Shown here: piece by piece, positions 1 to 64,000 of the stretch
Numbering within the stretch: position 1 is the stretch's first letter
How the letters are laid out: each line of letters begins with the position of its first letter
From: Bacillota bacterium
GTDB lineage: Bacteria > Bacillota > SHA-98 > UBA4971
Assembly (NCBI GenBank): GCA_030024085.1
Contig: JASEJE010000008.1
Location: forward strand, 1-64,000
Direction of reading: 5' to 3'
Length of the DNA stretch: 64,000 bases
The notes under the pieces: model-generated
What the model was told of the DNA's origin: nothing
What the model saw: the letters and a program-made list of their open reading frames with translations, nothing else
Databases searched by the model: none
Program-made: the position numbers and the translations under genes

Positions 1-106
1 GGCGAAGCGCGCCCCGCTTGGGGCGCCGTCCCCGAGTGCAACACCGGCAACCCTGGACAGGACTCACCCGCTGAAAAGCAGCGCGAACTTGTGGCGATCT
101 ACCTAG
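1..106 (+). repeat. Right part of dispersed palindromic element, copy 1, cut by window edge
   Basis: This stretch matches the right half of the element seen complete at 2015-2225, 39530-39739, 43308-43519 and 56747-56963. It shares the arm CACCGGCAACCCTGG, the small hairpin around GCTGAAAAGCAGC, and the end GTGGCGATCTACCTAG. The left half lies outside the window. Confidence 0.8.
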
Positions 107-257
107 AGAGATGAGTGTGGCCTCGCGGGCTGGCGCGGCCTTACTACCAGCGGATTTCCGGTTGACGGCCCTTGCACGACGGGGCTTTCGGACTTGATGT
201 GCGGGTGCATGAACTGGCGATAGTGCGTGAATCTGGCCCAAGCGGTCTGGAGGTGGC

Positions 258-1892
258 GTGGTGACAGTCTCCCTTGTTTGTGGGCTTCTTGGGGGCCTCG
301 GGCTCTTCATCTACGGCATGATGCAGATGGGAGACGGCCTGCAGAAGGCAGCCGGTGACAGGATGCGGCGGATTCTCGAAATCCTCACGGCGAGGACATG
401 GATGGGAGTCATGGTGGGCGCGTTCGTCACGGCCGTGATCCAGAGTTCCAGCGCGACCACGGTGATGCTCGTGGGTTTCGTGAACGCGGGTCTGATGACG
501 CTGAAGCAGGCGGTTGGGGTGGTCATGGGGGCCAACATAGGCACCACCATGACGGCGCAGCTCATCGCGTTCGACCTTGCGGATCTCGCTCTTCCTGCCG
601 TGGGCCTGGGCTTCATCATCACCTTCTTTTCGAGGAAGAAGATCCACAAGTACCTGGGCCAGGTGATCCTCGGGTTCGGCCTCCTGTTCCTCGGCATGAC
701 CGTGATGACAGACACTATGAGGCCTCTTCGTGACAACCCCGCATTCGTGCAATGGATAGCCGGCTTCGGGAAATACCCTCTCCTTGGGGTCCTTGCGGGT
801 GTCGCGATGACCGTCACCATCCAGAGTTCCAGCGCGACCATCGGCCTCCTCATGGCCGCGGCCTCGCAGGGCCTCGTCGGATTCGATGCGGCGATACCCG
901 TGCTCTTCGGCGACAACATCGGGACGTGCATCACCGCGGTCCTCGCAAGCATCGGCGCGAGCCTCTCGGCGCGCAGGACGGCTCTCGCTCACGTGCTTTT
1001 CAACGTATTTGGTACCATCATGTTTCTCACGCTGCTTCCTCTCTTCAAGGTGTTCGTTCACGCGGTCACCCCGTCGGGTGACATCGAGCGCCTCATAGCG
1101 AACGCCCACACCTCGTTCAATGTGCTCAACACCCTCGTGTGGCTGCCCATGGCCGGCCTCCTTGCGCGTATCGCGACCGCGGTGTACCCCGGGCAAGAGG
1201 TCATCATGGAGCATGGTCCGAAGTACCTTGACAGGCGCATGCTCTCCACCCCGTCCATCGCCTTGCAGCTGGCGGTGAAGGAGCTTGTCAGGATGTCCGG
1301 AATCGCGCGCGAGATGGTGAAAGATGCCGGGCAGGCGCTCCTTGCCGGGAAGCCGAGCGCGGTGTCCAAGAGCATAAACGCTCGTGAGGAGGTGGTGGAC
1401 AACCTCCAGGCGGAGATAATCCTGTACCTGTCCACTCTCATGGCCCAGGGTGTGCTCACGCAGCCCCAGTCGACCAGGCTCGCTGGCATGCTGCACGTGG
1501 TGAACGACATAGAGCGCATCGGCGACCATGCCGTGAACATATCCGGGTTCGCCATCGACAGGGTGGAGCAGGGTCTCGAATTCTCGGACGAGGCCAAATC
1601 CGAGCTTGCTGACCTGTTCGCCCGGGTGGACGAGGTCATATCCGACGCCGTCCAGGCCCTCGAGAGGAACGACCCCGCCCTTGCCCAGGACGTCTGGGAG
1701 AAGGAGAAGCACATCGACGAGCTCGAAGACGTCCTGCGGACGAGCCACCTCAGAAGGCTCAACCAGGGCAGGTGCTCGCCGGCGTCCGGGGTCATCTATG
1801 TCGAGGTCGTGGACAACCTCGAGCGCATGGCCGATCATGCCGTGAACCTCGCGGATGCGGTGGTTCAGAACACGCTTCCCCCTCACGAATAG
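258..1892 (+). CDS. Na+/phosphate symporter of the NptA/PhoU-fusion family
   Basis: A 544-residue membrane protein expected to take up phosphate with Na+. The N-terminal two thirds hold two inverted Na/Pi-cotransporter repeats, each with the signature QSSSAT (near residues 62 and 189) and a GxNIGT motif. The last 200 residues form a PhoU-like helical domain with repeated NDIERIGDHA and NLERMADHA motifs. The GTG start at 258 (or the adjacent GTG at 261) follows GGAGG at 249-253. It stands alone. The family call is firm; whether the substrate is phosphate or another anion is inferred. Confidence 0.9.
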   Translation: MVTVSLVCGLLGGLGLFIYGMMQMGDGLQKAAGDRMRRILEILTARTWMGVMVGAFVTAVIQSSSATTVMLVGFVNAGLMTLKQAVGVVMGANIGTTMTAQLIAFDLADLALPAVGLGFIITFFSRKKIHKYLGQVILGFGLLFLGMTVMTDTMRPLRDNPAFVQWIAGFGKYPLLGVLAGVAMTVTIQSSSATIGLLMAAASQGLVGFDAAIPVLFGDNIGTCITAVLASIGASLSARRTALAHVLFNVFGTIMFLTLLPLFKVFVHAVTPSGDIERLIANAHTSFNVLNTLVWLPMAGLLARIATAVYPGQEVIMEHGPKYLDRRMLSTPSIALQLAVKELVRMSGIAREMVKDAGQALLAGKPSAVSKSINAREEVVDNLQAEIILYLSTLMAQGVLTQPQSTRLAGMLHVVNDIERIGDHAVNISGFAIDRVEQGLEFSDEAKSELADLFARVDEVISDAVQALERNDPALAQDVWEKEKHIDELEDVLRTSHLRRLNQGRCSPASGVIYVEVVDNLERMADHAVNLADAVVQNTLPPHE

Positions 1893-1926
1893 ACCGTTTA
1901 CGTGGAGGACGTGCGGCGCGCCTGCG

Positions 1927-2014
1927 GGCGCTTTTCGCGCGTCGCCGCCTCCGCCTTCGCCTCCGCCTTCGCCTCCGGCTCAGCCTTCATGTTCATCTTC
2001 ACCTTCGTCTTCGC
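1927..2014. repeat. Purine/pyrimidine-biased simple hexamer repeat
   Basis: Low-complexity tract of CGCCTC and CGCCTT units on the plus strand (GGCGAA/GGCGGA on the minus), degenerating into TTCATC/TTCGTC hexamers. It abuts the palindromic element that begins at 2015. A similar tract occurs in frame inside the atpG gene (15896-16108). No gene is seen between 1893 and 2381. Confidence 0.7.
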
Positions 2015-2225
2015 CTAAGTATGGCGCCACAAGTTTGCGCCATCTTCCCTGACGGTGTTGGGGTTGCCGGTGCCTGCTAGGGCGGGGCGCCTGGAATTTG
2101 GCTAGCCCGCGCGCCAAATTCGAACGCATCTCACCGCACGCGCCGCCCCCGGAGGGCAACACCGGCAACCCTGGCAAGGGCTCACCCGCACGAAAGTAGC
2201 GGGAACTTGTGGCGATCTACCTGGG
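2015..2225 (+). repeat. Dispersed nested-palindrome element, copy 2 (complete)
   Basis: 211 bp with imperfect terminal inverted repeats: the left end CTAAGTATGGCGCCACA resembles the reverse complement of the right end. Inside are the paired arms GGTTGCCGGTG / CACCGGCAACC and the inner arms GAATTTGGC / GCCAAATTC. There is no coding capacity. It is MITE-like, or a very large intergenic palindrome. Confidence 0.85.
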
Positions 2226-2381
2226 TCTGCCCCCCTGTCTCTGTTCCTGCCTCTATCTCCGCCCCAGGTGCCTGGCGCCCGGTAGCGGGCGGGTGGAGCG
2301 TGCCATTGTGTGCCCCTTCTGATTCCTGGAGGAATTCGCGCGGCCGCGTAGAAGTTCCCAAGGCGGCACGGAGGTCCTGCT

Positions 2382-4664
2382 ATGCCTGGAACTACCAGAC
2401 ACCTCATTCGGGAGAGCAAAGCGAAGAAGGTAACACCCCGGAAGAAACCGGTGTGGCGGTACCGCACCCATCTCCTGGCCCTTCTGGGCACCCTGGTGGC
2501 CGGGTTCGGTGCGTTCGGTCTGGTGTGTCTCTTTTCGGATATGCCTGGAGCCCGGTATGATGCCGGGGCCGTTGGCGAGAGGGTGGCCCATGCACTGCGG
2601 GTGGTTGCCGGCGAGTGGGCCGTGGTCATCCCGCTTCTCCTGGTAGCTCTCGGGGTTGCCATTGCAGTCGAGCGAGAGGCGACCACGACGGCAGCGCGCG
2701 CAAGCGGGCTTGTTTGCATCGCCCTGGCCCTGCTCGGCCTGTCGGGTTCGGGAGATGTCGGCGGCGAGGTCGCGAGACGGCTTTCGTGGGCCGTTGGGAG
2801 AGCAGGCGCCGCGGTGGCCGGCGGGCTCGTTCTCCTGGTCGGCGTCAGCTTGGCCGCGGATGTGCCCATCCCGAGGCTGGTCGCGGGCCTCTGGAGGTTC
2901 GTCGTGCATGCCCTCAGGCTGGGGTGGAAGGCCATTGTCATTTCCGGACTTGCGGCGTCGTTCGTGGGTCGGCGCGTCCTTCTACCTCTCTTCGAGGAGC
3001 CCGAACCGTCGGCGGCGGATGACGCCGCCGCAGGCGACCTGGCCACCATGTCTGCGGGTGGCGGGGCAGCGGCGGGTGCTACGGTCGGGGCCGCCGAGGG
3101 CAAGTCCGGTGGTCCAGGAAGAACACGCAGCAACGCGAAGCGCGAGGCGGCGCCGGTGGTCGACGGTCGCACCGCGGGCGGCACGGTTATCCCTGGCAAG
3201 AAGGTCGAACCCCCTTCCGGCGGAGGCTACGCGTTGCCCCCGATAACCCTCCTGGGGTTCCCTGCACGACCGGCCAGATGGAAGCAGAGCGAGACGCCCG
3301 ACCACTCGAGACTGCTTGAAGAGACCCTCGCCAGCTTCGGCGTGAAGGGCAAGGTGGCGCAGGTGGACCGGGGTCCGGTGGTAACCAGGTACGAGCTTGC
3401 GCCCGCTCCCGGCATCAAGGTAAGCAAGATCATGAGCCTCGCCGACGACATCGCGCTCGCCCTGGCGTCGTCCGGAGTCCGGCTCGAGGCGCCCATACCA
3501 GGCAAGTCCGCAATAGGCATAGAGGTCCCGAACCCGGAGACATCCTTCGTTTACCTCAGAGAGGTGCTGCAGTCGAGCGAGTTTCAAAGGCACAAGAGCA
3601 AGCTCGCGATAGCCCTGGGCAAGGACATCGCGGGTAAACCGGTGGTCGGCGACCTCGAGAATATGCTTCACCTGCTCGTCGCCGGGGCCACAGGCTCAGG
3701 GAAGAGCGTGTGTCTCAACGCCCTGATTGCGAGCGTCCTCTTCAAGGCCACGCCCGAAGAGGTCAAGCTCCTCATGATAGACCCGAAGCGTGTCGAACTC
3801 ACCACTTACGACGGAATACCCCACCTCCTGGCACCCGTGGTGACCGATACGAGGGAGGCCGGCGGATACCTGCGCTGGGTTGCGCAGGAGATGGACAACC
3901 GCTACAAGCTCCTCGGGGCGAACGGCGTGAGGAATATAGACAGGTACAATGCCCTTTGCCGGTCCGGCAAGCTCCATGACCCTGAAGCGAAGCCCCTCCC
4001 ATACATAGTCGTCATCATAGACGAGCTGGGCGACCTCATGATGGTGGCCCAGAAGGAGGTGGAGGACGTCGTCTCACAGCTTGCCTTCATGGCGCGGGCT
4101 GCCGGGATCCACCTGGTTCTCGCCACACAAAGACCTTCGGCTGATGTGGTCACAGGGATCATAAAGATGAATATACCGTCGCGGATAGCCTTTGCCGTGC
4201 CGTCACAGGTCGATTCCAGGGTCATCCTTGACACCGGGGGTGCGGAGCGTCTTCTCGGAAAGGGCGACATGCTGTTCTTCCCGGTCGGGGCGCCAAAGCC
4301 CATCAGGGTGCAGGGCGCATACGTCTCCGACTCGGAGATCGAGGCCCTGGTCGACTTCGTGAGGGCCCAGGCGGAGCCGACGTATGTCGCGGAGAGCGTG
4401 ACTCGGGAAGCCACCGATGGCGAGAGCCTTGGAGAGGAGGACCCGCTCTTCGAGGAGGCGGTCAGGCTCATACTGGAGACGGAGGAGGCGTCCATTTCGA
4501 AACTCCAGCGAAGGTTCAGGATTGGATACACGCGCGCAGCCCGGCTGATAGATGCCATGGAGTCCAGGGGTATCGTGGGCCCGTACGAGGGCAGCAAGCC
4601 GCGGAAGGTCCTCGTGACACTCGAGAGGTGGGATGCGATCCGGGCGAGATCCCGCGATTCGTGA
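2382..4664 (+). CDS. ftsK: DNA translocase FtsK/SpoIIIE
   Basis: A 760-residue hexameric DNA pump that moves chromosomal DNA through the closing division or sporulation septum. Four membrane segments lie in residues 25-190, followed by an Ala/Gly-rich linker to about 255. The motor has Walker A GATGSGKS (about 434-441) and Walker B IIDELGDLMM (about 540). The C-terminal winged-helix gamma domain (about 690-755) would read KOPS/SRS sites. Length is close to the usual 750-800 for SpoIIIE. The ATG at 2382 follows GGAGGT. A RodZ-like gene follows 57 bp later, a common arrangement in Bacillota. Confidence 0.95.
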   Translation: MPGTTRHLIRESKAKKVTPRKKPVWRYRTHLLALLGTLVAGFGAFGLVCLFSDMPGARYDAGAVGERVAHALRVVAGEWAVVIPLLLVALGVAIAVEREATTTAARASGLVCIALALLGLSGSGDVGGEVARRLSWAVGRAGAAVAGGLVLLVGVSLAADVPIPRLVAGLWRFVVHALRLGWKAIVISGLAASFVGRRVLLPLFEEPEPSAADDAAAGDLATMSAGGGAAAGATVGAAEGKSGGPGRTRSNAKREAAPVVDGRTAGGTVIPGKKVEPPSGGGYALPPITLLGFPARPARWKQSETPDHSRLLEETLASFGVKGKVAQVDRGPVVTRYELAPAPGIKVSKIMSLADDIALALASSGVRLEAPIPGKSAIGIEVPNPETSFVYLREVLQSSEFQRHKSKLAIALGKDIAGKPVVGDLENMLHLLVAGATGSGKSVCLNALIASVLFKATPEEVKLLMIDPKRVELTTYDGIPHLLAPVVTDTREAGGYLRWVAQEMDNRYKLLGANGVRNIDRYNALCRSGKLHDPEAKPLPYIVVIIDELGDLMMVAQKEVEDVVSQLAFMARAAGIHLVLATQRPSADVVTGIIKMNIPSRIAFAVPSQVDSRVILDTGGAERLLGKGDMLFFPVGAPKPIRVQGAYVSDSEIEALVDFVRAQAEPTYVAESVTREATDGESLGEEDPLFEEAVRLILETEEASISKLQRRFRIGYTRAARLIDAMESRGIVGPYEGSKPRKVLVTLERWDAIRARSRDS

Positions 4665-4721
4665 GGAAAGGGCCGCCCTGGTTGGAAAAGCCCGCGAGCG
4701 TGCCGGGAGGAGGGATGCGAT

Positions 4722-5705
4722 GTGCGCGAGATTGGCGAGCTTCTGAGGAAGGCGCGGGAGGCAAAGGGTCTTGCCGTTTCCGACGTGCAAGAAGCGACGA
4801 AGATACGCGGTCGCTACCTGGAGGCGATGGAGGAGGGGGACTTCGATGTTCTTCCCGGGGAGGTGTACGTCCGTGGCTTCCTGCGTACCTATGCAGAGGC
4901 CGTAGGCCTCTCCGGGGACGAGGTTGTGGAGCGGTACAAGGCGGAGCGCGCCAGAATCGAGGCAGAGAAAGCCCAGGAAGCACCTCCCGCCAGAGACCAA
5001 AACGTGTCGAAAAAAGCCAGAATTCCGCGACACTTGCTGATCGCTGTCGGGGCGGTTGCTATCGTTGCGATCGTCACAGGGGTGGCCATATGGCGTCACA
5101 GCCATGTACCGGCGGGACCGACCGACGTGTCGCACGAGCATGGGCCGGCGGATGTCGCAGCAGGTGAAGCGGATGTTGGAGCAGGCGAGCCTGTGAGCTC
5201 GTCTGCGGACGTGGCCCTGCCGGACACGCCCGCCGAAGGGTTGACGCCAGGGCCTGGCCATGTGGCTGCGCTCGGGCCTGCCTCACAGGCAGCACCGCCA
5301 GCGGCCGCTGTAACCGATGCCGCCGAGGTGGCGCCCGCCGGGATCCCCGCCGGGGACGGCGGCGCCAACATGCGGCCGGTTGCCCATCCCGGTGAGCTTT
5401 ATCAGCCACCGACAACAGGGTCCTCGCCGGCAACGGGTCCCGCGGGGGAGTCACGCCCCGCCACCGATGGGCACGAGATTTCCGTGGTTATAACGGAGCG
5501 GTGCTGGGTCAGGGTGATGGCCGACGGGAAGGTGGTCTTCGAGCGTTCGATGCTGGCAGGGGAGGAGGCCACCTGGCGCGCTACGAAGTCTATCCGCATC
5601 AAAGTCGGTAATGCCAGCGGCATTCACGTGACCTACAACGGAGTCCACCTTGGGGCACTCGGGAAATCGGGTCAGGTCATCGAGCGGACGTTTCCGGAAT
5701 ATTGA
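4722..5705 (+). CDS. RodZ-like helix-turn-helix membrane protein (DUF4115)
   Basis: 327 residues. The N-terminal Xre-type HTH (about 1-70, with LRKAREAKGLAVSDV) resembles the RodZ cytoplasmic domain that binds MreB filaments. One membrane segment lies at about 105-125 after KKARIPRH. A long Ala/Pro/Gly-rich linker leads to a C-terminal DUF4115 beta domain (about 240-327). The GTG start at 4722 is preceded by GGAGGAGGG. It is probably co-transcribed with ftsK and linked to cell shape and division. Confidence 0.85.
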   Translation: MREIGELLRKAREAKGLAVSDVQEATKIRGRYLEAMEEGDFDVLPGEVYVRGFLRTYAEAVGLSGDEVVERYKAERARIEAEKAQEAPPARDQNVSKKARIPRHLLIAVGAVAIVAIVTGVAIWRHSHVPAGPTDVSHEHGPADVAAGEADVGAGEPVSSSADVALPDTPAEGLTPGPGHVAALGPASQAAPPAAAVTDAAEVAPAGIPAGDGGANMRPVAHPGELYQPPTTGSSPATGPAGESRPATDGHEISVVITERCWVRVMADGKVVFERSMLAGEEATWRATKSIRIKVGNASGIHVTYNGVHLGALGKSGQVIERTFPEY

Positions 5706-5857
5706 AGGCATGGTTTTCCATCGACAAACATGGCGTCATATCAACATTTTTCGCCCCGGCAAGAAGGAGAACGCCGAATCGAATCGAATAGCAAATGTCA
5801 GAGGTCAGGCCAAACCGTATGACCACAGCATTTGCAGGCTGGGAGGAGGGACGATAA

Positions 5858-6136
5858 TTGAATAAAGCGGAACTCGTGGCGAAGGTCGCCGAACAGACGG
5901 GCGCGAAACGCAAGGACGTCGAGAGGATCGTCGGCGCGACGCTGGAAGCCGTGGAGGGTGCTCTCGTTTCGGGAGACAAGGTCCAGCTCGTGGGGTTCGG
6001 CACTTTCGAGGTGAGGGAGCGCGCTGCCCGGATGGGTAGAAACCCGCGGACCGGCGATTCCATCAAGATCGCTGCATCCAGGGTGCCAGTATTCAAGGCC
6101 GGCAAGGCTCTCAAAGACAAAGTCACCGCCGAATAG
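5858..6136 (+). CDS. hup: HU-family DNA-binding protein
   Basis: 92 residues, the standard HU length. It binds and bends DNA as a nucleoid protein. It shows the N-terminal [15 protein letters not shown], the [21 protein letters not shown] signature of the beta arm, and the basic C-terminal helix ending KALKDKV. The TTG start at 5858 is set by GGGAGGAGGG at 5841-5850. A strong terminator follows at 6170, so it is probably monocistronic and highly expressed. Confidence 0.95.
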
Positions 6137-6169
6137 TCCGAAGCATATAGTCGATTCCGGAGCGGTCAC

Positions 6170-6197
6170 GGGTTGCCTCGCGGCAACCCATTTTCCT
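6170..6197 (+). terminator. Rho-independent terminator after HU
   Basis: Perfect 8-bp stem GGGTTGCC/GGCAACCC with a TCGC tetraloop, followed by ATTTTCCT. It sits 34 bp after the HU stop codon. Confidence 0.85.
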
Positions 6198-6230
6198 CTC
6201 TGCGGCGGCGCTCGGCACGCGAGCAGATGA

Positions 6231-6665
6231 CAAAAGGGGCAAAGATCCTCGCGGACCTTCTCGCCGGCTGCTTCTGATCCCTAGTGAGGCCGCAACGACC
6301 TTTCGGCCGGGGCAGCCTCTAGCTGCAGTACATTGCAGAACCAGAGGCAACCTTTGACCGACTGGCAGAGATCCTGAGCAGACCATACACGATCTTTCAA
6401 CCGTACACAGACTGCCTTCGGACCAGTGCAAGTCTTGGCTCGGCCAGGAGCGACTTCTTTCGAACCCGGCAAGACCTTTCGGCCCGGACGGATCCTTGGG
6501 AGGCCGCACTCTGACCTTCGCTCGGGCGGCACAAGCGTTGCATCCGCAAGGACAAGCGCCACCTGTCGCTCGATCGCCGTGAGGCTTTCCGGGCCTGCAG
6601 CGCCCGCGAGAAGGCGCACGGCGGTCTTAGCTCGGCCCAGCGAGGACCTTTGCAAGCCTATTATG
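6231..6665. repeat. Irregular degenerate repeats of a CCTTTCGGCC-type motif
   Basis: This gene-free stretch contains about a dozen variants of GACCTTTCGGCC, for example near 6299, 6349, 6390, 6430, 6474, 6511, 6622 and 6648. They are spaced irregularly by 15-50 bp. No open frame with family-like features is visible, and long antisense frames here are continuations of shadows. Function unknown. Confidence 0.4.
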
Positions 6666-6763
6666 TCCACGAACGCGCGAAATAAACCGAGACTTGCGGG
6701 CAATAATCGCATGTACAGGAGCGCGTGAAGGGCGATTCCTGCAGTGGGTGCGAGGGGGCTTTC

Positions 6764-7639
6764 ATGATGACCAGGGTGGACCTGCACGTTCATTCGACTG
6801 CGTCTGACGGGCGCTATGCGCCCCAGGAACTTGTGAGGCTGGCATCCGACCGGAATGTGGCTACCATCGCAGTCACAGACCACGATACCGTGGACGGCGT
6901 GCAGGAGGCCATGCTTGCGGCGACGAGGTTTGGCGTGCGCGTGATACCCGGGGTCGAGCTCTCCACTGACGTGGAGGAGAGCGAGGTACACATCCTTGGG
7001 TACCATGTTGATACATCGTTGCCACCATTTACCATGCACCTTCGAGTGCTGCGCGAAGGCAGGATGCGGCGGGCGGAGAGAATCCTGGAGAAGCTGGCCG
7101 GGCTTGGCATCGAAATCCCGATGCCGTACGTGCTGAGCCTCGGTAGGGAAGGCTTTGTCGGCAGAAGCCAGATCTTCCGTGCCATGGTCAATCTTGGCCA
7201 CGCGAGGGCGGAGCGACGCTACGGTGACTTCGAAAAGTACCTCGGAAAGCAGGGCCTTGCGTACGTCGAGCACTACGGGCTCACCCCGGCGGAGGCCGTC
7301 AGGCTCGTGCTGGCCGCCGGAGGTGTGCCTGTGCTGGCTCATCCCGGCAGGACGGCCGGGGACGCCCTCCTTGAGGAACTCGTAGATGCGGGGCTGCAGG
7401 GGATCGAAGCGTACTACCCGACTCACGGTCCTGAACTCACCAGGCGGTGGGTCGAGGCGGCCAGACGCCACGGCCTCATCGTGACGGGCGGAAGCGATTT
7501 CCATGGCGTGGCGCCGGACGAGCCTGCCGTGCTCGGCGACGTGTTCGTGCCCGGGAGCGTCGTGGACGACCTCGACATGAGATGGCGCGAGCTTGCCGCA
7601 GGTGAAGGGAAGAGGGCAGGCCTGTCGAAAACCCTATAG
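6764..7639 (+). CDS. PHP-domain phosphoesterase (TrpH/YciV-like)
   Basis: About 291 residues. The metal-binding PHP motifs are clear: DLHVHSTASDG at the N-terminus, VTDHDT, a conserved GVELS, LAHPGR, and GGSDFHG near the end. Characterised members hydrolyse 3',5'-nucleoside bisphosphates or trim short RNAs 5' to 3'. The ATG at 6764 follows GAGGGGG; an upstream in-frame start at 6725 has a poorer site. It is followed at 41 bp by the alkaline-phosphatase-type gene. Confidence 0.88.
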   Translation: MMTRVDLHVHSTASDGRYAPQELVRLASDRNVATIAVTDHDTVDGVQEAMLAATRFGVRVIPGVELSTDVEESEVHILGYHVDTSLPPFTMHLRVLREGRMRRAERILEKLAGLGIEIPMPYVLSLGREGFVGRSQIFRAMVNLGHARAERRYGDFEKYLGKQGLAYVEHYGLTPAEAVRLVLAAGGVPVLAHPGRTAGDALLEELVDAGLQGIEAYYPTHGPELTRRWVEAARRHGLIVTGGSDFHGVAPDEPAVLGDVFVPGSVVDDLDMRWRELAAGEGKRAGLSKTL

Positions 7640-7680
7640 AAAGACGGCGGGGCTCACGCCCTTGCAGGGAGAGGGATGGT

Positions 7681-9534
7681 ATGTCGGGTGAAGGTGGAGC
7701 GGCAAAGCGGCTCCGGCTCAGGCGACTTCCGGGCAGGCTGTTTCCAGACCGGAAAACCGCGGCTGTTCTCGCGTTTGCGGTCATGATGGGTCTGGGTGCC
7801 GTCTCGTGGCATCTTGCCACCTCGGGGCTGGATGACGTCGTGGGATACCGTAGCCCGTATGCGTCCCCCATTGAGCCTACCGATGCCGCGGGGCGACTTA
7901 CGAGAAGGCTCGTGCTGGTAATCGTTGACGGTCTCGGGTTTGCCGGGACCAATGAGATGCCAGTGCTGAAGGATATCGGCAGCCGCGGCGTGGCGTTCTC
8001 GCTCCTGGTAGACCAGCCGTCGTTTTCGCTTCCCGGGTGGACCACGCTCCTCACGGGTGCACCCCCGGAGATCTCCGGGGTGACCACCAATGGATACAGG
8101 GGGCCCATCGCGGTGGGCAGCCTTTTCGACGCAGCGCGGCGCGCCGGAACAGGGACCGCTCTCATCGCAACCAGAGAGTGGAAAGAGCTTTTCGGCGCGT
8201 CCGCGGCCCGTGCGATCTATGTCGATGCGCCCGGCCCGGCGGATGTCGCTGCGGCCAGGAAGGCCGATGACGAGGTTCTCCGTGCAGCTCTCGGCGAGAT
8301 GGAACGGGGTGGCACCTGCCTCATCGTCGTGCATTTCTCGTCGGTGGACGCCGCGGGGCATGCTTCGGGCGCGGCAGGCGCTGCTTACAAGGATGCGTCG
8401 GCCGAGGTGGATGCGAGGATCGGGAAGATCCTGGCAGATCTCGACCTCACCAGCGACACCATAATCGTGACGTCCGACCACGGGCACACAGGGCGAGGCG
8501 GGCACGGAGGGTGGGAGGAAGACGTGACCAGAGTGCCGCTGGTGGCCGCCGGGGCGGGGATAGTCACGCCGGCGCATCCGGGCCCGGATCTTCCATGGGC
8601 GCCTGCCCGCCACGTGGACGTGGCTCCCACCTGCGCGGCCCTCCTCGGGACGCCTGTTCCCACGCACTCACAAGGCCAGGTCCTTTTCGAGGCGCTCGAC
8701 GCGGCCCGACACGTGGCCTCCGAAAGGGCGATAAGGCAGGCGGAGGCGAGGCGTGCTTTCGCCGAGGAGTACGCCGGAGTGCTCGGAAGCCGGCTTCCTG
8801 CGATAGAGCCCACCTCGAGCGCTACCCTGCTTCACAACGATGGCCGCTACGATGAGGCGTTCGATCTTGCGCTTGCGATCGATGCCGATACAGCCACGGC
8901 GATATCCGACGCGCGCGAACGGTTTCTTGGTGCTGGAAGGCTCAAGAGGCTGCCGGCGGGCGCCCTCGTGCTCGGGGGCCTGGCCTTCGGGCTCGTGCTT
9001 CTCGTCGGAAGAGACGTTCGAAACGTAAGGATTCCCCTTATTGCGGCGACCGCGTATTTCGCGGCCTTCTACGCCCTGGTCTTCGTGCGCGGGGTCTCTT
9101 TCTCCATGAGCATGTTCAACAGCGAGAGCGAGGTCGTGCCGTTTTTCACCGGAAGAATGCTGGACTCGGCCCTTTGCGGGATCCTTGCTGCAGCGGTTTC
9201 AGGGTGGCTCGCGTGGCGAAAGCGCGGGCGACCTCTTGACGCGCTGGTGACCGGTGTGACCTGTGCGTATGTCATCGTGCTGTCCCTTGCCGCCCAGTCT
9301 GCGGTATTTGCTGTGAGCGAGGGTATACGGTTCAGCCGGCACCTGCCGGACCTTCACAGGGCTTTCAAGTACTACGTGGACCTGCTTCAGACGGCGGTCA
9401 TCGGCCTGTCATCGCCGGTCCTCGCGGGCATTTCGGCCGGCGGGTGGTGGCTTCGCCGTCGCCTGGAAGCCTCGCCCCGGGTCGTGCCGCGGCGCAGGCA
9501 TCATTTGACGTCAGGGGGATCTGGTTCGAGATGA
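7681..9534 (+). CDS. Alkaline-phosphatase-superfamily enzyme with C-terminal membrane domain
   Basis: 617 residues. One N-terminal membrane anchor (about 27-47) precedes an extracytoplasmic metallo-phosphodiesterase or phosphotransferase domain. The motifs are VIVDGLG (metal), SFSLPGWTTLLTG (nucleophile loop), SSVDAAGHASG and SDHGHTGRGGHGG (metal ligands). After about residue 410 come four to five membrane helices. This resembles GPI-ethanolamine-phosphate-transferase-like or nucleotide pyrophosphatase members, but the substrate cannot be told. It overlaps the peptidase gene by ATGA. Confidence 0.8.
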   Translation: MSGEGGAAKRLRLRRLPGRLFPDRKTAAVLAFAVMMGLGAVSWHLATSGLDDVVGYRSPYASPIEPTDAAGRLTRRLVLVIVDGLGFAGTNEMPVLKDIGSRGVAFSLLVDQPSFSLPGWTTLLTGAPPEISGVTTNGYRGPIAVGSLFDAARRAGTGTALIATREWKELFGASAARAIYVDAPGPADVAAARKADDEVLRAALGEMERGGTCLIVVHFSSVDAAGHASGAAGAAYKDASAEVDARIGKILADLDLTSDTIIVTSDHGHTGRGGHGGWEEDVTRVPLVAAGAGIVTPAHPGPDLPWAPARHVDVAPTCAALLGTPVPTHSQGQVLFEALDAARHVASERAIRQAEARRAFAEEYAGVLGSRLPAIEPTSSATLLHNDGRYDEAFDLALAIDADTATAISDARERFLGAGRLKRLPAGALVLGGLAFGLVLLVGRDVRNVRIPLIAATAYFAAFYALVFVRGVSFSMSMFNSESEVVPFFTGRMLDSALCGILAAAVSGWLAWRKRGRPLDALVTGVTCAYVIVLSLAAQSAVFAVSEGIRFSRHLPDLHRAFKYYVDLLQTAVIGLSSPVLAGISAGGWWLRRRLEASPRVVPRRRHHLTSGGSGSR

Positions 9535-10877
9535 AAGAAGTCTTCGACTATGTAGACCGGCACGCATCCGAGTTCGTCAGGGAGTTGCAGGGTTTCCTGC
9601 GCCAGCCCAGCATCTCCGCCCAGGGCAAGGGCGTGGAGGATGCTGCCAGGATCGTTGAGCGCATGTTTTCGTCCCTCGGCGCGAGGGTACAGGTATTGCG
9701 CGCAGGGGAGGCCGCGCCGCTCGTTACGGCGGAGATACCGGGCGGCGGGGAGGGAACCCTCCTCTTTTACAACCACTACGACGTGCAACCGCCGGAGCCT
9801 CTCGACAGATGGCAGCACGATCCCTTCGGCGCCGAGATCGACGGAGGGAAGATGTACGCGCGGGGGGTAGCCGACAACAAGGGAGACCTCGTGGCACGCG
9901 TCAAGGCCGTGCAGGCGCTTCTCAACACGAGGGGAAACCTTCCCGTGACAGTGAAGTTCGTGGCAGAAGGCGAGGAGGAGATCGGCAGCCCTAACCTTGA
10001 GCGCTACGCGAAGGAACACCCGGAGGTTTTCCGGGCCGACGCGTGCATATGGGAGACGGGAGGCCGCGATGAGGAAGGCAGGCTCGAGATCACGCTGGGC
10101 TGCAAGGGCCTGTGCTATGCCCACATAGAGGTGGAAGGGGGCAGCTTCGACCTGCACTCCTCGCTCGCTGCGGTCGTGCCCAATCCCGCGTGGAGACTGG
10201 TCTGGGCGCTCAGCTTGCTAAAGAACGACAGGGAGGAGGTCCTGATTCCCGGGTTCTACGACGACGTCCGCGAGCCGAGCCCCAGGGAGGTCGCGCTCAT
10301 CGAGAAGCTCCCCGCAGACCCCGAACGCCTGGCGAAGCAGTTCGGCGTCGACCGGCTCGTGCTGGGTCTCGTCGGCACGGAGGCCCTGAAGCGGCTCTAC
10401 TTCGGGCCTACCTGCAATGTGTGCGGTCTTTCCGCGGGATATGAGGGGCCTGGCTCGAAGACGGTCCTTCCCAGCCGGGCCATGGCCAAGCTGGACATGC
10501 GGCTGGTGCCGGACCAGCGGCCCACTGACATAACGAGGAAGTTCGAGGACTACCTCAGGGCGAAGGGCTGCGGCGACTTCCGCGTGACGTGGCTCGGGGC
10601 CGAGCACCCTGCCAGGACCGATCCGGACTCGCGCATCGTGAAGGTGCTCCGGGAGACGGTGGTTGAGCTCTACGGGAAAGAGCCTCTGGTATTCCCGACG
10701 TCGGCCGGCACAGGCCCCATGTACCAGGTAGCGGCCCAGTTCGGCACGCCGACCGCGGGCATCGGCATCGGCAACGTCGGGTCGCGGGTGCACGGGCCGG
10801 ACGAGAACGTGAGCGTGTCCGACTTTCTCGAGGGCATAAAGTGCATGGCCCTCGTGCTGGAAAGGTTCGCGGGGTAA
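9531..10877 (+). CDS. M20-family metallopeptidase (dipeptidase type)
   Basis: About 448 residues. A di-zinc exopeptidase shows YNHYDVQPPEP (ligand His, Asp), GVADNKGD, and the catalytic/ligand pair EGEEEIGS. A lid or dimerisation domain covers about 185-330. It belongs to the CNDP/PepV-like dipeptidase branch by its motifs. The ATG at 9531 overlaps the preceding stop (ATGA), which argues for translational coupling, rather than the earlier in-frame GTG at 9444. Confidence 0.9.
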   Translation: MKEVFDYVDRHASEFVRELQGFLRQPSISAQGKGVEDAARIVERMFSSLGARVQVLRAGEAAPLVTAEIPGGGEGTLLFYNHYDVQPPEPLDRWQHDPFGAEIDGGKMYARGVADNKGDLVARVKAVQALLNTRGNLPVTVKFVAEGEEEIGSPNLERYAKEHPEVFRADACIWETGGRDEEGRLEITLGCKGLCYAHIEVEGGSFDLHSSLAAVVPNPAWRLVWALSLLKNDREEVLIPGFYDDVREPSPREVALIEKLPADPERLAKQFGVDRLVLGLVGTEALKRLYFGPTCNVCGLSAGYEGPGSKTVLPSRAMAKLDMRLVPDQRPTDITRKFEDYLRAKGCGDFRVTWLGAEHPARTDPDSRIVKVLRETVVELYGKEPLVFPTSAGTGPMYQVAAQFGTPTAGIGIGNVGSRVHGPDENVSVSDFLEGIKCMALVLERFAG

Positions 10878-10947
10878 GTCCGACGGGCGCGCGGAGGAGG
10901 AGTCTACCAACAGGCGTCGAACGTTTTCGCCGGGAGGGGTTTTGTAC

Positions 10948-11997
10948 GTGAAGGTCATATGCACGGGCACCAGCGGTTCGGGCAAGCTCGACTACCTCAA
11001 AGGGGCGGTTGCCGCCGGAGAGGCGCTCGGCAAGAAGGTTCATCTTTTCAACGTCGGGGACCTCATGTTCAAGAAAGCGGACGAACTCGAGAGTCCTACG
11101 AGCCCCGAGAAGATACTCGACCTGTCTCCCTCGACCCTGCGGTCGCTTCGGGCCGCGGTCTTCGAGGAGATCCTGAAGAAAGCCGAGAAGGTCGAGAACT
11201 GCATCATCTCCACGCATGGTTGCTTCCGCTGGAAGAACTACCTCATGCCTGCATTTGACGTGCATTATCTCAACGAGCTCAAGCCCGATCTCTACATCAC
11301 CCTGATAGATAGCATCCTCAACGTCTCGAAGAGGCTCGAGGAATCGCCGGTGTGGCGGGGAAGGCTGTCACTGAAAGACGTCCTCATCTGGCGCGACGAG
11401 GAGATCTTCGTGACGAAGATGATGGCGTCTTACCAGCGCAAGCCTCATTACGTGGTGGCGGCGGGTCAGCCTGCAAGCACCGTTTACAACCTCATGTTCA
11501 GGCCTGAGGTCCCCAAGGTATACTTGAGCTTTCCAATAACACTCATGCACAACGACTCCGCGAAGATGCGGGAGGTAAGGGAGTTCCGGGACAGGCTGAG
11601 AGAGCACTTCGAGGTCTTCGACCCGCTTGCCGTGGAGGACACCGAGCTTACCTACGGTGTCAGTAAGGAGGAGTCGAGGACGTACAATCTCGCCGATATA
11701 GACCCAGAGTTCGGCATCGCCGCGTCGGAGAGGAGCGAGGTAGCGGACCAGACGGTCATCCGCGACTACATGTTGATCGACCAGAGCGACATGGTGGTCG
11801 TGTACTATCCGACCGACAAGACATCCCCTGGGGTGCTCTGCGAGATCATCTACGGCTCCACGAACAACAAGGAAGTGTACGCGATCTTCAAGGAACGCGT
11901 GAGCCCGTTTCTGAAGTTCCATTGCACAAAGGTGTTCGCCGACCAGGAGTCCTTCTTCGAGTACTTGAGGCAGACGGGCAAGATGCCTGAGAAGTAG
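10948..11997 (+). CDS. P-loop nucleotide kinase-like / nucleoside deoxyribosyltransferase-like fusion
   Basis: About 349 residues. The N-terminal half has Walker A GTSGSGK (residues about 6-12), an ISTHG strand and a lid-like WRDEEIFVTKMMA region, as in adenylate-kinase-like P-loop proteins. The C-terminal half (about 185-349) has YLSFPITLMHND, DQSDMVVVYYP and SPGVLCEIIYG, resembling the nucleoside 2-deoxyribosyltransferase fold with its conserved Glu. The GTG at 10948 is 8 nt after GGGAGGGG; the TTG at 10942 is too close. The function is unknown, probably in nucleotide salvage or signalling. Confidence 0.65.
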   Translation: MKVICTGTSGSGKLDYLKGAVAAGEALGKKVHLFNVGDLMFKKADELESPTSPEKILDLSPSTLRSLRAAVFEEILKKAEKVENCIISTHGCFRWKNYLMPAFDVHYLNELKPDLYITLIDSILNVSKRLEESPVWRGRLSLKDVLIWRDEEIFVTKMMASYQRKPHYVVAAGQPASTVYNLMFRPEVPKVYLSFPITLMHNDSAKMREVREFRDRLREHFEVFDPLAVEDTELTYGVSKEESRTYNLADIDPEFGIAASERSEVADQTVIRDYMLIDQSDMVVVYYPTDKTSPGVLCEIIYGSTNNKEVYAIFKERVSPFLKFHCTKVFADQESFFEYLRQTGKMPEK

Positions 11998-12057
11998 GCG
12001 GCAGCGTTGCCTCGTGAGGCCCGAAAGCCCCCAGGGGCCGCGAGGGAGGTGGCGGTG

Positions 12058-13815
12058 ATGCTCGAGGCGAATGTGGACAGCGCATGTCCGTTGCCCTGCC
12101 TGGTGGCGGTCGCAGGCTTCACCACCCCCGGCAGCGTGTTCGCTATGCCCGTCGAGGGACCTTTCCTCGCCACCCAGCGGCATATGTCCATGGCCATCTT
12201 CATGACGCTCACCATCCTCGGGGCGCTCCTCTTCGTCGTGCTCGCCACGGTAATGGCCAACAGGGCCCTGAGCAGGAAGGTAAGGGCCACCATCAGAGAC
12301 CTGTCCGAGTCCGAGGCAAAGTACCGACAGCTCATCGAAAACGCGAGCGACGGCATATTCGTGGCCGGCCTCGACGGCACAATCACCTTTGTGAACGAGC
12401 CCCTCGCGGCCATGCTCGGGTGCGGGGCTCACGAGCTTGTGGGGCGTAAGCTCTTCGATGTCGTGGCCAGCACGTGCCATGATGAGGTCGCCGCTGCGCT
12501 CTCGCCAGGCGGTGCCTCCCGTGACTGCCAGATGCTAGACGTAGAGCTGACGGGAGATGGCGGCAGGTCAGTGTACTGCCAGATCAATATGAGCGTCATT
12601 CACACGGAAGGCGCCCCCAGCGCCGTCCAGGGCGTGGTGCGAGACATGACCCAGAGGAGGCGGCTCGAGGAGGAACTGCGCCGCCAGACCGAGGAAGCAC
12701 GCCGCTTTGCCGCGGAGATGATGAGCGTACACAAGGTGGGGGTCGCAACCACATCGGTGCTCGATCTTTCGGCGCTCCTCGAGGTCATGTACGAGCAGGT
12801 GGCGGCCATCATAGGCAACGAGTCCTTTTTCGTAGCCCTCTTCGACGAGCAGGCTTCGGAGATCAGGTTCGAGATACTCGTGGACCATGGGGTGCGCGTG
12901 GCCAGCTTTGCGAGGCCGTATCCCACCGGGAAAGGGCTCACCGAGTGGGTGATAAGGTCCGGCAGGCCTCTCTTCATACGCGACTCGTCCATCGACATGG
13001 AGCGCGTGCCGACAGAAGCCATCATGCTCGGGGATAAGCCCCTGTCCGTGATTGCGGTGCCGCTTTCGGTTCAGAAGAGCGTCATCGGGGTCATGTCGGT
13101 GCAGAGCTACACCCAGCGGTTCGAAGAGGACCATGTACGGATCATGTCCACCATCGGCACCCAGGCCGCCATCGCAATCGAGAACGCCAGGCTGTACCGG
13201 GGACTCAAGGCCAAGAACGAACTGCTCCAAAAGAGCGAGGCGGAGCTCAAGCGGGTCAACGCCAGGCTCGATAGACAGCTTGCCGAAGTCACGCGGCTGC
13301 ACCGGGTAGCCGAGAGGCTGGCCATAACTGACTCGGTGACGGGGCTGTTCAATCACAGGCACTTCCAGGAGAGGCTTGCAGAGGAGCTTGCCAGGTGTGA
13401 GCGCTACGGTCGCTATCTGTCTCTGCTGATGGTGGACATCGATGACTTCAAGCAGTACAACGACCTGCTGGGGCACCCGGCTGGCGATGCGGCGCTGAAG
13501 GCGGTGGCAAGGCTCCTCACGAGGTCCGTTCGGTCCACCGATATAGTGGCGAGGTACGGGGGAGAGGAGTTCGTGGTCACACTCCTGGAGGCGCAGAAGG
13601 CGCATGCGCTCAGGGTGGCCGAGAAGATCAGGGCAAGGATAGAGGCATATCCGTTCCCCCACGAGGAGCAGATACCGAGCGGGCGTGTTACCGTCACGGT
13701 GGGGGTCGCCACGTACCCCGCTGACGCCAGGACCAAGAAAGACCTCATCTACCTCGCGGACATGGCGTGCTATCGCGGGAAGAGGGAGGGGCGCAACCGC
13801 GTCATCGAGGCGTGA
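12058..13815 (+). CDS. PAS-GAF-GGDEF diguanylate cyclase
   Basis: About 585 residues. It has one membrane segment (about 45-65), a PAS domain (about 85-205, EAKYRQLIENASDGIF), a short coiled coil, a GAF domain (about 230-385), then a GGDEF domain (about 415-585). The active site is YGGEEF. The inhibitory I-site RSTD lies five residues before it. The protein should make cyclic di-GMP in response to signals sensed by PAS or GAF. The ATG at 12058 follows GGGAGGTGG. Its 3' end overlaps the convergent atpC gene by 14 bp. Confidence 0.9.
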   Translation: MLEANVDSACPLPCLVAVAGFTTPGSVFAMPVEGPFLATQRHMSMAIFMTLTILGALLFVVLATVMANRALSRKVRATIRDLSESEAKYRQLIENASDGIFVAGLDGTITFVNEPLAAMLGCGAHELVGRKLFDVVASTCHDEVAAALSPGGASRDCQMLDVELTGDGGRSVYCQINMSVIHTEGAPSAVQGVVRDMTQRRRLEEELRRQTEEARRFAAEMMSVHKVGVATTSVLDLSALLEVMYEQVAAIIGNESFFVALFDEQASEIRFEILVDHGVRVASFARPYPTGKGLTEWVIRSGRPLFIRDSSIDMERVPTEAIMLGDKPLSVIAVPLSVQKSVIGVMSVQSYTQRFEEDHVRIMSTIGTQAAIAIENARLYRGLKAKNELLQKSEAELKRVNARLDRQLAEVTRLHRVAERLAITDSVTGLFNHRHFQERLAEELARCERYGRYLSLLMVDIDDFKQYNDLLGHPAGDAALKAVARLLTRSVRSTDIVARYGGEEFVVTLLEAQKAHALRVAEKIRARIEAYPFPHEEQIPSGRVTVTVGVATYPADARTKKDLIYLADMACYRGKREGRNRVIEA

Positions 13816-14065
13816 CGTCCGCAGGGTCCGCCAGGACGTCGACGCGGTCGGGCATGACGACGACGAAACCCCCGTCTACCTGGACATACTTGTGCTCCCC
13901 ATTGCAGGTGGCAGCGATGCGACCCGGGCGAAGGGCCGTCACCAGTGGGGCATGGTTGCCCAACACCTCGAAATCTCCCTCCGACCCCGGGATCATCACC
14001 GAGGAGGCGCGAGCTTCCAGGACTACCTTCGTCATCGTGAGAATCCGAAGAGCGATGTGACTCAT
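13802..14065 (-). CDS. atpC: ATP synthase epsilon subunit lacking the C-terminal helical domain
   Basis: 87 residues, against about 130-140 usual. The whole chain corresponds to the N-terminal beta-sandwich (PGSEGDFEVLGNHAPLVTALRPG), which connects gamma to the c-ring. The C-terminal two-helix domain, which in many bacteria inhibits ATP hydrolysis, is absent. Similar short epsilons are known in some lineages such as green sulfur bacteria. It is the last gene of the operon, and its stop codon lies inside the convergent GGDEF gene. Confidence 0.9.
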   Translation of the reverse strand: MSHIALRILTMTKVVLEARASSVMIPGSEGDFEVLGNHAPLVTALRPGRIAATCNGEHKYVQVDGGFVVVMPDRVDVLADPADVTPR

Positions 14066-14077
14066 GTTGTATGCGCC

Positions 14078-15628
<1,551 letters not shown>

Positions 15629-16693
15629 TCAGCGGAGGCTTTCGGCGCCGGTGGCGATCTCCGAGATCTCCTGCGTGATCTCGGCCTGCCTGGCCCGGTT
15701 GTATGTGAGCGTCAACCTCTCCATAAGTTCACCGGCGTTGTCCGTCGCCGAATCCATGGCGATGGTCCGCGCAGCAAGTTCGCTCGCCTTCGCCTCCACG
15801 AGGGCTGCGTACACCACTGACACGAGGTAGTGGGGAAAAAGCCTGTCGAGGACGGACTCCGGGGAGGGCTCATACGTAAGCGGCAGATCGAAGTCGCCCC
15901 GGTCTTCGTCGGTGCGGGCGTGGCTTTCGCGGCCATCGCCCTCCTCCCGGCCGCTGCCCCTTTCGCCGCCGGGGTTCGGGTCCTGGTGCACGTCCCGGAC
16001 GCGGTTTCGGTCCTGGCCGTCGTCCCCGTTCTCGCCCCCGTCCCAGTCCTCGTCCTCGTCCTCGCCCTCGCCCTTGCCCTGGCCTCGATCCTGGTAGCCG
16101 GCCTGCTGAGCCTTTTCGACGGGCAGCAGCTGTATGACATCCGGCCTGTACGAGCCCCGGGACATGAACCTTCCGAACACGAGGTGGAGGGAGTCTATCC
16201 GGCCGTCGACGTACAGGGCGAGCAGGTCCTCGGCCATTCGCCTGGCCAGCCTCTCATCGGGCGTATCAGGGAGATGGACGTACTCCTTGGCCGGCTGAAG
16301 ACCTCGCCTGCGAAAGAAGTCCCGCCCCTTCCTGCCCGCCGCCATCACCGTGATGCGGCCACGACCGCCGGCCGGCACTCTGGAGATGTGGGCCATCGCA
16401 AGCCGGAGGATCTCCGCGTTGTAGCCGCCTGCAAGGCCTCTGTCGGAGGTTATGACGAGGTACGCCGGGGCCGCGACTTCCGCTGGTTTGAGAAGCGGGT
16501 GTGCCCACGGCGGGGTCCGTGCTGCGATGTCGACGACGATGCGCCGGAGAGCCCCGGCATATGTGCGAGCGGGATCCACGAGCCTTTCGATCCGTCGCAG
16601 TCGCGTGGATGCTACGAGAGACATGGCGCGGGTGATCTGCTGTGTTCCACGGACGCTACGTATCCTGCGTCGAAGGTCCCGAAGTTCCTCCAT
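15629..16693 (-). CDS. atpG: ATP synthase F1 gamma subunit with acidic low-complexity insertion
   Basis: 354 residues, against about 285-300 usual. The N-terminal helix (LRRRIRSVRGTQQITRAMSLV), the Rossmann-like core (ITSDRGLAGGYN) and the C-terminal helix (ERLTLTYNRARQAEITQEISEI) are normal, so it should form the rotor shaft. The extra length is an Asp/Glu/Gly-rich stretch at about residues 196-266, encoded by GAGGAC/GGCGAG-type hexamers (15896-16108). It lies in a surface loop that varies in length between species. The reading frame is intact. Confidence 0.93.
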   Translation of the reverse strand: MEELRDLRRRIRSVRGTQQITRAMSLVASTRLRRIERLVDPARTYAGALRRIVVDIAARTPPWAHPLLKPAEVAAPAYLVITSDRGLAGGYNAEILRLAMAHISRVPAGGRGRITVMAAGRKGRDFFRRRGLQPAKEYVHLPDTPDERLARRMAEDLLALYVDGRIDSLHLVFGRFMSRGSYRPDVIQLLPVEKAQQAGYQDRGQGKGEGEDEDEDWDGGENGDDGQDRNRVRDVHQDPNPGGERGSGREEGDGRESHARTDEDRGDFDLPLTYEPSPESVLDRLFPHYLVSVVYAALVEAKASELAARTIAMDSATDNAGELMERLTLTYNRARQAEITQEISEIATGAESLR

Positions 16694-16703
16694 GCGGCCT
16701 GGC

Positions 16704-18299
16704 TCACGCTCCCTCGATAACCTGGCCTTCTATGCCGCCCTGGGCCTTCCTGGGCGAGGTCTCGACGGGGCCCTCCACGCCTTTCGGCGTGAAGACCTCT
16801 TTGAACTCCCTTATGGCCGACACGAGACGCGCCTCCAGGTCGTCATCGAGGTCCTTCCCTGAGGCGATGGCCTGGACGATGTCAGGGTGCGCCCTGTGCA
16901 TGTGCTCGATGAACTCGTCCCTGAAGGATGCGATGGCTTCCACGGGGATGTCGTCGAGGTGGCGGCGGACCACGGCGAATATGATAATGACCTGGTCCTC
17001 CACGGGCAGGGGCTGGTACTGCGGCTGTTTGAGCACCTCCACGATGCGCTTTCCCTTCTCCAGGCGGGCCTTCGTCTCAGGGTCGAGTTCCGTGCCGAAC
17101 TGCGCAAACTCCGCAAGCTCCCGGTACTGGGCGAGGTCGAGGCGCAGCCTTCCTGCCACCTTCTTCATGGCAGGCACCTGCGCCTCGCCTCCGACCCGCG
17201 ACACGGAGAGCCCCACGTTGACGGCGGGTCTCACCCCTGAGAAGAAGAGCTCGCTTTCGAGGTATATCTGCCCGTCGGTTATGGAGATCACGTTGGTCGG
17301 TATGTATGCCGACACGTCGCCGGCAAGCGTCTCGACGACGGGGAGGGCCGTCATCGAGCCGCCGCCGAGGTCGGGCGAGAGTTTCGCGGAGCGCTCCAGG
17401 AGTCGCGAGTGAAGGTAGAATATATCCCCGGGGAACGCCTCGCGTCCCGGCGGGCGCCTGAGGAGGAGGGATGTGGCTCTGTATGCTATGGCGTGTTTCG
17501 ATAGATCATCGTAGACGATGAGCGCGTGACGGCCGGTGTACATGAACTCCTCCGCCACGGCGCAGCCGGCGTAGGGAGCGATGTACTGAAGCGGCGCAAG
17601 CTCACTCGCGGATGCCGCCACCACGATAGTGTAGTCCATGGCTCCCTCATCCTCGAACAGCTTGACCAGCTTTGCGATGGTAGAGCGCTTCTGGCCGATC
17701 GCCACGTATACGCAGATGACATCCTTGCCTCGCTGGTTCAGGATGGTGTCGACGGCGATGGCGGTCTTTCCGGTCTGCCTGTCCCCTATGATTAGCTCCC
17801 TCTGTCCTCGCCCGATGGGGATCATGGAGTCGATGGCGAGAAGTCCAGTCTGGAGAGGTTCCGACACGGGAGTCCTCATGGCGATGCCAGGGGCCGGGTG
17901 TTCTATCGGGCGGCGGGTCGGCGAGTTTATCGGGCCTTTTTCGTCGATGGGCATTCCCAGGGCGTTCACCACCCTGCCCACCAGGGCGCCACCGACCGGC
18001 ACCTCGATGACCCGGCCAGTGCCGCGCGCGGTGTCGCCCTCTTTCACGTCCACGTCTGAACCCAGGAGCGCAACTCCGACGGTGTTCTCTTCGAGGTTGA
18101 GGATTATCCCGAACGCCCCGCTGGGGAACTCCACGAGCTCGCTCATCATGGCGCCCCGGAGTCCGGAAAGGCGGGCGATTCCGTCGCCCACCTCGAGGAC
18201 CGTGCCCCGGGTGTATATATCGAGGCCCGGGCGTATCTCGGCGAGGCGTGCTCGTATGGCTGACGCTACAGCCTCAGGCGAAAGCTCCAACAAGGTCAC
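16704..18299 (-). CDS. atpA: ATP synthase F1 alpha subunit
   Basis: 531 residues, the non-catalytic nucleotide-binding subunit of F1. It has the P-loop GDRQTGKT, the N-terminal barrel [11 protein letters not shown], and a C-terminal helical domain. The GTG start at 18299 overlaps the delta stop (GTGA). A TTG two codons later (18293) is better spaced from GGGAGA and could be used instead. It follows delta and precedes gamma. Confidence 0.96.
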
Positions 18300-18922
18300 T
18301 CTCCCGGCGGCGTTGCAGACGGCCCTGCAGGCGCTTGCGGCGTTTCGGGTGCGACGGCAGGGGATGCTTCGGCGCCTGCCGGTGCGGGGGCATCGAGTTC
18401 CTCGCGCAGCCTGCGGAGCCGACCGGCCACGCTCCCGTCGAGCACGGTGTCGCCCACCTGGACTATGAGACCTCCGAGGATTCCAGGGTCTACATCCTGC
18501 TCGATGACCACGTGGCCGCCGAGTTTCTCGGTGAGGCCTGCGCGAAGCGCTTCCATGTCGCCTGCCGAAAGCTCGACCGCGCTCGTCACGCGTGCGCGCA
18601 CCATGCCCCTGTCCTCGTCGAGGAGCCGGCGGTACGCGCTGGCCACCGCACCGACAGAGTCAACCAGGTTCTCGTCTATGAGCAGATCGACAAGGCCGAG
18701 GGTGACGGGTGAGAAGAGACCGCCCAGAACGTCAGAGACGATGGACCGCCTCTCTTCGGCGGGAAGGCCTGGGTCGGACAAGGTTCGCTTGAGAAGGGAT
18801 ACCGACGACAGCGCCTTCGTGACCTCTTCCAGCTCTCCGGCGACGGTCTGGGGGTCAAGGCGTTCCCTTGCGATGGAGAGCAGGGCCCTTGCAAGTGTGC
18901 CGGGGTCCAGCGCTGCCGTCAT
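18296..18922 (-). CDS. atpH: ATP synthase F1 delta subunit (OSCP)
   Basis: 208 residues. It joins the top of F1 to the b stalk. The N-terminal helical bundle ([11 protein letters not shown]) and the conserved C-terminal region ([21 protein letters not shown]) are present. A tail rich in Ala and Pro (about 177-208) extends beyond the usual end. It overlaps b by 4 bp at its start and alpha by 4 bp at its end. Confidence 0.92.
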
Positions 18923-19419
18923 GAGACCTTCCCTCCAGGACTTGCCCCAGCAATCTCGCGGGCGGCGCGGGACGCGAGGCGGCGAAGGCCCTCAGCATCC
19001 AGTGCGTCGTGGATGGCCTGTGAGGCAATGGCAACCGAGAGATCCACCGCCTCCCTGCGGATGTCCTGAAGAGCCCGCTCTCTCTCGCGGCCAATCTCCT
19101 CGCGGGCCCGGGCCATGATGAGCGAGGCTTCCTCCGTGGCGAGCTTGCGGGCCTCGGCGCGGATCTGGTCCGACGCGCGCCTGGCCTCATCGGTGATCCC
19201 CCTGGCCTTCTCGCGCGCCCTTGATATCTCCGACTCTATCTCCCCCCTCAGCCTCGCGGCGTGCTCCCTGTCGGCCTCAGCGGCCAAGACTCGCTCGCGG
19301 ATGAATCGCTCCCGCCGCTCCAGGTACGCCTTCACCGGACCGAAGAGGTAGCGACGAAGGACGAGGAACAGAACGATGAAATTCAGTATTTGGAAGATGT
19401 ACGTATAATCGAGACGCAT
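18919..19419 (-). CDS. atpF: ATP synthase Fo b subunit
   Basis: 166 residues. A single N-terminal membrane helix (YIFQILNFIVLFLVLRRYLF) is followed by a long charged coiled coil (about 30-150), the peripheral stator stalk. The ATG at 19419 follows a GGAGGG site. It sits between c and delta. No second b-type gene is seen. Confidence 0.93.
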   Translation of the reverse strand: MRLDYTYIFQILNFIVLFLVLRRYLFGPVKAYLERRERFIRERVLAAEADREHAARLRGEIESEISRAREKARGITDEARRASDQIRAEARKLATEEASLIMARAREEIGRERERALQDIRREAVDLSVAIASQAIHDALDAEGLRRLASRAAREIAGASPGGKVS

Positions 19420-19484
19420 GACAACCCTCCAGGTTGGCGGCTGCTTCTGGGCGATGGGCCCGTGTATGCAGGACGGATTGTAGG

Positions 19485-20134
<650 letters not shown>

Positions 20135-20476
20135 TCAGCCCGCCTTCTCGAAGATGAACCCGTAGTAGTCTCTGCCCACGCCTTCCTTGACTACGCCCAC
20201 CGTTGCCCTGACTTTCATGCCCACGGTGAGGTCCTCCGTGTTCATGTGGCCGGAGACGCGAAGGCCATTCGGGAACTCAACGATGCCGAAACCGAGCCAG
20301 GGCTTCATGTAACCCTCGGGAAGGGCGTACACCCTGGTATAGGTGAGGAGCGTGCCCTCGCCTTCGAGGGGAACCGCTTCGAACTCGCGGCCGCCGCACC
20401 TGCGGCAGACCGCCCGCGCCGGGTGGAACAGCTTTCCGCACGCCGTGCACCTGTATGCGTACATCCTGGGCTCCAT
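20135..20476 (-). CDS. DUF35 zinc-ribbon/OB-fold acyl-CoA-associated protein
   Basis: About 113 residues. A rubredoxin-like zinc ribbon with two CxxC pairs (CTACGK and CRRCGG) is followed by an OB-fold (about 45-113). DUF35 proteins bind thiolase-superfamily partners and shuttle acyl-CoA, as in archaeal thiolase/HMG-CoA synthase complexes and steroid Ltp2/ChsH2-type aldolases. The ATG at 20476 lies 7 bp after the thiolase stop, with AAAGGAGGG inside the end of the thiolase gene. This implies tight coupling and probably a complex. Confidence 0.85.
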   Translation of the reverse strand: MEPRMYAYRCTACGKLFHPARAVCRRCGGREFEAVPLEGEGTLLTYTRVYALPEGYMKPWLGFGIVEFPNGLRVSGHMNTEDLTVGMKVRATVGVVKEGVGRDYYGFIFEKAG

Positions 20477-20483
20477 GGCCTCT

Positions 20484-21671
20484 TCAGCCCTCCTTTGACA
20501 GAATCGTGGCGACCACGTTGTTTCCGAAGCCGCCGAAGTTGACGGCAAGGCCGTGCTTTGCGCCCTCCACCTGACGACCGTTCGCCTCTCCGCGGAGCTG
20601 GCGAACGATCTCGACGATCTGAGAGACGCCCGTCGCTCCGAGAGGGTGTCCCTTGGCCTTCAGCCCGCCTGATGTATTGATGGGAAGCTTGCCTCCCACG
20701 CGGGTATCGCCGCGCCGGGCAGCGAGATGGCCCTCGCCTCTCGGGAAGAGGCCGGCCTCTTCTGATATGGCTATCTCAAGTATCGTGAAGGCGTCATGCA
20801 GCTCTGCTACGTCGATATCTTCGGGTTTGAGGCCAGCCATAGCGTATGCGCGTTCGGCCGCGAGGCGCACGGCAAGCAGGTCCGTGGGGATTTCGCGCTC
20901 TGCCACGACGTGAGTGTCAGTGGCCTGGCCGATCCCGGCGATCCTCACGGGCTTCTTCGGGAAACGGTCTACAAGGTCCATGGCGCACAGCACCAGCGCG
21001 GCGGCGCCGTCGGAGACGGGGCATACGTCGTATACGCGAAGGGGCTCCGCGACGTAAGGGTTGATGACGTGGGCGTCCTCGTCCTCGATGATCGCGTGAA
21101 AGTTCGGAACAAGCTGTATGTGGGCCACCGGATTGTGCATGGCGTGCTCGTGGTTCTTCACCGCGACCATGGCGAGGTCCTTTTCTGTCACGCCGTACTT
21201 GTCCATGTAGAGTCTGGTGAACATGCCCGCAAAAGCGGGGAGCGTGAGACCGTATGCATACTCGGCGTCGGGATGAAGCATCGTGGCGACGAAGTCGGTG
21301 GCTTCCCAGCCTGTCACGACGCGCATGAGTTCGCCGCCGACTACGAGAGCCACGTCACACATGCCGCTTGCGATGGCCATGTAGCCGAGTTTCACGGCGG
21401 ACGCGCCCGATGCGGGTCCGTTCTCGATGGTCTCGGCCATCGCGGGCTGCAGGTCGAGGGTGTCTACGAGCGCTGACGCGACGCTGCTCTGGCGGTTGAG
21501 GATCCCCGCCCCCATTGACGCGACGAACACCTGATCTACGTTACCCTTTCCCGTCTTGACCCCGGCGTCGTCAAGGGCTTCCAGCGCTGCGAGCGCCAGC
21601 ACATCGACGAGGGGTATTTCCGCGCGTCCGAATTTCGTGTGCCCGACGCCCGCGATTCCAACCTTCCTCAC
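20484..21671 (-). CDS. Thiolase-fold protein lacking the nucleophilic cysteine
   Basis: 395 residues, SCP-x/archaeal thiolase branch. The fold motifs are intact: LHDAFTILE, NTSGGLKAKGHPLGATG with the catalytic His. The usual acylated Cys position reads ENGPASGAS, with Pro where CASG is expected, and the C-terminal Cys motif reads NFGGFGNN. It therefore cannot run the standard Cys-dependent thiolase reaction. Thiolase-fold aldolases of the Ltp2 type also lack these Cys residues and need a DUF35 partner, which is encoded next door. The substrate is unknown. The GTG at 21671 follows AAGGTGGGA. Confidence 0.8.
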   Translation of the reverse strand: MRKVGIAGVGHTKFGRAEIPLVDVLALAALEALDDAGVKTGKGNVDQVFVASMGAGILNRQSSVASALVDTLDLQPAMAETIENGPASGASAVKLGYMAIASGMCDVALVVGGELMRVVTGWEATDFVATMLHPDAEYAYGLTLPAFAGMFTRLYMDKYGVTEKDLAMVAVKNHEHAMHNPVAHIQLVPNFHAIIEDEDAHVINPYVAEPLRVYDVCPVSDGAAALVLCAMDLVDRFPKKPVRIAGIGQATDTHVVAEREIPTDLLAVRLAAERAYAMAGLKPEDIDVAELHDAFTILEIAISEEAGLFPRGEGHLAARRGDTRVGGKLPINTSGGLKAKGHPLGATGVSQIVEIVRQLRGEANGRQVEGAKHGLAVNFGGFGNNVVATILSKEG

Positions 21672-21687
21672 TGCGATCCCACCTTTC

Positions 21688-22362
21688 TTACCGCTTGAAG
21701 CCTGGAATCTGGGGGTACTCAGAGGGTAGAATCAGCTTTCTGGCGACTTCGAGCATCTCCGGGGATACTGGTCTGCGACCCGTGCACTTCATGCGCTTGT
21801 GCTTTTCCCACAGGGCTTTCGTAAGGACGTGTGTCGGGACGCCACCGAGTTCATGCCAGGTGTCGGGCCTGCTCTCGAGCTCGTACTCGATCATCCATCG
21901 CCGATACCCTATTGGGCTCTCGGCCACGATGAGCACTTCCTGCTGACCCAGGTAGTCCATGTGGTATTCCATCTTGGCCGCGAAGAGCTGGGCACCGATC
22001 CTGAGCCCTCGCTTGATGGCCACGGTGTGGTATGACATCCCGAGGTCTGCGTCGACCATCCTCCCATTGACGATTCCGACGATGACGCCGTCGATGGTGC
22101 CCGCGAGCACGTACTCGTTCTTGACGCGATACCGCTGGTATGCCAGGAGTTCGGCGTAGAGCCTGGCAGCCACGATGTCATAGAAGTCCCTTTCCACCGT
22201 CACAAGGGGCCTCACGGCCTCGAGGAGCCGCGGAACGTCCTCGCGACCTACCTGGTGCACGACCATCTTCTCGCCGGAAGCAAGCGTGATGTACTTGGCG
22301 GGATACGGAGGCATGTCTAACTCGGGCGGACGAAGAGACTGCTCCAGCTTGTCAACGATCAT
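21688..22362 (-). CDS. GNAT-like acyltransferase, function unknown
   Basis: 224 residues. The middle of the protein (VLAGTIDGVIVGIVNGRMVD, followed by a helix with KRGLRIGAQLFAAKMEY) resembles the GNAT core with a degenerate acyl-CoA-binding loop. The C-terminal third (WHELGGVPTHVLTKALWEKHKRM) is unfamiliar. It is the first gene of an operon with the thiolase-fold protein and DUF35, so it may act on the same acyl-CoA. The ATG at 22362 follows GGAGGATT. Confidence 0.5.
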   Translation of the reverse strand: MIVDKLEQSLRPPELDMPPYPAKYITLASGEKMVVHQVGREDVPRLLEAVRPLVTVERDFYDIVAARLYAELLAYQRYRVKNEYVLAGTIDGVIVGIVNGRMVDADLGMSYHTVAIKRGLRIGAQLFAAKMEYHMDYLGQQEVLIVAESPIGYRRWMIEYELESRPDTWHELGGVPTHVLTKALWEKHKRMKCTGRRPVSPEMLEVARKLILPSEYPQIPGFKR

Positions 22363-22718
22363 CTCTGGAATCCTCCTTCTCGCGGCATTGACTTCCCGGA
22401 CGCTGACTTACGCGACACGCGACCGTGCGACGACGACGCAAGGCCACGACGACGCAAGCCGGGAACGCCCCGGAATTCGACATCTGTCAGTACACTAATT
22501 ACTCGCTTCTCGTGCGTGTCCTTTGGATAAGGTTCATAAAGTTTCGACCGGCGCTTTATGGCGACTTGCGACGATGAGAGCCTGGCCCGGCCTCCTCTCG
22601 CTTTCGCTTTACGGCCTTCGGAGGAACTGTGACGGCTTCTGTCGAATCTTTCTGTCAGGGTTCGGAGTGATGCCACAGGGCCTATTCAGCCGAAGGAGGT
22701 CCCGGAGGTGTCAAGGCC
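22363..22718. other. Divergent promoter region between acyltransferase-like gene and pucR
   Basis: 356 bp without a convincing ORF. It contains a short tandem duplication (ACGACGACGCAAGGCC and a near copy, about 22428-22461) and several TTCTGTC/TCTGTCA motifs near 22485 and 22640-22665 that could be operators. No clear -35/-10 pair was found. Confidence 0.4.
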
Positions 22719-24419
22719 ATGCTGCACGAGGTCGGCATAACGGTGGAGGAGATCCTCACGCTCCCGGCGTTCGTCGGCGCAAAGGTGACGGGAGGGCGCC
22801 AGGGACTCGGCCGGGTCGTGACAAACGTCAATGTCATGGAGGTGCCAGACATCCTGGAGTGGATCAGGGAGGGAGACCTTCTTCTCACCACAGGCTACCC
22901 CATCAAGGACGATGTGGAGGCCCAGAAGACCCTCCTCCCGAGGCTTGCGGCGAAGGGGCTCGCGGCGGTGGCGTTCAAGCCCAAGCGGTACATCGATACG
23001 GTGCCTTCTCACATGGTAGAGGCTGCGGACGAGTATGGGTTGCCGCTTCTCGAGTTGCCGCCGGAGGTGAGCTTTTCCGAACTCATTTCGGCGGTGCTGG
23101 CTCAGATTGTGAATCGCCAGGCGAGGTTCGTGAAGCTGGGCATGGCTGTGCACCGCAAGTTCATGAATCTTATCGTGGAAGGCGGAGGCCTCGAGGAGAT
23201 CGCAAGCGCCCTCGCGGACCTGCTCAAGGCCACCGTGCTTGTGGAGGACTCGCTCAACCTTCGTCGAGCGTTCGCCGGTGAGAACTGGGGCAGGGGGACG
23301 GCAGACCTTGTCCGCACTATTCTGGACCGGCCCGCAGAGCTCCTTGCCACCGAGACGCTCACCGACAGCGTAGAGGGCACAGTGCTATCGTTCCAGCGCG
23401 AGCAGGTCGAGGGCGATGGTTACAGGGCCGAGGTGGTGCGGGTGCCGGTGACGAGCGCCAACGAGCAGTTCGGCTCCATCAAGGCGGTGAAGTTCGAGAG
23501 TAGCTTCACCGTGCTAGACCTTCTCAACCTCGAGCGCCTGTGCCCGCTCATATCGTTCGACATCATCCGGCACCATGGCCTCGTCCAGGTGGAACAGAAG
23601 TATCGCACCGAGTTCCTGGACCAGCTCTTCTCCACCGAGCATCCGGACGAGGAGAGGTTCATGGCGAGGGGGAAGACGTTCGGCTGGGACCTTGGCCTTG
23701 AGTATGTGGCCGTGCTTTTCGATGTGCGACCCAGCAACAAGATCGAGAACATAGCCGAGAACGAGCGAGCCTGCCAGCTTGCCAAGGCCCAGGCCACGAC
23801 CATTCTCGGCGACTTCTGCCGCAGGAACAGGCTGAAGCACATACTCACCAGCCATGCCAGCGGGATACTACTCTTCCTGCATCCAGAGGGCATTACAGGC
23901 CGGGACGCCGTTGCGTGGGTCGACGATACCATCAGGAAAGCCCGCAAGAACATCCAGCGCTGGACCGTTACGTGCGGGGTCGGTCGCCCCGGGAAGGGGG
24001 CAGACGGTCTCAGGAAGAGCTACCGTGAAGCGCGCGCCTCACTTGAGCTGGGGCGCACCATCTTCGGCGGGGGGCGCGACGTTCACTACGAGGCGCTTGG
24101 GGTGTACCGGCTCCTCCTGGGGCAGTCTGATGTCGCGGAGCAAAAGAGGTTTGCCGCAGAGGTGGTGGACCCGCTGCGGATATATGACACATCCAGGGGC
24201 GGCGAACTCCTGAAGACCCTCGAGACGTACCTCCAGACCAACGGAAATGCCAAGAGGACCGCGGCGCTTCTCTTCACTCACTATAACACCGTGCTGTACC
24301 GGCTCAACAAGATCAAGCAACTCACAGGCCTCGACCCGTATCACCCCGACCAGCGTCTGACCCTCCAGACGGCCCTGCGGCTGTTCAGGATATACGGCTC
24401 CGACGAGGCCGGGGCGTAG
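22719..24419 (+). CDS. pucR: PucR-family transcriptional regulator
   Basis: 566 residues. The N-terminal PucR-like sensory domain (about 1-130) contains VTNVNVMEVPDILEWIREGDLLLTTGYP. The central region is GGDEF-like/CdaR-type (about 290-440). The C-terminal PucR helix-turn-helix (about 495-560) contains ETYLQTNGNAKRTAALLFTH and HYNTVLYRLNKIK. Such regulators control purine, allantoin or related catabolism in response to pathway intermediates. It heads the catabolic cluster on the same strand. The ATG follows GGAGGT. Confidence 0.88.
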   Translation: MLHEVGITVEEILTLPAFVGAKVTGGRQGLGRVVTNVNVMEVPDILEWIREGDLLLTTGYPIKDDVEAQKTLLPRLAAKGLAAVAFKPKRYIDTVPSHMVEAADEYGLPLLELPPEVSFSELISAVLAQIVNRQARFVKLGMAVHRKFMNLIVEGGGLEEIASALADLLKATVLVEDSLNLRRAFAGENWGRGTADLVRTILDRPAELLATETLTDSVEGTVLSFQREQVEGDGYRAEVVRVPVTSANEQFGSIKAVKFESSFTVLDLLNLERLCPLISFDIIRHHGLVQVEQKYRTEFLDQLFSTEHPDEERFMARGKTFGWDLGLEYVAVLFDVRPSNKIENIAENERACQLAKAQATTILGDFCRRNRLKHILTSHASGILLFLHPEGITGRDAVAWVDDTIRKARKNIQRWTVTCGVGRPGKGADGLRKSYREARASLELGRTIFGGGRDVHYEALGVYRLLLGQSDVAEQKRFAAEVVDPLRIYDTSRGGELLKTLETYLQTNGNAKRTAALLFTHYNTVLYRLNKIKQLTGLDPYHPDQRLTLQTALRLFRIYGSDEAGA

Positions 24420-24548
24420 CGGCGGCTGCGTATGGGGTAGGGGAGGGGCAAAGGGGGGAACTGTGACAGAACAGGCGCCGGAACTTTATGATGGTTTCAC
24501 AAAGGTATGCGCCCGCCCGGCTTGGAATTACTGAAATGAGGAAACCAG

Positions 24549-25484
24549 GTGAGCTATGTCATGGAAAGGGCGATGGACAGGAGCCCGGCCGGAGGAGCGC
24601 AAAGATACCTGGGCGCGGTTCAGGCAGGGCCGCGCTTTTGCGATCTTCTCTCCGGCGTACGGCGCTACCTGGTCCACAGCGTCTTTGCAAGGGCCATCAA
24701 CCTGTGGGACGGGCAGGAGTTCCTCACCCTGCTGCCTCTTTCGCGCGGATGCGGAGCGACCTGGGCCACAGTCGCGGTTGCGCCGGGGGAGTCGTTCCTC
24801 GACTTTGGGCTTGCGCCCGGGCTGGAGGTCGAGGCCCGCAGCGGGAGGTGGGTGAGGCTCGGGCCAGAGGTCGTCGTGGATTTCGGCTCCGCCCTGGCGT
24901 GGGAAAGCAAGCTTGCCGCGGTGGCGGTGGGTGACGTGCGCGAGACGCACCTTCGGGCGCTTCTCGACACCCTGCTCAGGGCCCCGGCGCCCTCGCCGAT
25001 TCGCGGGGCCATCGACGGCAACGGCGGGCCCGGCCGGGGCATCGTGGCTCTTCTCGACGGCCTCAGGGCGTCGGTGCAGGCCGCAGATGGCGCGCGGCTG
25101 GGAGCGGCCCTGGGTGGCCTTGTGGGCTTCGGGCCGGGCCTTACACCGAGCGGGGACGATGTGGTCGCGGGTCTTTGCCTTGCGAGAGCCGTAATGAGGA
25201 AGGCGTGCGGGAAGCCGGACGGGTTCTGGGAGGACGCCGTCCGGGAGGCGCTCGGTCGCACCCATGCTCTAAGCGGGTTTCTTGTCCGGGAGGCGCTCGG
25301 GGGGAGGAGCCACGAGTTCGCGGAGGACGCCCTCTACCATCTCCTCGCAGGTGGGCCACGCGAAACGGCTCATGGGGCAACAAGGCTTGTCAGCATCGGT
25401 GCAACCTCCGGGTTCGACATGGGGGTCGGTATCTATCTTGCCGCCGAGTGGCAGAGGAGGTATGCCTGGTGTTCGAGCGGCTGA
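24549..25484 (+). CDS. allH: DUF2877 protein, AllH-like subunit of oxamate carbamoyltransferase
   Basis: 311 residues. The conserved GFGPGLTPSGDDVVAGL motif of DUF2877 (E. coli YlbF/AllH) is present at about residues 195-212. With the next two genes it matches the AllF-AllG-AllH set described as a three-gene oxamate carbamoyltransferase, which releases oxamate and carbamoyl phosphate. The GTG at 24549 or the ATG at 24561 may be the start. It overlaps the fdrA-like gene by 16 bp. Confidence 0.75.
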   Translation: MSYVMERAMDRSPAGGAQRYLGAVQAGPRFCDLLSGVRRYLVHSVFARAINLWDGQEFLTLLPLSRGCGATWATVAVAPGESFLDFGLAPGLEVEARSGRWVRLGPEVVVDFGSALAWESKLAAVAVGDVRETHLRALLDTLLRAPAPSPIRGAIDGNGGPGRGIVALLDGLRASVQAADGARLGAALGGLVGFGPGLTPSGDDVVAGLCLARAVMRKACGKPDGFWEDAVREALGRTHALSGFLVREALGGRSHEFAEDALYHLLAGGPRETAHGATRLVSIGATSGFDMGVGIYLAAEWQRRYAWCSSG

Positions 25485-27067
25485 CGGTCAAGAAGGACGC
25501 CTACTATGACTCGGTTGTCCTGATGAGATTGACCCAGGAGGTGCAGAGGCTTGCCGGGATCACTGACGCCCTCGTGGGCATGGCGACCGACCTGAACAAG
25601 GACAGCGCGCGAGCGATGGGCTTCGCCGACCCGGAGCTGGAGGAGGCCGGGCCGAACGACCTCATCGTTGCTCTCGTGGGCGAAGAAGAGAAGATCCTCG
25701 ACGAGGCTGGGAAGGTGGTTGCAGCCAGGCTGGAGAGCAGGCCCAGGCCCAGGACGGGGGCGGAGTCTACCCGACCGGAGGCGGTCTATTCGTCGCTTTC
25801 GGAGGTTCCCATCGGCGGAGGCGGCGTCGCCGCGATCTCGGTGCCGGGGACCTATGCAGCGCGCGAGGCACGCGCAGCCCTCAGGCGGGGGCTGCACGTG
25901 TTCCTCTTCAGCGACAACGTCTCACTCGAGGACGAGCGGGTTTTGAAGGAGACGGGCCGCAGGGAGGGCCTCCTCGTCATGGGGCCTGACTGCGGCACCG
26001 CTGTCATAGGGGGCATCGGCCTGGGATTTGCAAACAAGGTGCGGCCCGGGCGCATCGGCATCGTGGCGGCCTCGGGAACGGGGTTGCAGCAGGCGCTCGC
26101 CGTCATCGACAGGCTGGGAGAGGGGATCACCCATGCCATAGGCACCGGAGGCCGCGACCTGCGCAGGGAGATCGGGGCCATAACCACGCTGATGGGGCTT
26201 GACATCCTGGAACAGGACGAGGCCACCGCCGTGAAGATGGTCATATCCAAGCCGCCCCACGAGGAGGTGCGCCGGCGGGTCATAGCCGCTCTCGAGGGCG
26301 GCAGCAAGCCCTCGGTCGTGTGTTTCATGGGCGAAGAAGGGGGCATGCCCGGGGCGGGGGCGGGGGCGGGGAAGGTGAGGTTCGCAGGAGACCTTGAGGA
26401 GGCCGCCGTCGTTGCCTGCTCGCTCGCAGGCGCGGGGGCGGGCCGGGAACTCTATCCACAGGAAGAGATAGAGGCGATCGTGCGAGGTGTTGCGGCGCGC
26501 ATGCCTGGTGCGGGCGGCGGCACAGGCCGGGTGGGGGGCCATCTCCGGGGGCTGTACGGCGGTGGTACTCTGTGCGAGGAGACTATGACGGTCCTTGCAC
26601 GGTCAGGGATAGAGGTATACTCGAACGTCGCCTGGCGGCCGGAGCTCTTGCTCGAGGACCCGGAGATGAGTCACGCTCACACATGTATCGACATGGGCGA
26701 CGACTACTTCACGAGGGGTCGGCCGCACCCGATGCTCGAGCCCGGCCTTCGCGCGCCGAGATACCTCCGTGAAGCGCGCGATCCCGATGTCGGCATTCTT
26801 CTCTTCGACGTGGTCCTCGGGTACGGGTGCCATCCAGACCCGGCGGGCGTGATGGCGGAGGCGGTCCGGGAGGCAGCGGAGATCGCCCGACGCGGAGGCC
26901 GGGCCCTCGTCCAGATCGCTGTGGTCGTCGGCACCTCCGGGGATCCGCAGGGTCTCGCAGGGCAGGAGAAAGCCCTTCGCGACGCGGGCGCAGTCGTCCT
27001 ATCATCCAATTACGCCGCTGCGAGGCTTGTGGCTTTACTACTCGGGTCAGGACGCTTCTCACGGTGA
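25469..27067 (+). CDS. fdrA: FdrA/AllF-like acyl-CoA-synthetase-superfamily protein
   Basis: About 532 residues, close to E. coli FdrA. It has two succinyl-CoA-synthetase-like Rossmann units. One has GLLVMGPDCGTAVIGGIGLGFAN with an SCS-type loop and GIVAASGTGLQQ; the second ends at IAVVVGTSGDPQGLAGQEKAL. The GTG at 25469 follows GAGGAGG with 8 nt spacing, which rejects the longer frame opening at 25175. Gly/Ala runs (GAGAGAGK, GAGGGTG) are lineage-specific. It is predicted to act with AllH and AllG on a carbamoylated intermediate. Confidence 0.78.
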   Translation: MFERLTVKKDAYYDSVVLMRLTQEVQRLAGITDALVGMATDLNKDSARAMGFADPELEEAGPNDLIVALVGEEEKILDEAGKVVAARLESRPRPRTGAESTRPEAVYSSLSEVPIGGGGVAAISVPGTYAAREARAALRRGLHVFLFSDNVSLEDERVLKETGRREGLLVMGPDCGTAVIGGIGLGFANKVRPGRIGIVAASGTGLQQALAVIDRLGEGITHAIGTGGRDLRREIGAITTLMGLDILEQDEATAVKMVISKPPHEEVRRRVIAALEGGSKPSVVCFMGEEGGMPGAGAGAGKVRFAGDLEEAAVVACSLAGAGAGRELYPQEEIEAIVRGVAARMPGAGGGTGRVGGHLRGLYGGGTLCEETMTVLARSGIEVYSNVAWRPELLLEDPEMSHAHTCIDMGDDYFTRGRPHPMLEPGLRAPRYLREARDPDVGILLFDVVLGYGCHPDPAGVMAEAVREAAEIARRGGRALVQIAVVVGTSGDPQGLAGQEKALRDAGAVVLSSNYAAARLVALLLGSGRFSR

Positions 27068-27141
27068 TGTGCCTATCTTCTGGAAACGCGGTGGCGAGCT
27101 AAAGCGTTCATGCTGGCTCGTGGGCGAGGAGGGATGAGAGC

Positions 27142-28551
27142 ATGGCGACGGTGAAGAACTGGCCTCCCACCGGGGCGGTCGTCAATCTCGGCAGCAGCGT
27201 GTTTGCCAGGTCCATGCGCGATCAGGGCGCAAGTGTGTACGAAGTCCTGTGGGAACCGCCCGCCCGCGGCAAGCTCGAGCTCATCGAGATCCTGGATGTC
27301 CTGGCTGGCAGAGAAGACATCGAGGAGGCCAACCGCCTTGCGCTGGAGAGATACAGCTCCGCGCAGCCGGTCCTCGTCGGCATCGGAAGGGCACGCGATG
27401 TCATCCCGGGCTTTGGCGGAAAGATGCTCCTTCATGCGGGCCCACCCATTACGTGGGACAGAATGTCAGGTCCCCTGAAGGGGGCGATCGTCGGGGCAAT
27501 CGTCTACGAAGGCTGGGCCGCATCGCCGGAGGACGCGGAGGGAATCGCGGTCGAGGGAGACGTGGAGTTCTCCCCGTGCCATGAGCACTCCGCCGTCGGC
27601 CCGATGGCGGGCGTTGTCTCCCCGTCCATGCCTGTGTTCATCATCGAGAACAGGACCGCCGGAAACAGGTCGTACTGCACTCTCAACGAGGGTCTGGGAA
27701 AGGTCCTGCGGTATGGGGCGTATAGCAGCGAGGTTCTCGACAGGCTGAGGTGGATGGCTGACGTCCTCGCGCCTGTCCTCGCGAAAGGCATCGAGCTTTC
27801 CGGAGGCATCGACCTCAAGTCCATAATCGCCCAGGCCCTACACATGGGGGACGAGGTGCACAACCGCAACAGGGCCGCGACCTCGCTCTTCATCCGCACC
27901 GTAGCGCCATACCTGCTCGACACGGGCTTCCCCCTTGCCAACATCCGTCGCGTCCTCGAGTTTATGAACGGCAACGACCACTTCTTCCTCAACCTTTCCA
28001 TGCCGGCCGCCAAAGCCATGCTGGAGGCCGCCCACGGGGTGCCGAAGAGCACCATGGTCACCGTCATGAGCAGGAACGGCACGGATTTCGGTATCAAGGT
28101 GAGCGGGCTTGGAGCCGAGTGGTTCGTTGGCCCGGCCGAGAAGGTGAAGGGCCTCTATTTCCCAGGCTTCCGTGACGAGGACGCGAACCCGGACATCGGC
28201 GACTCCTCGATAACCGAGACGGCGGGGCTGGGCGGGTTCGCCATGGCGGCGGCCATTCCAATCGTGCAGTTCGTCGGCGGCACGCCTGACGATGCCCTCG
28301 GTTTCTCCAGGAAGATGTACCGCATCACCATGACAGAGAACAGGTTCTTCAGCATACCGGTCCTGGGCTTTCGCGGGACGCCCACCGGAATCGATCTTCG
28401 AAAGGTGGTGGAGACGGGAATTCTGCCGCAGATAAACACGGGCGTCGCCCACAAGGATCCCGGGATAGGACAGGTCGGCGCGGGGCTCGTGACCCCGCCA
28501 TGGGAATGTTTCGAGAAAGCGCTTTTGGCCTTTGCCGGGAGATATGCGTGA
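27142..28551 (+). CDS. allG: DUF1116 protein, AllG-like
   Basis: 469 residues, matching E. coli YlbE/AllG in length and in the conserved HNRNRAATSLFIRTVAPYLL, ENRTAGNRSYCTLNEG and FNGNDHFFLN-like stretches. It is the third component of the predicted oxamate carbamoyltransferase. It starts 74 bp after fdrA at an ATG behind GAGGAGGG. No carbamate kinase, the usual fourth gene, is in the window. Confidence 0.75.
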   Translation: MATVKNWPPTGAVVNLGSSVFARSMRDQGASVYEVLWEPPARGKLELIEILDVLAGREDIEEANRLALERYSSAQPVLVGIGRARDVIPGFGGKMLLHAGPPITWDRMSGPLKGAIVGAIVYEGWAASPEDAEGIAVEGDVEFSPCHEHSAVGPMAGVVSPSMPVFIIENRTAGNRSYCTLNEGLGKVLRYGAYSSEVLDRLRWMADVLAPVLAKGIELSGGIDLKSIIAQALHMGDEVHNRNRAATSLFIRTVAPYLLDTGFPLANIRRVLEFMNGNDHFFLNLSMPAAKAMLEAAHGVPKSTMVTVMSRNGTDFGIKVSGLGAEWFVGPAEKVKGLYFPGFRDEDANPDIGDSSITETAGLGGFAMAAAIPIVQFVGGTPDDALGFSRKMYRITMTENRFFSIPVLGFRGTPTGIDLRKVVETGILPQINTGVAHKDPGIGQVGAGLVTPPWECFEKALLAFAGRYA

Positions 28552-28592
28552 GCCGCAGCTCCAGACTTCAGCATGTGAGGAGGGGTTTTGTG

Positions 28593-29384
28593 GTGTTGTC
28601 GTTCTGGGATAAGGTGCAGATGTACGACCTGACACAGCCGCTGAGTCATCTCACACCGCCCTGGCCGACCTACGAGCCGCTTCAGATCAAGTTCTTCAAG
28701 CGGCTGAGCCCCAACGGTGCCAACGGGCAGCTCATCACGACGTCGAATCACGTGGGAACGCATCTCGACGGCCCGCTGCATTTCTGCACCCACGGCAAGG
28801 ACATAGCGAGCCTGCCCCTTGACTACCTCGTGGGCCCGGGGGTCGTGGTGGATATCAGTGACATCGCCGAGGACTACGGGATCTACGCGTCGCTGGACAT
28901 CACCGAGCGCGTCGAGGTGCGCGAGGGGGATATCCTGGTCATCCACACCGGCTACCATCACTACGCATGGGATCAACCTGAGGCAGACGAAGTGCGGTAC
29001 ATGATCAAGCACCCAGGCCCTGCGCGGGAGTTCGCGGACTGGTGCAGGAAGATGAGGCTGAAGTGGCTCGCCGTGGACTGCGGGTCAGCCGATCACCCGA
29101 TGAACACGAAGATCCGCGAGTGGATGCCGGTGCAGGCAAGGGAGGCCGACGAGCATCTCAAGAAGAGATACGGGAAGGGTCTCGATGACTTCTTCCGCCC
29201 CGAGGATTATCAGGTCATGCACACCGCCCTCTTCCCCCACGACATAATCCACGCTGAGAACGTGGGCGGCGACATCGACAAGATCCTCAACAGGCGTCTC
29301 GTGATCGGTTGCTTCCCGTGGAGGTTCGTGGGCGGGGAGTCGTCCATCTGCCGCATCGTGGCCTTCGACACGAAGGAGGCATGA
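28593..29384 (+). CDS. Cyclase-family metal-dependent hydrolase (kynurenine formamidase-like)
   Basis: About 263 residues. The family signature HVGTHLDGPLHF carries the metal-binding His/Asp set, and LAVDCGSADHP is also typical. Relatives hydrolyse formylkynurenine, isatin or cyclic amides, so an amide ring-opening step between a hydroxylated heterocycle and an open-chain carbamoyl compound is plausible here. The GTG at 28593 lies 7 nt after GAGGAGGGG. The substrate is inferred only from context. Confidence 0.82.
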   Translation: MLSFWDKVQMYDLTQPLSHLTPPWPTYEPLQIKFFKRLSPNGANGQLITTSNHVGTHLDGPLHFCTHGKDIASLPLDYLVGPGVVVDISDIAEDYGIYASLDITERVEVREGDILVIHTGYHHYAWDQPEADEVRYMIKHPGPAREFADWCRKMRLKWLAVDCGSADHPMNTKIREWMPVQAREADEHLKKRYGKGLDDFFRPEDYQVMHTALFPHDIIHAENVGGDIDKILNRRLVIGCFPWRFVGGESSICRIVAFDTKEA

Positions 29385-29579
29385 GGGACGGAGGTTCCTG
29401 ACCAGCCTGTGGCCGGGCTGTGATCGTGATGTGACAGGTATCTACTTCGGTTGCTGGCGTTTTGTTGACCGTCACGAAGGGTTTCCGCCAGAGAATAGCG
29501 AAGTCGTGAGCGTGATGCATAAGTAGACACACAACGAGCATAAAGTCGCGCAACCAGTACGGAGGAAGGAGGGCGGAAG

Positions 29580-30443
29580 ATGCTGCTACCTTTCGACTAC
29601 GTCCGGGCGCGAAGCAGGGAAGAGGCGGTGGACCTGGCGCTTCGGGCCGGGGCCGACGGCAAGTTCCTCGCCGGAGGCACTGACCTGCTGGTACGCATGC
29701 ATGACAGACAACTGCGCCCCCAGATGGTCATCGACCTCAAGGGAGTCAGCGGGTTGCAGGGAGTAAGCTGCTGCGACGGTGAGGGCCTTGTGATCGGAGC
29801 TGCTACCCCCTTGAACCGTCTGATAAGGGATGAAGCGGTGCGCTCGAAGTACGGCCTTCTTGCGGAGGCGGCGCACACCGTGGGATCCCTCCAGATCCGT
29901 AACCGTGCCTCTCTGGGCGGGAACATCAGCAACGCATCACCGGCTGCTGACACTGCTCCCGCCCTGTTGCTTTATGAAGCGGAGATCGTGACGTGGGGCG
30001 CGTCCGGGCGAAGGGAGATCCCGGTTGGCGAGTTCTTCAAGGGCCCTGGGGCCACCGCGCTCGCTGAGGGTGAGTTCGTGTCCCAGATAAGGCTCCCTGT
30101 CCTCAAGGAGCGGTCCTACGGGGTGTACCTGAAGCTCGGAAGGACGAGCGCGGTCGACCTTGCGATTGCGAGCGTGGCAGCCCTGGCGCTGGAAGGCGGC
30201 GAGGTGCGCATCGCCCTTGGCGCGGTCGCTCCGACGCCGATAAGGGTGAAGGAGGCGGAGGCCATCCTGCGAAGCCGCAAGGACGAGGGTGCCATCAGGG
30301 AAGCGGCCGCAGCGGCAAGGCGCCGCGCGGCGCCCATCAGCGACATCCGTGCAAGCAAGGAGTACCGGCTCGAGATGACGGAGGTGCTGGCAGCGCGGGC
30401 CATCGAGCAGGCGCTTGCGGGCCTCGCCGCGGGCGGCAGGTAG
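29580..30443 (+). CDS. Xanthine dehydrogenase-family FAD-binding subunit
   Basis: 287 residues, medium subunit of a molybdenum hydroxylase. It shows the FAD motifs KFLAGGTDLL and TVGSLQIRNRASLGGNI, and a C-terminal CO-dehydrogenase flavoprotein domain. It passes electrons from the iron-sulfur subunit to NAD+ or another acceptor. A strong GGAGGAAGGAGGG lies before the ATG. It opens a three-gene operon M-S-L. Confidence 0.92.
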   Translation: MLLPFDYVRARSREEAVDLALRAGADGKFLAGGTDLLVRMHDRQLRPQMVIDLKGVSGLQGVSCCDGEGLVIGAATPLNRLIRDEAVRSKYGLLAEAAHTVGSLQIRNRASLGGNISNASPAADTAPALLLYEAEIVTWGASGRREIPVGEFFKGPGATALAEGEFVSQIRLPVLKERSYGVYLKLGRTSAVDLAIASVAALALEGGEVRIALGAVAPTPIRVKEAEAILRSRKDEGAIREAAAAARRRAAPISDIRASKEYRLEMTEVLAARAIEQALAGLAAGGR

Positions 30444-30464
30444 AAGAGAGGGGGAGGATAGGCC

Positions 30465-31007
30465 ATGCTTCACAACATACGCGTCAGGGTCAACGGCGAA
30501 TGGGTCGAAGCCTGCGTGCCCTCTCACAGGAGGTTGCTGGACTTCCTTCGCGAGGACCTCGACCTCATCGGGGCCAAGGAGGGGTGCGGCGGCGGTGAGT
30601 GCGGTGCTTGCACCGTGCTGGTGAACGGCGAGCCCATCAATTCGTGCCTGGTGCTTGCGGTGGAGGCTGATGGTGCGGAGGTGCTCACGGTTGAGGGCCT
30701 TGGCGACGCGAAAGACCTCGACCCGGTGCAGGAGGCTTTCGTCCAGAATTCCGCCCTGCAGTGCGGGTATTGCATACCCGGGATGGTCATGTCCGCCAAG
30801 GCGCTGCTGATACGTAACCCCAATCCGACGCGCGACGAGGTCGTCGAGGCCATAAGCGGCAATCTGTGCCGGTGCACGGGTTATGCCCGCATCGTGGACG
30901 CCATCATGCAGGCGGCCCAGGCGGCCGACGCGGCCGGACCGGCCCCGGCTGGTCGTGCGGCGGGGCACGCGCCGGCTGCCGAAGTGTCAAGGGCGGGAGG
31001 TGAATGA
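30465..31007 (+). CDS. Xanthine dehydrogenase-family [2Fe-2S] subunit
   Basis: 180 residues. The plant-type cluster motif is CGGGECGACTVLVNG with a further Cys; the second cluster motif is CGYCIPGM followed by CRCTGY. The C-terminus carries an extra Ala/Pro-rich tail of about 25 residues. The stop overlaps the start of the large subunit (ATGA). Confidence 0.93.
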   Translation: MLHNIRVRVNGEWVEACVPSHRRLLDFLREDLDLIGAKEGCGGGECGACTVLVNGEPINSCLVLAVEADGAEVLTVEGLGDAKDLDPVQEAFVQNSALQCGYCIPGMVMSAKALLIRNPNPTRDEVVEAISGNLCRCTGYARIVDAIMQAAQAADAAGPAPAGRAAGHAPAAEVSRAGGE

Positions 31008-33340
31008 GGGTGGCAGAGAAGACGACCTACATAGGAACCGCGGTGGTACGCAGCGACGCTCTCGAGAAGGTCACCGGGGCTGCAAGATACGCGGGCGACC
31101 TCAAGTTCGACCGGATGCTGTACGTGAAGCTTCTCCGGGGCAAGTACGCCCACGCCCGCCTGGTGCGCGTGGACGCATCGAAAGCCCGGAAGCTGCCGGG
31201 AGTGAAGGCCGTCGTGACGGGCACAGACTTTCCGTACCGCATGGGCCTGTACCTCGTGGACCGCACTCCGTACGCCGTCGAGAAGGTGCGCTACTACGGC
31301 GAACCCGTCGCAGGCGTGGCAGCCGTCTCGCCCGAGGTGGCGGAGGAAGCCCTCGGTCTCATCGAGGTCGAATACGAGGAGCTGCCGCCAGTCCTCGACC
31401 TGCTGGAGGCCATAAAGCCCGGGTCGCCTCTGGTCCATCCAGAGCTTCATGAATATGAACACGTCCCGGCCATATTCCCTGTGCCTCACACTAACATCAG
31501 CAATCACTTCAAGATCCGAAAGGGCGACGTGGAGAAGGGGTTCGCTGAGGCGGACCTCATCGTGGAGGACACCTACTACGTGCCGCACATCCAGCACTCG
31601 CCGCTCGAGCCCCACGCCGCGGTCGCTCTCTATGACCGCGAGGGCAAGCTCACCATCTGGGCAAGCTCCCAGTCACCCTTTGCGATGAGAAAGATCCTGA
31701 GCCAGAGCCTCAGGTGGCCAATGAACCGGATACGCGTCATCGGCCCTTATGTGGGCGGCGGGTTCGGCGGCAAGGCTGGGCTCAACGTTGAGGCGACCCT
31801 GGTTCCTCTGGCCATGAAAGCTGTCGGCCACCCGGTGAAGCTGGTTTGCACACGGGAAGAGGAGTTCAGAGACACCTTCGTTCGCCAGGGGATGTGGTGT
31901 CGCCTGAAAACCGGCGTGAAACGAAACGGCAGGATAACCGCACAGGAGTTCGAGATGTACTGGGACGGCGGCGCCTACACTGAGTACGGGGTCAACGTGA
32001 CGAGGGCCGCAGGCTACAGCTCCGCCGGGGTGTACGACATCCCCAACATGAAGACGGACTCTTACTGCGTGTATACGAACAAGCCTGTCGGCGGTCCTTT
32101 GCGTGGCTTCGGCCACGGCGAGAACCACTGGGCCATAGAGCAGCACATGGACCAGATCGCGCACAGGCTGGGCATGGACCCCGTGGAGTTCCGAATGATC
32201 AACCTGCAGCGCGAGGGATCCACCAACGCCACCGGCCAGGTCCTCCACAACGTGGGCATCGGTAAATGCCTCGAGGAGGCCGCGAGGCTCATAGGCTGGA
32301 CGAAGGTGACGGGGCCAGGGAAGATAGAGCCCGGCGTGAAGAAGGTGCGGGCAAAGGGGATCGCGTGCATGACCAAGGCCCCGGCCATGCCGAACGACGC
32401 AGCGTCCACCGCCATCGTGAAGCTCAACGACGACGGCACCGTCGTGCTGAACATATCCGCGCAGGAGCTGGGTCAGGGCGCCTTCACGGTGCTATCGCAG
32501 ATCTGCGCAGAGGAGCTCGGTGTCCGGTACGAAGACATCAGGATATACCCCGTGGACACGGACCACGGCGCGTACGAGTGGCAGACCGTGGCAAGCCGCA
32601 TCACATACTCGTGCGGCCGCGCTGTGATGGAGGCCGCCAGGGATGCAAAGAGGCAGCTCTGCGACCACGCGTCCAGGTATTTCGGCGTGCCCGCCGGCGA
32701 CGTGGATGTCGCGGATGGCCGAGTGTTCGTGAAGGGCGACCCCTCGAGGCGCGTCCCCGTTGCTACGCTTGCCCTCGGTGCAACGCTTCCGGATTTCAGC
32801 GGCTACGGCGGCCCAATTGTTGGACGAGGCAAGTTCATACCAGAAGGAATTGTCGCCATGGATGCCGAAACAGGGCAGAGTCCCAAACCCGTCGCGAACT
32901 GGACCTACGGGGCCCAGGCCGTCGAGATCGAGCTGGACCTCGAGCTAGGCAAGATCGAAGTCAAGAAGGTGGCCGCTGTGTATGATGCAGGGCGCGTCAT
33001 CAACCCTGTGACGGCCGCCGCTCAGGTCGAAGGAGGTGTTGTGCAAGGGTTAAGCATTGGGCTCTTTGAGGAGATGAAGTTCGACGAAAGGGGCAGGCTG
33101 CTGAATCCATCGTACGTTGACTACAAGATAGCAACAGCAGCAGAGATCCCCGAGATGCTGGTGAGCTTTGTCGAGGTTCCCCAGGAGGATGGGCCGTACG
33201 GAGCGAGGGGTATTGGGGAGCATGTCATGGTGCCGACGCCGCCTGCCATCGCCAATGCGCTATTCCATGCTGCGGGCGTCCGGGTCAAGCGTCTTCCCAT
33301 GACGTCGGAGAGTGTTCGTTGGGCCCTGAAGCAAGAGTAA
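31004..33340 (+). CDS. Xanthine dehydrogenase-family molybdopterin-binding subunit
   Basis: 778 residues, the catalytic large subunit that hydroxylates a purine or other N-heterocycle. It shows the GPYVGGGFGGK molybdopterin motif, the PLRGFGHGENHW loop, the GQG motif in QELGQGAFT, and the active-site Glu in GARGIGEHVMVP. Substrate specificity cannot be set from sequence; the neighbouring xanthine/uracil permease suggests a purine. The ATG at 31004 follows GGGAGGTGA. Confidence 0.92.
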   Translation: MRVAEKTTYIGTAVVRSDALEKVTGAARYAGDLKFDRMLYVKLLRGKYAHARLVRVDASKARKLPGVKAVVTGTDFPYRMGLYLVDRTPYAVEKVRYYGEPVAGVAAVSPEVAEEALGLIEVEYEELPPVLDLLEAIKPGSPLVHPELHEYEHVPAIFPVPHTNISNHFKIRKGDVEKGFAEADLIVEDTYYVPHIQHSPLEPHAAVALYDREGKLTIWASSQSPFAMRKILSQSLRWPMNRIRVIGPYVGGGFGGKAGLNVEATLVPLAMKAVGHPVKLVCTREEEFRDTFVRQGMWCRLKTGVKRNGRITAQEFEMYWDGGAYTEYGVNVTRAAGYSSAGVYDIPNMKTDSYCVYTNKPVGGPLRGFGHGENHWAIEQHMDQIAHRLGMDPVEFRMINLQREGSTNATGQVLHNVGIGKCLEEAARLIGWTKVTGPGKIEPGVKKVRAKGIACMTKAPAMPNDAASTAIVKLNDDGTVVLNISAQELGQGAFTVLSQICAEELGVRYEDIRIYPVDTDHGAYEWQTVASRITYSCGRAVMEAARDAKRQLCDHASRYFGVPAGDVDVADGRVFVKGDPSRRVPVATLALGATLPDFSGYGGPIVGRGKFIPEGIVAMDAETGQSPKPVANWTYGAQAVEIELDLELGKIEVKKVAAVYDAGRVINPVTAAAQVEGGVVQGLSIGLFEEMKFDERGRLLNPSYVDYKIATAAEIPEMLVSFVEVPQEDGPYGARGIGEHVMVPTPPAIANALFHAAGVRVKRLPMTSESVRWALKQE

Positions 33341-33344
33341 ACGT

Positions 33345-33540
33345 TGACCGGAGTACAGCCGCCGTAAGCCCCGCCGTTCAGGGCCGGGGATGAGGCGGGT
33401 CCGAAGGCACTGGCCCGATGCGCCGGCCGCGAGGTCGGGGGACGACGTAGCCGCTCCTGCAGGCGGCATCGGGCGTCAATAAGTCGCAAAGACTATAGAG
33501 CCGCCCCACTGGGGCTAGAGCGACTTACCTGCAACCGGAA
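33345..33540 (+). ncRNA. Possible structured leader RNA or remnant of an IS605-type right end
   Basis: This gene-free stretch before the permease holds several hairpins. One is GCCCCGCCGTTCAGGG followed by CCGGGGATGAGG (33368-33396), which resembles the hairpin at the 3' end of TnpB-associated (omega) RNAs. Another is a 7-bp stem AAGTCGC/GCGACTT (33481-33487 and 33520-33526) enclosing GCCCCACTGGGGC. No TnpB gene or remnant is seen. It could instead be a riboregulator of the permease. The rest of 33341-33709 holds the ribosome-binding site only. Confidence 0.35.
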
Positions 33541-33709
33541 ACGAATGTCGCCAAGGCCTTGGTCCGTATAGCCTACCACAAGGGACGGCGAGTGCGCGGG
33601 AGGGGCGGCAGGACGCCGGAATCGAAGAGGTCGAAGGCCTCGCCTCCCGGCTTTGGTTGCGGGAAGGCTCAACCGTAGCGGACAGCAGGTCTGAAGGGAG
33701 GAGAGATCC

Positions 33710-34963
33710 GTGGCAAGCACCCAGCCGATTGTGAAGGCGAAAGTCAGAGGGCCCATAAGGCCCGGAGACCCCCTGCCTTTTCCTCAGCTTCTAGTTCTAG
33801 GCATTCAGCACACGTTCACCATGTTCGGCGCGACGGTCCTGGTGCCGCTGCTCACAGGGCTTGACGTGAGCGTCGCCCTCTTCACGGCGGGCATAGGGAC
33901 CCTGTGGTTCCATCTGGTGACAAAACGGAGGGTTCCGATATTCCTCGGGTCGTCGTTTGCTTTCATCGCTCCTGTCGCGCTTGTGATCAAGGAGATGGGG
34001 ATCCCTGCGGCTCAGGGCGGGATCATTGTGGCAGGTCTGCTCTACTGTGTCCTCGCAGTGATCATATACTTTGCAGGTCCGAGATTCATGGAATCCCTGC
34101 TCCCACCGGTTGTCACAGGGCCGATCATCATGGTCATAGGGCTCAACCTCGCGCCGGTCGCCATCGGAAGCGCGAGCAAGAACTGGATAATCGCGCTCAT
34201 AGTGCTGGCAACCGTCGCTATCGTGAACCTTTACGTGAAGGGGTTCCTGCGGCTACTGCCGGTCATATCCGGGATAGTCGTGGGGTACATCGTCAGCCTG
34301 ATATGGGGCATTGTGGACACGGCGCCCGTGGTCCAGGCGGCGTGGGTCGGGATGCCTCACTTCACATGGCCGGTATTTGACGCGGCGGCCATTGGGCTCA
34401 TAGCCCCGGTGGCAGTAGCCACCATGGTGGAGCACGTTGGGGATGTGCTGGCCGTCGGGGCCACGGTCGAGGATGACTTCGTCAAGGATCCGGGACTGCA
34501 CCGGACGCTTATCGGAGACGGCATAGGGACGTCCCTCGCCGGCCTGTTCGGCGGCCCTGCGAATACCACCTACTCTGAGAACACCGGGGTGCTCGCTCTG
34601 ACGAGGGTATGGAAGCCCGAGGTGATGAGGGTGGCAGCAGTGCTCGCCATCCTGCTTGCATTCATCGGCAAGCTTGGCGCAGCGATAAGGACCATACCAG
34701 AGCCGGTGATCGGCGGCATCTCAATCGTGCTCTTCGGAATGATCGCCGCGATCGGCGTGAGGACCGTCGTGGAGAACCAGGTCGACATGAAGCAGTCGAG
34801 GAACCTGCTCATCGCCAGCGTCATGCTGGTGATCGGCATCGGCGGCGCGATGATAAGGATCTGGGGGAACCTGCAGTTCGGTGGGATCGGCCTTGCTGCC
34901 ATCATTGGCATCATCCTGAACCAGCTCCTGCCGAGAGAGGCCGGAAAGGGCCAGGAAGGCTAA
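33710..34963 (+). CDS. Uracil-xanthine permease (NCS2 family)
   Basis: 417 residues, about 12-14 membrane helices, nucleobase/cation symporter. It shows the conserved GLxQHxF-type start LGIQHTFTMFGATVLVP, the substrate-region VATMVEHVGDVLAVG, and the GxxNTTYSENTGVLALT signature. It lies just downstream of the molybdenum hydroxylase genes and probably imports their substrate. The GTG start follows GGGAGGAGAG. Confidence 0.9.
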   Translation: MASTQPIVKAKVRGPIRPGDPLPFPQLLVLGIQHTFTMFGATVLVPLLTGLDVSVALFTAGIGTLWFHLVTKRRVPIFLGSSFAFIAPVALVIKEMGIPAAQGGIIVAGLLYCVLAVIIYFAGPRFMESLLPPVVTGPIIMVIGLNLAPVAIGSASKNWIIALIVLATVAIVNLYVKGFLRLLPVISGIVVGYIVSLIWGIVDTAPVVQAAWVGMPHFTWPVFDAAAIGLIAPVAVATMVEHVGDVLAVGATVEDDFVKDPGLHRTLIGDGIGTSLAGLFGGPANTTYSENTGVLALTRVWKPEVMRVAAVLAILLAFIGKLGAAIRTIPEPVIGGISIVLFGMIAAIGVRTVVENQVDMKQSRNLLIASVMLVIGIGGAMIRIWGNLQFGGIGLAAIIGIILNQLLPREAGKGQEG

Positions 34964-35263
34964 AGACCCAGGCTTGCGACCGGCGCCCTCATCCGACCGG
35001 GCGCGGGTTGACGGCGGCCGGGTGCCGGTCGAGCGCCGCACCTGCGGCGGACCGGCGCCATCTGGGTGGACTCGTGCAGTTTGGGGGAGCCGCGAGGCTC
35101 CCCCTGTCTCTGCGCACAACGCACATTGGTCCTGGTGCAGGGCCTGGCACAACACGCGGTCCCGGCCCGAAGGGGCGCTTCAGAGGCCGTGCCCTCGCCG
35201 GGCATCGGCCGCTCACCGGATGCCGGCAGACAGGGTGGCTGGGAGAGCCTCACCTGGCCGCCA
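34964..35263. other. Convergent intergenic interval with one strong hairpin
   Basis: A perfect 9-bp stem GGGGGAGCC/GGCTCCCCC with a GCGA tetraloop lies at 35083-35104, but the following TGTCTC is only a weak U-tract. It may terminate the permease transcript. No gene is recognised here. Confidence 0.5.
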
Positions 35264-35860
<597 letters not shown>

Positions 35861-36520
35861 TCAATCCATCGCCCTTGCAATGAATGTCATCGTCAACATC
35901 ACGAAGATAAACGTCTGTATGATCCCCGCGAAGATATCGAAGTACATGTGGGGCACGACCGGCACGATGACCGGCAGCACCGAGTATAGAAGACCCATGA
36001 TGATGGTCCCGCCGAGCATGTTGCCAAACAGGCGAAACGCCATAGAGAATGGAAGCGCGACCTCGCTTATCACATTGAGAGGAGCCAGGAAAGCCACAGG
36101 CTCGAAGAAGCCCTTGAGGTACGCCGCGATCCCCTTTCGCCGTATCGAGTAGTACTGGATATTCACAAACGTGATGGTGGCGAGGGCAAGGGTGGTGTTG
36201 AGGTCGGCCGTGGGTGGTGTGACTCCGATGAGCCCCACGAGGTTCGCAACGAAGAGGAAGAGAGCGAGCGTGCCGACGTACGGTATGAAGCCCCTGCGCT
36301 CCCTGCCCATGGTTCCGTCGACGAGCCATTGAACGGCGTCATACACTAGCTCGGGGATGGCCCGCCCTCCGGACGGCGGATCCTGGACCGGACGTGATAG
36401 CATGATCCACACCGCGACGCGGGAGGCGATGATGATCGCGGCCATGATCGCCCACGTCGTCAGCAGAGTCTCCGGGATCCCGTAGCCAAGCAGTTCATAG
36501 GTTCTTGCCAGGAACGGCAC
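35861..36520 (-). CDS. atpB: ATP synthase Fo a subunit
   Basis: About 219 residues, five to six membrane helices. The essential Arg facing the c-ring is in AFRLFGNMLGG, and the C-terminal helix has IAGIIQTFIFVMLTMTFI. It forms the ion half-channels. The GTG at 36520 follows AAGAGGAGA with 9 nt spacing; the longer frame upstream runs through a repeat remnant and is rejected. It precedes the duplicated c gene, 16 kb from the rest of the ATP synthase genes. Confidence 0.93.
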   Translation of the reverse strand: MPFLARTYELLGYGIPETLLTTWAIMAAIIIASRVAVWIMLSRPVQDPPSGGRAIPELVYDAVQWLVDGTMGRERRGFIPYVGTLALFLFVANLVGLIGVTPPTADLNTTLALATITFVNIQYYSIRRKGIAAYLKGFFEPVAFLAPLNVISEVALPFSMAFRLFGNMLGGTIIMGLLYSVLPVIVPVVPHMYFDIFAGIIQTFIFVMLTMTFIARAMD

Positions 36521-36604
36521 TGCCTTGCATCTCCTCTTGTCGAGCCCGGGTCCTCTCCGAGGTTGCTGGCACCTGCTTCCCTGCCCGCCTGCTTGCCTAC
36601 CTGC

Positions 36605-36712
36605 AGAGGACGGCGCGCCTCGTTCGGACCTGGCGCTCAAAGCCCGCCAAATCCCAGGCGCTCCGCGCCATGGCAAGCACTTCGATCCCCAACAGCGTCG
36701 GGAATGCCGTCG
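36605..36712 (-). repeat. Degenerate remnant of the dispersed palindromic element (copy 6)
   Basis: Alignable with the middle of the copy at 43308-43519: CGCGCCTCGTTCGGA, TGGCGCTCAAAG, GCCAAAT, then CCCAACAGCGTCGGGAA. The terminal repeats are not recognisable. It lies between atpI-like and atpB. Confidence 0.6.
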
Positions 36713-36793
36713 CAGGCTCACGGCGTCATGTCCAGGTGATGTGCGGACGGGCGTGGCGCCACTGGGAACGGCCTCCGTGCCGGTCCGATGCGC

Positions 36794-37156
36794 TCAGAGC
36801 GAGCCGAAGATGCCGGTCAACAGAACGATGAACCTCACCACGACCATGCCTGCCGCGGTCCCGAGGAAGAGACCGATGTCCAGCCGCAGCGTGCCGTAGA
36901 GAACGAGCGCGGTCAAGGCATATCTCGCGAGGTACTTGAGCATCACCTGGGACGACGCTCGCACGGGCCCGGCCGCGACGGCCGCGGCGACGGCAGCGCC
37001 CAGCAGGTGGAAGCTGGCGAGGCCGAAGGCTGTGCCAGCGAGGCCGCCGAGAGCCATGCGGGGAAGCCCGGCCGCGGCCAGGAGCGCTGCGGCCAGGACG
37101 GCGAGGACCGCCGCCCTCTTCATGATCGTGCGTTCCAGGTTCTTCGTGTCCCTCAT
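36794..37156 (-). CDS. atpI: ATP synthase subunit I-like (AtpI) small membrane protein
   Basis: About 120 residues with four membrane helices. It is placed directly upstream of atpB as AtpI commonly is. AtpI assists c-ring assembly in Na+-type and other F-ATPases. The sequence itself is poorly conserved, so the call leans on topology, length and position. The ATG at 37156 follows AGGTGG; a GTG three codons upstream is the alternative. Confidence 0.7.
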   Translation of the reverse strand: MRDTKNLERTIMKRAAVLAVLAAALLAAAGLPRMALGGLAGTAFGLASFHLLGAAVAAAVAAGPVRASSQVMLKYLARYALTALVLYGTLRLDIGLFLGTAAGMVVVRFIVLLTGIFGSL

Positions 37157-37330
37157 CGCGGCCACCTGAGCTTTCGCTCACAGATACAGATGTAGTTTCC
37201 TCTCTTCGTCTCGTTTTATGACTGCGGCCGCCAGGCCACAGGACGCTGCGATGGTATGAAGGGATCCGCGACGCTGTGGAGAAAAGAACGTAGGGTCGTG
37301 ACTAAGCCATGGAAGGGGCGGAACGGGCAC

Positions 37331-38185
37331 ATGCCGGAAATCGCATTTGTGAATGGGGAGTTCATGGATCTTTCGGACGCCCGGGTGTCAGTGGAAGATC
37401 GCGGGTTTCAATTCGGAGATGGCGTATACGAGGTCGTGAGGTGTTACCACGGCGTTCCGTTTGCGCTCGAAGAGCATCTTCGGAGGCTCGAAAGGAGCGC
37501 CTCCGGCATAGAGCTGGGGATCCCGGAGGAGACGCGGCGGCTCGGCGAGCTTGCGGTCGAAGCCCTTCGAAGAAGCCAGATCGCTGAGGCCGTTCTCTAC
37601 ATGCAGGTGACTCGCGGGTGGGCTCCCCGGAACCATGCGTTCCCCGAAGCGGCGAAGCCGACCGTCGTTATTACGGTTAGGCCGGCGAAGCCCGCCCCAC
37701 CCGACCGTGCCGCGCTCGGCGTCTCTGTCATCACAGTGCCTGACGAGCGTTGGCTTCGGTGCGACATAAAGTCCACAGACCTTCTTCCAAACGTCATGGC
37801 CAAGCAGAAGGCCGTACGGGCAGGCGCGTTCGAGGCTGTGATGATAAGGGACGGGGCGTATGTTACGGAAGGGGCGAGCACCAACGTGTTTGCCGTGAAG
37901 GACGACGCGGTATACACGGCTCCGGAGGGGCCCCGGATCCTGTCGGGCATAACCAGAGCCATCGTGCTGGGACTTGCGCGCGAGCACGGCATGCCCGTGG
38001 TCGAGGAGTTCTTTACGCCGGAGTTCCTGGCGCGGGCGGACGAAGCATTCATAACCAGCACCACGCTGGAGGTCGTTCCGTGCGTGAGAGTGGACGGTCG
38101 GCCGATGGGAGACGGAAGGCCCGGCCCGCTGACGCATGTCCTCGCGTCGGCCTACTCAGCCGAGGTAACAAAGCGAACAGCCTGA
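37331..38185 (+). CDS. dat: D-amino acid (D-alanine) transaminase, class IV PLP enzyme
   Basis: About 284 residues, the usual length. It shows VEDRGFQFGDGVYEV, the RGWAPRNHAFP loop whose RxH residues bind the substrate carboxylate in D-amino acid transaminases, the PLP Lys at about 147 (DIKSTDLLPNVMAKQKA), and EGASTNVF. It interconverts D-Ala and D-Glu for peptidoglycan. The ATG at 37331 gives the family N-terminus. It is transcribed divergently from atpI. Confidence 0.9.
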   Translation: MPEIAFVNGEFMDLSDARVSVEDRGFQFGDGVYEVVRCYHGVPFALEEHLRRLERSASGIELGIPEETRRLGELAVEALRRSQIAEAVLYMQVTRGWAPRNHAFPEAAKPTVVITVRPAKPAPPDRAALGVSVITVPDERWLRCDIKSTDLLPNVMAKQKAVRAGAFEAVMIRDGAYVTEGASTNVFAVKDDAVYTAPEGPRILSGITRAIVLGLAREHGMPVVEEFFTPEFLARADEAFITSTTLEVVPCVRVDGRPMGDGRPGPLTHVLASAYSAEVTKRTA

Positions 38186-38466
38186 CGACGCAGCGTAGCA
38201 CGGTGTGGCGTTGCCGGGAGAGGCAGGATCGACGGGACCCGGCGAGTCGGCGAGGTGGGATGCACGAGCCGTCGGTCCCGCTGGGCCGCATGCACGCCTT
38301 GTCGAAGGCGAGTCGCAGGAATCGCTGCCGCTTCTCTGAGTAGATCGAGACTGTTGATGTCTCCAACGTTGTGGCAACGGATCTCGGTGGGATCCCGGAA
38401 GACTATGCTCGCCCGCGGCAGAGTTGGTATCTGTGGCAGGGGATCAGCAGGCTCCCGAAATCGTAC
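38186..38466. other. Gene-free interval between dat and the DUF6504-like gene
   Basis: 281 bp between two convergent genes. No clear terminator or repeat was recognised. Confidence 0.4.
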
Positions 38467-38745
38467 TCAGAGTTCGCGATAGAGGACCCACCTGCGCCTG
38501 CCGCCGCTCCGGTCCAGGTAGAACTCGAAAGTTCTTCTATCATCCGTCCGGACCCTGTAGTAGTTGCGATGGCGGCGCAGGCGCCAGCTGGCGTATTTCG
38601 GGTTCACCGTGCCGACGCCGTGATCTTGCCACATGGCTTCGACCGCAGCGATCCGGTGCTCCTCGCCGCGCCAGATGAAGGCCGTCGGCGGACCTGGATG
38701 TGTCCTGAATACGACCTCTATCGGCTCGGAATAGAACCTTGGCAT
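38467..38745 (-). CDS. Small conserved protein, DUF6504-like
   Basis: 92 residues. The pattern (YSEPIEVVF, PTAFIWRGEEHRI, a Trp/Arg-rich middle, then YYRVRTDDRRTFEFYLDR and W-Y near the end) matches a family of small beta-rich proteins of unknown function. The ATG follows AAGGAGGG with 8 nt spacing, which supports this strand over the overlapping plus-strand frame. Confidence 0.65.
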   Translation of the reverse strand: MPRFYSEPIEVVFRTHPGPPTAFIWRGEEHRIAAVEAMWQDHGVGTVNPKYASWRLRRHRNYYRVRTDDRRTFEFYLDRSGGRRRWVLYREL

Positions 38746-38801
38746 GCCTCTAACCCTCCTTGCTATGTCGCGACGGGCCCGGTCGGGGCTGCTGCGAGGT
38801 C

Positions 38802-39533
38802 ATGAGGAGTGATAACGTGGTAAGGGCGATACTGTTCGATCTGGACGGCACTCTGGTTCACTACGATTTCGACGCGTTCATCAGGGAGTACCTGGCCGCC
38901 CTCGGCGCGAGGCTGGCGAGCATAGTCGAGCCCGGCCGCCTTGTGAGGCAGGTTATGAAGTCCACCGACGTGATGGTGAGGAACCTGGACCCCCACAAGA
39001 CCAACCGCGAGGTGTTCGCCGAGGACTTCTTCCCAGCCGTAGGGATACCCGGTGACGTGCTCATGCCGGTGTTCGACGATTTCTATCGCCGTGACTTCCG
39101 GTTCATCAAGGACCGACTGGGGATACGTCCGCACCCTGACGCCCGGCGCATGCTCGAAGGCCTTATCTCCAGGGGGATTGACGTGGTCATAGCCACGAAC
39201 CCCGTGTTCCCTCTCATCGCCATCGAGGAGCGCATGAGATGGGGAGGCCTCGACGGGCTTTCGTACAGGCTTGTGACATCTTACGAAACCATGCACTTCT
39301 GCAAGCCCAACCGCGAGTACTATGAGGAAGTCCTCGCGCTCATCAGTCGCACGCCCGAGGAGTGCTTCATGGTGGGCAACGATGTCGAGGAGGATATCAT
39401 CGCGGGCACGCTCGGGATGAAAACGTACCTCGTGGAGGACTTCCTCCTCGATCGCGGCCGGGCGCAGAACCACCCCGACTTCCGGGGCACCTTCGAGGAC
39501 CTTGTGCACTTCATGGAGCGCGGGCGATTCTAA
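38802..39533 (+). CDS. HAD-superfamily hydrolase
   Basis: About 243 residues. It shows the nucleophile motif FDLDGTL at the start, IATNP (motif II), a Lys in FCKPNREYY (motif III), and GNDVEEDI (motif IV). An alpha-helical cap lies between. Phosphatase substrate unknown. The start may be ATG 38802 or GTG 38817. The TAA stop is supplied by the first bases of the palindromic element at 39530. Confidence 0.85.
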   Translation: MRSDNVVRAILFDLDGTLVHYDFDAFIREYLAALGARLASIVEPGRLVRQVMKSTDVMVRNLDPHKTNREVFAEDFFPAVGIPGDVLMPVFDDFYRRDFRFIKDRLGIRPHPDARRMLEGLISRGIDVVIATNPVFPLIAIEERMRWGGLDGLSYRLVTSYETMHFCKPNREYYEEVLALISRTPEECFMVGNDVEEDIIAGTLGMKTYLVEDFLLDRGRAQNHPDFRGTFEDLVHFMERGRF

Positions 39534-39739
39534 GTAGATCGCCACAGATTCGCGCTACTTTTCAGCGCGCAGGTCCTCGCCAGGGTTGCCGGTGTTGCCC
39601 TCCGGGGACGGCGCGTGCGGTGAGATGCGTTCGAATTTGGCGCGCGGGCTAGCCAAATTCCAGGCGCCCCGCCCTAGCAAGCACCGGCAACCCCAACACC
39701 GTCAGGAGAAGTGGCGCAAACTTATGGCGCCATACTCAG
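39530..39739 (-). repeat. Dispersed nested-palindrome element, copy 3 (complete, inverted)
   Basis: 210 bp, opposite orientation to copy 2. It starts CTAAGTAGATCGCCACA and ends GGCGCCATACTCAG. The inner arms GAATTTGGC / GCCAAATTC and outer arms GGTTGCCGGTG / CACCGGCAACC are exact. It fills the whole gap between two convergent genes and carries both their stop codons. Confidence 0.88.
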
Positions 39740-41661
39740 TCCGCGCTTCCGCCTCCGCCCCCGATACCGCCGCCTCCGCCACCGGAGAACCCGCCGCCTC
39801 CGCCCGACTCGGACGACTTCACGCTCGTGGCTGTCAGAAGCGAGCGTTCGAGCGATGTAGTCAGGTTAGTGAGGGTGGATGCGAGATCGGTGGCAGAGGA
39901 GGCCATAAGCCACCCGTGCCCGATCGCAAGGCCCGAGCCTGGCTCGGAAAGCTCCGGGAACACCAGCCTGAGCTGGTCTATGACCTGCTTTGCCACGCCC
40001 AGCGTGACGGCGTACACGAGGTAGTGCTCCCACAACACCAGCGCCGGCACGGGGGCGTCGTGCAGGGACGAGAAGTCCAGAAGGAACCTGCGGAACGCCC
40101 GCCACATGGCAAACTCGGTCTGGCCCTTTTGTGAGCGCCTCTTGATGGCCGCAGAGATCACGACCACCATGATGCCGGTGACTATCCATGCGATGCCACT
40201 AGGCGCAAGCGCGACCGAGACGACGATGGCGCCGACGCCCGCGAGGATAAGGCCGATGCCCGTGAGGATCCCGATGAGCCTTCCGGTGGCTGCCGTCCGG
40301 TCGAAGAAGTCGTTGCGCCCGGCGTCCGCCCGTACCTTCGCCTGCCAGTCGTTGTATTGCTGGAGAAATGGGCCCGGGTGCTTCTTTGCGTAGGCCTCTA
40401 TCTCGTCGAACGTCACGACCTGGTTGTCCCCGACCGTGTAGAACAGGAGATTATAGAGGGCCTTCTCGTGCTCGAGCAGATCGTCGTCTTTGCCCTTGTC
40501 AGTCCTCTTGATAACGTACTCCACTTCGACGGCCGTTCCCAGAAGCCCGAGAAGGCGCTTGCGCTCCGTCCTCCGCTCCTCGATGCTCAGGTAGCCGCGC
40601 CTTGCGAGATCCATCACGGTCGCCGTAAAGTCGGCTGGGCCCGGTGATCCGAAACGCCACAGCACCCCGAGTTCGGCGGGGGTATACATGGCGGGGAGCT
40701 CCCTGTAGTAGTCGCCCGAGAACTCCGGGACATACTCCCGGTCGTATCGCCGGTAGACGAATCCGAACCACAAAGCGAGAACCAGCAGGACCACGCCCGG
40801 CGCAAGGTACACGTTGAGCCTTCCAAGCCGGCGCAATGCGGCCTGGCGCTCGGCCGCCCTTTCCCTCGCGATGTTGGCCTCCCGCGCAAGCGCCCTCTCC
40901 TCCTCCATGATCGGGGCGAGCGCGTTTCTGCCGGACGTCCTCGTGGCCGCGGGGACGATGGCCTTCGGGAATACCACCCTCGCCTCGACGAATGTCTTTG
41001 CAGGAAGAGGAGCAACCGACAGAGTCACGAGCGTCGGGCTTTCGATGGATATGGCGCCCCACAGCGGGCCATGAGCCCACGCCTTGATGTCGTCTTTCCG
41101 CGCCCCCGCGGGCAATGCGATGGCCACGTGGGCCTCTGGGGCACCCACGTCCCACTGGTCTCCGACACACTTCCAGTAAAGCTCGGCCACATCGTTGTGG
41201 GACACAACCGCCCCACGGATTCGGTATCCGAGGGTAAATGTGCGCGACTCATCGCGTGCCTTGAAGTGCCAGGCTATCTCGATCCCGTCGGGCGCCTCCT
41301 CGACCCGGTACGTGCCGGGGACGCGTTCGTCCCCAGAACCCCTCGTCAGAGTGTATTCCTTGCCTCCCTCGCTCACAGCGATATCCGTGACACGCACGCC
41401 TTCTGCAATGGGGATCCACTGCCTTACCCTGGAAAACTCCCCGTCGAAGCGGAACGTGCGCTCCTCGCGGACGATGAGGGAGCCGTCCCTTTCAACGCGC
41501 GCCTCGATGTTGACGTTGGATAAGGAGAGCTCCCTGGCCTGCACTACCTGGCCCACCCAAAGAACAGCGGATGCGACCAGCGTCGCCAGAACGACGGCCA
41601 TGACGCCGGGCTTGCGCGTGTGGGGGCGACCTGTCATCATTGCCATCATCGGGAACACCAC
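39736..41661 (-). CDS. DUF2207 predicted membrane protein (YciQ-like)
   Basis: 641 residues. A signal or anchor segment (about 20-38) is followed by an extracytoplasmic beta-rich DUF2207 domain (about 45-250, RVRQWIPIAEG, LGYRIRGAVVSHNDVAELYWKCVG). One helix lies near 285-305, a cytoplasmic region next, and a helix pair near 460-510. It ends in a Gly-rich tail (GGGGGFSGGGGGGIGGGG), typical of the family. Function unknown. Its stop lies in the flanking palindromic element. The start is GTG 41661 or ATG 41649. Confidence 0.85.
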   Translation of the reverse strand: MVFPMMAMMTGRPHTRKPGVMAVVLATLVASAVLWVGQVVQARELSLSNVNIEARVERDGSLIVREERTFRFDGEFSRVRQWIPIAEGVRVTDIAVSEGGKEYTLTRGSGDERVPGTYRVEEAPDGIEIAWHFKARDESRTFTLGYRIRGAVVSHNDVAELYWKCVGDQWDVGAPEAHVAIALPAGARKDDIKAWAHGPLWGAISIESPTLVTLSVAPLPAKTFVEARVVFPKAIVPAATRTSGRNALAPIMEEERALAREANIARERAAERQAALRRLGRLNVYLAPGVVLLVLALWFGFVYRRYDREYVPEFSGDYYRELPAMYTPAELGVLWRFGSPGPADFTATVMDLARRGYLSIEERRTERKRLLGLLGTAVEVEYVIKRTDKGKDDDLLEHEKALYNLLFYTVGDNQVVTFDEIEAYAKKHPGPFLQQYNDWQAKVRADAGRNDFFDRTAATGRLIGILTGIGLILAGVGAIVVSVALAPSGIAWIVTGIMVVVISAAIKRRSQKGQTEFAMWRAFRRFLLDFSSLHDAPVPALVLWEHYLVYAVTLGVAKQVIDQLRLVFPELSEPGSGLAIGHGWLMASSATDLASTLTNLTTSLERSLLTATSVKSSESGGGGGFSGGGGGGIGGGGGSAD

Positions 41662-41883
41662 CTTCTTCCGTGAATCGGCGGACTTCGTGGCTGGTCAGCG
41701 TCTACACTTCGCGAGTCATCTGCATTATCCTCGTTGCAGACGCGACTTTCTGTTATGGGCGTTTAGTGCTGCTTTGTCAGATGCGGAATGCCATCCGGTT
41801 CGGCGGGTCTGGCGCGCCAGTCTGGGGGCCGACTCCTGGCCCTGGCGGCCCTTTCCGCGTTCCGCGCAGTCCGCGGGAAACGC

Positions 41884-42319
41884 GCGATGTACCGAACGGG
41901 TAACACGGAACGAGTGATGTGCGTCAGCGATTGGGTTCGACGTGTGACGTAGAACGGGTAAGGCCTGGACCGGTGACGTACATCACCGGACGGCTGTGAG
42001 GCGTGACGTACGGAACGGTCGAGGGGGGACCCGTGATGCACATCACTGGTGCCGGCCCGACGAGTGACGTACGGAACGCTTCGTGGAGAACCCGTGATGT
42101 AGGGAACGGCTGAGGAGGAACCCGTGATGTACATCACCGCTTGGCCCCCGATGCGTGACGTATGGAACGGGAAGAGCGTGACGAGTGACGTGCGTCAGCC
42201 TTCTCCTAACATATGTGACGCACGGAACGGGTAAGCACCGGACCGGTGATGTACATCACTCGATGGTTCTCCGGCGTGACGTGGGGAACGGCTCCGGAGG
42301 GACCCGTGACGTGCGTCAG
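41884..42319. repeat. Array of 15 helically phased 30-bp units with alternating site types
   Basis: Each unit has a 14-bp core GTGA-N6-X. X is TCAC or TCAG in type B (the perfect palindrome GTGATGTACATCAC at 42124 and 42246) and GAAC in type A (GTGACGTACGGAAC at 42003 and 42064). Cores start at 41884, 41914, 41944, 41973, 42003, 42033, 42064, 42094, 42124, 42155, 42185, 42215, 42246, 42276 and 42306, so the period is 29-31 bp, about three helical turns. Types alternate A,B except for one A,A at units 7-8. It lies in the 902-bp divergent gap between the DUF2207 gene and the small peptide gene. No frame is open across it. Confidence 0.9.
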
Positions 42320-42563
42320 CCGTCGGCTCAAGTGAAGGCACTACCATGCGCTCCATATGTAACAGAGCAGTATTAGGCATGAGTTCACAAGTCCATGCCG
42401 GTTTGGGAGAAGATTCCGGCTGCATGCAAGATCCTGTCGAACTCTCCCGGCTGCCAGAAGGAATCGCGGGGCCACGTTGCGAATGTATAAGAAAACGGTG
42501 GACTGTGAGTGCGTCGGAACCTGAGTCGTGAGAAGGTAAGCAGCAGAAAGGGGGTGAGGAGGA

Positions 42564-42677
42564 ATGTGCGAGTCCTGCGGGTGCGGCGCCCCCAAGAAGC
42601 CGGCGGCGCCGAAGCAAGAGGGCGAGAAAGAGACCAAGAAGAAGAGCACCCGATCTTGCGGCACGAAGAAGAAGTAG
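42564..42677 (+). CDS. 37-residue Cys- and Lys-rich small protein with CxxCxC motif
   Basis: It starts MCESCGCGAPKKP, continues with Lys/Glu-rich sequence, and ends TRSCGTKKK. The near-ideal ribosome-binding site AAGGGGGTGA lies 9 nt before the ATG. The N-terminal CxxCxC resembles the metal site at the N-terminus of the hydrogenase maturation protein HypB, but here it stands alone. It may bind a metal or a nucleic acid. It is the first gene downstream of the phased array on the plus strand, and the PspC gene follows 52 bp later. Confidence 0.7.
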   Translation: MCESCGCGAPKKPAAPKQEGEKETKKKSTRSCGTKKK

Positions 42678-42729
42678 GCGCGCATGGGGAGGTCCCTCTC
42701 TCGGGATGCCCCTGTAAGGAGTGAATCTG

Positions 42730-43239
42730 GTGGCGAGGCGTCTCTATCGTTCGAAACGTGAGTGCATAATCGGGGGCGTTGCCGGAGGGCTCGCCGAGTA
42801 CTTCGACATCGACCCCACGATAATACGGATCCTGTGGGTGCTTCTCGCGCTCGCCGACGGCATCGGCGTGATCGCGTACATAATCGCGTGGATAATCATC
42901 CCGGCAGACCCGCACGCGGAGCCGAGCGAGAGGTTCGAGAAGACCGAAGGAATCCGAGAGGAAGTCATAGACAGGGCGAAAGAGGTCGAGGCCAGGCTGA
43001 AGGGGGAGACCCCGCAGGTCGGCTCACGGGCGGCCGGCCGTGAGGGAACGCCTTCGGATGACGTGACGCGTCGCGCCGACAGCGGGGCGAAGCTCGTCGG
43101 TGTCATCCTCGTGTGCATCGGGGCTCTCTTCCTCGCCCGGAACTTCTGGCCCTGGTTCAATCTGGGCGCGCTGTGGCCTATCGCCCTCGTCATCGCGGGC
43201 ATCCTCTTGCTCATAGGCGGCGTCGGCGGGCGGACATGA
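42730..43239 (+). CDS. PspC-domain membrane protein
   Basis: About 169 residues. The N-terminal PspC domain (RLYRSKRECIIGGVAGGLAEYFDID, then a membrane helix to about 55) is followed by a charged linker and two C-terminal membrane helices (about 118-165) like those in LiaF/DUF5668 proteins. It is a likely envelope-stress factor. The GTG at 42730 is 8 nt after AAGGAG; the GTG at 42721 overlaps that site. It may be co-transcribed with the small Cys-rich gene. Confidence 0.85.
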   Translation: MARRLYRSKRECIIGGVAGGLAEYFDIDPTIIRILWVLLALADGIGVIAYIIAWIIIPADPHAEPSERFEKTEGIREEVIDRAKEVEARLKGETPQVGSRAAGREGTPSDDVTRRADSGAKLVGVILVCIGALFLARNFWPWFNLGALWPIALVIAGILLLIGGVGGRT

Positions 43240-43307
43240 GCCTGCGTCCACCGACACCGCGCGCTCTCTGCCGGCCGGGCGATGGACATGTCGTCGCAGC
43301 AGTGACT

Positions 43308-43519
43308 CTAGGTGGATCTCCACAAGTTCGCGCTGCTTTTCAGCGCGCAAGCACTGTGCAGGGTTGCCGGCGTTGCACGCCGGGGGCGGCGCGCTTGCGG
43401 CGCGCCTCGTTCGGATTTGGCGCTCAAGGCTAGCCAAATTACGGGCGCCCCACCCTAGCAAGCGCCGTCAACCCCAGCACCGTCAGGAAACGTGGCGCAG
43501 ACTGTGCCGCCATACTTAG
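43308..43519 (-). repeat. Dispersed nested-palindrome element, copy 4 (complete, inverted)
   Basis: 212 bp, starting CTAGGTGGATCTCCACA and ending CGCCATACTTAG. It is more diverged in the middle (TTCGGATTTGGCGCTCAAG, then GCTAGCCAAATTA). It follows the PspC gene and ends 19 bp before the sigma-54 activator start, so it is part of that gene's leader. Confidence 0.85.
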
Positions 43520-43538
43520 TCACGGAGGCGGTTTCTAT

Positions 43539-45581
43539 ATGTCGGCACTCAAGGCCGGGCCCAACGCCCCCGTCCCGGAGCAGGATCTCGATGCGCACTG
43601 GTTCGGGCCCCGGCGACCGGAGCCTTCGGGTCGTCGCGACCTGATCTCGGCCTCCTGGGAGCGCTGCCGCGCCCTCGGGGTAGACCCTGAAGGCGGGATA
43701 AGCACGGTGGTGCTCTCGCCAGAGGAGCTTACGGAACGAAGAACTGCAAGCTCGCGGTTGCTGAAGGTGGCCGAGCCGCTCATGGCGAGCCTGTATGAAA
43801 TCGTGTCGGGCTCGGGCTATGTGATCGTGCTCGTGGATGCCGACGGGTATGTGCTCTCCGTCACCGGTGACGCTGGGGTGCTGGAGTCGGCCCGGAGCGT
43901 GAACTTCGTGCCCGGCGTGAAGTGGACGGAGAGGCTCGTGGGCACCACGGCCATCGGGATCGCCCTTGCGAGCGGACGCCCTGCGCAGGTGGCCGGGGAG
44001 GAGCATTTCTGTCGCGCCCACAAGGCGTGGACGTGCTCCGCAGCGCCCATTCGGGACCCGTCGGGAGGTGCAATGGGGGCGCTCAACGTTTCCGGTCTCG
44101 GTGCGAAGCCGCACCGGCACACCCTCGGAATGGTCGTCTCCACAGCACGAGCCATCGAAAACCAGCTCGGGGTGGAGAAAGCCCTCGCCGACCTCGCGCT
44201 TGCCTCCAAGTACCAGGCCGCGATAGTGGAGCACGTCTCCGACGGTCTTCTCACCGTCGATGCGGAAGGCTACGTAACCTACATGAACTCAGCCGGCGGC
44301 CGGATACTCGGCGTCGACCACAAGGCTGTCGTGGGCCAGCACGTGAGCGACATTGTGGACTTTCGCCCTATCGTGCTCAACGTGATCAAGACCGGCGAAG
44401 GGTATATCGACCGGGAGTTCGTCGTGAACAGCAAGCGTGGAGCCCTCCACTTCATAAAGTCAGCGGTCCCCATCCGCGATGAGCGCGGGGAGCTGACCGG
44501 GGTCGTAGACGTGTTCAGAGAGATCCGCAGGGTGCGCCGGCTTGTCCATTACATGGTCGGGGCCTTCGCAAACTTCACGTTCGACGACATCATCGGAGAC
44601 GCCCCCGCCATGTGCGAGGCCAGGCGGCTTGCGGAGATGGCCGCGAAGACCTCCTCGAACGTGCTCATCCAGGGGGAGAGCGGCACCGGCAAGGAGATGT
44701 TCGCCCAGGCCATCCACAATGCGAGCGCGGTGAAGGACGGCCCGTTCGTGGCCATCAACTGCGCTGCCATACCCCGCGAGCTCGTCGAGAGCGAGCTTTT
44801 CGGATACGAGAAAGGGGCTTTCACAGGGGCGAAGGCGTCCGGGCATCCTGGGAAGTTCGAGCTTGCCTCGGGCGGCACGCTCCTCCTGGACGAGATAGGG
44901 GAGATGTCCCTCGACGTGCAGGCCAAGCTCCTGCGCGTGCTTCAGGAGCGGCGCATCACCCGGGTTGGCGGAGATGTCGTCCTGCCGGTTGACGCCCGGG
45001 TGATGGCGGCGAGCAACAGAGACCTCGCCCGCGACGTCGCCGACCGCGATTTCAGGCAGGATCTGTATTACCGTCTCAATGTGTTCACCATCACCATCCC
45101 TCCGCTCAGGGAGAGAAGGAGCGACATACCCGTCCTCGTCCGCCACTTCCTCAAGAAGGTCGGGCAGAAACTGGGCAAGGAGAGCGTGAACGTGACCCCG
45201 CAGGTCATGGATGTGCTCATTGGGCACGATTGGCCGGGCAACGTACGCGAGCTCGAGAACGTCGTGGAGAGGGCGCTTGCGCTCGTTCCCGGGGACACGG
45301 TGGAGATCGATCATCTGCCTGCTTACCTGAGACAGCCGCATGGCGCATGTCCGGCGGCGCAGCCACATGCGGTCCCGAGTGCGGCCGAGGAGGTGCGCTC
45401 ACTGGCTGAGGCCGAGCGAAGCGCCATCGCGGCCGCCCTCCGGGCCAGCGACGGGAACGTATCCCGCGCGGCGAAGTCCCTCGGCATCAGCAGGAACACC
45501 CTTTACTGCAAGATGAAGAGGTTCGGCATTGCGGGCGATCGGACTGGAGTGAACGGGTGCGAGAGGATGGTAGTGTCCTGA
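43539..45581 (+). CDS. Sigma-54-dependent transcriptional activator (AcoR-like)
   Basis: 680 residues. An N-terminal GAF-type sensor (about 75-205, VKWTERLVGTTAIGIAL typical of AcoR) precedes a PAS domain (about 220-335). The AAA+ domain has Walker A GESGTGKE (about 380) and the sigma-54 contact loop GAFTGA (about 427). A C-terminal Fis-type HTH is at about 635-670 (AAKSLGISRNTLYCKMKRFG). It probably activates the downstream dehydrogenase/TRAP operon at the sigma-54 promoter 45632-45647. Confidence 0.93.
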   Translation: MSALKAGPNAPVPEQDLDAHWFGPRRPEPSGRRDLISASWERCRALGVDPEGGISTVVLSPEELTERRTASSRLLKVAEPLMASLYEIVSGSGYVIVLVDADGYVLSVTGDAGVLESARSVNFVPGVKWTERLVGTTAIGIALASGRPAQVAGEEHFCRAHKAWTCSAAPIRDPSGGAMGALNVSGLGAKPHRHTLGMVVSTARAIENQLGVEKALADLALASKYQAAIVEHVSDGLLTVDAEGYVTYMNSAGGRILGVDHKAVVGQHVSDIVDFRPIVLNVIKTGEGYIDREFVVNSKRGALHFIKSAVPIRDERGELTGVVDVFREIRRVRRLVHYMVGAFANFTFDDIIGDAPAMCEARRLAEMAAKTSSNVLIQGESGTGKEMFAQAIHNASAVKDGPFVAINCAAIPRELVESELFGYEKGAFTGAKASGHPGKFELASGGTLLLDEIGEMSLDVQAKLLRVLQERRITRVGGDVVLPVDARVMAASNRDLARDVADRDFRQDLYYRLNVFTITIPPLRERRSDIPVLVRHFLKKVGQKLGKESVNVTPQVMDVLIGHDWPGNVRELENVVERALALVPGDTVEIDHLPAYLRQPHGACPAAQPHAVPSAAEEVRSLAEAERSAIAAALRASDGNVSRAAKSLGISRNTLYCKMKRFGIAGDRTGVNGCERMVVS

Positions 45582-45590
45582 TTGCGGACA
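45574..45590 (+). promoter_or_regulatory. Candidate activator-binding site (UAS)
   Basis: Inverted repeat TGTCC-N7-GGACA overlapping the activator's own stop codon. Further half-sites GGACA (45604) and TGTCC (45649) lie nearby. Fis-type activators use such sites. Assigned by position and symmetry only. Confidence 0.5.
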
Positions 45591-45631
45591 GTGCGCAAGA
45601 ACAGGACAGGCGAGAACCGGGCGATCACGCA

Positions 45632-45647
45632 TGGGGGACGGCTTGCA
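45632..45647 (+). promoter_or_regulatory. Sigma-54 (-24/-12) promoter
   Basis: TGGGGGACGGCTTGCA fits the TGG-N10-GC spacing, with CTTGCA at -12. It lies about 220 bp before the E1 alpha start and directly after the sigma-54 activator gene. Confidence 0.7.
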
Positions 45648-45870
45648 CTGTCCTGAATATGAACATACCATTGAGGAGCGAGGGACTGCCTCGCTCCTTC
45701 TGTTATGCGACTGGTGAAAGCGTAACGCGGCCTTTCGGGCGTTTTCTGCCTGGGAGGGGCCGGCCCCGAGAGGGGCTGGCAAAGATCTTGCTTTCCCTTC
45801 TGCGTGAGGCGGCATGGCTCCGCGAGTCCGGCCGGAGGGCAGCGGAAAAGACACGACAGGGGGGAGCGAG

Positions 45871-46857
45871 TTGCCAGACCGCGACACACTCATCCATATC
45901 TACACCACGATGGTCAGAATCAGAGCGTTCGAGGAAAAGGTGGAGGAACTCTTCCTCGCCGGGAAGATCCCCGGTTTCGTCCATCTGTACATCGGCGAAG
46001 AGGGTGTTGCCTCGGGCGTATGCGCGTCGCTCGACAGATCCGACTACATCGTGAGCACCCACAGGGGTCACGGGCACTGCATTGCAAAGGGGGCGAGCCC
46101 GCGCCGCATGATGGCGGAGATCCTCGGAAAAAGCACCGGGTACTGCAAGGGCAAAGGCGGGAGCATGCACATCGCCGATTTCTCCGTGGGCATGCTGGGT
46201 GCAAACGGGGTGGTGGGGGGAGGATTCAACATCGCTGTCGGCGCGGCGCTTTCCGCGAAGATGAGACGCTCTGGCCAGGTGGCCGTGTGCTTCTTCGGCG
46301 ACGGGGCCTCGAACCGCGGCACTTTCCACGAGGCCATGAACATGGCCAGCGTGTTCGATCTCCCGTGCGTGTTCGTCTGCGAGCACAACCAGTACGCGTC
46401 CACGACTCCTTCGACTTACTCGGTGTCGGTGAAAGATGTCGCTGACCGCGCCGTGGGATACGGCATCCCCGGGGTGACCGTTGACGGAAACGACGTGCTT
46501 GCAGTGTACGAAGCAGCCCGCGAGGCGATAGCACGGGCGCGTCAGGGCGGCGGGCCGACTCTCCTTGAGGCGAAAACCTACCGCATCAAAGGCCACTTCG
46601 TCGGCGACCCCGAGAGGTATCGTGATCGTTCCGAGGTCGAGCGATGGAGGGAGAAATGCCCGATCTTGCGCTTCGAGGACCGACTTCGCGCCGACGGAGT
46701 TCTGGGCGATGCCGAGATGGAGGGGATCAGGTCCGCGGCGCACCAGGAGATCCTCGAGGCGGTCAGCTTTGCAGAGGAAAGCGCTTACCCAGACCCCGAT
46801 GATGCCTTCTCGGACCTGTACGCGTCATGTGCCCAGGGGGAGGGATGCGGGATATGA
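45871..46857 (+). CDS. acoA: 2-oxoacid/acetoin dehydrogenase E1 alpha subunit
   Basis: About 328 residues. The thiamine-diphosphate/Mg motif is GDGASNRGTFHEAMNMA, with the family start IYTTMVRIRAFEEKVEELF and IGEEGVASG. The AcoR-like regulator and short length favour acetoin dehydrogenase over pyruvate dehydrogenase. The TTG at 45871 follows GGGGGGAG; an ATG at 45814 in frame is the alternative. It overlaps E1 beta by ATGA. Confidence 0.88.
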   Translation: MPDRDTLIHIYTTMVRIRAFEEKVEELFLAGKIPGFVHLYIGEEGVASGVCASLDRSDYIVSTHRGHGHCIAKGASPRRMMAEILGKSTGYCKGKGGSMHIADFSVGMLGANGVVGGGFNIAVGAALSAKMRRSGQVAVCFFGDGASNRGTFHEAMNMASVFDLPCVFVCEHNQYASTTPSTYSVSVKDVADRAVGYGIPGVTVDGNDVLAVYEAAREAIARARQGGGPTLLEAKTYRIKGHFVGDPERYRDRSEVERWREKCPILRFEDRLRADGVLGDAEMEGIRSAAHQEILEAVSFAEESAYPDPDDAFSDLYASCAQGEGCGI

Positions 46858-47825
46858 GAGAGATAACGTTCTCCCAGGCGACGCTCGAGGCCATGGCCGA
46901 GGAGATGAGGCGCGATTCGACCGTTTTCATCCTCGGCGAGGACATAGCCCGGCAGGGCGGCATATTCGGCCAGTTCAAAGGGCTTCCCCAGGAGTTCGGG
47001 TATGAGAGGGTGCTGGACACGCCCATATCCGAAACAGCGATAGTGGGGTCGGCTGTTGGGGCGGCGCTCACCGGCATGAGACCCGTCGCGGACATGCATT
47101 TTGCAGATTTTGTCACCTGTGCGATGGATGAGATCGCGAACCAGGCGGCGAAGATCCGCTATATGTTCGGTGGACAGGCCCGACTGCCTCTCGTGGTGAG
47201 GGCGCCTGACGGCGTCATCAAGTCCGCCGCAGCACAGCATTCACAGAGCCTTGAGGCATGGTTCGTCCACGTCCCCGGCCTGAAGATCGTGATCCCGTCC
47301 ACGCCGTACGATGCGAAGGGGCTTCTGAAGGCCGCCATCAGGGACGATGATCCGGTGCTTTACTTCGAGCACAAGGCCCTGTTCGCAATGAAAGGCCCCG
47401 TGCCGGAGGAGGAGTACATCGTTCCCATAGGCAAAGCCGATGTCAAGAGGCCCGGCAGGGACGTGACATGCGTCACATACTCGGTCATGGTCCACAGGGC
47501 GCTGGAGGCCGCGGAGGATCTCGCCAGGGACGGGATCGAGGTCGAGGTGGTCGACCTGCGTACGCTCGTTCCGATGGACATCGATACGGTCCTTCAGTCG
47601 GTGAGGAAAACGAAGAAGGTGGTGGTGGCCCACGAGGCCTGCCGTCGCGGCGGGGCCGGAGCGGAGATCGCTGCAACGATCGCAGAAGAAGCGTTCGACT
47701 ACCTTGATGCACCGGTTGTCCGAGTCGGGACCATGGACGTTCCGGTCCCGTTCAGCCCGCCCCTGGAGGCGCGCGTCGTGCCTCGGAAGAAGGAGATAGT
47801 GGAAGCGGTGCGGAGGATCGTCTAG
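46854..47825 (+). CDS. acoB: 2-oxoacid/acetoin dehydrogenase E1 beta subunit
   Basis: About 323 residues, with LGEDIARQGGIFGQFKGL, DTPISETAIVG, MHFADFVTCAMDEI and HEACRRGGAGAEIAA. With E1 alpha it performs the TPP-dependent cleavage of acetoin or decarboxylation of a 2-oxoacid. The ATG at 46854 is 9 nt from GGGAGGG and overlaps the E1 alpha stop. Confidence 0.9.
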   Translation: MREITFSQATLEAMAEEMRRDSTVFILGEDIARQGGIFGQFKGLPQEFGYERVLDTPISETAIVGSAVGAALTGMRPVADMHFADFVTCAMDEIANQAAKIRYMFGGQARLPLVVRAPDGVIKSAAAQHSQSLEAWFVHVPGLKIVIPSTPYDAKGLLKAAIRDDDPVLYFEHKALFAMKGPVPEEEYIVPIGKADVKRPGRDVTCVTYSVMVHRALEAAEDLARDGIEVEVVDLRTLVPMDIDTVLQSVRKTKKVVVAHEACRRGGAGAEIAATIAEEAFDYLDAPVVRVGTMDVPVPFSPPLEARVVPRKKEIVEAVRRIV

Positions 47826-47870
47826 CGCCATCCAGCCACGAAGAGTCGTTTCGAAAACCACCGGGAAACG

Positions 47871-47907
47871 AGGAGGTGAAGCGCCCGGGCACACCGGGTG
47901 CGCATGA
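47871..47907 (+). promoter_or_regulatory. Shine-Dalgarno separated from the dctP start by a hairpin
   Basis: AGGAGGTGA (47871-47879), fully complementary to 16S rRNA, is 27 nt from the ATG at 47908. A hairpin GCGCCCGG/CCGGG..CGC (47881-47903, loop GCACA) lies between. Folding it would bring the site to about 8 nt from the start. Confidence 0.55.
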
Positions 47908-48921
47908 ATGAGAAGATCTCTGGTTCTTGCAGCGGTGATGCTGACCCTGTTTGCGCTCATCACGTCAGGGGCAAGCGGTGCGGCGAAGTTGAAGGCTGAG
48001 TACAAGCTTACGACCAACGTGCAAAGTGAGACGGCGTGGGGCAGGGGAGCGGTCAAGTTTGCGGAGCTTGCAAAGGAGTATACCGGCGGACGAGTCAACG
48101 TCAAGGTATACCCCAACGCGGTCCTGGTGGGCGGGGATCAGATGAGGCAGGGAGAGATGGTGCAAAGTGGGGCCATCGACTTCATGCTCAACTCGACCAT
48201 CAACATATCGCCGATGATCGGCGAGTTCAACCTGTTCGCGCTTCCGTTCCTGTTCCCGACATACGAGGCGGTCGATGCGGCCGTAAACTCGCCCGCCGGT
48301 GAGAAGCTCTTCAAGGTCCTCGAGAAGTACAACATGGTGGGCCTGGGGTGGGGCGAGAACGGCTTCCGCGAGCTCACCAACAACGTTCGGCCCATCACCT
48401 CGCCGGATGACATGAAGGGCCTCAAGATCAGGGTGACGGTTCCCATATACGTCGACATCATGCGGGCGCTCGGCGCGAATCCCGTCGCCATGAACTGGGG
48501 CGAGGTCTTCACCTCGCTGCAGCAGCGGGTCATCGACGGCCAGGAGAACCCCGTGGTCGGGATCATTATCCCCACAAAGATCTATGAGGTACAGAAATAC
48601 CTCACGAACTGGCACTACTCATATGATGCGCTCGTGCTCGCTGTGAACAAGGATGTGTGGCAGAGCTTCCCTGCAGACATCCAGCAGCAGCTTCGGCGGG
48701 CGGCGGCCGACGCCATGAAATGGCAGGTCGGCATAAGCAGGCAGGGTCTCAAGGAAGGCAACGACTTCCTGAGGTCGAAGGGCATGGTCGTGACCGACCT
48801 CACCCCCGAGCAGCTTGCCGCCTTCCGCGAGAAGACGAAGCCCGTTTATGACAAGTGGGCCGAGAAGGTCGGCCTCGACATCGTGAAGGCGTTCGAGGAA
48901 GCGGTCGCGGGCGTGAAGTGA
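47908..48921 (+). CDS. dctP: TRAP transporter substrate-binding protein (DctP family)
   Basis: 337 residues. A Sec signal peptide (MRRSLVLAAVMLTLFALITSG) is followed by the TRAP-type solute-binding fold. The family Arg that binds carboxylates is in DMKGLKIRVTVPIY. It captures an organic acid in the periplasm or at the cell surface for DctQM. It lies between E1 beta and dctQ. Confidence 0.92.
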   Translation: MRRSLVLAAVMLTLFALITSGASGAAKLKAEYKLTTNVQSETAWGRGAVKFAELAKEYTGGRVNVKVYPNAVLVGGDQMRQGEMVQSGAIDFMLNSTINISPMIGEFNLFALPFLFPTYEAVDAAVNSPAGEKLFKVLEKYNMVGLGWGENGFRELTNNVRPITSPDDMKGLKIRVTVPIYVDIMRALGANPVAMNWGEVFTSLQQRVIDGQENPVVGIIIPTKIYEVQKYLTNWHYSYDALVLAVNKDVWQSFPADIQQQLRRAAADAMKWQVGISRQGLKEGNDFLRSKGMVVTDLTPEQLAAFREKTKPVYDKWAEKVGLDIVKAFEEAVAGVK

Positions 48922-48940
48922 TGAGCACCCCATGCGCCGT

Positions 48941-48971
48941 GCGCGGGCGCCCGGACGAAGGGCGCCCGCGC
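48941..48971 (+). promoter_or_regulatory. Strong intercistronic hairpin between dctP and dctQ
   Basis: Perfect 12-bp stem GCGCGGGCGCCC/GGGCGCCCGCGC with a 7-nt loop and no U-run. Such hairpins after solute-binding-protein genes usually stabilise the upstream message, so that more of the binding protein is made than of the membrane parts. Confidence 0.7.
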
Positions 48972-48995
48972 GACATGGAGAGGGGAGGTAGGACG

Positions 48996-49502
48996 TTGCT
49001 CAAGTTTCTTGACAGGTTCGAGGAGTACACGTGCGCAGCTATGCTCCTTTTCATGGCGCTCCTTGCCTTTGCAAACGTCATCGTGAGATACCTCACGACG
49101 ATGTCGTTCGCGTTCTCCGAGGAGCTATTGGTCAACCTCTTCGTGTGGATTACCATGCTTGGCGCGGCCATAGGCATGCGCAAGGGCGTGCACCTCAGCA
49201 TGACGATGGTTGCAAACGCCCTGCCGAGGAGATACCAGAAAGTCATCGCCGTCATCTCCATGGTATGTGGCGGCGGGCTTTTCGCGCTGCTCTTCGCGCA
49301 CGGGGTGAACCTCGTGGTTTCGGAGTACCGATCCCAGATGACGACCTACTCGATGGGCCTTCCCATGTGGTGGTTCGGGCTCGCGGTGCCGGTCGGCAGT
49401 ACCCTGCTGATCATCAGGGTGGTCCAGGCCGGCCTCAGCGAGATACGAGAACTCGGCCGCAAGGGAGGCGACGGGCGGGGGAAGGCCGCCGGGAAAGCGT
49501 GA
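48996..49502 (+). CDS. dctQ: TRAP transporter small membrane subunit (DctQ family)
   Basis: About 168 residues with four membrane helices and the family motif FSEELLVNLFVWITMLGAAIGMRKGVHL. The TTG at 48996 follows GGGGAGGT and gives the usual N-terminus. The earlier in-frame ATG at 48921 would include the intercistronic hairpin. Confidence 0.88.
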   Translation: MLKFLDRFEEYTCAAMLLFMALLAFANVIVRYLTTMSFAFSEELLVNLFVWITMLGAAIGMRKGVHLSMTMVANALPRRYQKVIAVISMVCGGGLFALLFAHGVNLVVSEYRSQMTTYSMGLPMWWFGLAVPVGSTLLIIRVVQAGLSEIRELGRKGGDGRGKAAGKA

Positions 49503-49599
49503 GGGAGTTGTTCGCCCGGGGTGGGGCTGCGGCGCGCGGGGCGGCGGACGCGGTGTGCGGTTGCGCCGAACGAGTTGGAGGAATAGCGGGGGTGGTGTA

Positions 49600-50889
49600 G
49601 TGTCAGCGATAGATCCAGGAATCGTCCTTCTGGGCCTCTTTCTCATCCTTCTGGTGGCCAGGGTGCCCATAGCGGTGGCACTCGGGATCGCGGGCATGGC
49701 CGTGGTCTACTTCAGTGGGCTCGGCTCCGCAATGTTCGCGCCCGTGTTCTTCGCGAACATCTCGAAGTTCTCTCTCCTCGCTATCCCGTTCTTCATTCTG
49801 GCCGGGGTGATAATGGGAAGAGCGAAGATATCCGACAAGATAATCCGCCTCATCTCGCTGCTCGTAGGCCCCATCAGGGGCGGGCTCGCCGTGGTCACGG
49901 TCATGACTGCGCTGTTCTGGGGTGCGGTGTCCGGGTCCGGCCCAGCGACTGTTGCGGCCCTCGGGACGATCCTCATCCCCGGGATGGTGAAGGAGGGCTA
50001 CGATAAGGGCTTCGCTGCGGCACTCATGTCGGCTTCGGCGGGGCTTGCGATAATCATCCCTCCGAGCATCGCCTTCATCGTGTACGGTGTCATCACGGGG
50101 GCGTCCATAGGCAAGCTCTTCATAGCAGGTATAGTGCCGGGGGTCGTGGTGGGCGTGTTCCTGATAATCGCGGCGTTTCTGATCTCGATCGCGCGTGACT
50201 ACCGGGGCGGCGCCTTCGGCAAGCTCGCCGAGGTGTGGCGAGCTTTCAAGGACGCGTTCTGGGGGCTCATCGCGCCGCTCATAATCCTTGGCGGGATATA
50301 CGGCGGCATCTTCACGCCGACGGAGGCCGCGGCCGTTGCAGTGGTGTATGGGCTCTTCGTGGGGTTCGTCATATACCGCACGCTCGCCCTGAAGGACCTG
50401 TACGGGCTGCTCGTCGAGTCCTGCGTGTCGTCGGCCGTGGTCATGCTCGTCGTATCGCTCGCCGGAATCTTCGGGTGGGCCATGACGACCCTCGGCGTGG
50501 TGGAGAGGGTGTCGCAGGCGGCCATTGCTGCGAGTTCCAGTCCGTATCTTGTGCTTCTCATCATCAACGTGATTCTCCTCATCGCGGGGATGCTACTGGA
50601 TGCTATATCCATCTACTACATACTCACGCCGCTCCTCATGCCCATCATGGCTCATTTCGGGTGGGACCCGGTGTGGTTCGGCGTGGTCATGTGCGTAAAC
50701 CTCGCGGTCGGACAGATCACGCCGCCGGTCGCCGTGAATCTATACGTAGGCGCCAACATCGCAGGGATTTCGATGGACGAGATATCGAGAGCCGTGGTGC
50801 CGTTCGTCATCGCCGCGGTGGGCGCGCTTCTCATCATCACGTATGTTCCGGTGCTCTCGACGTGGCTTCCGGACCTTCTCATGCGGTAG
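49600..50889 (+). CDS. dctM: TRAP transporter large membrane subunit (DctM family)
   Basis: 429 residues, about 12 membrane helices. It is the Na+-coupled transport channel, with SGSGPATVAALGTILIPGM, IIPPSIAFIVYGVITGASIGKLF and FTPTEAAAVAVVYGL. The GTG at 49600 is preceded by a G-rich site. It completes the TRAP system begun by dctP and dctQ. Confidence 0.92.
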   Translation: MSAIDPGIVLLGLFLILLVARVPIAVALGIAGMAVVYFSGLGSAMFAPVFFANISKFSLLAIPFFILAGVIMGRAKISDKIIRLISLLVGPIRGGLAVVTVMTALFWGAVSGSGPATVAALGTILIPGMVKEGYDKGFAAALMSASAGLAIIIPPSIAFIVYGVITGASIGKLFIAGIVPGVVVGVFLIIAAFLISIARDYRGGAFGKLAEVWRAFKDAFWGLIAPLIILGGIYGGIFTPTEAAAVAVVYGLFVGFVIYRTLALKDLYGLLVESCVSSAVVMLVVSLAGIFGWAMTTLGVVERVSQAAIAASSSPYLVLLIINVILLIAGMLLDAISIYYILTPLLMPIMAHFGWDPVWFGVVMCVNLAVGQITPPVAVNLYVGANIAGISMDEISRAVVPFVIAAVGALLIITYVPVLSTWLPDLLMR

Positions 50890-50908
50890 GTGCAGGAGGG
50901 TGTGGTTC

Positions 50909-52276
50909 ATGCTGCAGGATATCGTCATGCCCAAGCTAGGCCTCACGATGAGCGAGGGGACTGTCGCGAGGTGGATCGTGTCGAAGGGTGAGCCATACAG
51001 GAAAGGAGATCCGCTTTTCGAGGCCGTAACGGACAAGATCACCTTCACTGTTGAGGCCCAGGGCGATGGGAAGATCGTCGAGGTAGCGGTGAGCGAGGGG
51101 GAGACCGTCCCGGTAGGGACGGTGGTGGCCCGTGCCGAGGTGGGGGGCGAAGCGACCGCATCGGAGCAGGCAGGTGGCGCTGACGGTCCCGGAGGAGAGT
51201 ATGAACGGCAGCGGGCGCAGGGTCATGAGGCGCAGGACCAGCAGGCGCAGGCGCGGGGAACCGCGAAGCTTCACGGTGCGTCGGCAAGCCCAGGCGCCGG
51301 GAGCGAGGGAGCGGCACCGTCTGGTTCGCGACTGGAGGCGCCGGAGTCAGCAGGTGAGGTTGTGCGCGCTTCGCCTGCAGCGAAGCGGCTTGCCCGGGAG
51401 CACAACGTGGATCTCGCGAAAGTGCCGGGGACGGGTCCCGGCGGGCGCGTGGTCGAAGGAGACGTGCGTGCCTTCCTCGATGCGATGCTCGGGGCGGCGG
51501 CGGATATCATAGCGAGGGCCACAGGAGAGCGTGGCGTGGCAGAGCCGCTTGCCAGGCCCCTGGGGACCGCTCCTTCGGGGACGAGCGTGCCATATACGGC
51601 TATCGGAAGGACGTCTGCCGAGAGGACCACCCTGAGCTTTCGGACGGCACCGCACTTCTACATATCCATGGATGTGGACGCGGCGGCGCTCCTCGCTCTC
51701 AGGGAGAGGATCCTCGAGGACGCTTCCCGTGGCGAAACAGGTGAGACCGTCCGGCCCTCCATCAACGACATCCTCGTCAAGGTGGTGGCGAGGTCCCTCG
51801 CTGAGAATCGGTACGCCAACGCATCGGCGGCTGACGAAGGGGTTGTCGTCTACCAGGAAATCAATATCGGCGTGGCTGTCGCGACAGAACAGGGCCTCGT
51901 GGTGCCCGTCGTCCATAACGCAGACAGGAAGACCCTTCTTGAGATTGCTCGGGAGACAAAGGAGCTTTCGGGCCGCGCCAGGGAGGGTCGCCTCGAGCCG
52001 GAGGATGTCGCGGGGGGTACCTTTACCATATCCAACCTGGGCATGTTCGGCGTGGACGAGCTATGCGCAATAATCAACCCGCCGCAGGCTGCGATCCTCG
52101 GGGTGGGCGCCGTCCGGGAGCGCCCTGTCGTGAAGGGAGGCGCCGTGGTGGCGGGCCTCGAGATGAGGCTGACCCTTTCCGCCGACCACCGTGTCCTGGA
52201 TGGAGCGAGTGCCGCGCGATTCCTCGGACGAGTCAAGGAAATCGTGGAATCCCTTGATCCTGACGTCGGAGTCTAG
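50909..52276 (+). CDS. acoC: Dihydrolipoyl acyltransferase (E2) of the 2-oxoacid/acetoin dehydrogenase
   Basis: 455 residues. The lipoyl domain has the lipoylated Lys at about 43 (AVTDKITF). A linker rich in Gln/Ala/Gly precedes the peripheral E1/E3-binding domain (SPAAKRLAREHNVDLAKVPGTGPGGRV, about 152-185). The catalytic CoA-acyltransferase domain has the active-site SADHRVLDGA near the C-terminus. The ATG at 50909 is 8 nt after CAGGAGGG. No E3 gene is in the window. Confidence 0.92.
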   Translation: MLQDIVMPKLGLTMSEGTVARWIVSKGEPYRKGDPLFEAVTDKITFTVEAQGDGKIVEVAVSEGETVPVGTVVARAEVGGEATASEQAGGADGPGGEYERQRAQGHEAQDQQAQARGTAKLHGASASPGAGSEGAAPSGSRLEAPESAGEVVRASPAAKRLAREHNVDLAKVPGTGPGGRVVEGDVRAFLDAMLGAAADIIARATGERGVAEPLARPLGTAPSGTSVPYTAIGRTSAERTTLSFRTAPHFYISMDVDAAALLALRERILEDASRGETGETVRPSINDILVKVVARSLAENRYANASAADEGVVVYQEINIGVAVATEQGLVVPVVHNADRKTLLEIARETKELSGRAREGRLEPEDVAGGTFTISNLGMFGVDELCAIINPPQAAILGVGAVRERPVVKGGAVVAGLEMRLTLSADHRVLDGASAARFLGRVKEIVESLDPDVGV

Positions 52277-52471
52277 AGGCAGGTTCAGGAGACGCTGTCT
52301 CTCGTTGGCAGGCCGCGAGCCCTTCGCCATACCGTTGTCGGCAACGCGGCTTCTTTGCGTGATTCGGCGGTATTGCTCAAAAGAAGAACCCCTGCGCCCC
52401 TGCTTGGGGAAGGCCTCACGCCCGGGCGCTTTCCCTCGTTGGAGTGTTGGAGCGGAGGCGGCGGAGGAGTG

Positions 52472-52526
52472 GGCGCAGGCGACCTTCCGGTGAGGCGGCC
52501 AGGAAAGCATCTGCGCCGCTTTTTTG
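52472..52526 (+). terminator. Rho-independent terminator of the dehydrogenase/TRAP operon
   Basis: Long hairpin with base GGCGCAG (52472-52478) and CTGCGCC (52511-52517), followed by GC and six T. Nothing else is recognised in the 323-bp gap to the next gene apart from the start-site hairpin at 52569. Confidence 0.7.
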
Positions 52527-52568
52527 TGCGTCCGGTAGGAATATGTTGCCTGATGTAGAATTACTAGA

Positions 52569-52606
52569 CCCGCAACTTTCGTAGCAGGGGGTTGGGGAGT
52601 TGCGGG
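52569..52606 (+). promoter_or_regulatory. Hairpin enclosing the start codon of the lipid kinase gene
   Basis: Perfect 9-bp inverted repeat CCCGCAACT (52569-52577) and AGTTGCGGG (52598-52606). The TTG start (52600-52602) is inside the 3' arm, and the G-rich ribosome-binding site is in the 20-nt loop. It could lower or regulate translation. Confidence 0.55.
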
Positions 52607-53478
52607 TAAAGGTCATCGTGAATCCGATGGCGGGGCGCGGGCGCGCGGTGAGGGCCATCCCGGTCATCTGCCGCACGCTGGAGAAGGGAAAGATAGACTT
52701 CGACATGTACATAACGAAGGGTCCCGGCGATGCCATAGCCGCGGCCGGCAGGGCGCTAGACGAGGGGTACGATGTCATCGCGGCGGCGGGGGGCGACGGG
52801 ACCACCAACGAGGTGGCCAACGGCATAGCCGGGCGCGAGGCGATCCTCGGAGTCATCCCGTGCGGGAGCGGAAACGACATGGCCATCAGCCTGGGGATCC
52901 CGAGGGATGTCGAGCGGGCATGCCGCGTCATTCTCGAGGGAAGGCCGCGAAAGCGCGACCTTGGCCGCGTCATCGACAGGTTCTTCGTCAACGCGGTGGG
53001 CGTCGGGTTCGACGCGACGGTCGCGAGGACTGCGAGCAACGATCTGAGGTGGTTGCCGGTGCGCGGGGCAGCCCTCTACGTCATCGCCGTCCTGAAGACC
53101 CTGGCGGAGTATAGCGCGTGCGAGATGCGTCTTACGGTCGATGAGAAGGTGATGACCGTGCGTCCGCTTCTCGTGGCGGTCGGCATAGGTAAGACCTACG
53201 CCGGGGGTATGAGAATAGTCCCTGATGCAGAGCCTGACGATGGGCTGTACGACGTATGCGTGATAGAGTCCATGGGGAGCCTCGAGACACTGTACAACCT
53301 TCCGAAGGTGTTCGTCGGCTCCCACACGAAGGTTGAGAAGGCAACCATGCTGCGCGGGCGATACGTGTCCATTCGCTCGTCCAATCCCGTGCCGCTGCAT
53401 ATGGACGGCGAGGTGTTCGTGCAGGACGAGATGGAGTTCACTCTTGTTCCCGGCGGGCTTCGGGCAATATATCCGTGA
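52600..53478 (+). CDS. Diacylglycerol kinase-family lipid kinase (YegS/DgkB-like)
   Basis: 292 residues. It shows the kinase motifs GGDGTTNEVANGIAG and GSGNDMAISLGIP, with VNPMAGRGRA at the N-terminus. It phosphorylates a lipid such as diacylglycerol, feeding phospholipid recycling. The TTG start lies in a hairpin. It is directly followed by rimO. Confidence 0.88.
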   Translation: MRVKVIVNPMAGRGRAVRAIPVICRTLEKGKIDFDMYITKGPGDAIAAAGRALDEGYDVIAAAGGDGTTNEVANGIAGREAILGVIPCGSGNDMAISLGIPRDVERACRVILEGRPRKRDLGRVIDRFFVNAVGVGFDATVARTASNDLRWLPVRGAALYVIAVLKTLAEYSACEMRLTVDEKVMTVRPLLVAVGIGKTYAGGMRIVPDAEPDDGLYDVCVIESMGSLETLYNLPKVFVGSHTKVEKATMLRGRYVSIRSSNPVPLHMDGEVFVQDEMEFTLVPGGLRAIYP

Positions 53479-53483
53479 GGGTT

Positions 53484-54857
53484 ATGAACGAAGCCGTTGC
53501 CCTGATATCCCTGGGATGTGCGAAGAACCTCGTTGACTCCGAGGTCATGGCGGGCCTCCTCACCGGGGCAGGCTACCGGATGACGCCCTCCCCGGAGGAA
53601 GCCGACGCTATCGTCGTGAACACGTGCGCCTTCATCGGGGAAGCTCAGGAAGAAGCTGTTGACACGATACTTGCCCTGGCGAAACACAAAGAGGCGGCCC
53701 GGTGCCGCGCCCTCGTGGTCGCCGGATGCCTTGCCCAGAGGTTTGCATCCGAGCTTCTCGCGGAGATACCTGAGATCGACGCGGTCGTCGGGACGGGCGA
53801 TTTCCCGCAGATCGCCGACGTGGTGAGGAGAGCGCTCTCCGGAGAGCGGGTCAGGCTCGTTGGAAGCCCGTGCTACCTGTACGACGAGAACACCTCGCGG
53901 GCCGTCTCAACCCCTCCTTATACGGCCTACATCAAGATCGCTGAAGGGTGCAGCAACCGGTGTTCCTATTGTGTGATCCCGGACCTTCGCGGGCCTTTTC
54001 GGTCGAGGCCCGTGGAGTCCATCGTTGCCGAGGCCCGGAAGCTTGCGCGCGGCGGGGCGAAGGAACTCATCCTGATCGCCCAGGACACTACCAGGTACGG
54101 AGAGGACGTCTACGGACGCCCGTGTCTCGCCCGTCTGCTGCGGGAGATCTGCAAGATCGACGGCCTGAGATGGGTCCGCGTCCTCTACATGTACCCGACC
54201 AGGGTGACCGACGAGCTTATCGAGGTGATGGCCTCGGAGGCGAAGGTCTGCAAGTACGTCGACCTGCCGCTTCAGCACGCCGATGATGACATCCTGCGGG
54301 CCATGAACCGTCGCGGCACCTCCGACGACGCCCGCGAAGTCATCGCAAGGTTGAGGCGAGCCATCCCTGATGTCACCATAAGAAGCACGTTCATCGTGGG
54401 GTTCCCGGGGGAGACGGAGGAGAAGTTCGAACGCCTCATCGGCTTCCTCGAGGAAGTGCGCCTCGACAGGGTTGGGGTGTTCGCCTACTCTCCAGAGTCA
54501 GGCACGCCGGCTGCGAGGCTGAAAGGCCGGGTTCGTGCGCGGGTAAAGGAGAGACGGCGGCGCGAGGCAATGGAGGTGCAGAGGGCCATCTCTCGCGAAA
54601 AGAACGGGACAAGGGTGGGCAACGTGTATGACGTGCTCATCGAGGGACGATCGGAAGAGAGCGACCTTGTCACGGTTGGGCGCTCTCAGGCCGAGGCGCC
54701 CGAGATAGATGGCCTCATCTACATCGGCAACGAACATCCAGATCCGGGTGAGTTTCGGCGTGTAAGGATAATTGACGCCGGCGACCACGATCTCGTGGGC
54801 GAGGTCTTGCCTGACCGCGCTGGTGAGGAAGGAGATGCGGGGTCCCTGCAGAATTAA
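53484..54857 (+). CDS. rimO: Ribosomal protein S12 methylthiotransferase RimO
   Basis: About 457 residues. An N-terminal MTTase domain with SLGCAKNLVDSEVM and two further Cys binds one [4Fe-4S] cluster. The radical-SAM CxxxCxxC is in CSNRCSYCVIP. A C-terminal TRAM domain is at about 375-440. It methylthiolates Asp of ribosomal protein S12. SLGCAKN distinguishes RimO from MiaB. The start may be ATG 53484 or GTG 53475, which overlaps the kinase stop. Confidence 0.95.
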   Translation: MNEAVALISLGCAKNLVDSEVMAGLLTGAGYRMTPSPEEADAIVVNTCAFIGEAQEEAVDTILALAKHKEAARCRALVVAGCLAQRFASELLAEIPEIDAVVGTGDFPQIADVVRRALSGERVRLVGSPCYLYDENTSRAVSTPPYTAYIKIAEGCSNRCSYCVIPDLRGPFRSRPVESIVAEARKLARGGAKELILIAQDTTRYGEDVYGRPCLARLLREICKIDGLRWVRVLYMYPTRVTDELIEVMASEAKVCKYVDLPLQHADDDILRAMNRRGTSDDAREVIARLRRAIPDVTIRSTFIVGFPGETEEKFERLIGFLEEVRLDRVGVFAYSPESGTPAARLKGRVRARVKERRRREAMEVQRAISREKNGTRVGNVYDVLIEGRSEESDLVTVGRSQAEAPEIDGLIYIGNEHPDPGEFRRVRIIDAGDHDLVGEVLPDRAGEEGDAGSLQN

Positions 54858-55251
54858 ACCCCGAGACGTTCATCCCAGGGTTCCCAATGGACGCGTCAGA
54901 TATCCTGACATGGCTGTCCGCGGAACCCATTCTGCTTGCCGGGTGGATCAGGTGCGGCATGGGTGAGGGGCTTGCCCCGGCGGCCAGGTAGGGGCGACTG
55001 GGTCGGGCGGGTTTGTGCAAGAAGGTGCAATCTCGGGAGTCAACCGTGCATCGACTTGCACGGCTGAGTTTGGTCCGGCATCGAGTCCCGTGGCGGATAC
55101 ATGCCGGGAACTGCGGCACCCTTCGGGCGCCCGGCTGACGCTGCACTACCGGCTGGCGAGGTGATGTTGGCGCGGAGTTTGCAAGTAATCAGAGGGATGT
55201 TGGCAGGATACCTTACGTCATCCAGCACACAAGAGAGGAGAGGAAGGCAAA
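54858..55251. other. Gene-free interval between rimO and gdhA
   Basis: 394 bp. A 7-bp hairpin CCGTGCA/TGCACGG (55044-55063) lacks a U-tract. No convincing ORF, riboswitch or promoter was recognised. Confidence 0.4.
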
Positions 55252-56511
55252 ATGAGCGGGGAGACCAGGCCGAAGAGCGCCTACGAGATCGCCCTACAGC
55301 AGTATGATGCCGTCGCCGAGAAACTCGATATCGACTCTGGAACACGTGAACTACTACGCCATCCCAAGACAGCTCTTGAGGTGGCGTTTCCTGTCAGGAT
55401 GGACGACGGCACGGTCAAGGTTGTCACCGGTTACCGGGTGATCCACAACACCGCGAGGGGTCCTGGCAAGGGCGGAATCAGGTATCATCCCGCCGTGACT
55501 TTTGACGAGGTCAAGGCGCTCGCCATGTGGATGACGTGGAAGTGCGCAGTGGTGGGGATTCCGTTTGGCGGTGCCAAGGGCGGCGTGGTCTGCAACCCCA
55601 AGGAGATGTCCCAGGGCGAGATCGAGAGACTCACCAGGCGCTTCACGATTGAGATCAGCGGCGCCATAGGGCCTCACCGGGATATCCCGGCTCCCGATGT
55701 TTACACCAATGCCCAGATCATGGCCTGGATCATGGACACATACAGCACCAACCGGGGTGAGTTCACGCCGGGTGTGGCGACTGGCAAGCCAATCCCGCTG
55801 GGCGGGTCACTCGGCCGTAACGAGGCAACCGCACGGGGGTGCGTGTTCACCATCAGGCAGGCTGCGAAGCACCTCGGGATCCCGATGGATCGGCTCCGCG
55901 TAGCGGTCCAGGGCTATGGCAACGCCGGTTCCATTGCCGCGTCTCTCCTCCACGCGGACGGGTGCAAGATCATCGCCGTGTCCGACTCCAAGGGCGGAGC
56001 GTACTGTGGCAAGGGTCTCGACCCGGCGAAGGTCCTCGCCCACAAGAAGCTTACAGGTTCGGTGGTGGAAGCCGAGGGCACGGAGTTCATCTCCAATGCG
56101 GACCTGCTCGAGCTCGAGTGCGATGTGCTCGTGCCGGCCGCCCTCGAGAACCAGATCACGGCCGACAACGCGCCGCGCATGCGAGCGAAGGTTGTGGCCG
56201 AGGCTGCCAACGGGCCGACGACCCCCGAGGCCGATGACATCCTCTTCGATAAGGGCGTCATGGTCATTCCTGACATCCTCGCCAACGCAGGAGGCGTGAC
56301 GGTTTCTTACTTCGAATGGGTGCAGAACCTCATGGTCTACTACTGGACGGAAGAGGAAGTCAACGGCAAACTCGAACACATCATGAATCACAGCTTTGCG
56401 GCTGTGCTCGACATGGCCGAGAAGAAGAAGGTCCACATGAGAAACGCCGCGTACATGCTTGCGATCTCAAGGGTGGCGGAGGCTGCGAAGCTGAGGGGGA
56501 TCTATCCATAA
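55252..56511 (+). CDS. gdhA: Glutamate dehydrogenase (Glu/Leu/Phe/Val dehydrogenase family)
   Basis: 419 residues, hexameric class I length. It shows KGGIRYHP, the catalytic Lys in [24 protein letters not shown], and the NAD(P) fold [14 protein letters not shown]. It interconverts glutamate and 2-oxoglutarate plus ammonia, useful both for amino acid fermentation and for ammonia from N-heterocycle breakdown. It stands alone between a leader and a terminator. Confidence 0.95.
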
Positions 56512-56636
56512 GGCGGTAACATACGCGAAGGCAGCCGCTGGTCTTGTGCGGAAGCGACAGCCCGGCCGCGAAAGCGACGGGAATCCGCAGCTCCGGATGA
56601 CTGGCCGGGACCGGTGAGACCATACTGAGGGCGTGG

Positions 56637-56676
56637 CCCGCCTCTGCCTGCCTGCCAACAGGCGAGGCGGGTCTTT
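56637..56676 (+). terminator. Rho-independent terminator after gdhA
   Basis: Stem CCCGCCTC/GAGGCGGG with the inner pair GCCTG/CAGGC, followed by TCTTT. It lies about 125 bp after the stop. Confidence 0.7.
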
Positions 56677-56746
56677 GCGTGCGTCCGTGCCGGGCCGTGA
56701 CGATTTTCGCCGCAGGGGAGGAAGAAAGGGGTCCAGCGTAGAATCT

Positions 56747-56963
56747 CTAGGTATAGCGCCATGAGTTTGCGCCACTTTTCCTGACGGTGTTGGGGTTGCC
56801 GGTGCTTGCTAGGGCGGGGCGCCTGGGATTTGGCTAGCCTTAAGCGCCAAATTCGAACGCATCTCACCGCACGCGCCGTCCCCGGAGGGCAGTACCGGCA
56901 CCGGCAACCCTGGCGAGGACCTGCGCGCTGAAAAGTAGCGCGAATTTGTGGCGATCTACTTGG
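56747..56963 (+). repeat. Dispersed nested-palindrome element, copy 5 (complete)
   Basis: 217 bp, same orientation as copy 2. It starts CTAGGTATAGCGCCATG and ends GGCGATCTACTTGG. The inner arm reads GATTTGGC/GCCAAATTC, and one arm contains a short ACCGGC duplication. It follows the gdhA terminator. The remainder of 56512-57115 holds no gene. Confidence 0.88.
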
Positions 56964-57115
56964 TTCTCGGGAAGACAGCCGGCACAACCTGCACATGCCG
57001 ATGACGTTTTCCCGTCGTTCCGTTATCCCGGCTCGAAGGGAGGGATGCGGCAGGCGGTTCCCTCTGTGACTTGCGTTCGCGTAGCTTCTTGAATTCGAAA
57101 GGAGGCGCTTTCATT

Positions 57116-58159
57116 ATGTCAAGGAAGACCACCTGGATCGTGGTGGTTGCGGTGGTTGTGGTGCTTGCCGCGGTTTACGTGGCGGTTCGCGGGCTTCCCA
57201 CGGCTAAGAAGGCCGAAGAGGCTCCGCAGGCGATGAAGGCCGGCATGGTGACCGACATCGGCGGCCTCGGCGACCAGTCCTTCAACGATGCAGCGTACCG
57301 GGGCCTGCAGAAGGCCAAGGACGAGCTCGGGGCGGAGATCAACGTGGTGGAATCCAAGAAAATGGACGACTACGAGCCCAACCTTCGCAGTCTGGCAGAC
57401 CAGAAGTACGACATAACGTGGGCCATCGGCTTCCTGATGACAGACGCCCTCAATAACGTGGCGCCGCAGTACCCTGACCTCAAGTTCGGCATAATCGACA
57501 GCGTGGTGGAGCAGCCGAACGTTGCTTCCGTCACATTCAAGGAGGAGGAGGGCTCGTATCTCCTCGGGATCATCGCAGCGACCATGACGAAGACGGGGAC
57601 GGTCGGCTTCGTGGGCGGCATGGACGTGCCCGTCATCGAGAAGTTTGAGGCAGGCTACGTGGCAGGCGTGCGCACGGTCAACCCGGACGTGAAGGTGCTC
57701 ATCGGTTACACCGGCAAGTTCGATGACCCTGCCAAGGGCAAGGAAGTCGCCCTCGCCCAGTTCGGACAGGGCGCTGATATCGTGTTCCACGCGTCGGGCG
57801 CCTGCGGCATTGGCGTCATCGAGGCCGCCAAGGAGAAGGGCGAGGGGTTCTGGGCTATGGGCGTCGACTCCTGCCAGCATCATCTCGCACCCGACAACGT
57901 CCTGTCGTGCATGATGAAGCGCGTCGACGTGGCAGTGTACGACGCCACATCGAAGGTGAAGGACGGTACCTTCGAGGCAACCCACTACGTATACGGCCTC
58001 AAGGAAGACGGCGTCGGCCCGTGCGACGAGACGTCCAAGCACGTGCCGCAGGAGGTTCTGGACAAGGTCAACGCCTATAAAGAGAAGATCGTCGCAGGGG
58101 AACTCGTCATCCCGTCCACCAGGGCCGAGCTCGAGACGTTCACGGCGCCTGCCCTGTAA
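57116..58159 (+). CDS. BMP-family (PnrA-like) nucleoside-binding protein of an ABC importer
   Basis: About 347 residues. A hydrophobic N-terminus (MSRKTTWIVVVAVVVVLAAV) acts as signal anchor. There is no lipobox Cys, unlike PnrA/BmpA lipoproteins. The fold motifs GMVTDIGGLGDQSFNDAAYRGL, WAIGFLMTDALNNVAPQYPD and FHASGACGIGVIEAAKE are typical. It binds purine nucleosides or a similar ligand. The ATG follows AAAGGAGG. Confidence 0.9.
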   Translation: MSRKTTWIVVVAVVVVLAAVYVAVRGLPTAKKAEEAPQAMKAGMVTDIGGLGDQSFNDAAYRGLQKAKDELGAEINVVESKKMDDYEPNLRSLADQKYDITWAIGFLMTDALNNVAPQYPDLKFGIIDSVVEQPNVASVTFKEEEGSYLLGIIAATMTKTGTVGFVGGMDVPVIEKFEAGYVAGVRTVNPDVKVLIGYTGKFDDPAKGKEVALAQFGQGADIVFHASGACGIGVIEAAKEKGEGFWAMGVDSCQHHLAPDNVLSCMMKRVDVAVYDATSKVKDGTFEATHYVYGLKEDGVGPCDETSKHVPQEVLDKVNAYKEKIVAGELVIPSTRAELETFTAPAL

Positions 58160-58220
58160 ACCGCCACGAGGCGAAGACTTGAGAGTATGACGCGGTCCCC
58201 AATGAGCGGGACCCGGCAGG

Positions 58221-58266
58221 AAGGTGCCAGGTGCCGGCTCGCGCAAGCAGCGGCCCCTGGCACCTT
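58221..58266 (+). promoter_or_regulatory. Intercistronic hairpin between binding protein and ABC ATPase
   Basis: Perfect 11-bp inverted repeat AAGGTGCCAGG/CCTGGCACCTT around a 24-nt loop, with no U-tract. It probably protects the upstream binding-protein message. Confidence 0.65.
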
Positions 58267-58292
58267 TGGAAAAGGGGGTATGTGCGCTGTCG

Positions 58293-59921
<1,629 letters not shown>

Positions 59922-61015
59922 GGATGTCAGGGAGCTCCTCATCCCCGTGGTGGCTGTGGCGCTCGCCCTGGTGCTCGGGGCCGTGCTGGTGATGGTAGGG
60001 GGTAAGAGCCCGGCGGCCGCATACAGCGCTCTGGTGCGCGGGGCATTCGGCGGCATCGGTAACGTCGCGGAAACCCTCATCAACATCACTCCGCTCATCT
60101 TCACCGGGCTTTCCGTGGCGTTTTCGTTCAGGTGTGGGCTGTTCAATATCGGTGCCGAGGGCCAGCTCATTATGGGGCAGATCATTGCGGCCTGGGCCGG
60201 GTTTGCCCTCACAGGGCTCCCGGCGGTCGTGCACATGCCCCTCGCCCTTCTGGCCGGCGTGGCGGCAGGCGCCATCTGGGGCGCGGTGCCAGGCTACCTG
60301 AAGGCAAGGCTCGGGGTGCACGAGGTCATCAACACGATAATGATGAACTATATCGCGCTGTACCTCAGCCACTACCTGGTGATCGGGCCTCTCAAGGCTC
60401 CCGGTCCGCTTCCTGTAACGCCCACCATCGCTCCGGCGGCCAGGCTGTGGAGGTTCCTCCCGCCCACCAGGCTGCATCTGGGCGTCCTCCTGGCGGTGGC
60501 CGCGGTGTGGCTGGTGTATTACATCCTGTTCCGGACCACGCTCGGGTATGAGATTCGGGCCGTCGGCCAGAACCAGGAGGCGGCGCGCTACGGCGGCATC
60601 AGCGTGCGCAAGAACATAGTGCTGGCAATGGTGATAAGCGGAGGTCTCGCCGGCGCTGCCGGCGCCGTGCAGGTGCTGGGTCTTCAGCACAAGTTCCTCG
60701 ACATATTCAGCTTCACCGGGTACGGGTTCGACGGTATAGCCGTCGCGCTGCTCGGCAGGAACCACCCGCTTGGAGTGCTTGCCGGGGCATGCCTGTTCGG
60801 GACGCTCGCCCGGGGAGCCATCCTCATGCAGTCCATAGCAAGGATCCCGAAGGAGATCATCGGCATCGTGCAGGCGACCATTGTCCTCGTTGTAGCGGCG
60901 GATGAGATCATAAGGCGGTTCATCGCGCCCCGGCGGAAGGCGGCGGCAGCGACAGCGACAACGGCAGCAGCGGCGTCAGAGGTGCCCGCGGGCGGCGCGG
61001 AAGGAGGGGCTGACC

Positions 61016-61960
61016 ATGGCGCATAGGCTTGCGGATGCCACGGTCTACATTGCGCTCGTAGTGTCCACGCTCCGGATGGCAACGCCCCTCATCCTGGCCT
61101 CGCTGGGCGGAGTGTTCTCCGAGCGGTCGGGCGTCGTCAACATCGCCCTCGAGGGCATCATGCTCGTGGCCGCCTTCATAGGGATGCTTATCTCCTACTT
61201 CACCCACGTGCCCTGGCTCGGAGTCCTCGGCGCCATGGCGGCCGGCGTGGCAGTCGCGGCGATCCACGCTGTCGTATCCATAAAATACAAGGCGGACCAG
61301 GTGGTGAGCGGGGTCGCAATAAACATCTTCGCGCTGGGGTTCACCGGGTTCATGCTGCGGAGCGTTTTCCAGCACGCGGGCCAGTCCCCGCCAGTGCCCA
61401 AGGTGGCCGACTGGACGATCCCGCTCCTTGAGAGGGTCCCCGTGCTGGGGCTGATGATAGGGAGGCATACGCCATTCGTCTACATCGCGCTAGCTGCCGT
61501 GGCGGCCTCTCACTTCGTGCTCTTTCGCACGGCTCTTGGCCTCCGGATAAGGGCGGCGGGAGAGCACCCGCGCGCGGCGGAGACAGTGGGCATAAACGTG
61601 TTCAAGATAAGATACATGTGCGTTCTTGCAAGCGGGGTCCTCGCGGGCCTCGGGGGCGCGTCTCTATCGCTTGGCTTCCTCAGCCAGTTCCAGGAGAACA
61701 TGACGGGCGGCAGGGGGTTCATCGCCCTCGCTGCCATGATCTTCGGCAAGTGGACCCCGGTCGGGTCGCTGGCGGCATGCCTGCTGTTCGGGTTCGCCGA
61801 CGCCCTACAGATCCTCTCGCAGACTCTCGGGATCATGGTGATCCCTAGAGAATTCCTGCTCATGGCTCCGTACATCCTCACCATGGCGGCGCTTGCAGGG
61901 GTGATCGGCAGGGCTGTGCCGCCGGCAGCGGACGGCGTGCCCTACGAAAGGCAGGGATAG
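61016..61960 (+). CDS. ABC nucleoside importer permease 2 (BPD_transp_2 family)
   Basis: 314 residues. It shows [42 protein letters not shown] and [17 protein letters not shown], as in YufQ/NupQ. It overlaps permease 1 by 11 bp, and GGAAGGAGGGG precedes its ATG. It pairs with permease 1 to form the channel. Confidence 0.9.
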
Positions 61961-62008
61961 CCGCACCCCGCTGCCAGGTGGCCACGCATGTGACAAGACA
62001 TCGTCGTT

Positions 62009-62062
62009 GTGGCCGGAGAGGATGTGCCGCGACAGGGCGGCGCCCCCGGCCACGCCTCTTTC
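62009..62062 (+). terminator. Possible terminator of the nucleoside ABC operon
   Basis: Stem GTGGCCGG (62009-62016) and CCGGCCAC (62046-62053), followed by GCCTCTTTCT. The loop is long and the T-tract weak. Confidence 0.4.
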
Positions 62063-62151
62063 TGCCATGAAATGGCAGGAGTCCTCTATGTGGGAAAATC
62101 TCAACGTTTGTGGAACATGGGCAGGAAGTATGGAACCCTATGTCGAAAAAG

Positions 62152-62186
62152 CCTCCAATGAGCATGGGACCCATGCTGATTGGAGG
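62152..62186 (+). promoter_or_regulatory. 35-bp near-perfect palindrome covering the exbB ribosome-binding site
   Basis: CCTCCAAT-g-AGCATGGG-a-CCCATGCT-g-ATTGGAGG: two 8-bp arms each side, one G:G mismatch and a 1-nt centre. The 3' arm contains the GGAGG of the exbB Shine-Dalgarno site. It may be a repressor operator, a translation-control hairpin, or both. Confidence 0.7.
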
Positions 62187-62194
62187 AGCACGAT

Positions 62195-62848
62195 ATGGTT
62201 GATGTTCTCATCAAAGGCGGACCTGTGATGATCCCCCTTCTTCTCTGCTCGGTTCTCGCGCTTGCCGTGGCGTTCGAGCGCATCCTGTACATGCTCAGGA
62301 CCTCGCAAGACCCGCAGAGGGCCCTGCGCCTCATCTCCGTTGCGATCGAGCGAGATCGTATGGCCGAGGCAATTGCTGCGGTGCAGCAGCTCAGGGGGCA
62401 GATCGGGGCGCTTGCAACGGCGGCGCTCACCAACTCGAAGCGGCCCAGGACCGAGCTGGAGTCCGAAGTGCGCGCCGCGGGCGAGCGGGAGGCGTTCCTC
62501 CTCGAGAGCCACCTTCCCATCCTCGACATGGTGGTGACTGTCGCGCCGCTCCTTGGGCTCCTCGGCACAGTGCTCGGCCTCATCAAGAACTTCCAGGTCC
62601 TTGCCCAGACTCCGCAGTTGCTCGAGGCCGGGGCGCTTTCAGCGGGCATAGCAGAGGCCCTTATCACGACGGCTGCGGGCCTTGTCATCGCCGCCCCTGC
62701 GTACATCCTGCACGTGTACATCTCGGGGCTCATAGACAGGCGGCTCGTGGAGATGAGCGAGTTCGGCTCGAGCATCGTGAACCTGCTTTCTGAAGGGGTG
62801 AGGGAGAGTGACTTTCCGCAGAAACAGTCGCAAACGGCCGCGGGTTGA
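62195..62848 (+). CDS. exbB: ExbB/TolQ/MotA-family proton-channel protein
   Basis: About 217 residues with three membrane helices (about 8-28, 110-132, 152-175). It shows the family segment VAPLLGLLGTVLGLIKNFQ and AEALITTAAGLVIAAPAY. With ExbD it uses the ion gradient to drive a TonB-like protein. The ATG at 62195 lies 6 nt after GGAGGAG. It overlaps exbD by 41 bp. Confidence 0.9.
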   Translation: MVDVLIKGGPVMIPLLLCSVLALAVAFERILYMLRTSQDPQRALRLISVAIERDRMAEAIAAVQQLRGQIGALATAALTNSKRPRTELESEVRAAGEREAFLLESHLPILDMVVTVAPLLGLLGTVLGLIKNFQVLAQTPQLLEAGALSAGIAEALITTAAGLVIAAPAYILHVYISGLIDRRLVEMSEFGSSIVNLLSEGVRESDFPQKQSQTAAG

Positions 62849-63212
62849 GATGACACCCATGGTCGACGTGATGTTCTTCCTCATCGTGTTTTTCATGCTC
62901 TTCACAACCTTCCGGACAAACCCCGCGGGGCTCAACATCAAACTGCCCAGAGCCGTCACTGCCACGCCGCAGCAGCAGGCGAGGATCGTTGTGGTTATCG
63001 ACAGCCAGGGCGAGGTGTACTTCAATGACCGCAGGACCAGTATGGACGGGCTGCGCCAGGACATCGGGCGGAGCCTCAGAGAGGACCCCAACGAGGTTGT
63101 CATCATAAGGGCAGACAGCGGCACGCGATACTCCAGGCTTGTCGAGGTCATGGATGCCGCAAGGCTGGCAGGTGCAAGCCGACTGGCCCTTGCAGCGGAG
63201 AAGCAGAGATAG
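62808..63212 (+). CDS. exbD: ExbD/TolR-family biopolymer transport protein
   Basis: 134 residues. A basic N-terminus (FRRNSRKRPRVEMTPMVDVMFFLIVFFML) includes the membrane helix with the conserved Asp of VDVMFFL, required for ion coupling. The extracytoplasmic domain covers about 45-130 (INLP-like NIKLPRA, VVIIRADSGTRY). It starts at a GTG after GGGTGAGGGAGA. Confidence 0.92.
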   Translation: MTFRRNSRKRPRVEMTPMVDVMFFLIVFFMLFTTFRTNPAGLNIKLPRAVTATPQQQARIVVVIDSQGEVYFNDRRTSMDGLRQDIGRSLREDPNEVVIIRADSGTRYSRLVEVMDAARLAGASRLALAAEKQR

Positions 63213-63256
63213 ACGTATGTACCCTTGCAGCCTGGATGGAAAGGACGGTGGCGTAG

Positions 63257-64000
63257 ATGGAGCATCACAGCGGAAGGTCGAGGATGGGGCTATCGGTCGT
63301 GGCTTCGCTCATGATTCACGCTGCCGTAATACTGCTCATACCGATCGCGAATCCAGGCACAATCGTGATCTACCCCGTGGAGTTCGGGGAGATTGAGCAG
63401 ACGTTCGAGTCGCCAAGGGCGGGGATCCCTAACGGCGATGCCGTCACCGCTCCCCAGCCCGCGGCGAGCACCGCACAGCAGGGTGGACCTCTCGAGGGGC
63501 CGGAGACGCAGGTGACCGTGAAGCCTGCGCCCAGACCCGCACCGAAGCCGGCACCGGAGGCGGAGCCGAAGCCGGAACCGAAGCCGGCGCCCACGCCGAA
63601 GCCTGTTCCGAAGCCGGAACCAAACCCAGAGCCGGAACCTGCCCCGAAGCCGAAGGCGAAACCGCAGACGCCGCAAGCTGCTCCGCCAAAGCCACAGAAG
63701 CCGGCGCCTGCTCCGCCGTCAGGTCCTGCGTCCCCGGCAGCCGGGGCCCCTGCCCAGGGAGCGGGCGCGGAGACGGGAGCAGGGGCGGCTTCAGCAACAC
63801 CTGGCACAGCACCTGAGAACGTGCTGACCGGCAAGTCAGACGAGACCGTTCCCGCCCCGCCGACCGGTGCGGCTGGGGGAGGGGGCACCGCCGCGTCCGG
63901 AGGCGCCTCGGCAGCGACTGACGCCGCCGAGGGTGCGGCAGGAGATGCAGGGCACACGGAACCAGGGCCTGTTCGGCCCTCACAGCCTTCGGAGCCTGCC
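63257..64000 (+). CDS. tonB: TonB-like protein, truncated by the window edge
   Basis: Open for 248 codons to the window end. The short cytoplasmic N-terminus (MEHHSGRSRMG) precedes a membrane helix with SVVASLMIHAAVILLIPIA. The SxxxH pattern (SLMIH) is the TonB helix motif that contacts ExbD. A long Pro/Lys/Glu/Ala linker with repeated PKP and PEP follows from about residue 100. The C-terminal receptor-binding domain, if any, is outside the window. Position after exbBD supports the call. Confidence 0.78.
   Translation, partial: MEHHSGRSRMGLSVVASLMIHAAVILLIPIANPGTIVIYPVEFGEIEQTFESPRAGIPNGDAVTAPQPAASTAQQGGPLEGPETQVTVKPAPRPAPKPAPEAEPKPEPKPAPTPKPVPKPEPNPEPEPAPKPKAKPQTPQAAPPKPQKPAPAPPSGPASPAAGAPAQGAGAETGAGAASATPGTAPENVLTGKSDETVPAPPTGAAGGGGTAASGGASAATDAAEGAAGDAGHTEPGPVRPSQPSEPA

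Follow-up and report, generated by a model that had tools for sequence, protein, structure and literature searches.

MITE-like elements, probably of IS630 type, with a covarying branched core in a Bacillota genome and its relatives

What are the palindromic elements of about 210 bp that recur in a 64,000-nucleotide stretch of Bacillota DNA (the window), and what keeps their arms paired? An initial annotation, made from the letters of this stretch, had left them as possible MITEs, bidirectional terminators or structured RNAs. The analysis favors the first of these identities with a probability of about 0.88: non-autonomous, MITE-like elements of the IS630/Tc1-mariner type that duplicate TA in CTAG. 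This kind of element is known. What is unusual is a branched core whose pairing has been preserved in two bacterial families through compensating mutations.

Copies in the window and in related genomes

HMM and covariance-model searches recovered all six places named by the annotation, with nearly exact coordinates and in both orientations (Table 1), at covariance-model E-values from 1.2e-18 to 3e-4. The outer and inner arms that it had described were located in the copy at 2015-2224. The 5' part of the partial copy lies before the window start, and this copy is a chimera of two subfamilies, C for the core and A for the end.

Table 1. Elements, arms and adjoining genes in the window
Feature	Position	Strand	Description
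Partial element	1..106	+	C-type core (P3 onward) and A-type right end (...GATCTACCTAG); CM match 1-53, nhmmer 22-109, sequence
Complete A-type element	2015..2224	+	C-TA-AGTATGGCGCC ... GGCGATCTACCTGG
P1 5' arm (outer arm)	2061..2072	+	GGGTTGCCGGTG; sequence, pairing
P2 5' arm (inner arm)	2094..2102	+	GAATTTGGC; sequence, covariation
P2 3' arm (inner arm)	2113..2121	+	GCCAAATTC; sequence, covariation
P1 3' arm (outer arm)	2160..2171	+	CACCGGCAACCC; sequence, pairing
Decayed element	36545..36736	-	HMM and CM, CM E = 2.3e-5
Gene ending in element 39530-39739	38760..39533	+	C-TAA-GT terminus of the element provides the stop TAA (39531-39533)
Complete A-type element	39530..39739	-	Both ends supply stop codons of a convergent gene pair
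Gene ending in element 39530-39739	39736..41661	-	Stop TGA (39738-39736) inside the other terminus
Solitary decayed B-type end	42373..42413	+	TTAGGCATGAGTTCACAAGTCCATGCCGGTTTGGGAGAAG; abuts the ~615-bp repeat
Complete element	43308..43519	-	P3 hairpin retained; no element at the orthologous site of G002, G003 and G004
Complete A-type element	56747..56963	+	No element at the orthologous site of G002, G003 and G004; length agrees with a TA duplication

The host genome (G000), which contains the window, is a 3.11-Mb draft in 65 contigs, of which 846 kb were searched with HMMs. This yielded 107 elements or about one per 8 kb, so that the six copies in 64 kb, which had been considered dense, are ordinary for the genome. 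A pattern of the element ends matched 396 times in the host, compared to 17 times for the reversed pattern used as control. With a covariance model of the core, at least 150 cores were detected in the host, 137-146 in three congeners and 41 and 4 in two others. The sister genus contained 1-13 cores in six of its seven genomes, the two genomes of a second family (g3) contained 97 and 34, and two genomes of a third family gave no core. Copies are thus not restricted to the window, and of the 17 genomes of the class, 14 contain the core; the relatives that carry it are uncultured Bacillota MAGs. No copy was found in the viral contigs, phages and plasmids searched, and the window gave no Rfam match at the gathering threshold. 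Several host contigs start inside an element (e.g. C6, C14, C23, C34 and C49), and near-identical copies and IS elements may therefore be missing from the assembly.

Termini, target site and a candidate partner transposon

Intact copies measure about 190-217 bp, lack genes, as had been annotated, and are dispersed in large numbers, as is characteristic of MITEs. They start with CTAAGT and finish with ACTTAG (C-TA-AGT...ACT-TA-G), and carry the imperfect terminal inverted repeats of about 30 bp that had been noticed earlier. Different ends define the subfamilies A (CTAAGTATGGCGCC), B (CTAAGTGTGAGTTCAGAAATCC) and C (CTAAGTGAGGGTGCAGAAATGC), with further types in other genera. Subfamily A is the commonest here, and 30 of its copies show pairwise identities of 85-97% (median 91%). 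Ends and cores are found in various combinations: some A-like cores lie within B ends, a left end of type C was found with a B right end, and several end sets are common to one core.

Presence and absence at orthologous sites were established for two window copies, those at 43308 and 56747, whose sites are unoccupied in three congeners (Table 1). At 56747, a relative reads AGCGTAGAATTTATATTTTCT-GGGAA where the host reads AGCGTAGAATCT-[C TA...TA GG]-TTCTCGGGAA, and the empty site has the length expected for insertion into a YTAR site with duplication of TA. At 43308, precision is limited by intergenic divergence, the comparison being one between species. For the gene that ends at 39739, element-free orthologues in G001 and G005 end in GAC-TAG, which is the predicted CTAG target. 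The target-site duplication is thus TA with a preference for CTAG, as seen from the termini, the stop codons at the terminus, the GAC-TAG orthologues and the length at 56747. A longer direct duplication is excluded by the termini themselves, in which C and A surround the left TA and T and G the right TA, and inspection of the flanks by eye gave no consistent direct repeat longer than TA. IS630 also inserts at the TA in CTAG, according to Tenzen and Ohtsubo (1991) as cited in PMC6811581.

The same target accounts for the position of the elements relative to genes. Among 43 precisely bounded copies, offset 4 of an end coincides exactly with the stop codon of a gene in 12 (about a quarter); any other offset within 60 bp holds no more than two. 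The element at 39530-39739 terminates two convergent genes at once. Insertion into a C-TAG stop would produce C-TAA-GT and leave the gene end undamaged; it is tolerated because the element restores the stop as TAA, and many copies therefore start exactly at a gene end. This rule shows a way for a CTAG-targeting element to enter gene ends without harm. In the 846 kb of host DNA, CTAG is scarce, at 0.45 per kb, and a simple codon-usage caller gave 636 genes there, of which 28 end in C-TAG.

The annotation had proposed to look for an autonomous transposase with the same ends, and an IS with such ends was found in related genomes. G015, a second-family genome that carries the core, contains a 1143-bp IS630-family element (L099:883-2025) with HTH_29/HTH_23 and DDE_3 domains and one in-frame TGA. 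Its termini are CTAAGT...ACTTAG and its ends read CTAAGTTAGTGTCC... and ...GTGCATTAACTTAG. These boundaries were confirmed by extra copies, namely right ends in G015, a left part in G016 (97% identical) and an IS in G014 that is 74-76% identical and has a 290-aa open frame. The host genome yielded no DDE_3 transposase, and its genus decayed copies only, among them relatives in G001 and G004 whose protein is 70% identical, though repeats are frequently missing from draft assemblies.

The left end of the G015 element resembles every MITE end type beyond CTAAGT (p <= 0.007). The motif GCCACTTTnCCAGG occupies positions 25-38 in the left ends of the G014 and G015 elements and in the B-type MITE end. 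The match to the IS ends is strong for the B and g3 ends and weak for subfamily A. A few of 18 CTAAGT control sites scored as high as the IS ends, and some of these may be unannotated solo ends. IS and MITEs thus have common ends, and the IS transposase is a candidate for their mobilisation, as judged from sequence. The DDE_Tnp_1 transposases of the genus were considered as partner and rejected, being without CTAAGT ends. A scan of 1.5 Mb for long elements bounded by terminal inverted repeats returned only pairs of neighbouring copies. The fragment L246:1211-1678 in G016, a third-family genome, is about 97% identical to the G015 element, which suggests a recent transfer of the IS between families.

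Structure and covariation of the core

The element folds far better than shuffled sequences (RNA z = -4.3, DNA z = -5.3). Its core of about 112 nt can fold as a three-way junction consisting of a closing stem P1 and two further helices, P2 and P3. P1 is formed by GGGTTGCCGGTG/CACCGGCAACCC followed by TTGC/GCAA and GGGG/CCCC, whereas the P2 stem is GAATTTGGC/GCCAAATTC in subfamily A and AAATCCGGC/GCCGGATTT in C. The P3 hairpin occurs as GCGCGC-CGCAA-GCGCGC, GCGCCCC-GCTT-GGGGCGC or GCCTGC-CGCGA-GCAGGC. Within P1, a tandem G-A opposite G-A is present in 39 of 59 representatives. Much of subfamily A is without both P3 and the tandem G-A motif; as this subfamily is the commonest here, spread does not strictly require the complete core.

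Compensatory changes, which the annotation had named as a check on the arms, are strong. A hand-defined structure was used for the counts, with slid and shuffled versions as controls; the consensus fold of RNAalifold was inconsistent. On 59 diverse cores, 89.3% of the cells were paired compared to 32-44% with slid partners, a difference favored by the structure having been read from the same sequences; this does not explain the two-sided changes, which affected 20 pairs and 133 cells. None of 500 shuffles reached any of five measures. Parsimony on the tree gave 38 inferred two-sided events in 19 pairs, compared to 1-7 with slid partners. Between families the core is 76-79% identical, while alignable coding DNA is about 65-70% identical.

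The decay of inserted copies was examined separately. An RNA acting from one strand would make copies tolerate G-U over A-C. In 196 copies, G-U (152) and A-C (139) were about equally common, with the columns dominated by subfamily-fixed states (30-81, 46-67, 83-106 and 92-101) left out of the count. Inserted copies therefore decay as double-stranded DNA, without a strand-specific RNA constraint, and selection of the RNA in place is unlikely. It must be in the propagating copies that pairing is upheld, either because transposition selects for it or because mutation is directed by the palindromes, and probably this occurs at the level of DNA. The interiors of MITEs are usually taken as free to drift, whereas in this family the covariation of the interior is like that of a structured RNA. 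As single copies decay freely, the family offers a testable case in which structure is kept during transposition, or through palindrome-directed mutation, rather than where the copies have inserted. A literature search found no covarying cores of bacterial MITEs.

Competing explanations and known systems

The reading as structured RNA was weighed in two parts. The annotation's suggestion holds insofar as the core covaries strongly, but not for the inserted copies, which tolerate A-C as readily as G-U. A structured ncRNA or mRNA-stability element, acting in the transcripts of neighbouring genes and selected for its fold as RNA, would fit the covariation, the low folding energy, the tandem G-A in P1 and a slight preponderance of the sense orientation where gene pairs are tandem (47 vs 28). 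It is nevertheless improbable, given the lack of strand-specific constraint, sites that differ between species and the loss of P3 in the most numerous subfamily. A riboregulator was likewise considered and is not supported. That the elements are bidirectional terminators spread between convergent genes is very improbable. The long GC-rich hairpin and copies at convergent gene ends, such as the one at 39530, speak for it, but the gene-pair classes match the background. Most elements are intergenic, and the pairs flanking 102 of them were tandem in 79 cases, divergent in 12 and convergent in 11, as compared to 268, 45 and 38 of 351 intergenic gaps. There is thus no enrichment between convergent genes, and the association with gene ends is explained by insertion at C-TAG stops.

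An account that differs from the preferred one only in what keeps the core paired assumes an ordinary MITE with an unselected core, in which compensatory changes arise by mutation through template switching in quasi-palindromes. Such switching works on any palindrome without selection, and both the absence of strand bias and the spread of subfamily A despite its broken P3 agree with it; many single-pair changes over three separate helices, with intermediates, argue against it, as does the conservation of the unpaired tandem G-A, which switching would tend to remove. We regard this account as possible, though doubtful. A further proposal, which is rather unlikely, takes the core for a functional module of DNA (or RNA) that is selected for its fold with the conserved tandem G-A and has exchanged its transposon ends several times. 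It would then be a structured passenger, moving from one IS630-type end set to another and persisting in more than one bacterial family.

The MITE reading itself is carried by the TA/CTAG target, the empty sites, the end subfamilies, the genus-wide copies and the IS630 element with the same ends. The outcomes that the annotation had named as refuting it, namely confinement of the copies to the window and a lack of covariation and mobility, were each checked and none was observed. Most likely, an IS630-family transposase recognising a subterminal end motif mobilised the elements in trans. The core was transmitted with compensatory changes and in combination with several different end sets, so that pairing persisted as the family propagated, and copies decay without strand bias once inserted.

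In its workings the family resembles TA MITEs of the IS630 type, of which RUP (repeat unit of pneumococcus) is an example, and it shows the defining features of such MITEs wherever they could be tested. Mobilisation of RUP by IS630-Spn1 has been proposed, and RUP is likewise short and gene-less, with TA at the insertion point, IS630-like ends, about a hundred copies per genome and a palindromic fold (PMC3049150, PMC2229807). In contrast to the GC-rich elements of 190-217 bp described here, RUP is AT-rich, 107 bp long and enriched between convergent genes (PMC3049150, PMC2229807); the present family further differs in that a single covarying three-way core is combined with several end sets in two bacterial families. 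ERIC/IRU and Correia/NEMIS are also small palindromic repeats with TA at their termini, but are described as single long stem-loops (PMC2229807), whereas here the core is branched, the end sets differ and Rfam gave no match. As a precedent for an armed, conserved fold, CIR (Caulobacter/Brucella intergenic repeats) comes closest, with two arms and conservation between genera; CIR, however, carries a GANTC motif and is without terminal inverted repeats (PMC2229807), while the elements here have such repeats and a TA duplication. With IS630 they have target and duplication in common (Tenzen and Ohtsubo 1991, as cited in PMC6811581), but IS630 encodes its transposase and they do not. MITEPsy1 is a short MITE able to use CTAG targets, with a 4-nt duplication and ISPsy2-like ends (PMC3189936), whereas the present elements fit only the 2-nt TA duplication.

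Further repeats were observed beside the family. In a congener, a stretch of about 140 bp (L131, ~2044-2182) has similar ends (GGTGAGGGTGCAGGAAACTGTCC...GGACAGTCTCACGCACCCTCACTTAG) and a different interior, and is possibly a further MITE family with the same ends. Another dispersed repeat, about 615 bp long, is represented by one copy at 41763-42377 of the window. It has inverted ends TAGTACTACTnTGTCAG... and an interior of degenerate units of about 61 bp bearing GTGATGTACATCAC and GTGACGTACGGAACG palindromes, and occurs in about 30 copies in the host genome and in few in congeners. CTAAGT elements often lie exactly at the end of this repeat, where its terminus would form CTAG. Tandem 12/18-bp repeats (CCGAAGCCGGCACCGGAG) at 63518-63726 of the window apparently belong to a proline-rich coding stretch.

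Follow-up and report, generated by a model that had tools for sequence, protein, structure and literature searches.

Three genes on the reverse strand of the window (the whole stretch of 64,000 nucleotides that was analyzed) form a trio encoding a GNAT-fold protein (G), a thiolase-fold protein (T) and its DUF35 partner (D), and a second operon is located next to them (Table 1).

Table 1. Genes of the trio and of the neighboring operon in the window
Feature	Position	Strand	Remarks
DUF35 partner D	20135..20476	-	113 aa; zf-ChsH2 and OB_ChsH2_C (Pfam); ATG at 20476
Thiolase-fold protein T	20484..21671	-	395 aa; Pro86 at nucleophile Cys position, Ala294 at second Cys (HDAF); His292 and His342 kept
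GNAT-fold protein G	21688..22362	-	first gene of the trio; fold from predicted structure
PucR-type regulator	22719..24419	+	divergent from the trio
AllH-like transcarbamylase subunit	24549..25484	+	PF11392
AllF/FdrA-like subunit	25466..27067	+	start uncertain, ORF from 25175; resembles FdrA-like protein of locus L021
AllG-like subunit	27142..28551	+	PF06545, E 4.2e-104
PF04199 'cyclase'-family hydrolase	28500..29384	+	proposed barbiturase-like ring opening; true start probably downstream of 28500
XDH-like FAD subunit	29580..30443	+
XDH-like 2Fe-2S subunit	30465..31007	+	55 % identical to subunit of locus L021
XDH-like molybdenum subunit	31004..33340	+	proposed uracil hydroxylase
NCS2 permease	33710..34963	+	best model uracil permease, 393 bits, under cut-off of 477

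T carries the Pfam domains Thiolase_N and Thiolase_C_1, and its AF2 model has the thiolase fold (Z 56.2 against 6esq). Its best NCBIfam match, the thiolase domain protein PRK06064, scored 384.7 bits, under the cut-off of 420, and the closest library models are named 'thiolase domain-containing protein' and 'acetyl-CoA acetyltransferase'. For G, neither Pfam nor NCBIfam gave a match, and a profile of the family retrieved nothing from the PDB sequences up to an E value of 1. The AF2 model of G (pLDDT 91.7) nevertheless adopts the GNAT fold (best Z 14.5, Foldseek E 4.9e-8), in agreement with the GNAT-like gene that a sequence-only reading of this DNA had placed at the start of the operon. The coupling of T to a DUF35 gene, also proposed there, holds well beyond the window: D starts 7 nt past the stop of T, and a DUF35 gene adjoins T in 82 of 84 loci (two of which, L003 and L016, come from one genome), the remaining two being cut by contig ends. 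G accompanies T in 80/84 loci, with trios for example in Clostridium magnum (L021), Anaerocolumna aminovalerica (L052) and Acididesulfobacillus acetoxydans (L025); its alignment was made without the copy of L072, which has a broken frame. In three genomes (G098, G128 and G355) T and D are present while G was not found, and the neighbors of T in two loci of genomes without G (L041, L087) do not point to a clear pathway.

The active site of T was compared with those of related thiolases. In alignments with 7yvy, 6esq and zebrafish SCP2 thiolase, Pro86 falls on the catalytic Cys, which confirms the loss of the nucleophile read from the motif ENGPASG. The form (E/S)NGPASG is found in 84/84 T loci, while the nucleophile Cys is present in the 28 relatives of the tree. 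The second Cys had been sought in the motif NFGGFGN, which is the wrong site: NFGGFGNN is indeed kept in 84/84 loci, but none of the aligned Cys-bearing relatives has a Cys in the matching stretch before the glycines. Instead, the second Cys lies in an HDCF motif in 27/28 Cys-bearing relatives, and the equivalent in T is HDAF with Ala294 (83/84 loci; HDPF in one). HDAF by itself is no proof of a Cys-less enzyme, since 7yvy has HDAF yet retains its nucleophile. The histidine of the GHP motif is conserved in all 84 loci, and GHPLGATG of the window protein is intact as had been stated. Because these motifs are kept across the loci, the loss of the cysteines is neither chance nor sequencing error, and their fixed absence across Clostridia, Spirochaetes, Coriobacteria, Acidobacteria and other phyla argues that T represents a real enzyme class. 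The only invariant Cys of T is C217 (84/84). It is a loop residue shared with several Cys-bearing relatives and thus not a shifted nucleophile, so that a displaced Cys was ruled out.

In sequence and fold, T is closer to archaeal DUF35-type thiolases (6esq_A from Methanothermococcus, Z 56.2; 7yvy_B from Pyrococcus, Z 52.8) than to the steroid aldolases Ltp2 (6ok1_C, Z 45.6) and Sal (9myr_A, Z 44.4). The two archaeal enzymes share with T the whole-length fold and the GHP histidine, and 6esq likewise has a DUF35 partner, but both retain the nucleophile Cys where T has Pro; at the second site 6esq reads HDCF, whereas 7yvy, like T, reads HDAF. The second-best PDB sequence match of T, the thiolase-like ST0096 of Sulfolobus tokodaii (4yzo, 38 % identical), is also devoid of both cysteines, with Ser rather than Pro at the nucleophile position and HDMA at the second site, and its C-terminal GYGN resembles GFGN of T. 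Decarboxylases without a nucleophile Cys exist in the thiolase superfamily as the KSQ domains of polyketide synthases, which have Gln in its place and act on ACP-bound malonyl groups. T resembles these domains in the loss of the nucleophile but has Pro instead of the Gln.

Ltp2-ChsH2 (6ok1) and Sal-Shy (9myr) also combine a thiolase fold lacking the nucleophile Cys with a DUF35 partner. They rely, however, on Tyr, or on Tyr and Cys, and are less similar to T. According to PMC12329534, the catalytic residues are Tyr of the YDHF motif in TcLtp2 and Tyr plus Cys of YDCY in CtSal. The residues of these motifs correspond to His292 and Ala294 in T, and His occupies the position of the catalytic Tyr in 84/84 T rows. 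TcLtp2 Tyr344 has no conserved counterpart in T either, as the window protein contains no Tyr beyond residue 276 and 60/84 rows have none past the HDAF motif; this comparison was based on the Tyr positions in the T rows. The Tyr pair of Ltp2, which the sequence-only reading had suggested looking for, is not conserved in T. The same paper describes TbSLP, a thiolase-fold protein said to lack the Cys of SCP2-thiolase, for which slow malonyl-CoA decarboxylation was reported; this activity was very low, and for CtSal none was reported there with malonyl-CoA. TbSLP (5ab4-5ab7) differs from T by its YDCF motif and is 24 % identical to it.

In both phylogenetic trees the T family formed a single clade (support 100/100). 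The first tree was calculated without the distant rows L009, L012, L013, L014 and L015 and three near-copies; in the second, the five distant rows were restored and six near-copies excluded. The nucleophile Cys is missing from three of these five (L012, L014 and L015). Once these three were added, T branched among Cys-bearing rows, whereas the three, including L012 with its Sal-like YDCY, branched apart from T on long branches. Placement within Cys-dependent thiolases together with a shifted Cys had been named in advance as evidence against a Cys-less enzyme, and only the first half of this outcome was observed. Both trees, from which true Ltp2 and Sal sequences are absent, carried long-branch warnings.

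The neighboring operon, which is missing from the sequence-only reading, proved to be the best clue to function. In the flanks examined of 80 T loci, AllF/G genes were found in 47, PF04199 in 46 and a Mo-hydroxylase subunit in 34, while 23/80 showed none of the pathway genes, for which short contigs are partly responsible. AllG was detected in 43/50 trio genomes compared with 43/299 genomes of a phylum sample, and was not found in 7/50 trio genomes. Within this sample G occurs in eight genomes, all of them AllG-positive (P 1e-7, uncorrected for kinship). The uracil-permease cut-off was exceeded by the NCS2 proteins of L021 and L092 and not reached by those of L029 and the window. Cytosine-deaminase-like and uridine-phosphorylase-like genes accompany PF04199 and T in L072, and AllF/G and PF04199 in L102. 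In three loci (L061, L066 and L085) the trio adjoins glutamate dehydrogenase instead. AtzD-type barbiturase (PF09663) was found in 0/54 genomes, and the control genomes likewise gave no match.

Nineteen T-negative genomes carry PF04199 beside AllF/G (G009, G011, G012, G331, G174, G185, G212, G023, G247, G054, G060, G139, G143, G258, G308, G309, G332, G025 and G048), and in 14 of them a gene for malonate decarboxylase (Mdc), a Na+ (methyl)malonyl-CoA decarboxylase (Mmd), a CoA-transferase, an amidase or G is located nearby (BLASTP, E 1e-8, stretches of 4 to 17 kb). A decarboxylase gene, whole or in part, was tallied for seven of these 14; counted strictly, decarboxylase genes are present in 6/19 operons, and 5/19 have none of these malonyl genes nearby. 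G247 was counted via the adjoining stretch L150, and G012, whose contig is cut and whose mdcA lies on another contig, was scored as a miss. The count does not include L106, where G002 retains a piece of AllG interrupted by a stop, nor the AllG-positive, T-negative genomes G069 and G157 (genus of G023) and G010. For comparison, a CoA-transferase alone was found in two of 20 AllF/G loci without PF04199; the trio-genome loci L100-L104 and L142 were left out of both sets. In L097 (G009), mdcA (above cut-off), an MdcD-type ACP, a carboxyltransferase and OAD_beta lie beside the PF04199 gene, and BLAST revealed the same genes in L098 (G011). mdcA was present in 4/4 AllG-positive genomes of the sister genus vs 0/6 of the genus of the window. 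The operon of G185 combines CoA-transferase III, an amidase, an MmdA-like protein, OAD_gamma, a biotin carrier and OAD_beta; G212 has only a partial decarboxylase (OAD_beta and biotin carrier), and G054, G139 and others have an amidase or a CoA-transferase alone. In G309 and G332 a homologue of G occurs with MmdA-type genes, and T and D are absent within the 16 kb examined. These homologues keep 31 of 52 core-invariant residues of G, E132, H134, E159 and Y160 being among the 21 changed. Conversely, none of these decarboxylase or CoA-transferase genes was detected in the flanks examined of the 80 T loci; three trio genomes hold mdcA-like genes elsewhere (C. magnum above cut-off, two at ~720 bits). 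The MmdA matches scored 755 and 884.9, under the model cut-off of 998.8, and a methylmalonyl substrate derived from thymine is therefore possible.

Taken together, these results lead us to favor, with some reservation, the view that the trio completes an oxidative fermentation of uracil by anaerobes, in which T and D decarboxylate malonyl-CoA. Uracil imported by the NCS2 permease would be converted to barbiturate by the XDH-like hydroxylase. The PF04199 hydrolase would open the ring of barbiturate, and the product, ureidomalonate, corresponds to oxalurate as its C3 analogue. The AllFGH-like enzyme would cleave ureidomalonate with phosphate to malonamate and carbamoyl phosphate, from which carbamate kinase could form ATP. 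G, a GNAT operating in reverse, may then convert malonamate and CoA to malonyl-CoA and NH3, and T with D would release acetyl-CoA and CO2 without a covalent acyl-enzyme. With both thiols removed by Pro86 and Ala294, His292 and His342 might hold the thioester and stabilize the enolate, similar to Cys-less (KSQ) ketosynthases. The proposal draws on the genes present, on residues lost without exception, on folds predicted from sequence and on the decarboxylases of T-less operons; from these we infer the reactions, the substrate and complex formation. Amide-to-thioester transfer by a reversed GNAT is uphill unless decarboxylation pulls it. More tentatively, G, T and D could constitute one enzyme that turns malonamate and CoA into acetyl-CoA, CO2 and NH3 by coupling this transfer to decarboxylation, in which case carbamoyl phosphate and acetyl-CoA would each yield ATP during uracil fermentation. 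If the decarboxylase assignment is correct, T is a dedicated decarboxylase of thiolase rather than ketosynthase type, with a DUF35 partner and no catalytic Cys. We know of no earlier Cys-free decarboxylase of this kind, and no description of this pathway or of a thiolase like T was found in the open-licence PMC full texts, a collection outside which most subscription papers and all preprints fall. The operon context, which points to oxidative pyrimidine breakdown by anaerobes with an energy-yielding transcarbamylase step, permits a precise and cheap test by malonyl-CoA decarboxylation and malonamate thiolysis.

Alternatively, the operon might serve another cyclic ureide, for example a purine product or a hydantoin that is converted to oxalurate, with oxamate or some other acid amide as the substrate of the trio. 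The PucR regulator and the XDH-like genes would fit, and according to PMC11326118 the AllFGH enzyme of E. coli, an oxamate transcarbamylase, acts on oxalurate. The E. coli allantoin cluster resembles the present operon in uniting fdrA, ylbE and ylbF with carbamate kinase, but it stands beside allB, C, D and E, and none of the 21 features listed there is named as a hydrolase, Mo-hydroxylase or malonyl gene like those described here. AllD, the allantoin gene searched for, was above cut-off in 0/63 genomes (weaker matches in 29/63; E. coli control positive), which weighs against an allantoin/oxalurate pathway. The malonate decarboxylase of the sister-genus operon and the uracil-type permease, uridine-phosphorylase-like and cytosine-deaminase-like genes also speak against another ureide, which we regard as unlikely. 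To our knowledge, moreover, enzymes of the thiolase fold do not decarboxylate oxalyl-CoA.

The roles could also be exchanged, G being the decarboxylase and T-D forming the malonyl thioester from malonamate. Malonyl-CoA decarboxylases of GNAT fold exist, and the three trio genes mostly co-occur. This assignment, somewhat less likely still, is weakened by G309 and G332, where a second decarboxylase beside the MmdA-type enzyme would be redundant, and a thiol-less T is poorly suited to acyl transfer. It is because G seems to pair with a decarboxylase in these genomes that T, rather than G, is suggested as the decarboxylating part. Given that both thiols are gone, T may instead have no catalytic activity and serve G as a scaffold or as a regulator that binds CoA; we consider this improbable in view of 97 near-invariant positions across the 84 T rows, His292, His342 and Asn378 included, and of the three genomes in which T and D occur without G. 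The C-C lyase on an acyl-CoA put forward by the sequence-only reading stands in its broad sense, as decarboxylation counts as such, but the retro-aldolase, or another C-C lyase, acting on beta-hydroxyacyl-CoA, despite sharing Cys loss and a DUF35 partner with Ltp2 and Sal, is rejected as very improbable on residues and similarity, the archaeal thiolases being closer to T, the other Cys-less rows separate from it, and the annotated neighbors of T including no enoyl-CoA hydratase or hydroxyacyl-CoA dehydrogenase.

The genes for G (a predicted GNAT-fold protein), T (a thiolase-fold protein) and D (a DUF35 protein) form one unit, the trio G-T-D. The sequence-only reading had the DUF35 gene starting 7 nt after the thiolase stop, which the coordinates bear out. 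Across 84 T loci, many of the compared loci being MAG fragments, G immediately precedes T in 80 (median gap 3 nt) and D immediately follows it in 82 (median gap 8 nt); both D-less loci and one of the four G-less loci (L054) are cut by contig ends, and in L072 the G reading frame is broken. G was absent beside all 11 other thiolase-family loci (L005-L015, flanks of about 1.5 kb), and a genome search found no G anywhere in three genomes with T and D (G098, G128 and G355). Just past D on the same strand (16704-19862, minus), genes resembling those of ATP synthase subunits were seen by eye.

Genes of the trio in the window
Gene product	Position	Strand	Remark
T, thiolase-fold protein, 395 aa	20484-21671	-	
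D, DUF35 protein, 113 aa	20135-20476	-	starts 7 nt past T
G, 224-aa protein	21688-22362	-	precedes T

T is the sole match at E 1e-8 in its own genome and recurs, at 92-94 % identity, in three of five further genomes from its genus. Scanning of genome contigs, where 340 of 591 candidate stretches among the matches listed encode a relative of some kind, yielded at least 80 T loci among these matches (61-93 % identity), with hosts in Clostridia, Coriobacteria, Spirochaetes, Acidobacteria, Bipolaricaulota, Verrucomicrobia/Lentisphaerae and others. In a 299-genome phylum sample the T family scored 706-748 bits in six genomes, with the next-ranked protein at 345.8 bits.

A proline had been read at the nucleophile position of T, and alignments to 7yvy, 6esq and SCP2 thiolase confirmed Pro86 there. 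The motifs NGPASG, NFGGFGNN and GHP were invariant across 84 T rows (the window, three same-genus loci and 80 listed loci; L003 and L016 are one genome), and the second site read HDAF in 83 rows and HDPF in one. Because 27 of 28 Cys-bearing tree relatives have HDCF at this site (YNAF in L180), T, judged by alignment, lacks both catalytic cysteines (Cys to Pro86, Cys to Ala294) and keeps His292 and His342. HDAF alone is not unique to T, as it also occurs in 7yvy, whose nucleophile Cys is kept. The invariant C217 of T sits in a CP-SDGA loop common to some Cys thiolases. In a tree of 52 rows, the 24 T rows formed one clade (100/100) separate from the 28 Cys-bearing rows, and did so again (100/100) in a second tree with five distant rows restored, three of them without the nucleophile Cys; both trees carry a long-branch warning and lack true Ltp2 and Sal (steroid aldolase) sequences. 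In the second tree T falls among Cys-bearing rows, away from the remaining Cys-less ones, so its phylogeny points to an independent cysteine loss. In the thiolase-like gene L012 (G075:C84:100244-101311), from the same phylum, Gly occupies the nucleophile position and the YDCY motif resembles that of Sal; the gene is not near T in the tree.

The T model (pLDDT 84.9) best matched 6esq_A (Z 56.2, rmsd 1.9, 379 aligned) and 7yvy_B (Z 52.8, rmsd 1.7, 355 aligned), followed by PhlC-type acyltransferases, SCP2 thiolases, MucABC, BbsB and ST0096 (4yzo, Z 50.6); TbSLP gave Z 45.9. Ltp2 (Z 45.6, rmsd 2.3, 360 aligned) and Sal (Z 44.4, rmsd 2.8, 367 aligned) were farther from the model than 6esq and 7yvy. 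ST0096 of Sulfolobus tokodaii, a solved structure that ranks second among PDB sequence matches to T, likewise lacks both catalytic cysteines: the alignment shows Ser and HDMA at the two sites. G had no match in Pfam, NCBIfam or PDB sequences; its model (pLDDT 91.7) is predicted to adopt a GNAT fold (8gxj_A: Z 14.5, rmsd 3.0, 165 aligned; Foldseek E 4.9e-8).

The window also carries a gene run, divergent from the trio, that opens with a PucR regulator and continues with genes for transcarbamylase subunits AllH, AllF and AllG, a PF04199 cyclase-family hydrolase, the FAD, FeS and Mo subunits of an XDH-like enzyme and an NCS2 permease. Similar gene kinds flank the trio elsewhere, e.g. in Clostridium magnum, whose permease exceeds the uracil-permease cut-off (642.7 vs 477). 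Within flanks of up to 6 kb per side, 57 of the 80 listed T loci have at least one pathway gene and 23 none: AllF or AllG in 47, PF04199 in 46, any Mo-hydroxylase subunit in 34, NCS2 in 14 and carbamate kinase in nine. The window's genome encodes carbamate kinase above cut-off on a different contig. Genome-wide, a search found AllG in 43 of the 50 trio genomes, including ones where it is not adjacent, and gave none in the other seven; in the phylum sample, 43 of 299 genomes have it. This comparison is not corrected for kinship, the two sets share one genome (G081/G232), and six of the 43 AllG-positive sample genomes carry T. All eight sample genomes with G are AllG-positive. AllG rows that have PF04199 or T in their vicinity group together in a 71-row tree (7 label changes vs 20.8 shuffled, 0/500 as low). 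One same-genus genome lacking T has a partial AllG interrupted by an in-frame stop (L106, G002:C36:2592-2801), which suggests recent loss of the system. In L061, L066 and L085 the trio adjoins glutamate dehydrogenase instead of a uracil-type operon, in the first two with NfnB-like genes.

E. coli AllFGH is described as cleaving oxalurate (PMC11326118), and its genes adjoin allB, C, D and E in the allantoin cluster, whereas AllD was above cut-off in none of the 63 genomes searched. L072 combines PF04199 and T with cytosine-deaminase-like (275.9 bits, cut-off 438) and uridine-phosphorylase-like genes (277.8 bits, cut-off 280.3), and L102, from the genome of trio L066, joins both gene kinds with AllF, AllG, PF04199 and an AFOR-family gene. 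From gene content we infer that a pyrimidine rather than allantoin would be the operon substrate. As ureidomalonate is analogous to oxalurate but one carbon longer, an AllFGH-type enzyme would convert it to malonamate and carbamoyl phosphate. AFOR-family genes lie in or near pyrimidine-type clusters of three small-genome bacteria (L102:6978-8873, L101, L072:2-1225), stretches in which no XDH-like gene was seen; they possibly encode a tungsten enzyme for the same oxidation as the XDH-like hydroxylase.

Malonyl chemistry is frequent in T-negative operons of the AllF/G-PF04199 kind. The sister-genus operon (G009, G011), which shares 80-89 % identity with the window in its PF04199 protein, Mo subunit and permease and 41-76 % in AllF, AllG and AllH, carries malonate decarboxylase genes: MdcA (884 bits, cut-off 789), MdcD-type acyl carrier protein, carboxyltransferase and Na+-pump beta subunit, annotated on L097 and with equivalents by BLAST in L098. 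In L097:216-5998, the genes for malonate decarboxylase and beta subunit adjoin those for AllF/G/H and the PF04199 hydrolase, and an intervening M42 peptidase-like gene might encode the amidase. MdcA is above cut-off in 4/4 AllG-positive sister-genus, 0/6 own-genus and 1/50 other trio genomes (C. magnum), and reaches about 720 bits in two more. The G185 operon has class III CoA-transferase, nitrilase-type amidase, nitroreductase, MmdA-like decarboxylase, OAD_gamma, biotin carrier and OAD_beta. In G309 (no T or D in a 16-kb stretch) a G homologue lies beside MmdA-like, OAD_gamma-type, biotin-carrier and OAD_beta genes, and G332 has the same set by BLAST, its gamma subunit not annotated. In L140:10177-14693 and L141:10179-14766 a G homologue directly adjoins MmdA-type Na+ decarboxylase genes within an AllF/G-PF04199-XDH operon, T and DUF35 being absent nearby. 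The G309 and G332 homologues share 40-42 % identity with the window's G; of 52 core-invariant residues 31 are conserved in them, including H112, E148 and S149, and 21 changed. By BLAST tally, one or more Mdc, Mmd, CoA-transferase, amidase or G genes lie close by in 14 of 19 T-negative genomes with the operon, vs 2 of the 20 AllF/G loci that lack PF04199 (Fisher P 7e-5, kinship not corrected). Decarboxylase genes proper occur in six of the 19 (G009, G011, G185, G212 in part, G309, G332); the rest of the 14 have amidase with or without CoA-transferase. Among the 80 listed T loci (flanks up to 6 kb per side), Mdc or Mmd decarboxylases and CoA-transferase occur in none and amidase in three.

Across operons, three sets exchange: amidase, CoA-transferase and decarboxylase; G and decarboxylase; or G, T and D. 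Given this pattern, the simplest reading is that G stands in for amidase and CoA-transferase (malonamate + CoA to malonyl-CoA + NH3) and T-D for the decarboxylase (malonyl-CoA to acetyl-CoA + CO2). The amide-to-thioester step is uphill alone, and decarboxylation would pull it. The histidines kept in T would be those with which the thiolase fold holds thioester and enolate, the thiols for acyl transfer being absent; KSQ domains follow the same logic, with the acyl-transfer thiol gone. Since the MmdA matches fall below the model cut-off, methylmalonyl substrates derived from thymine are possible as well. According to one report, CtSal has no malonyl-CoA decarboxylase activity and TbSLP a slow one (PMC12329534).
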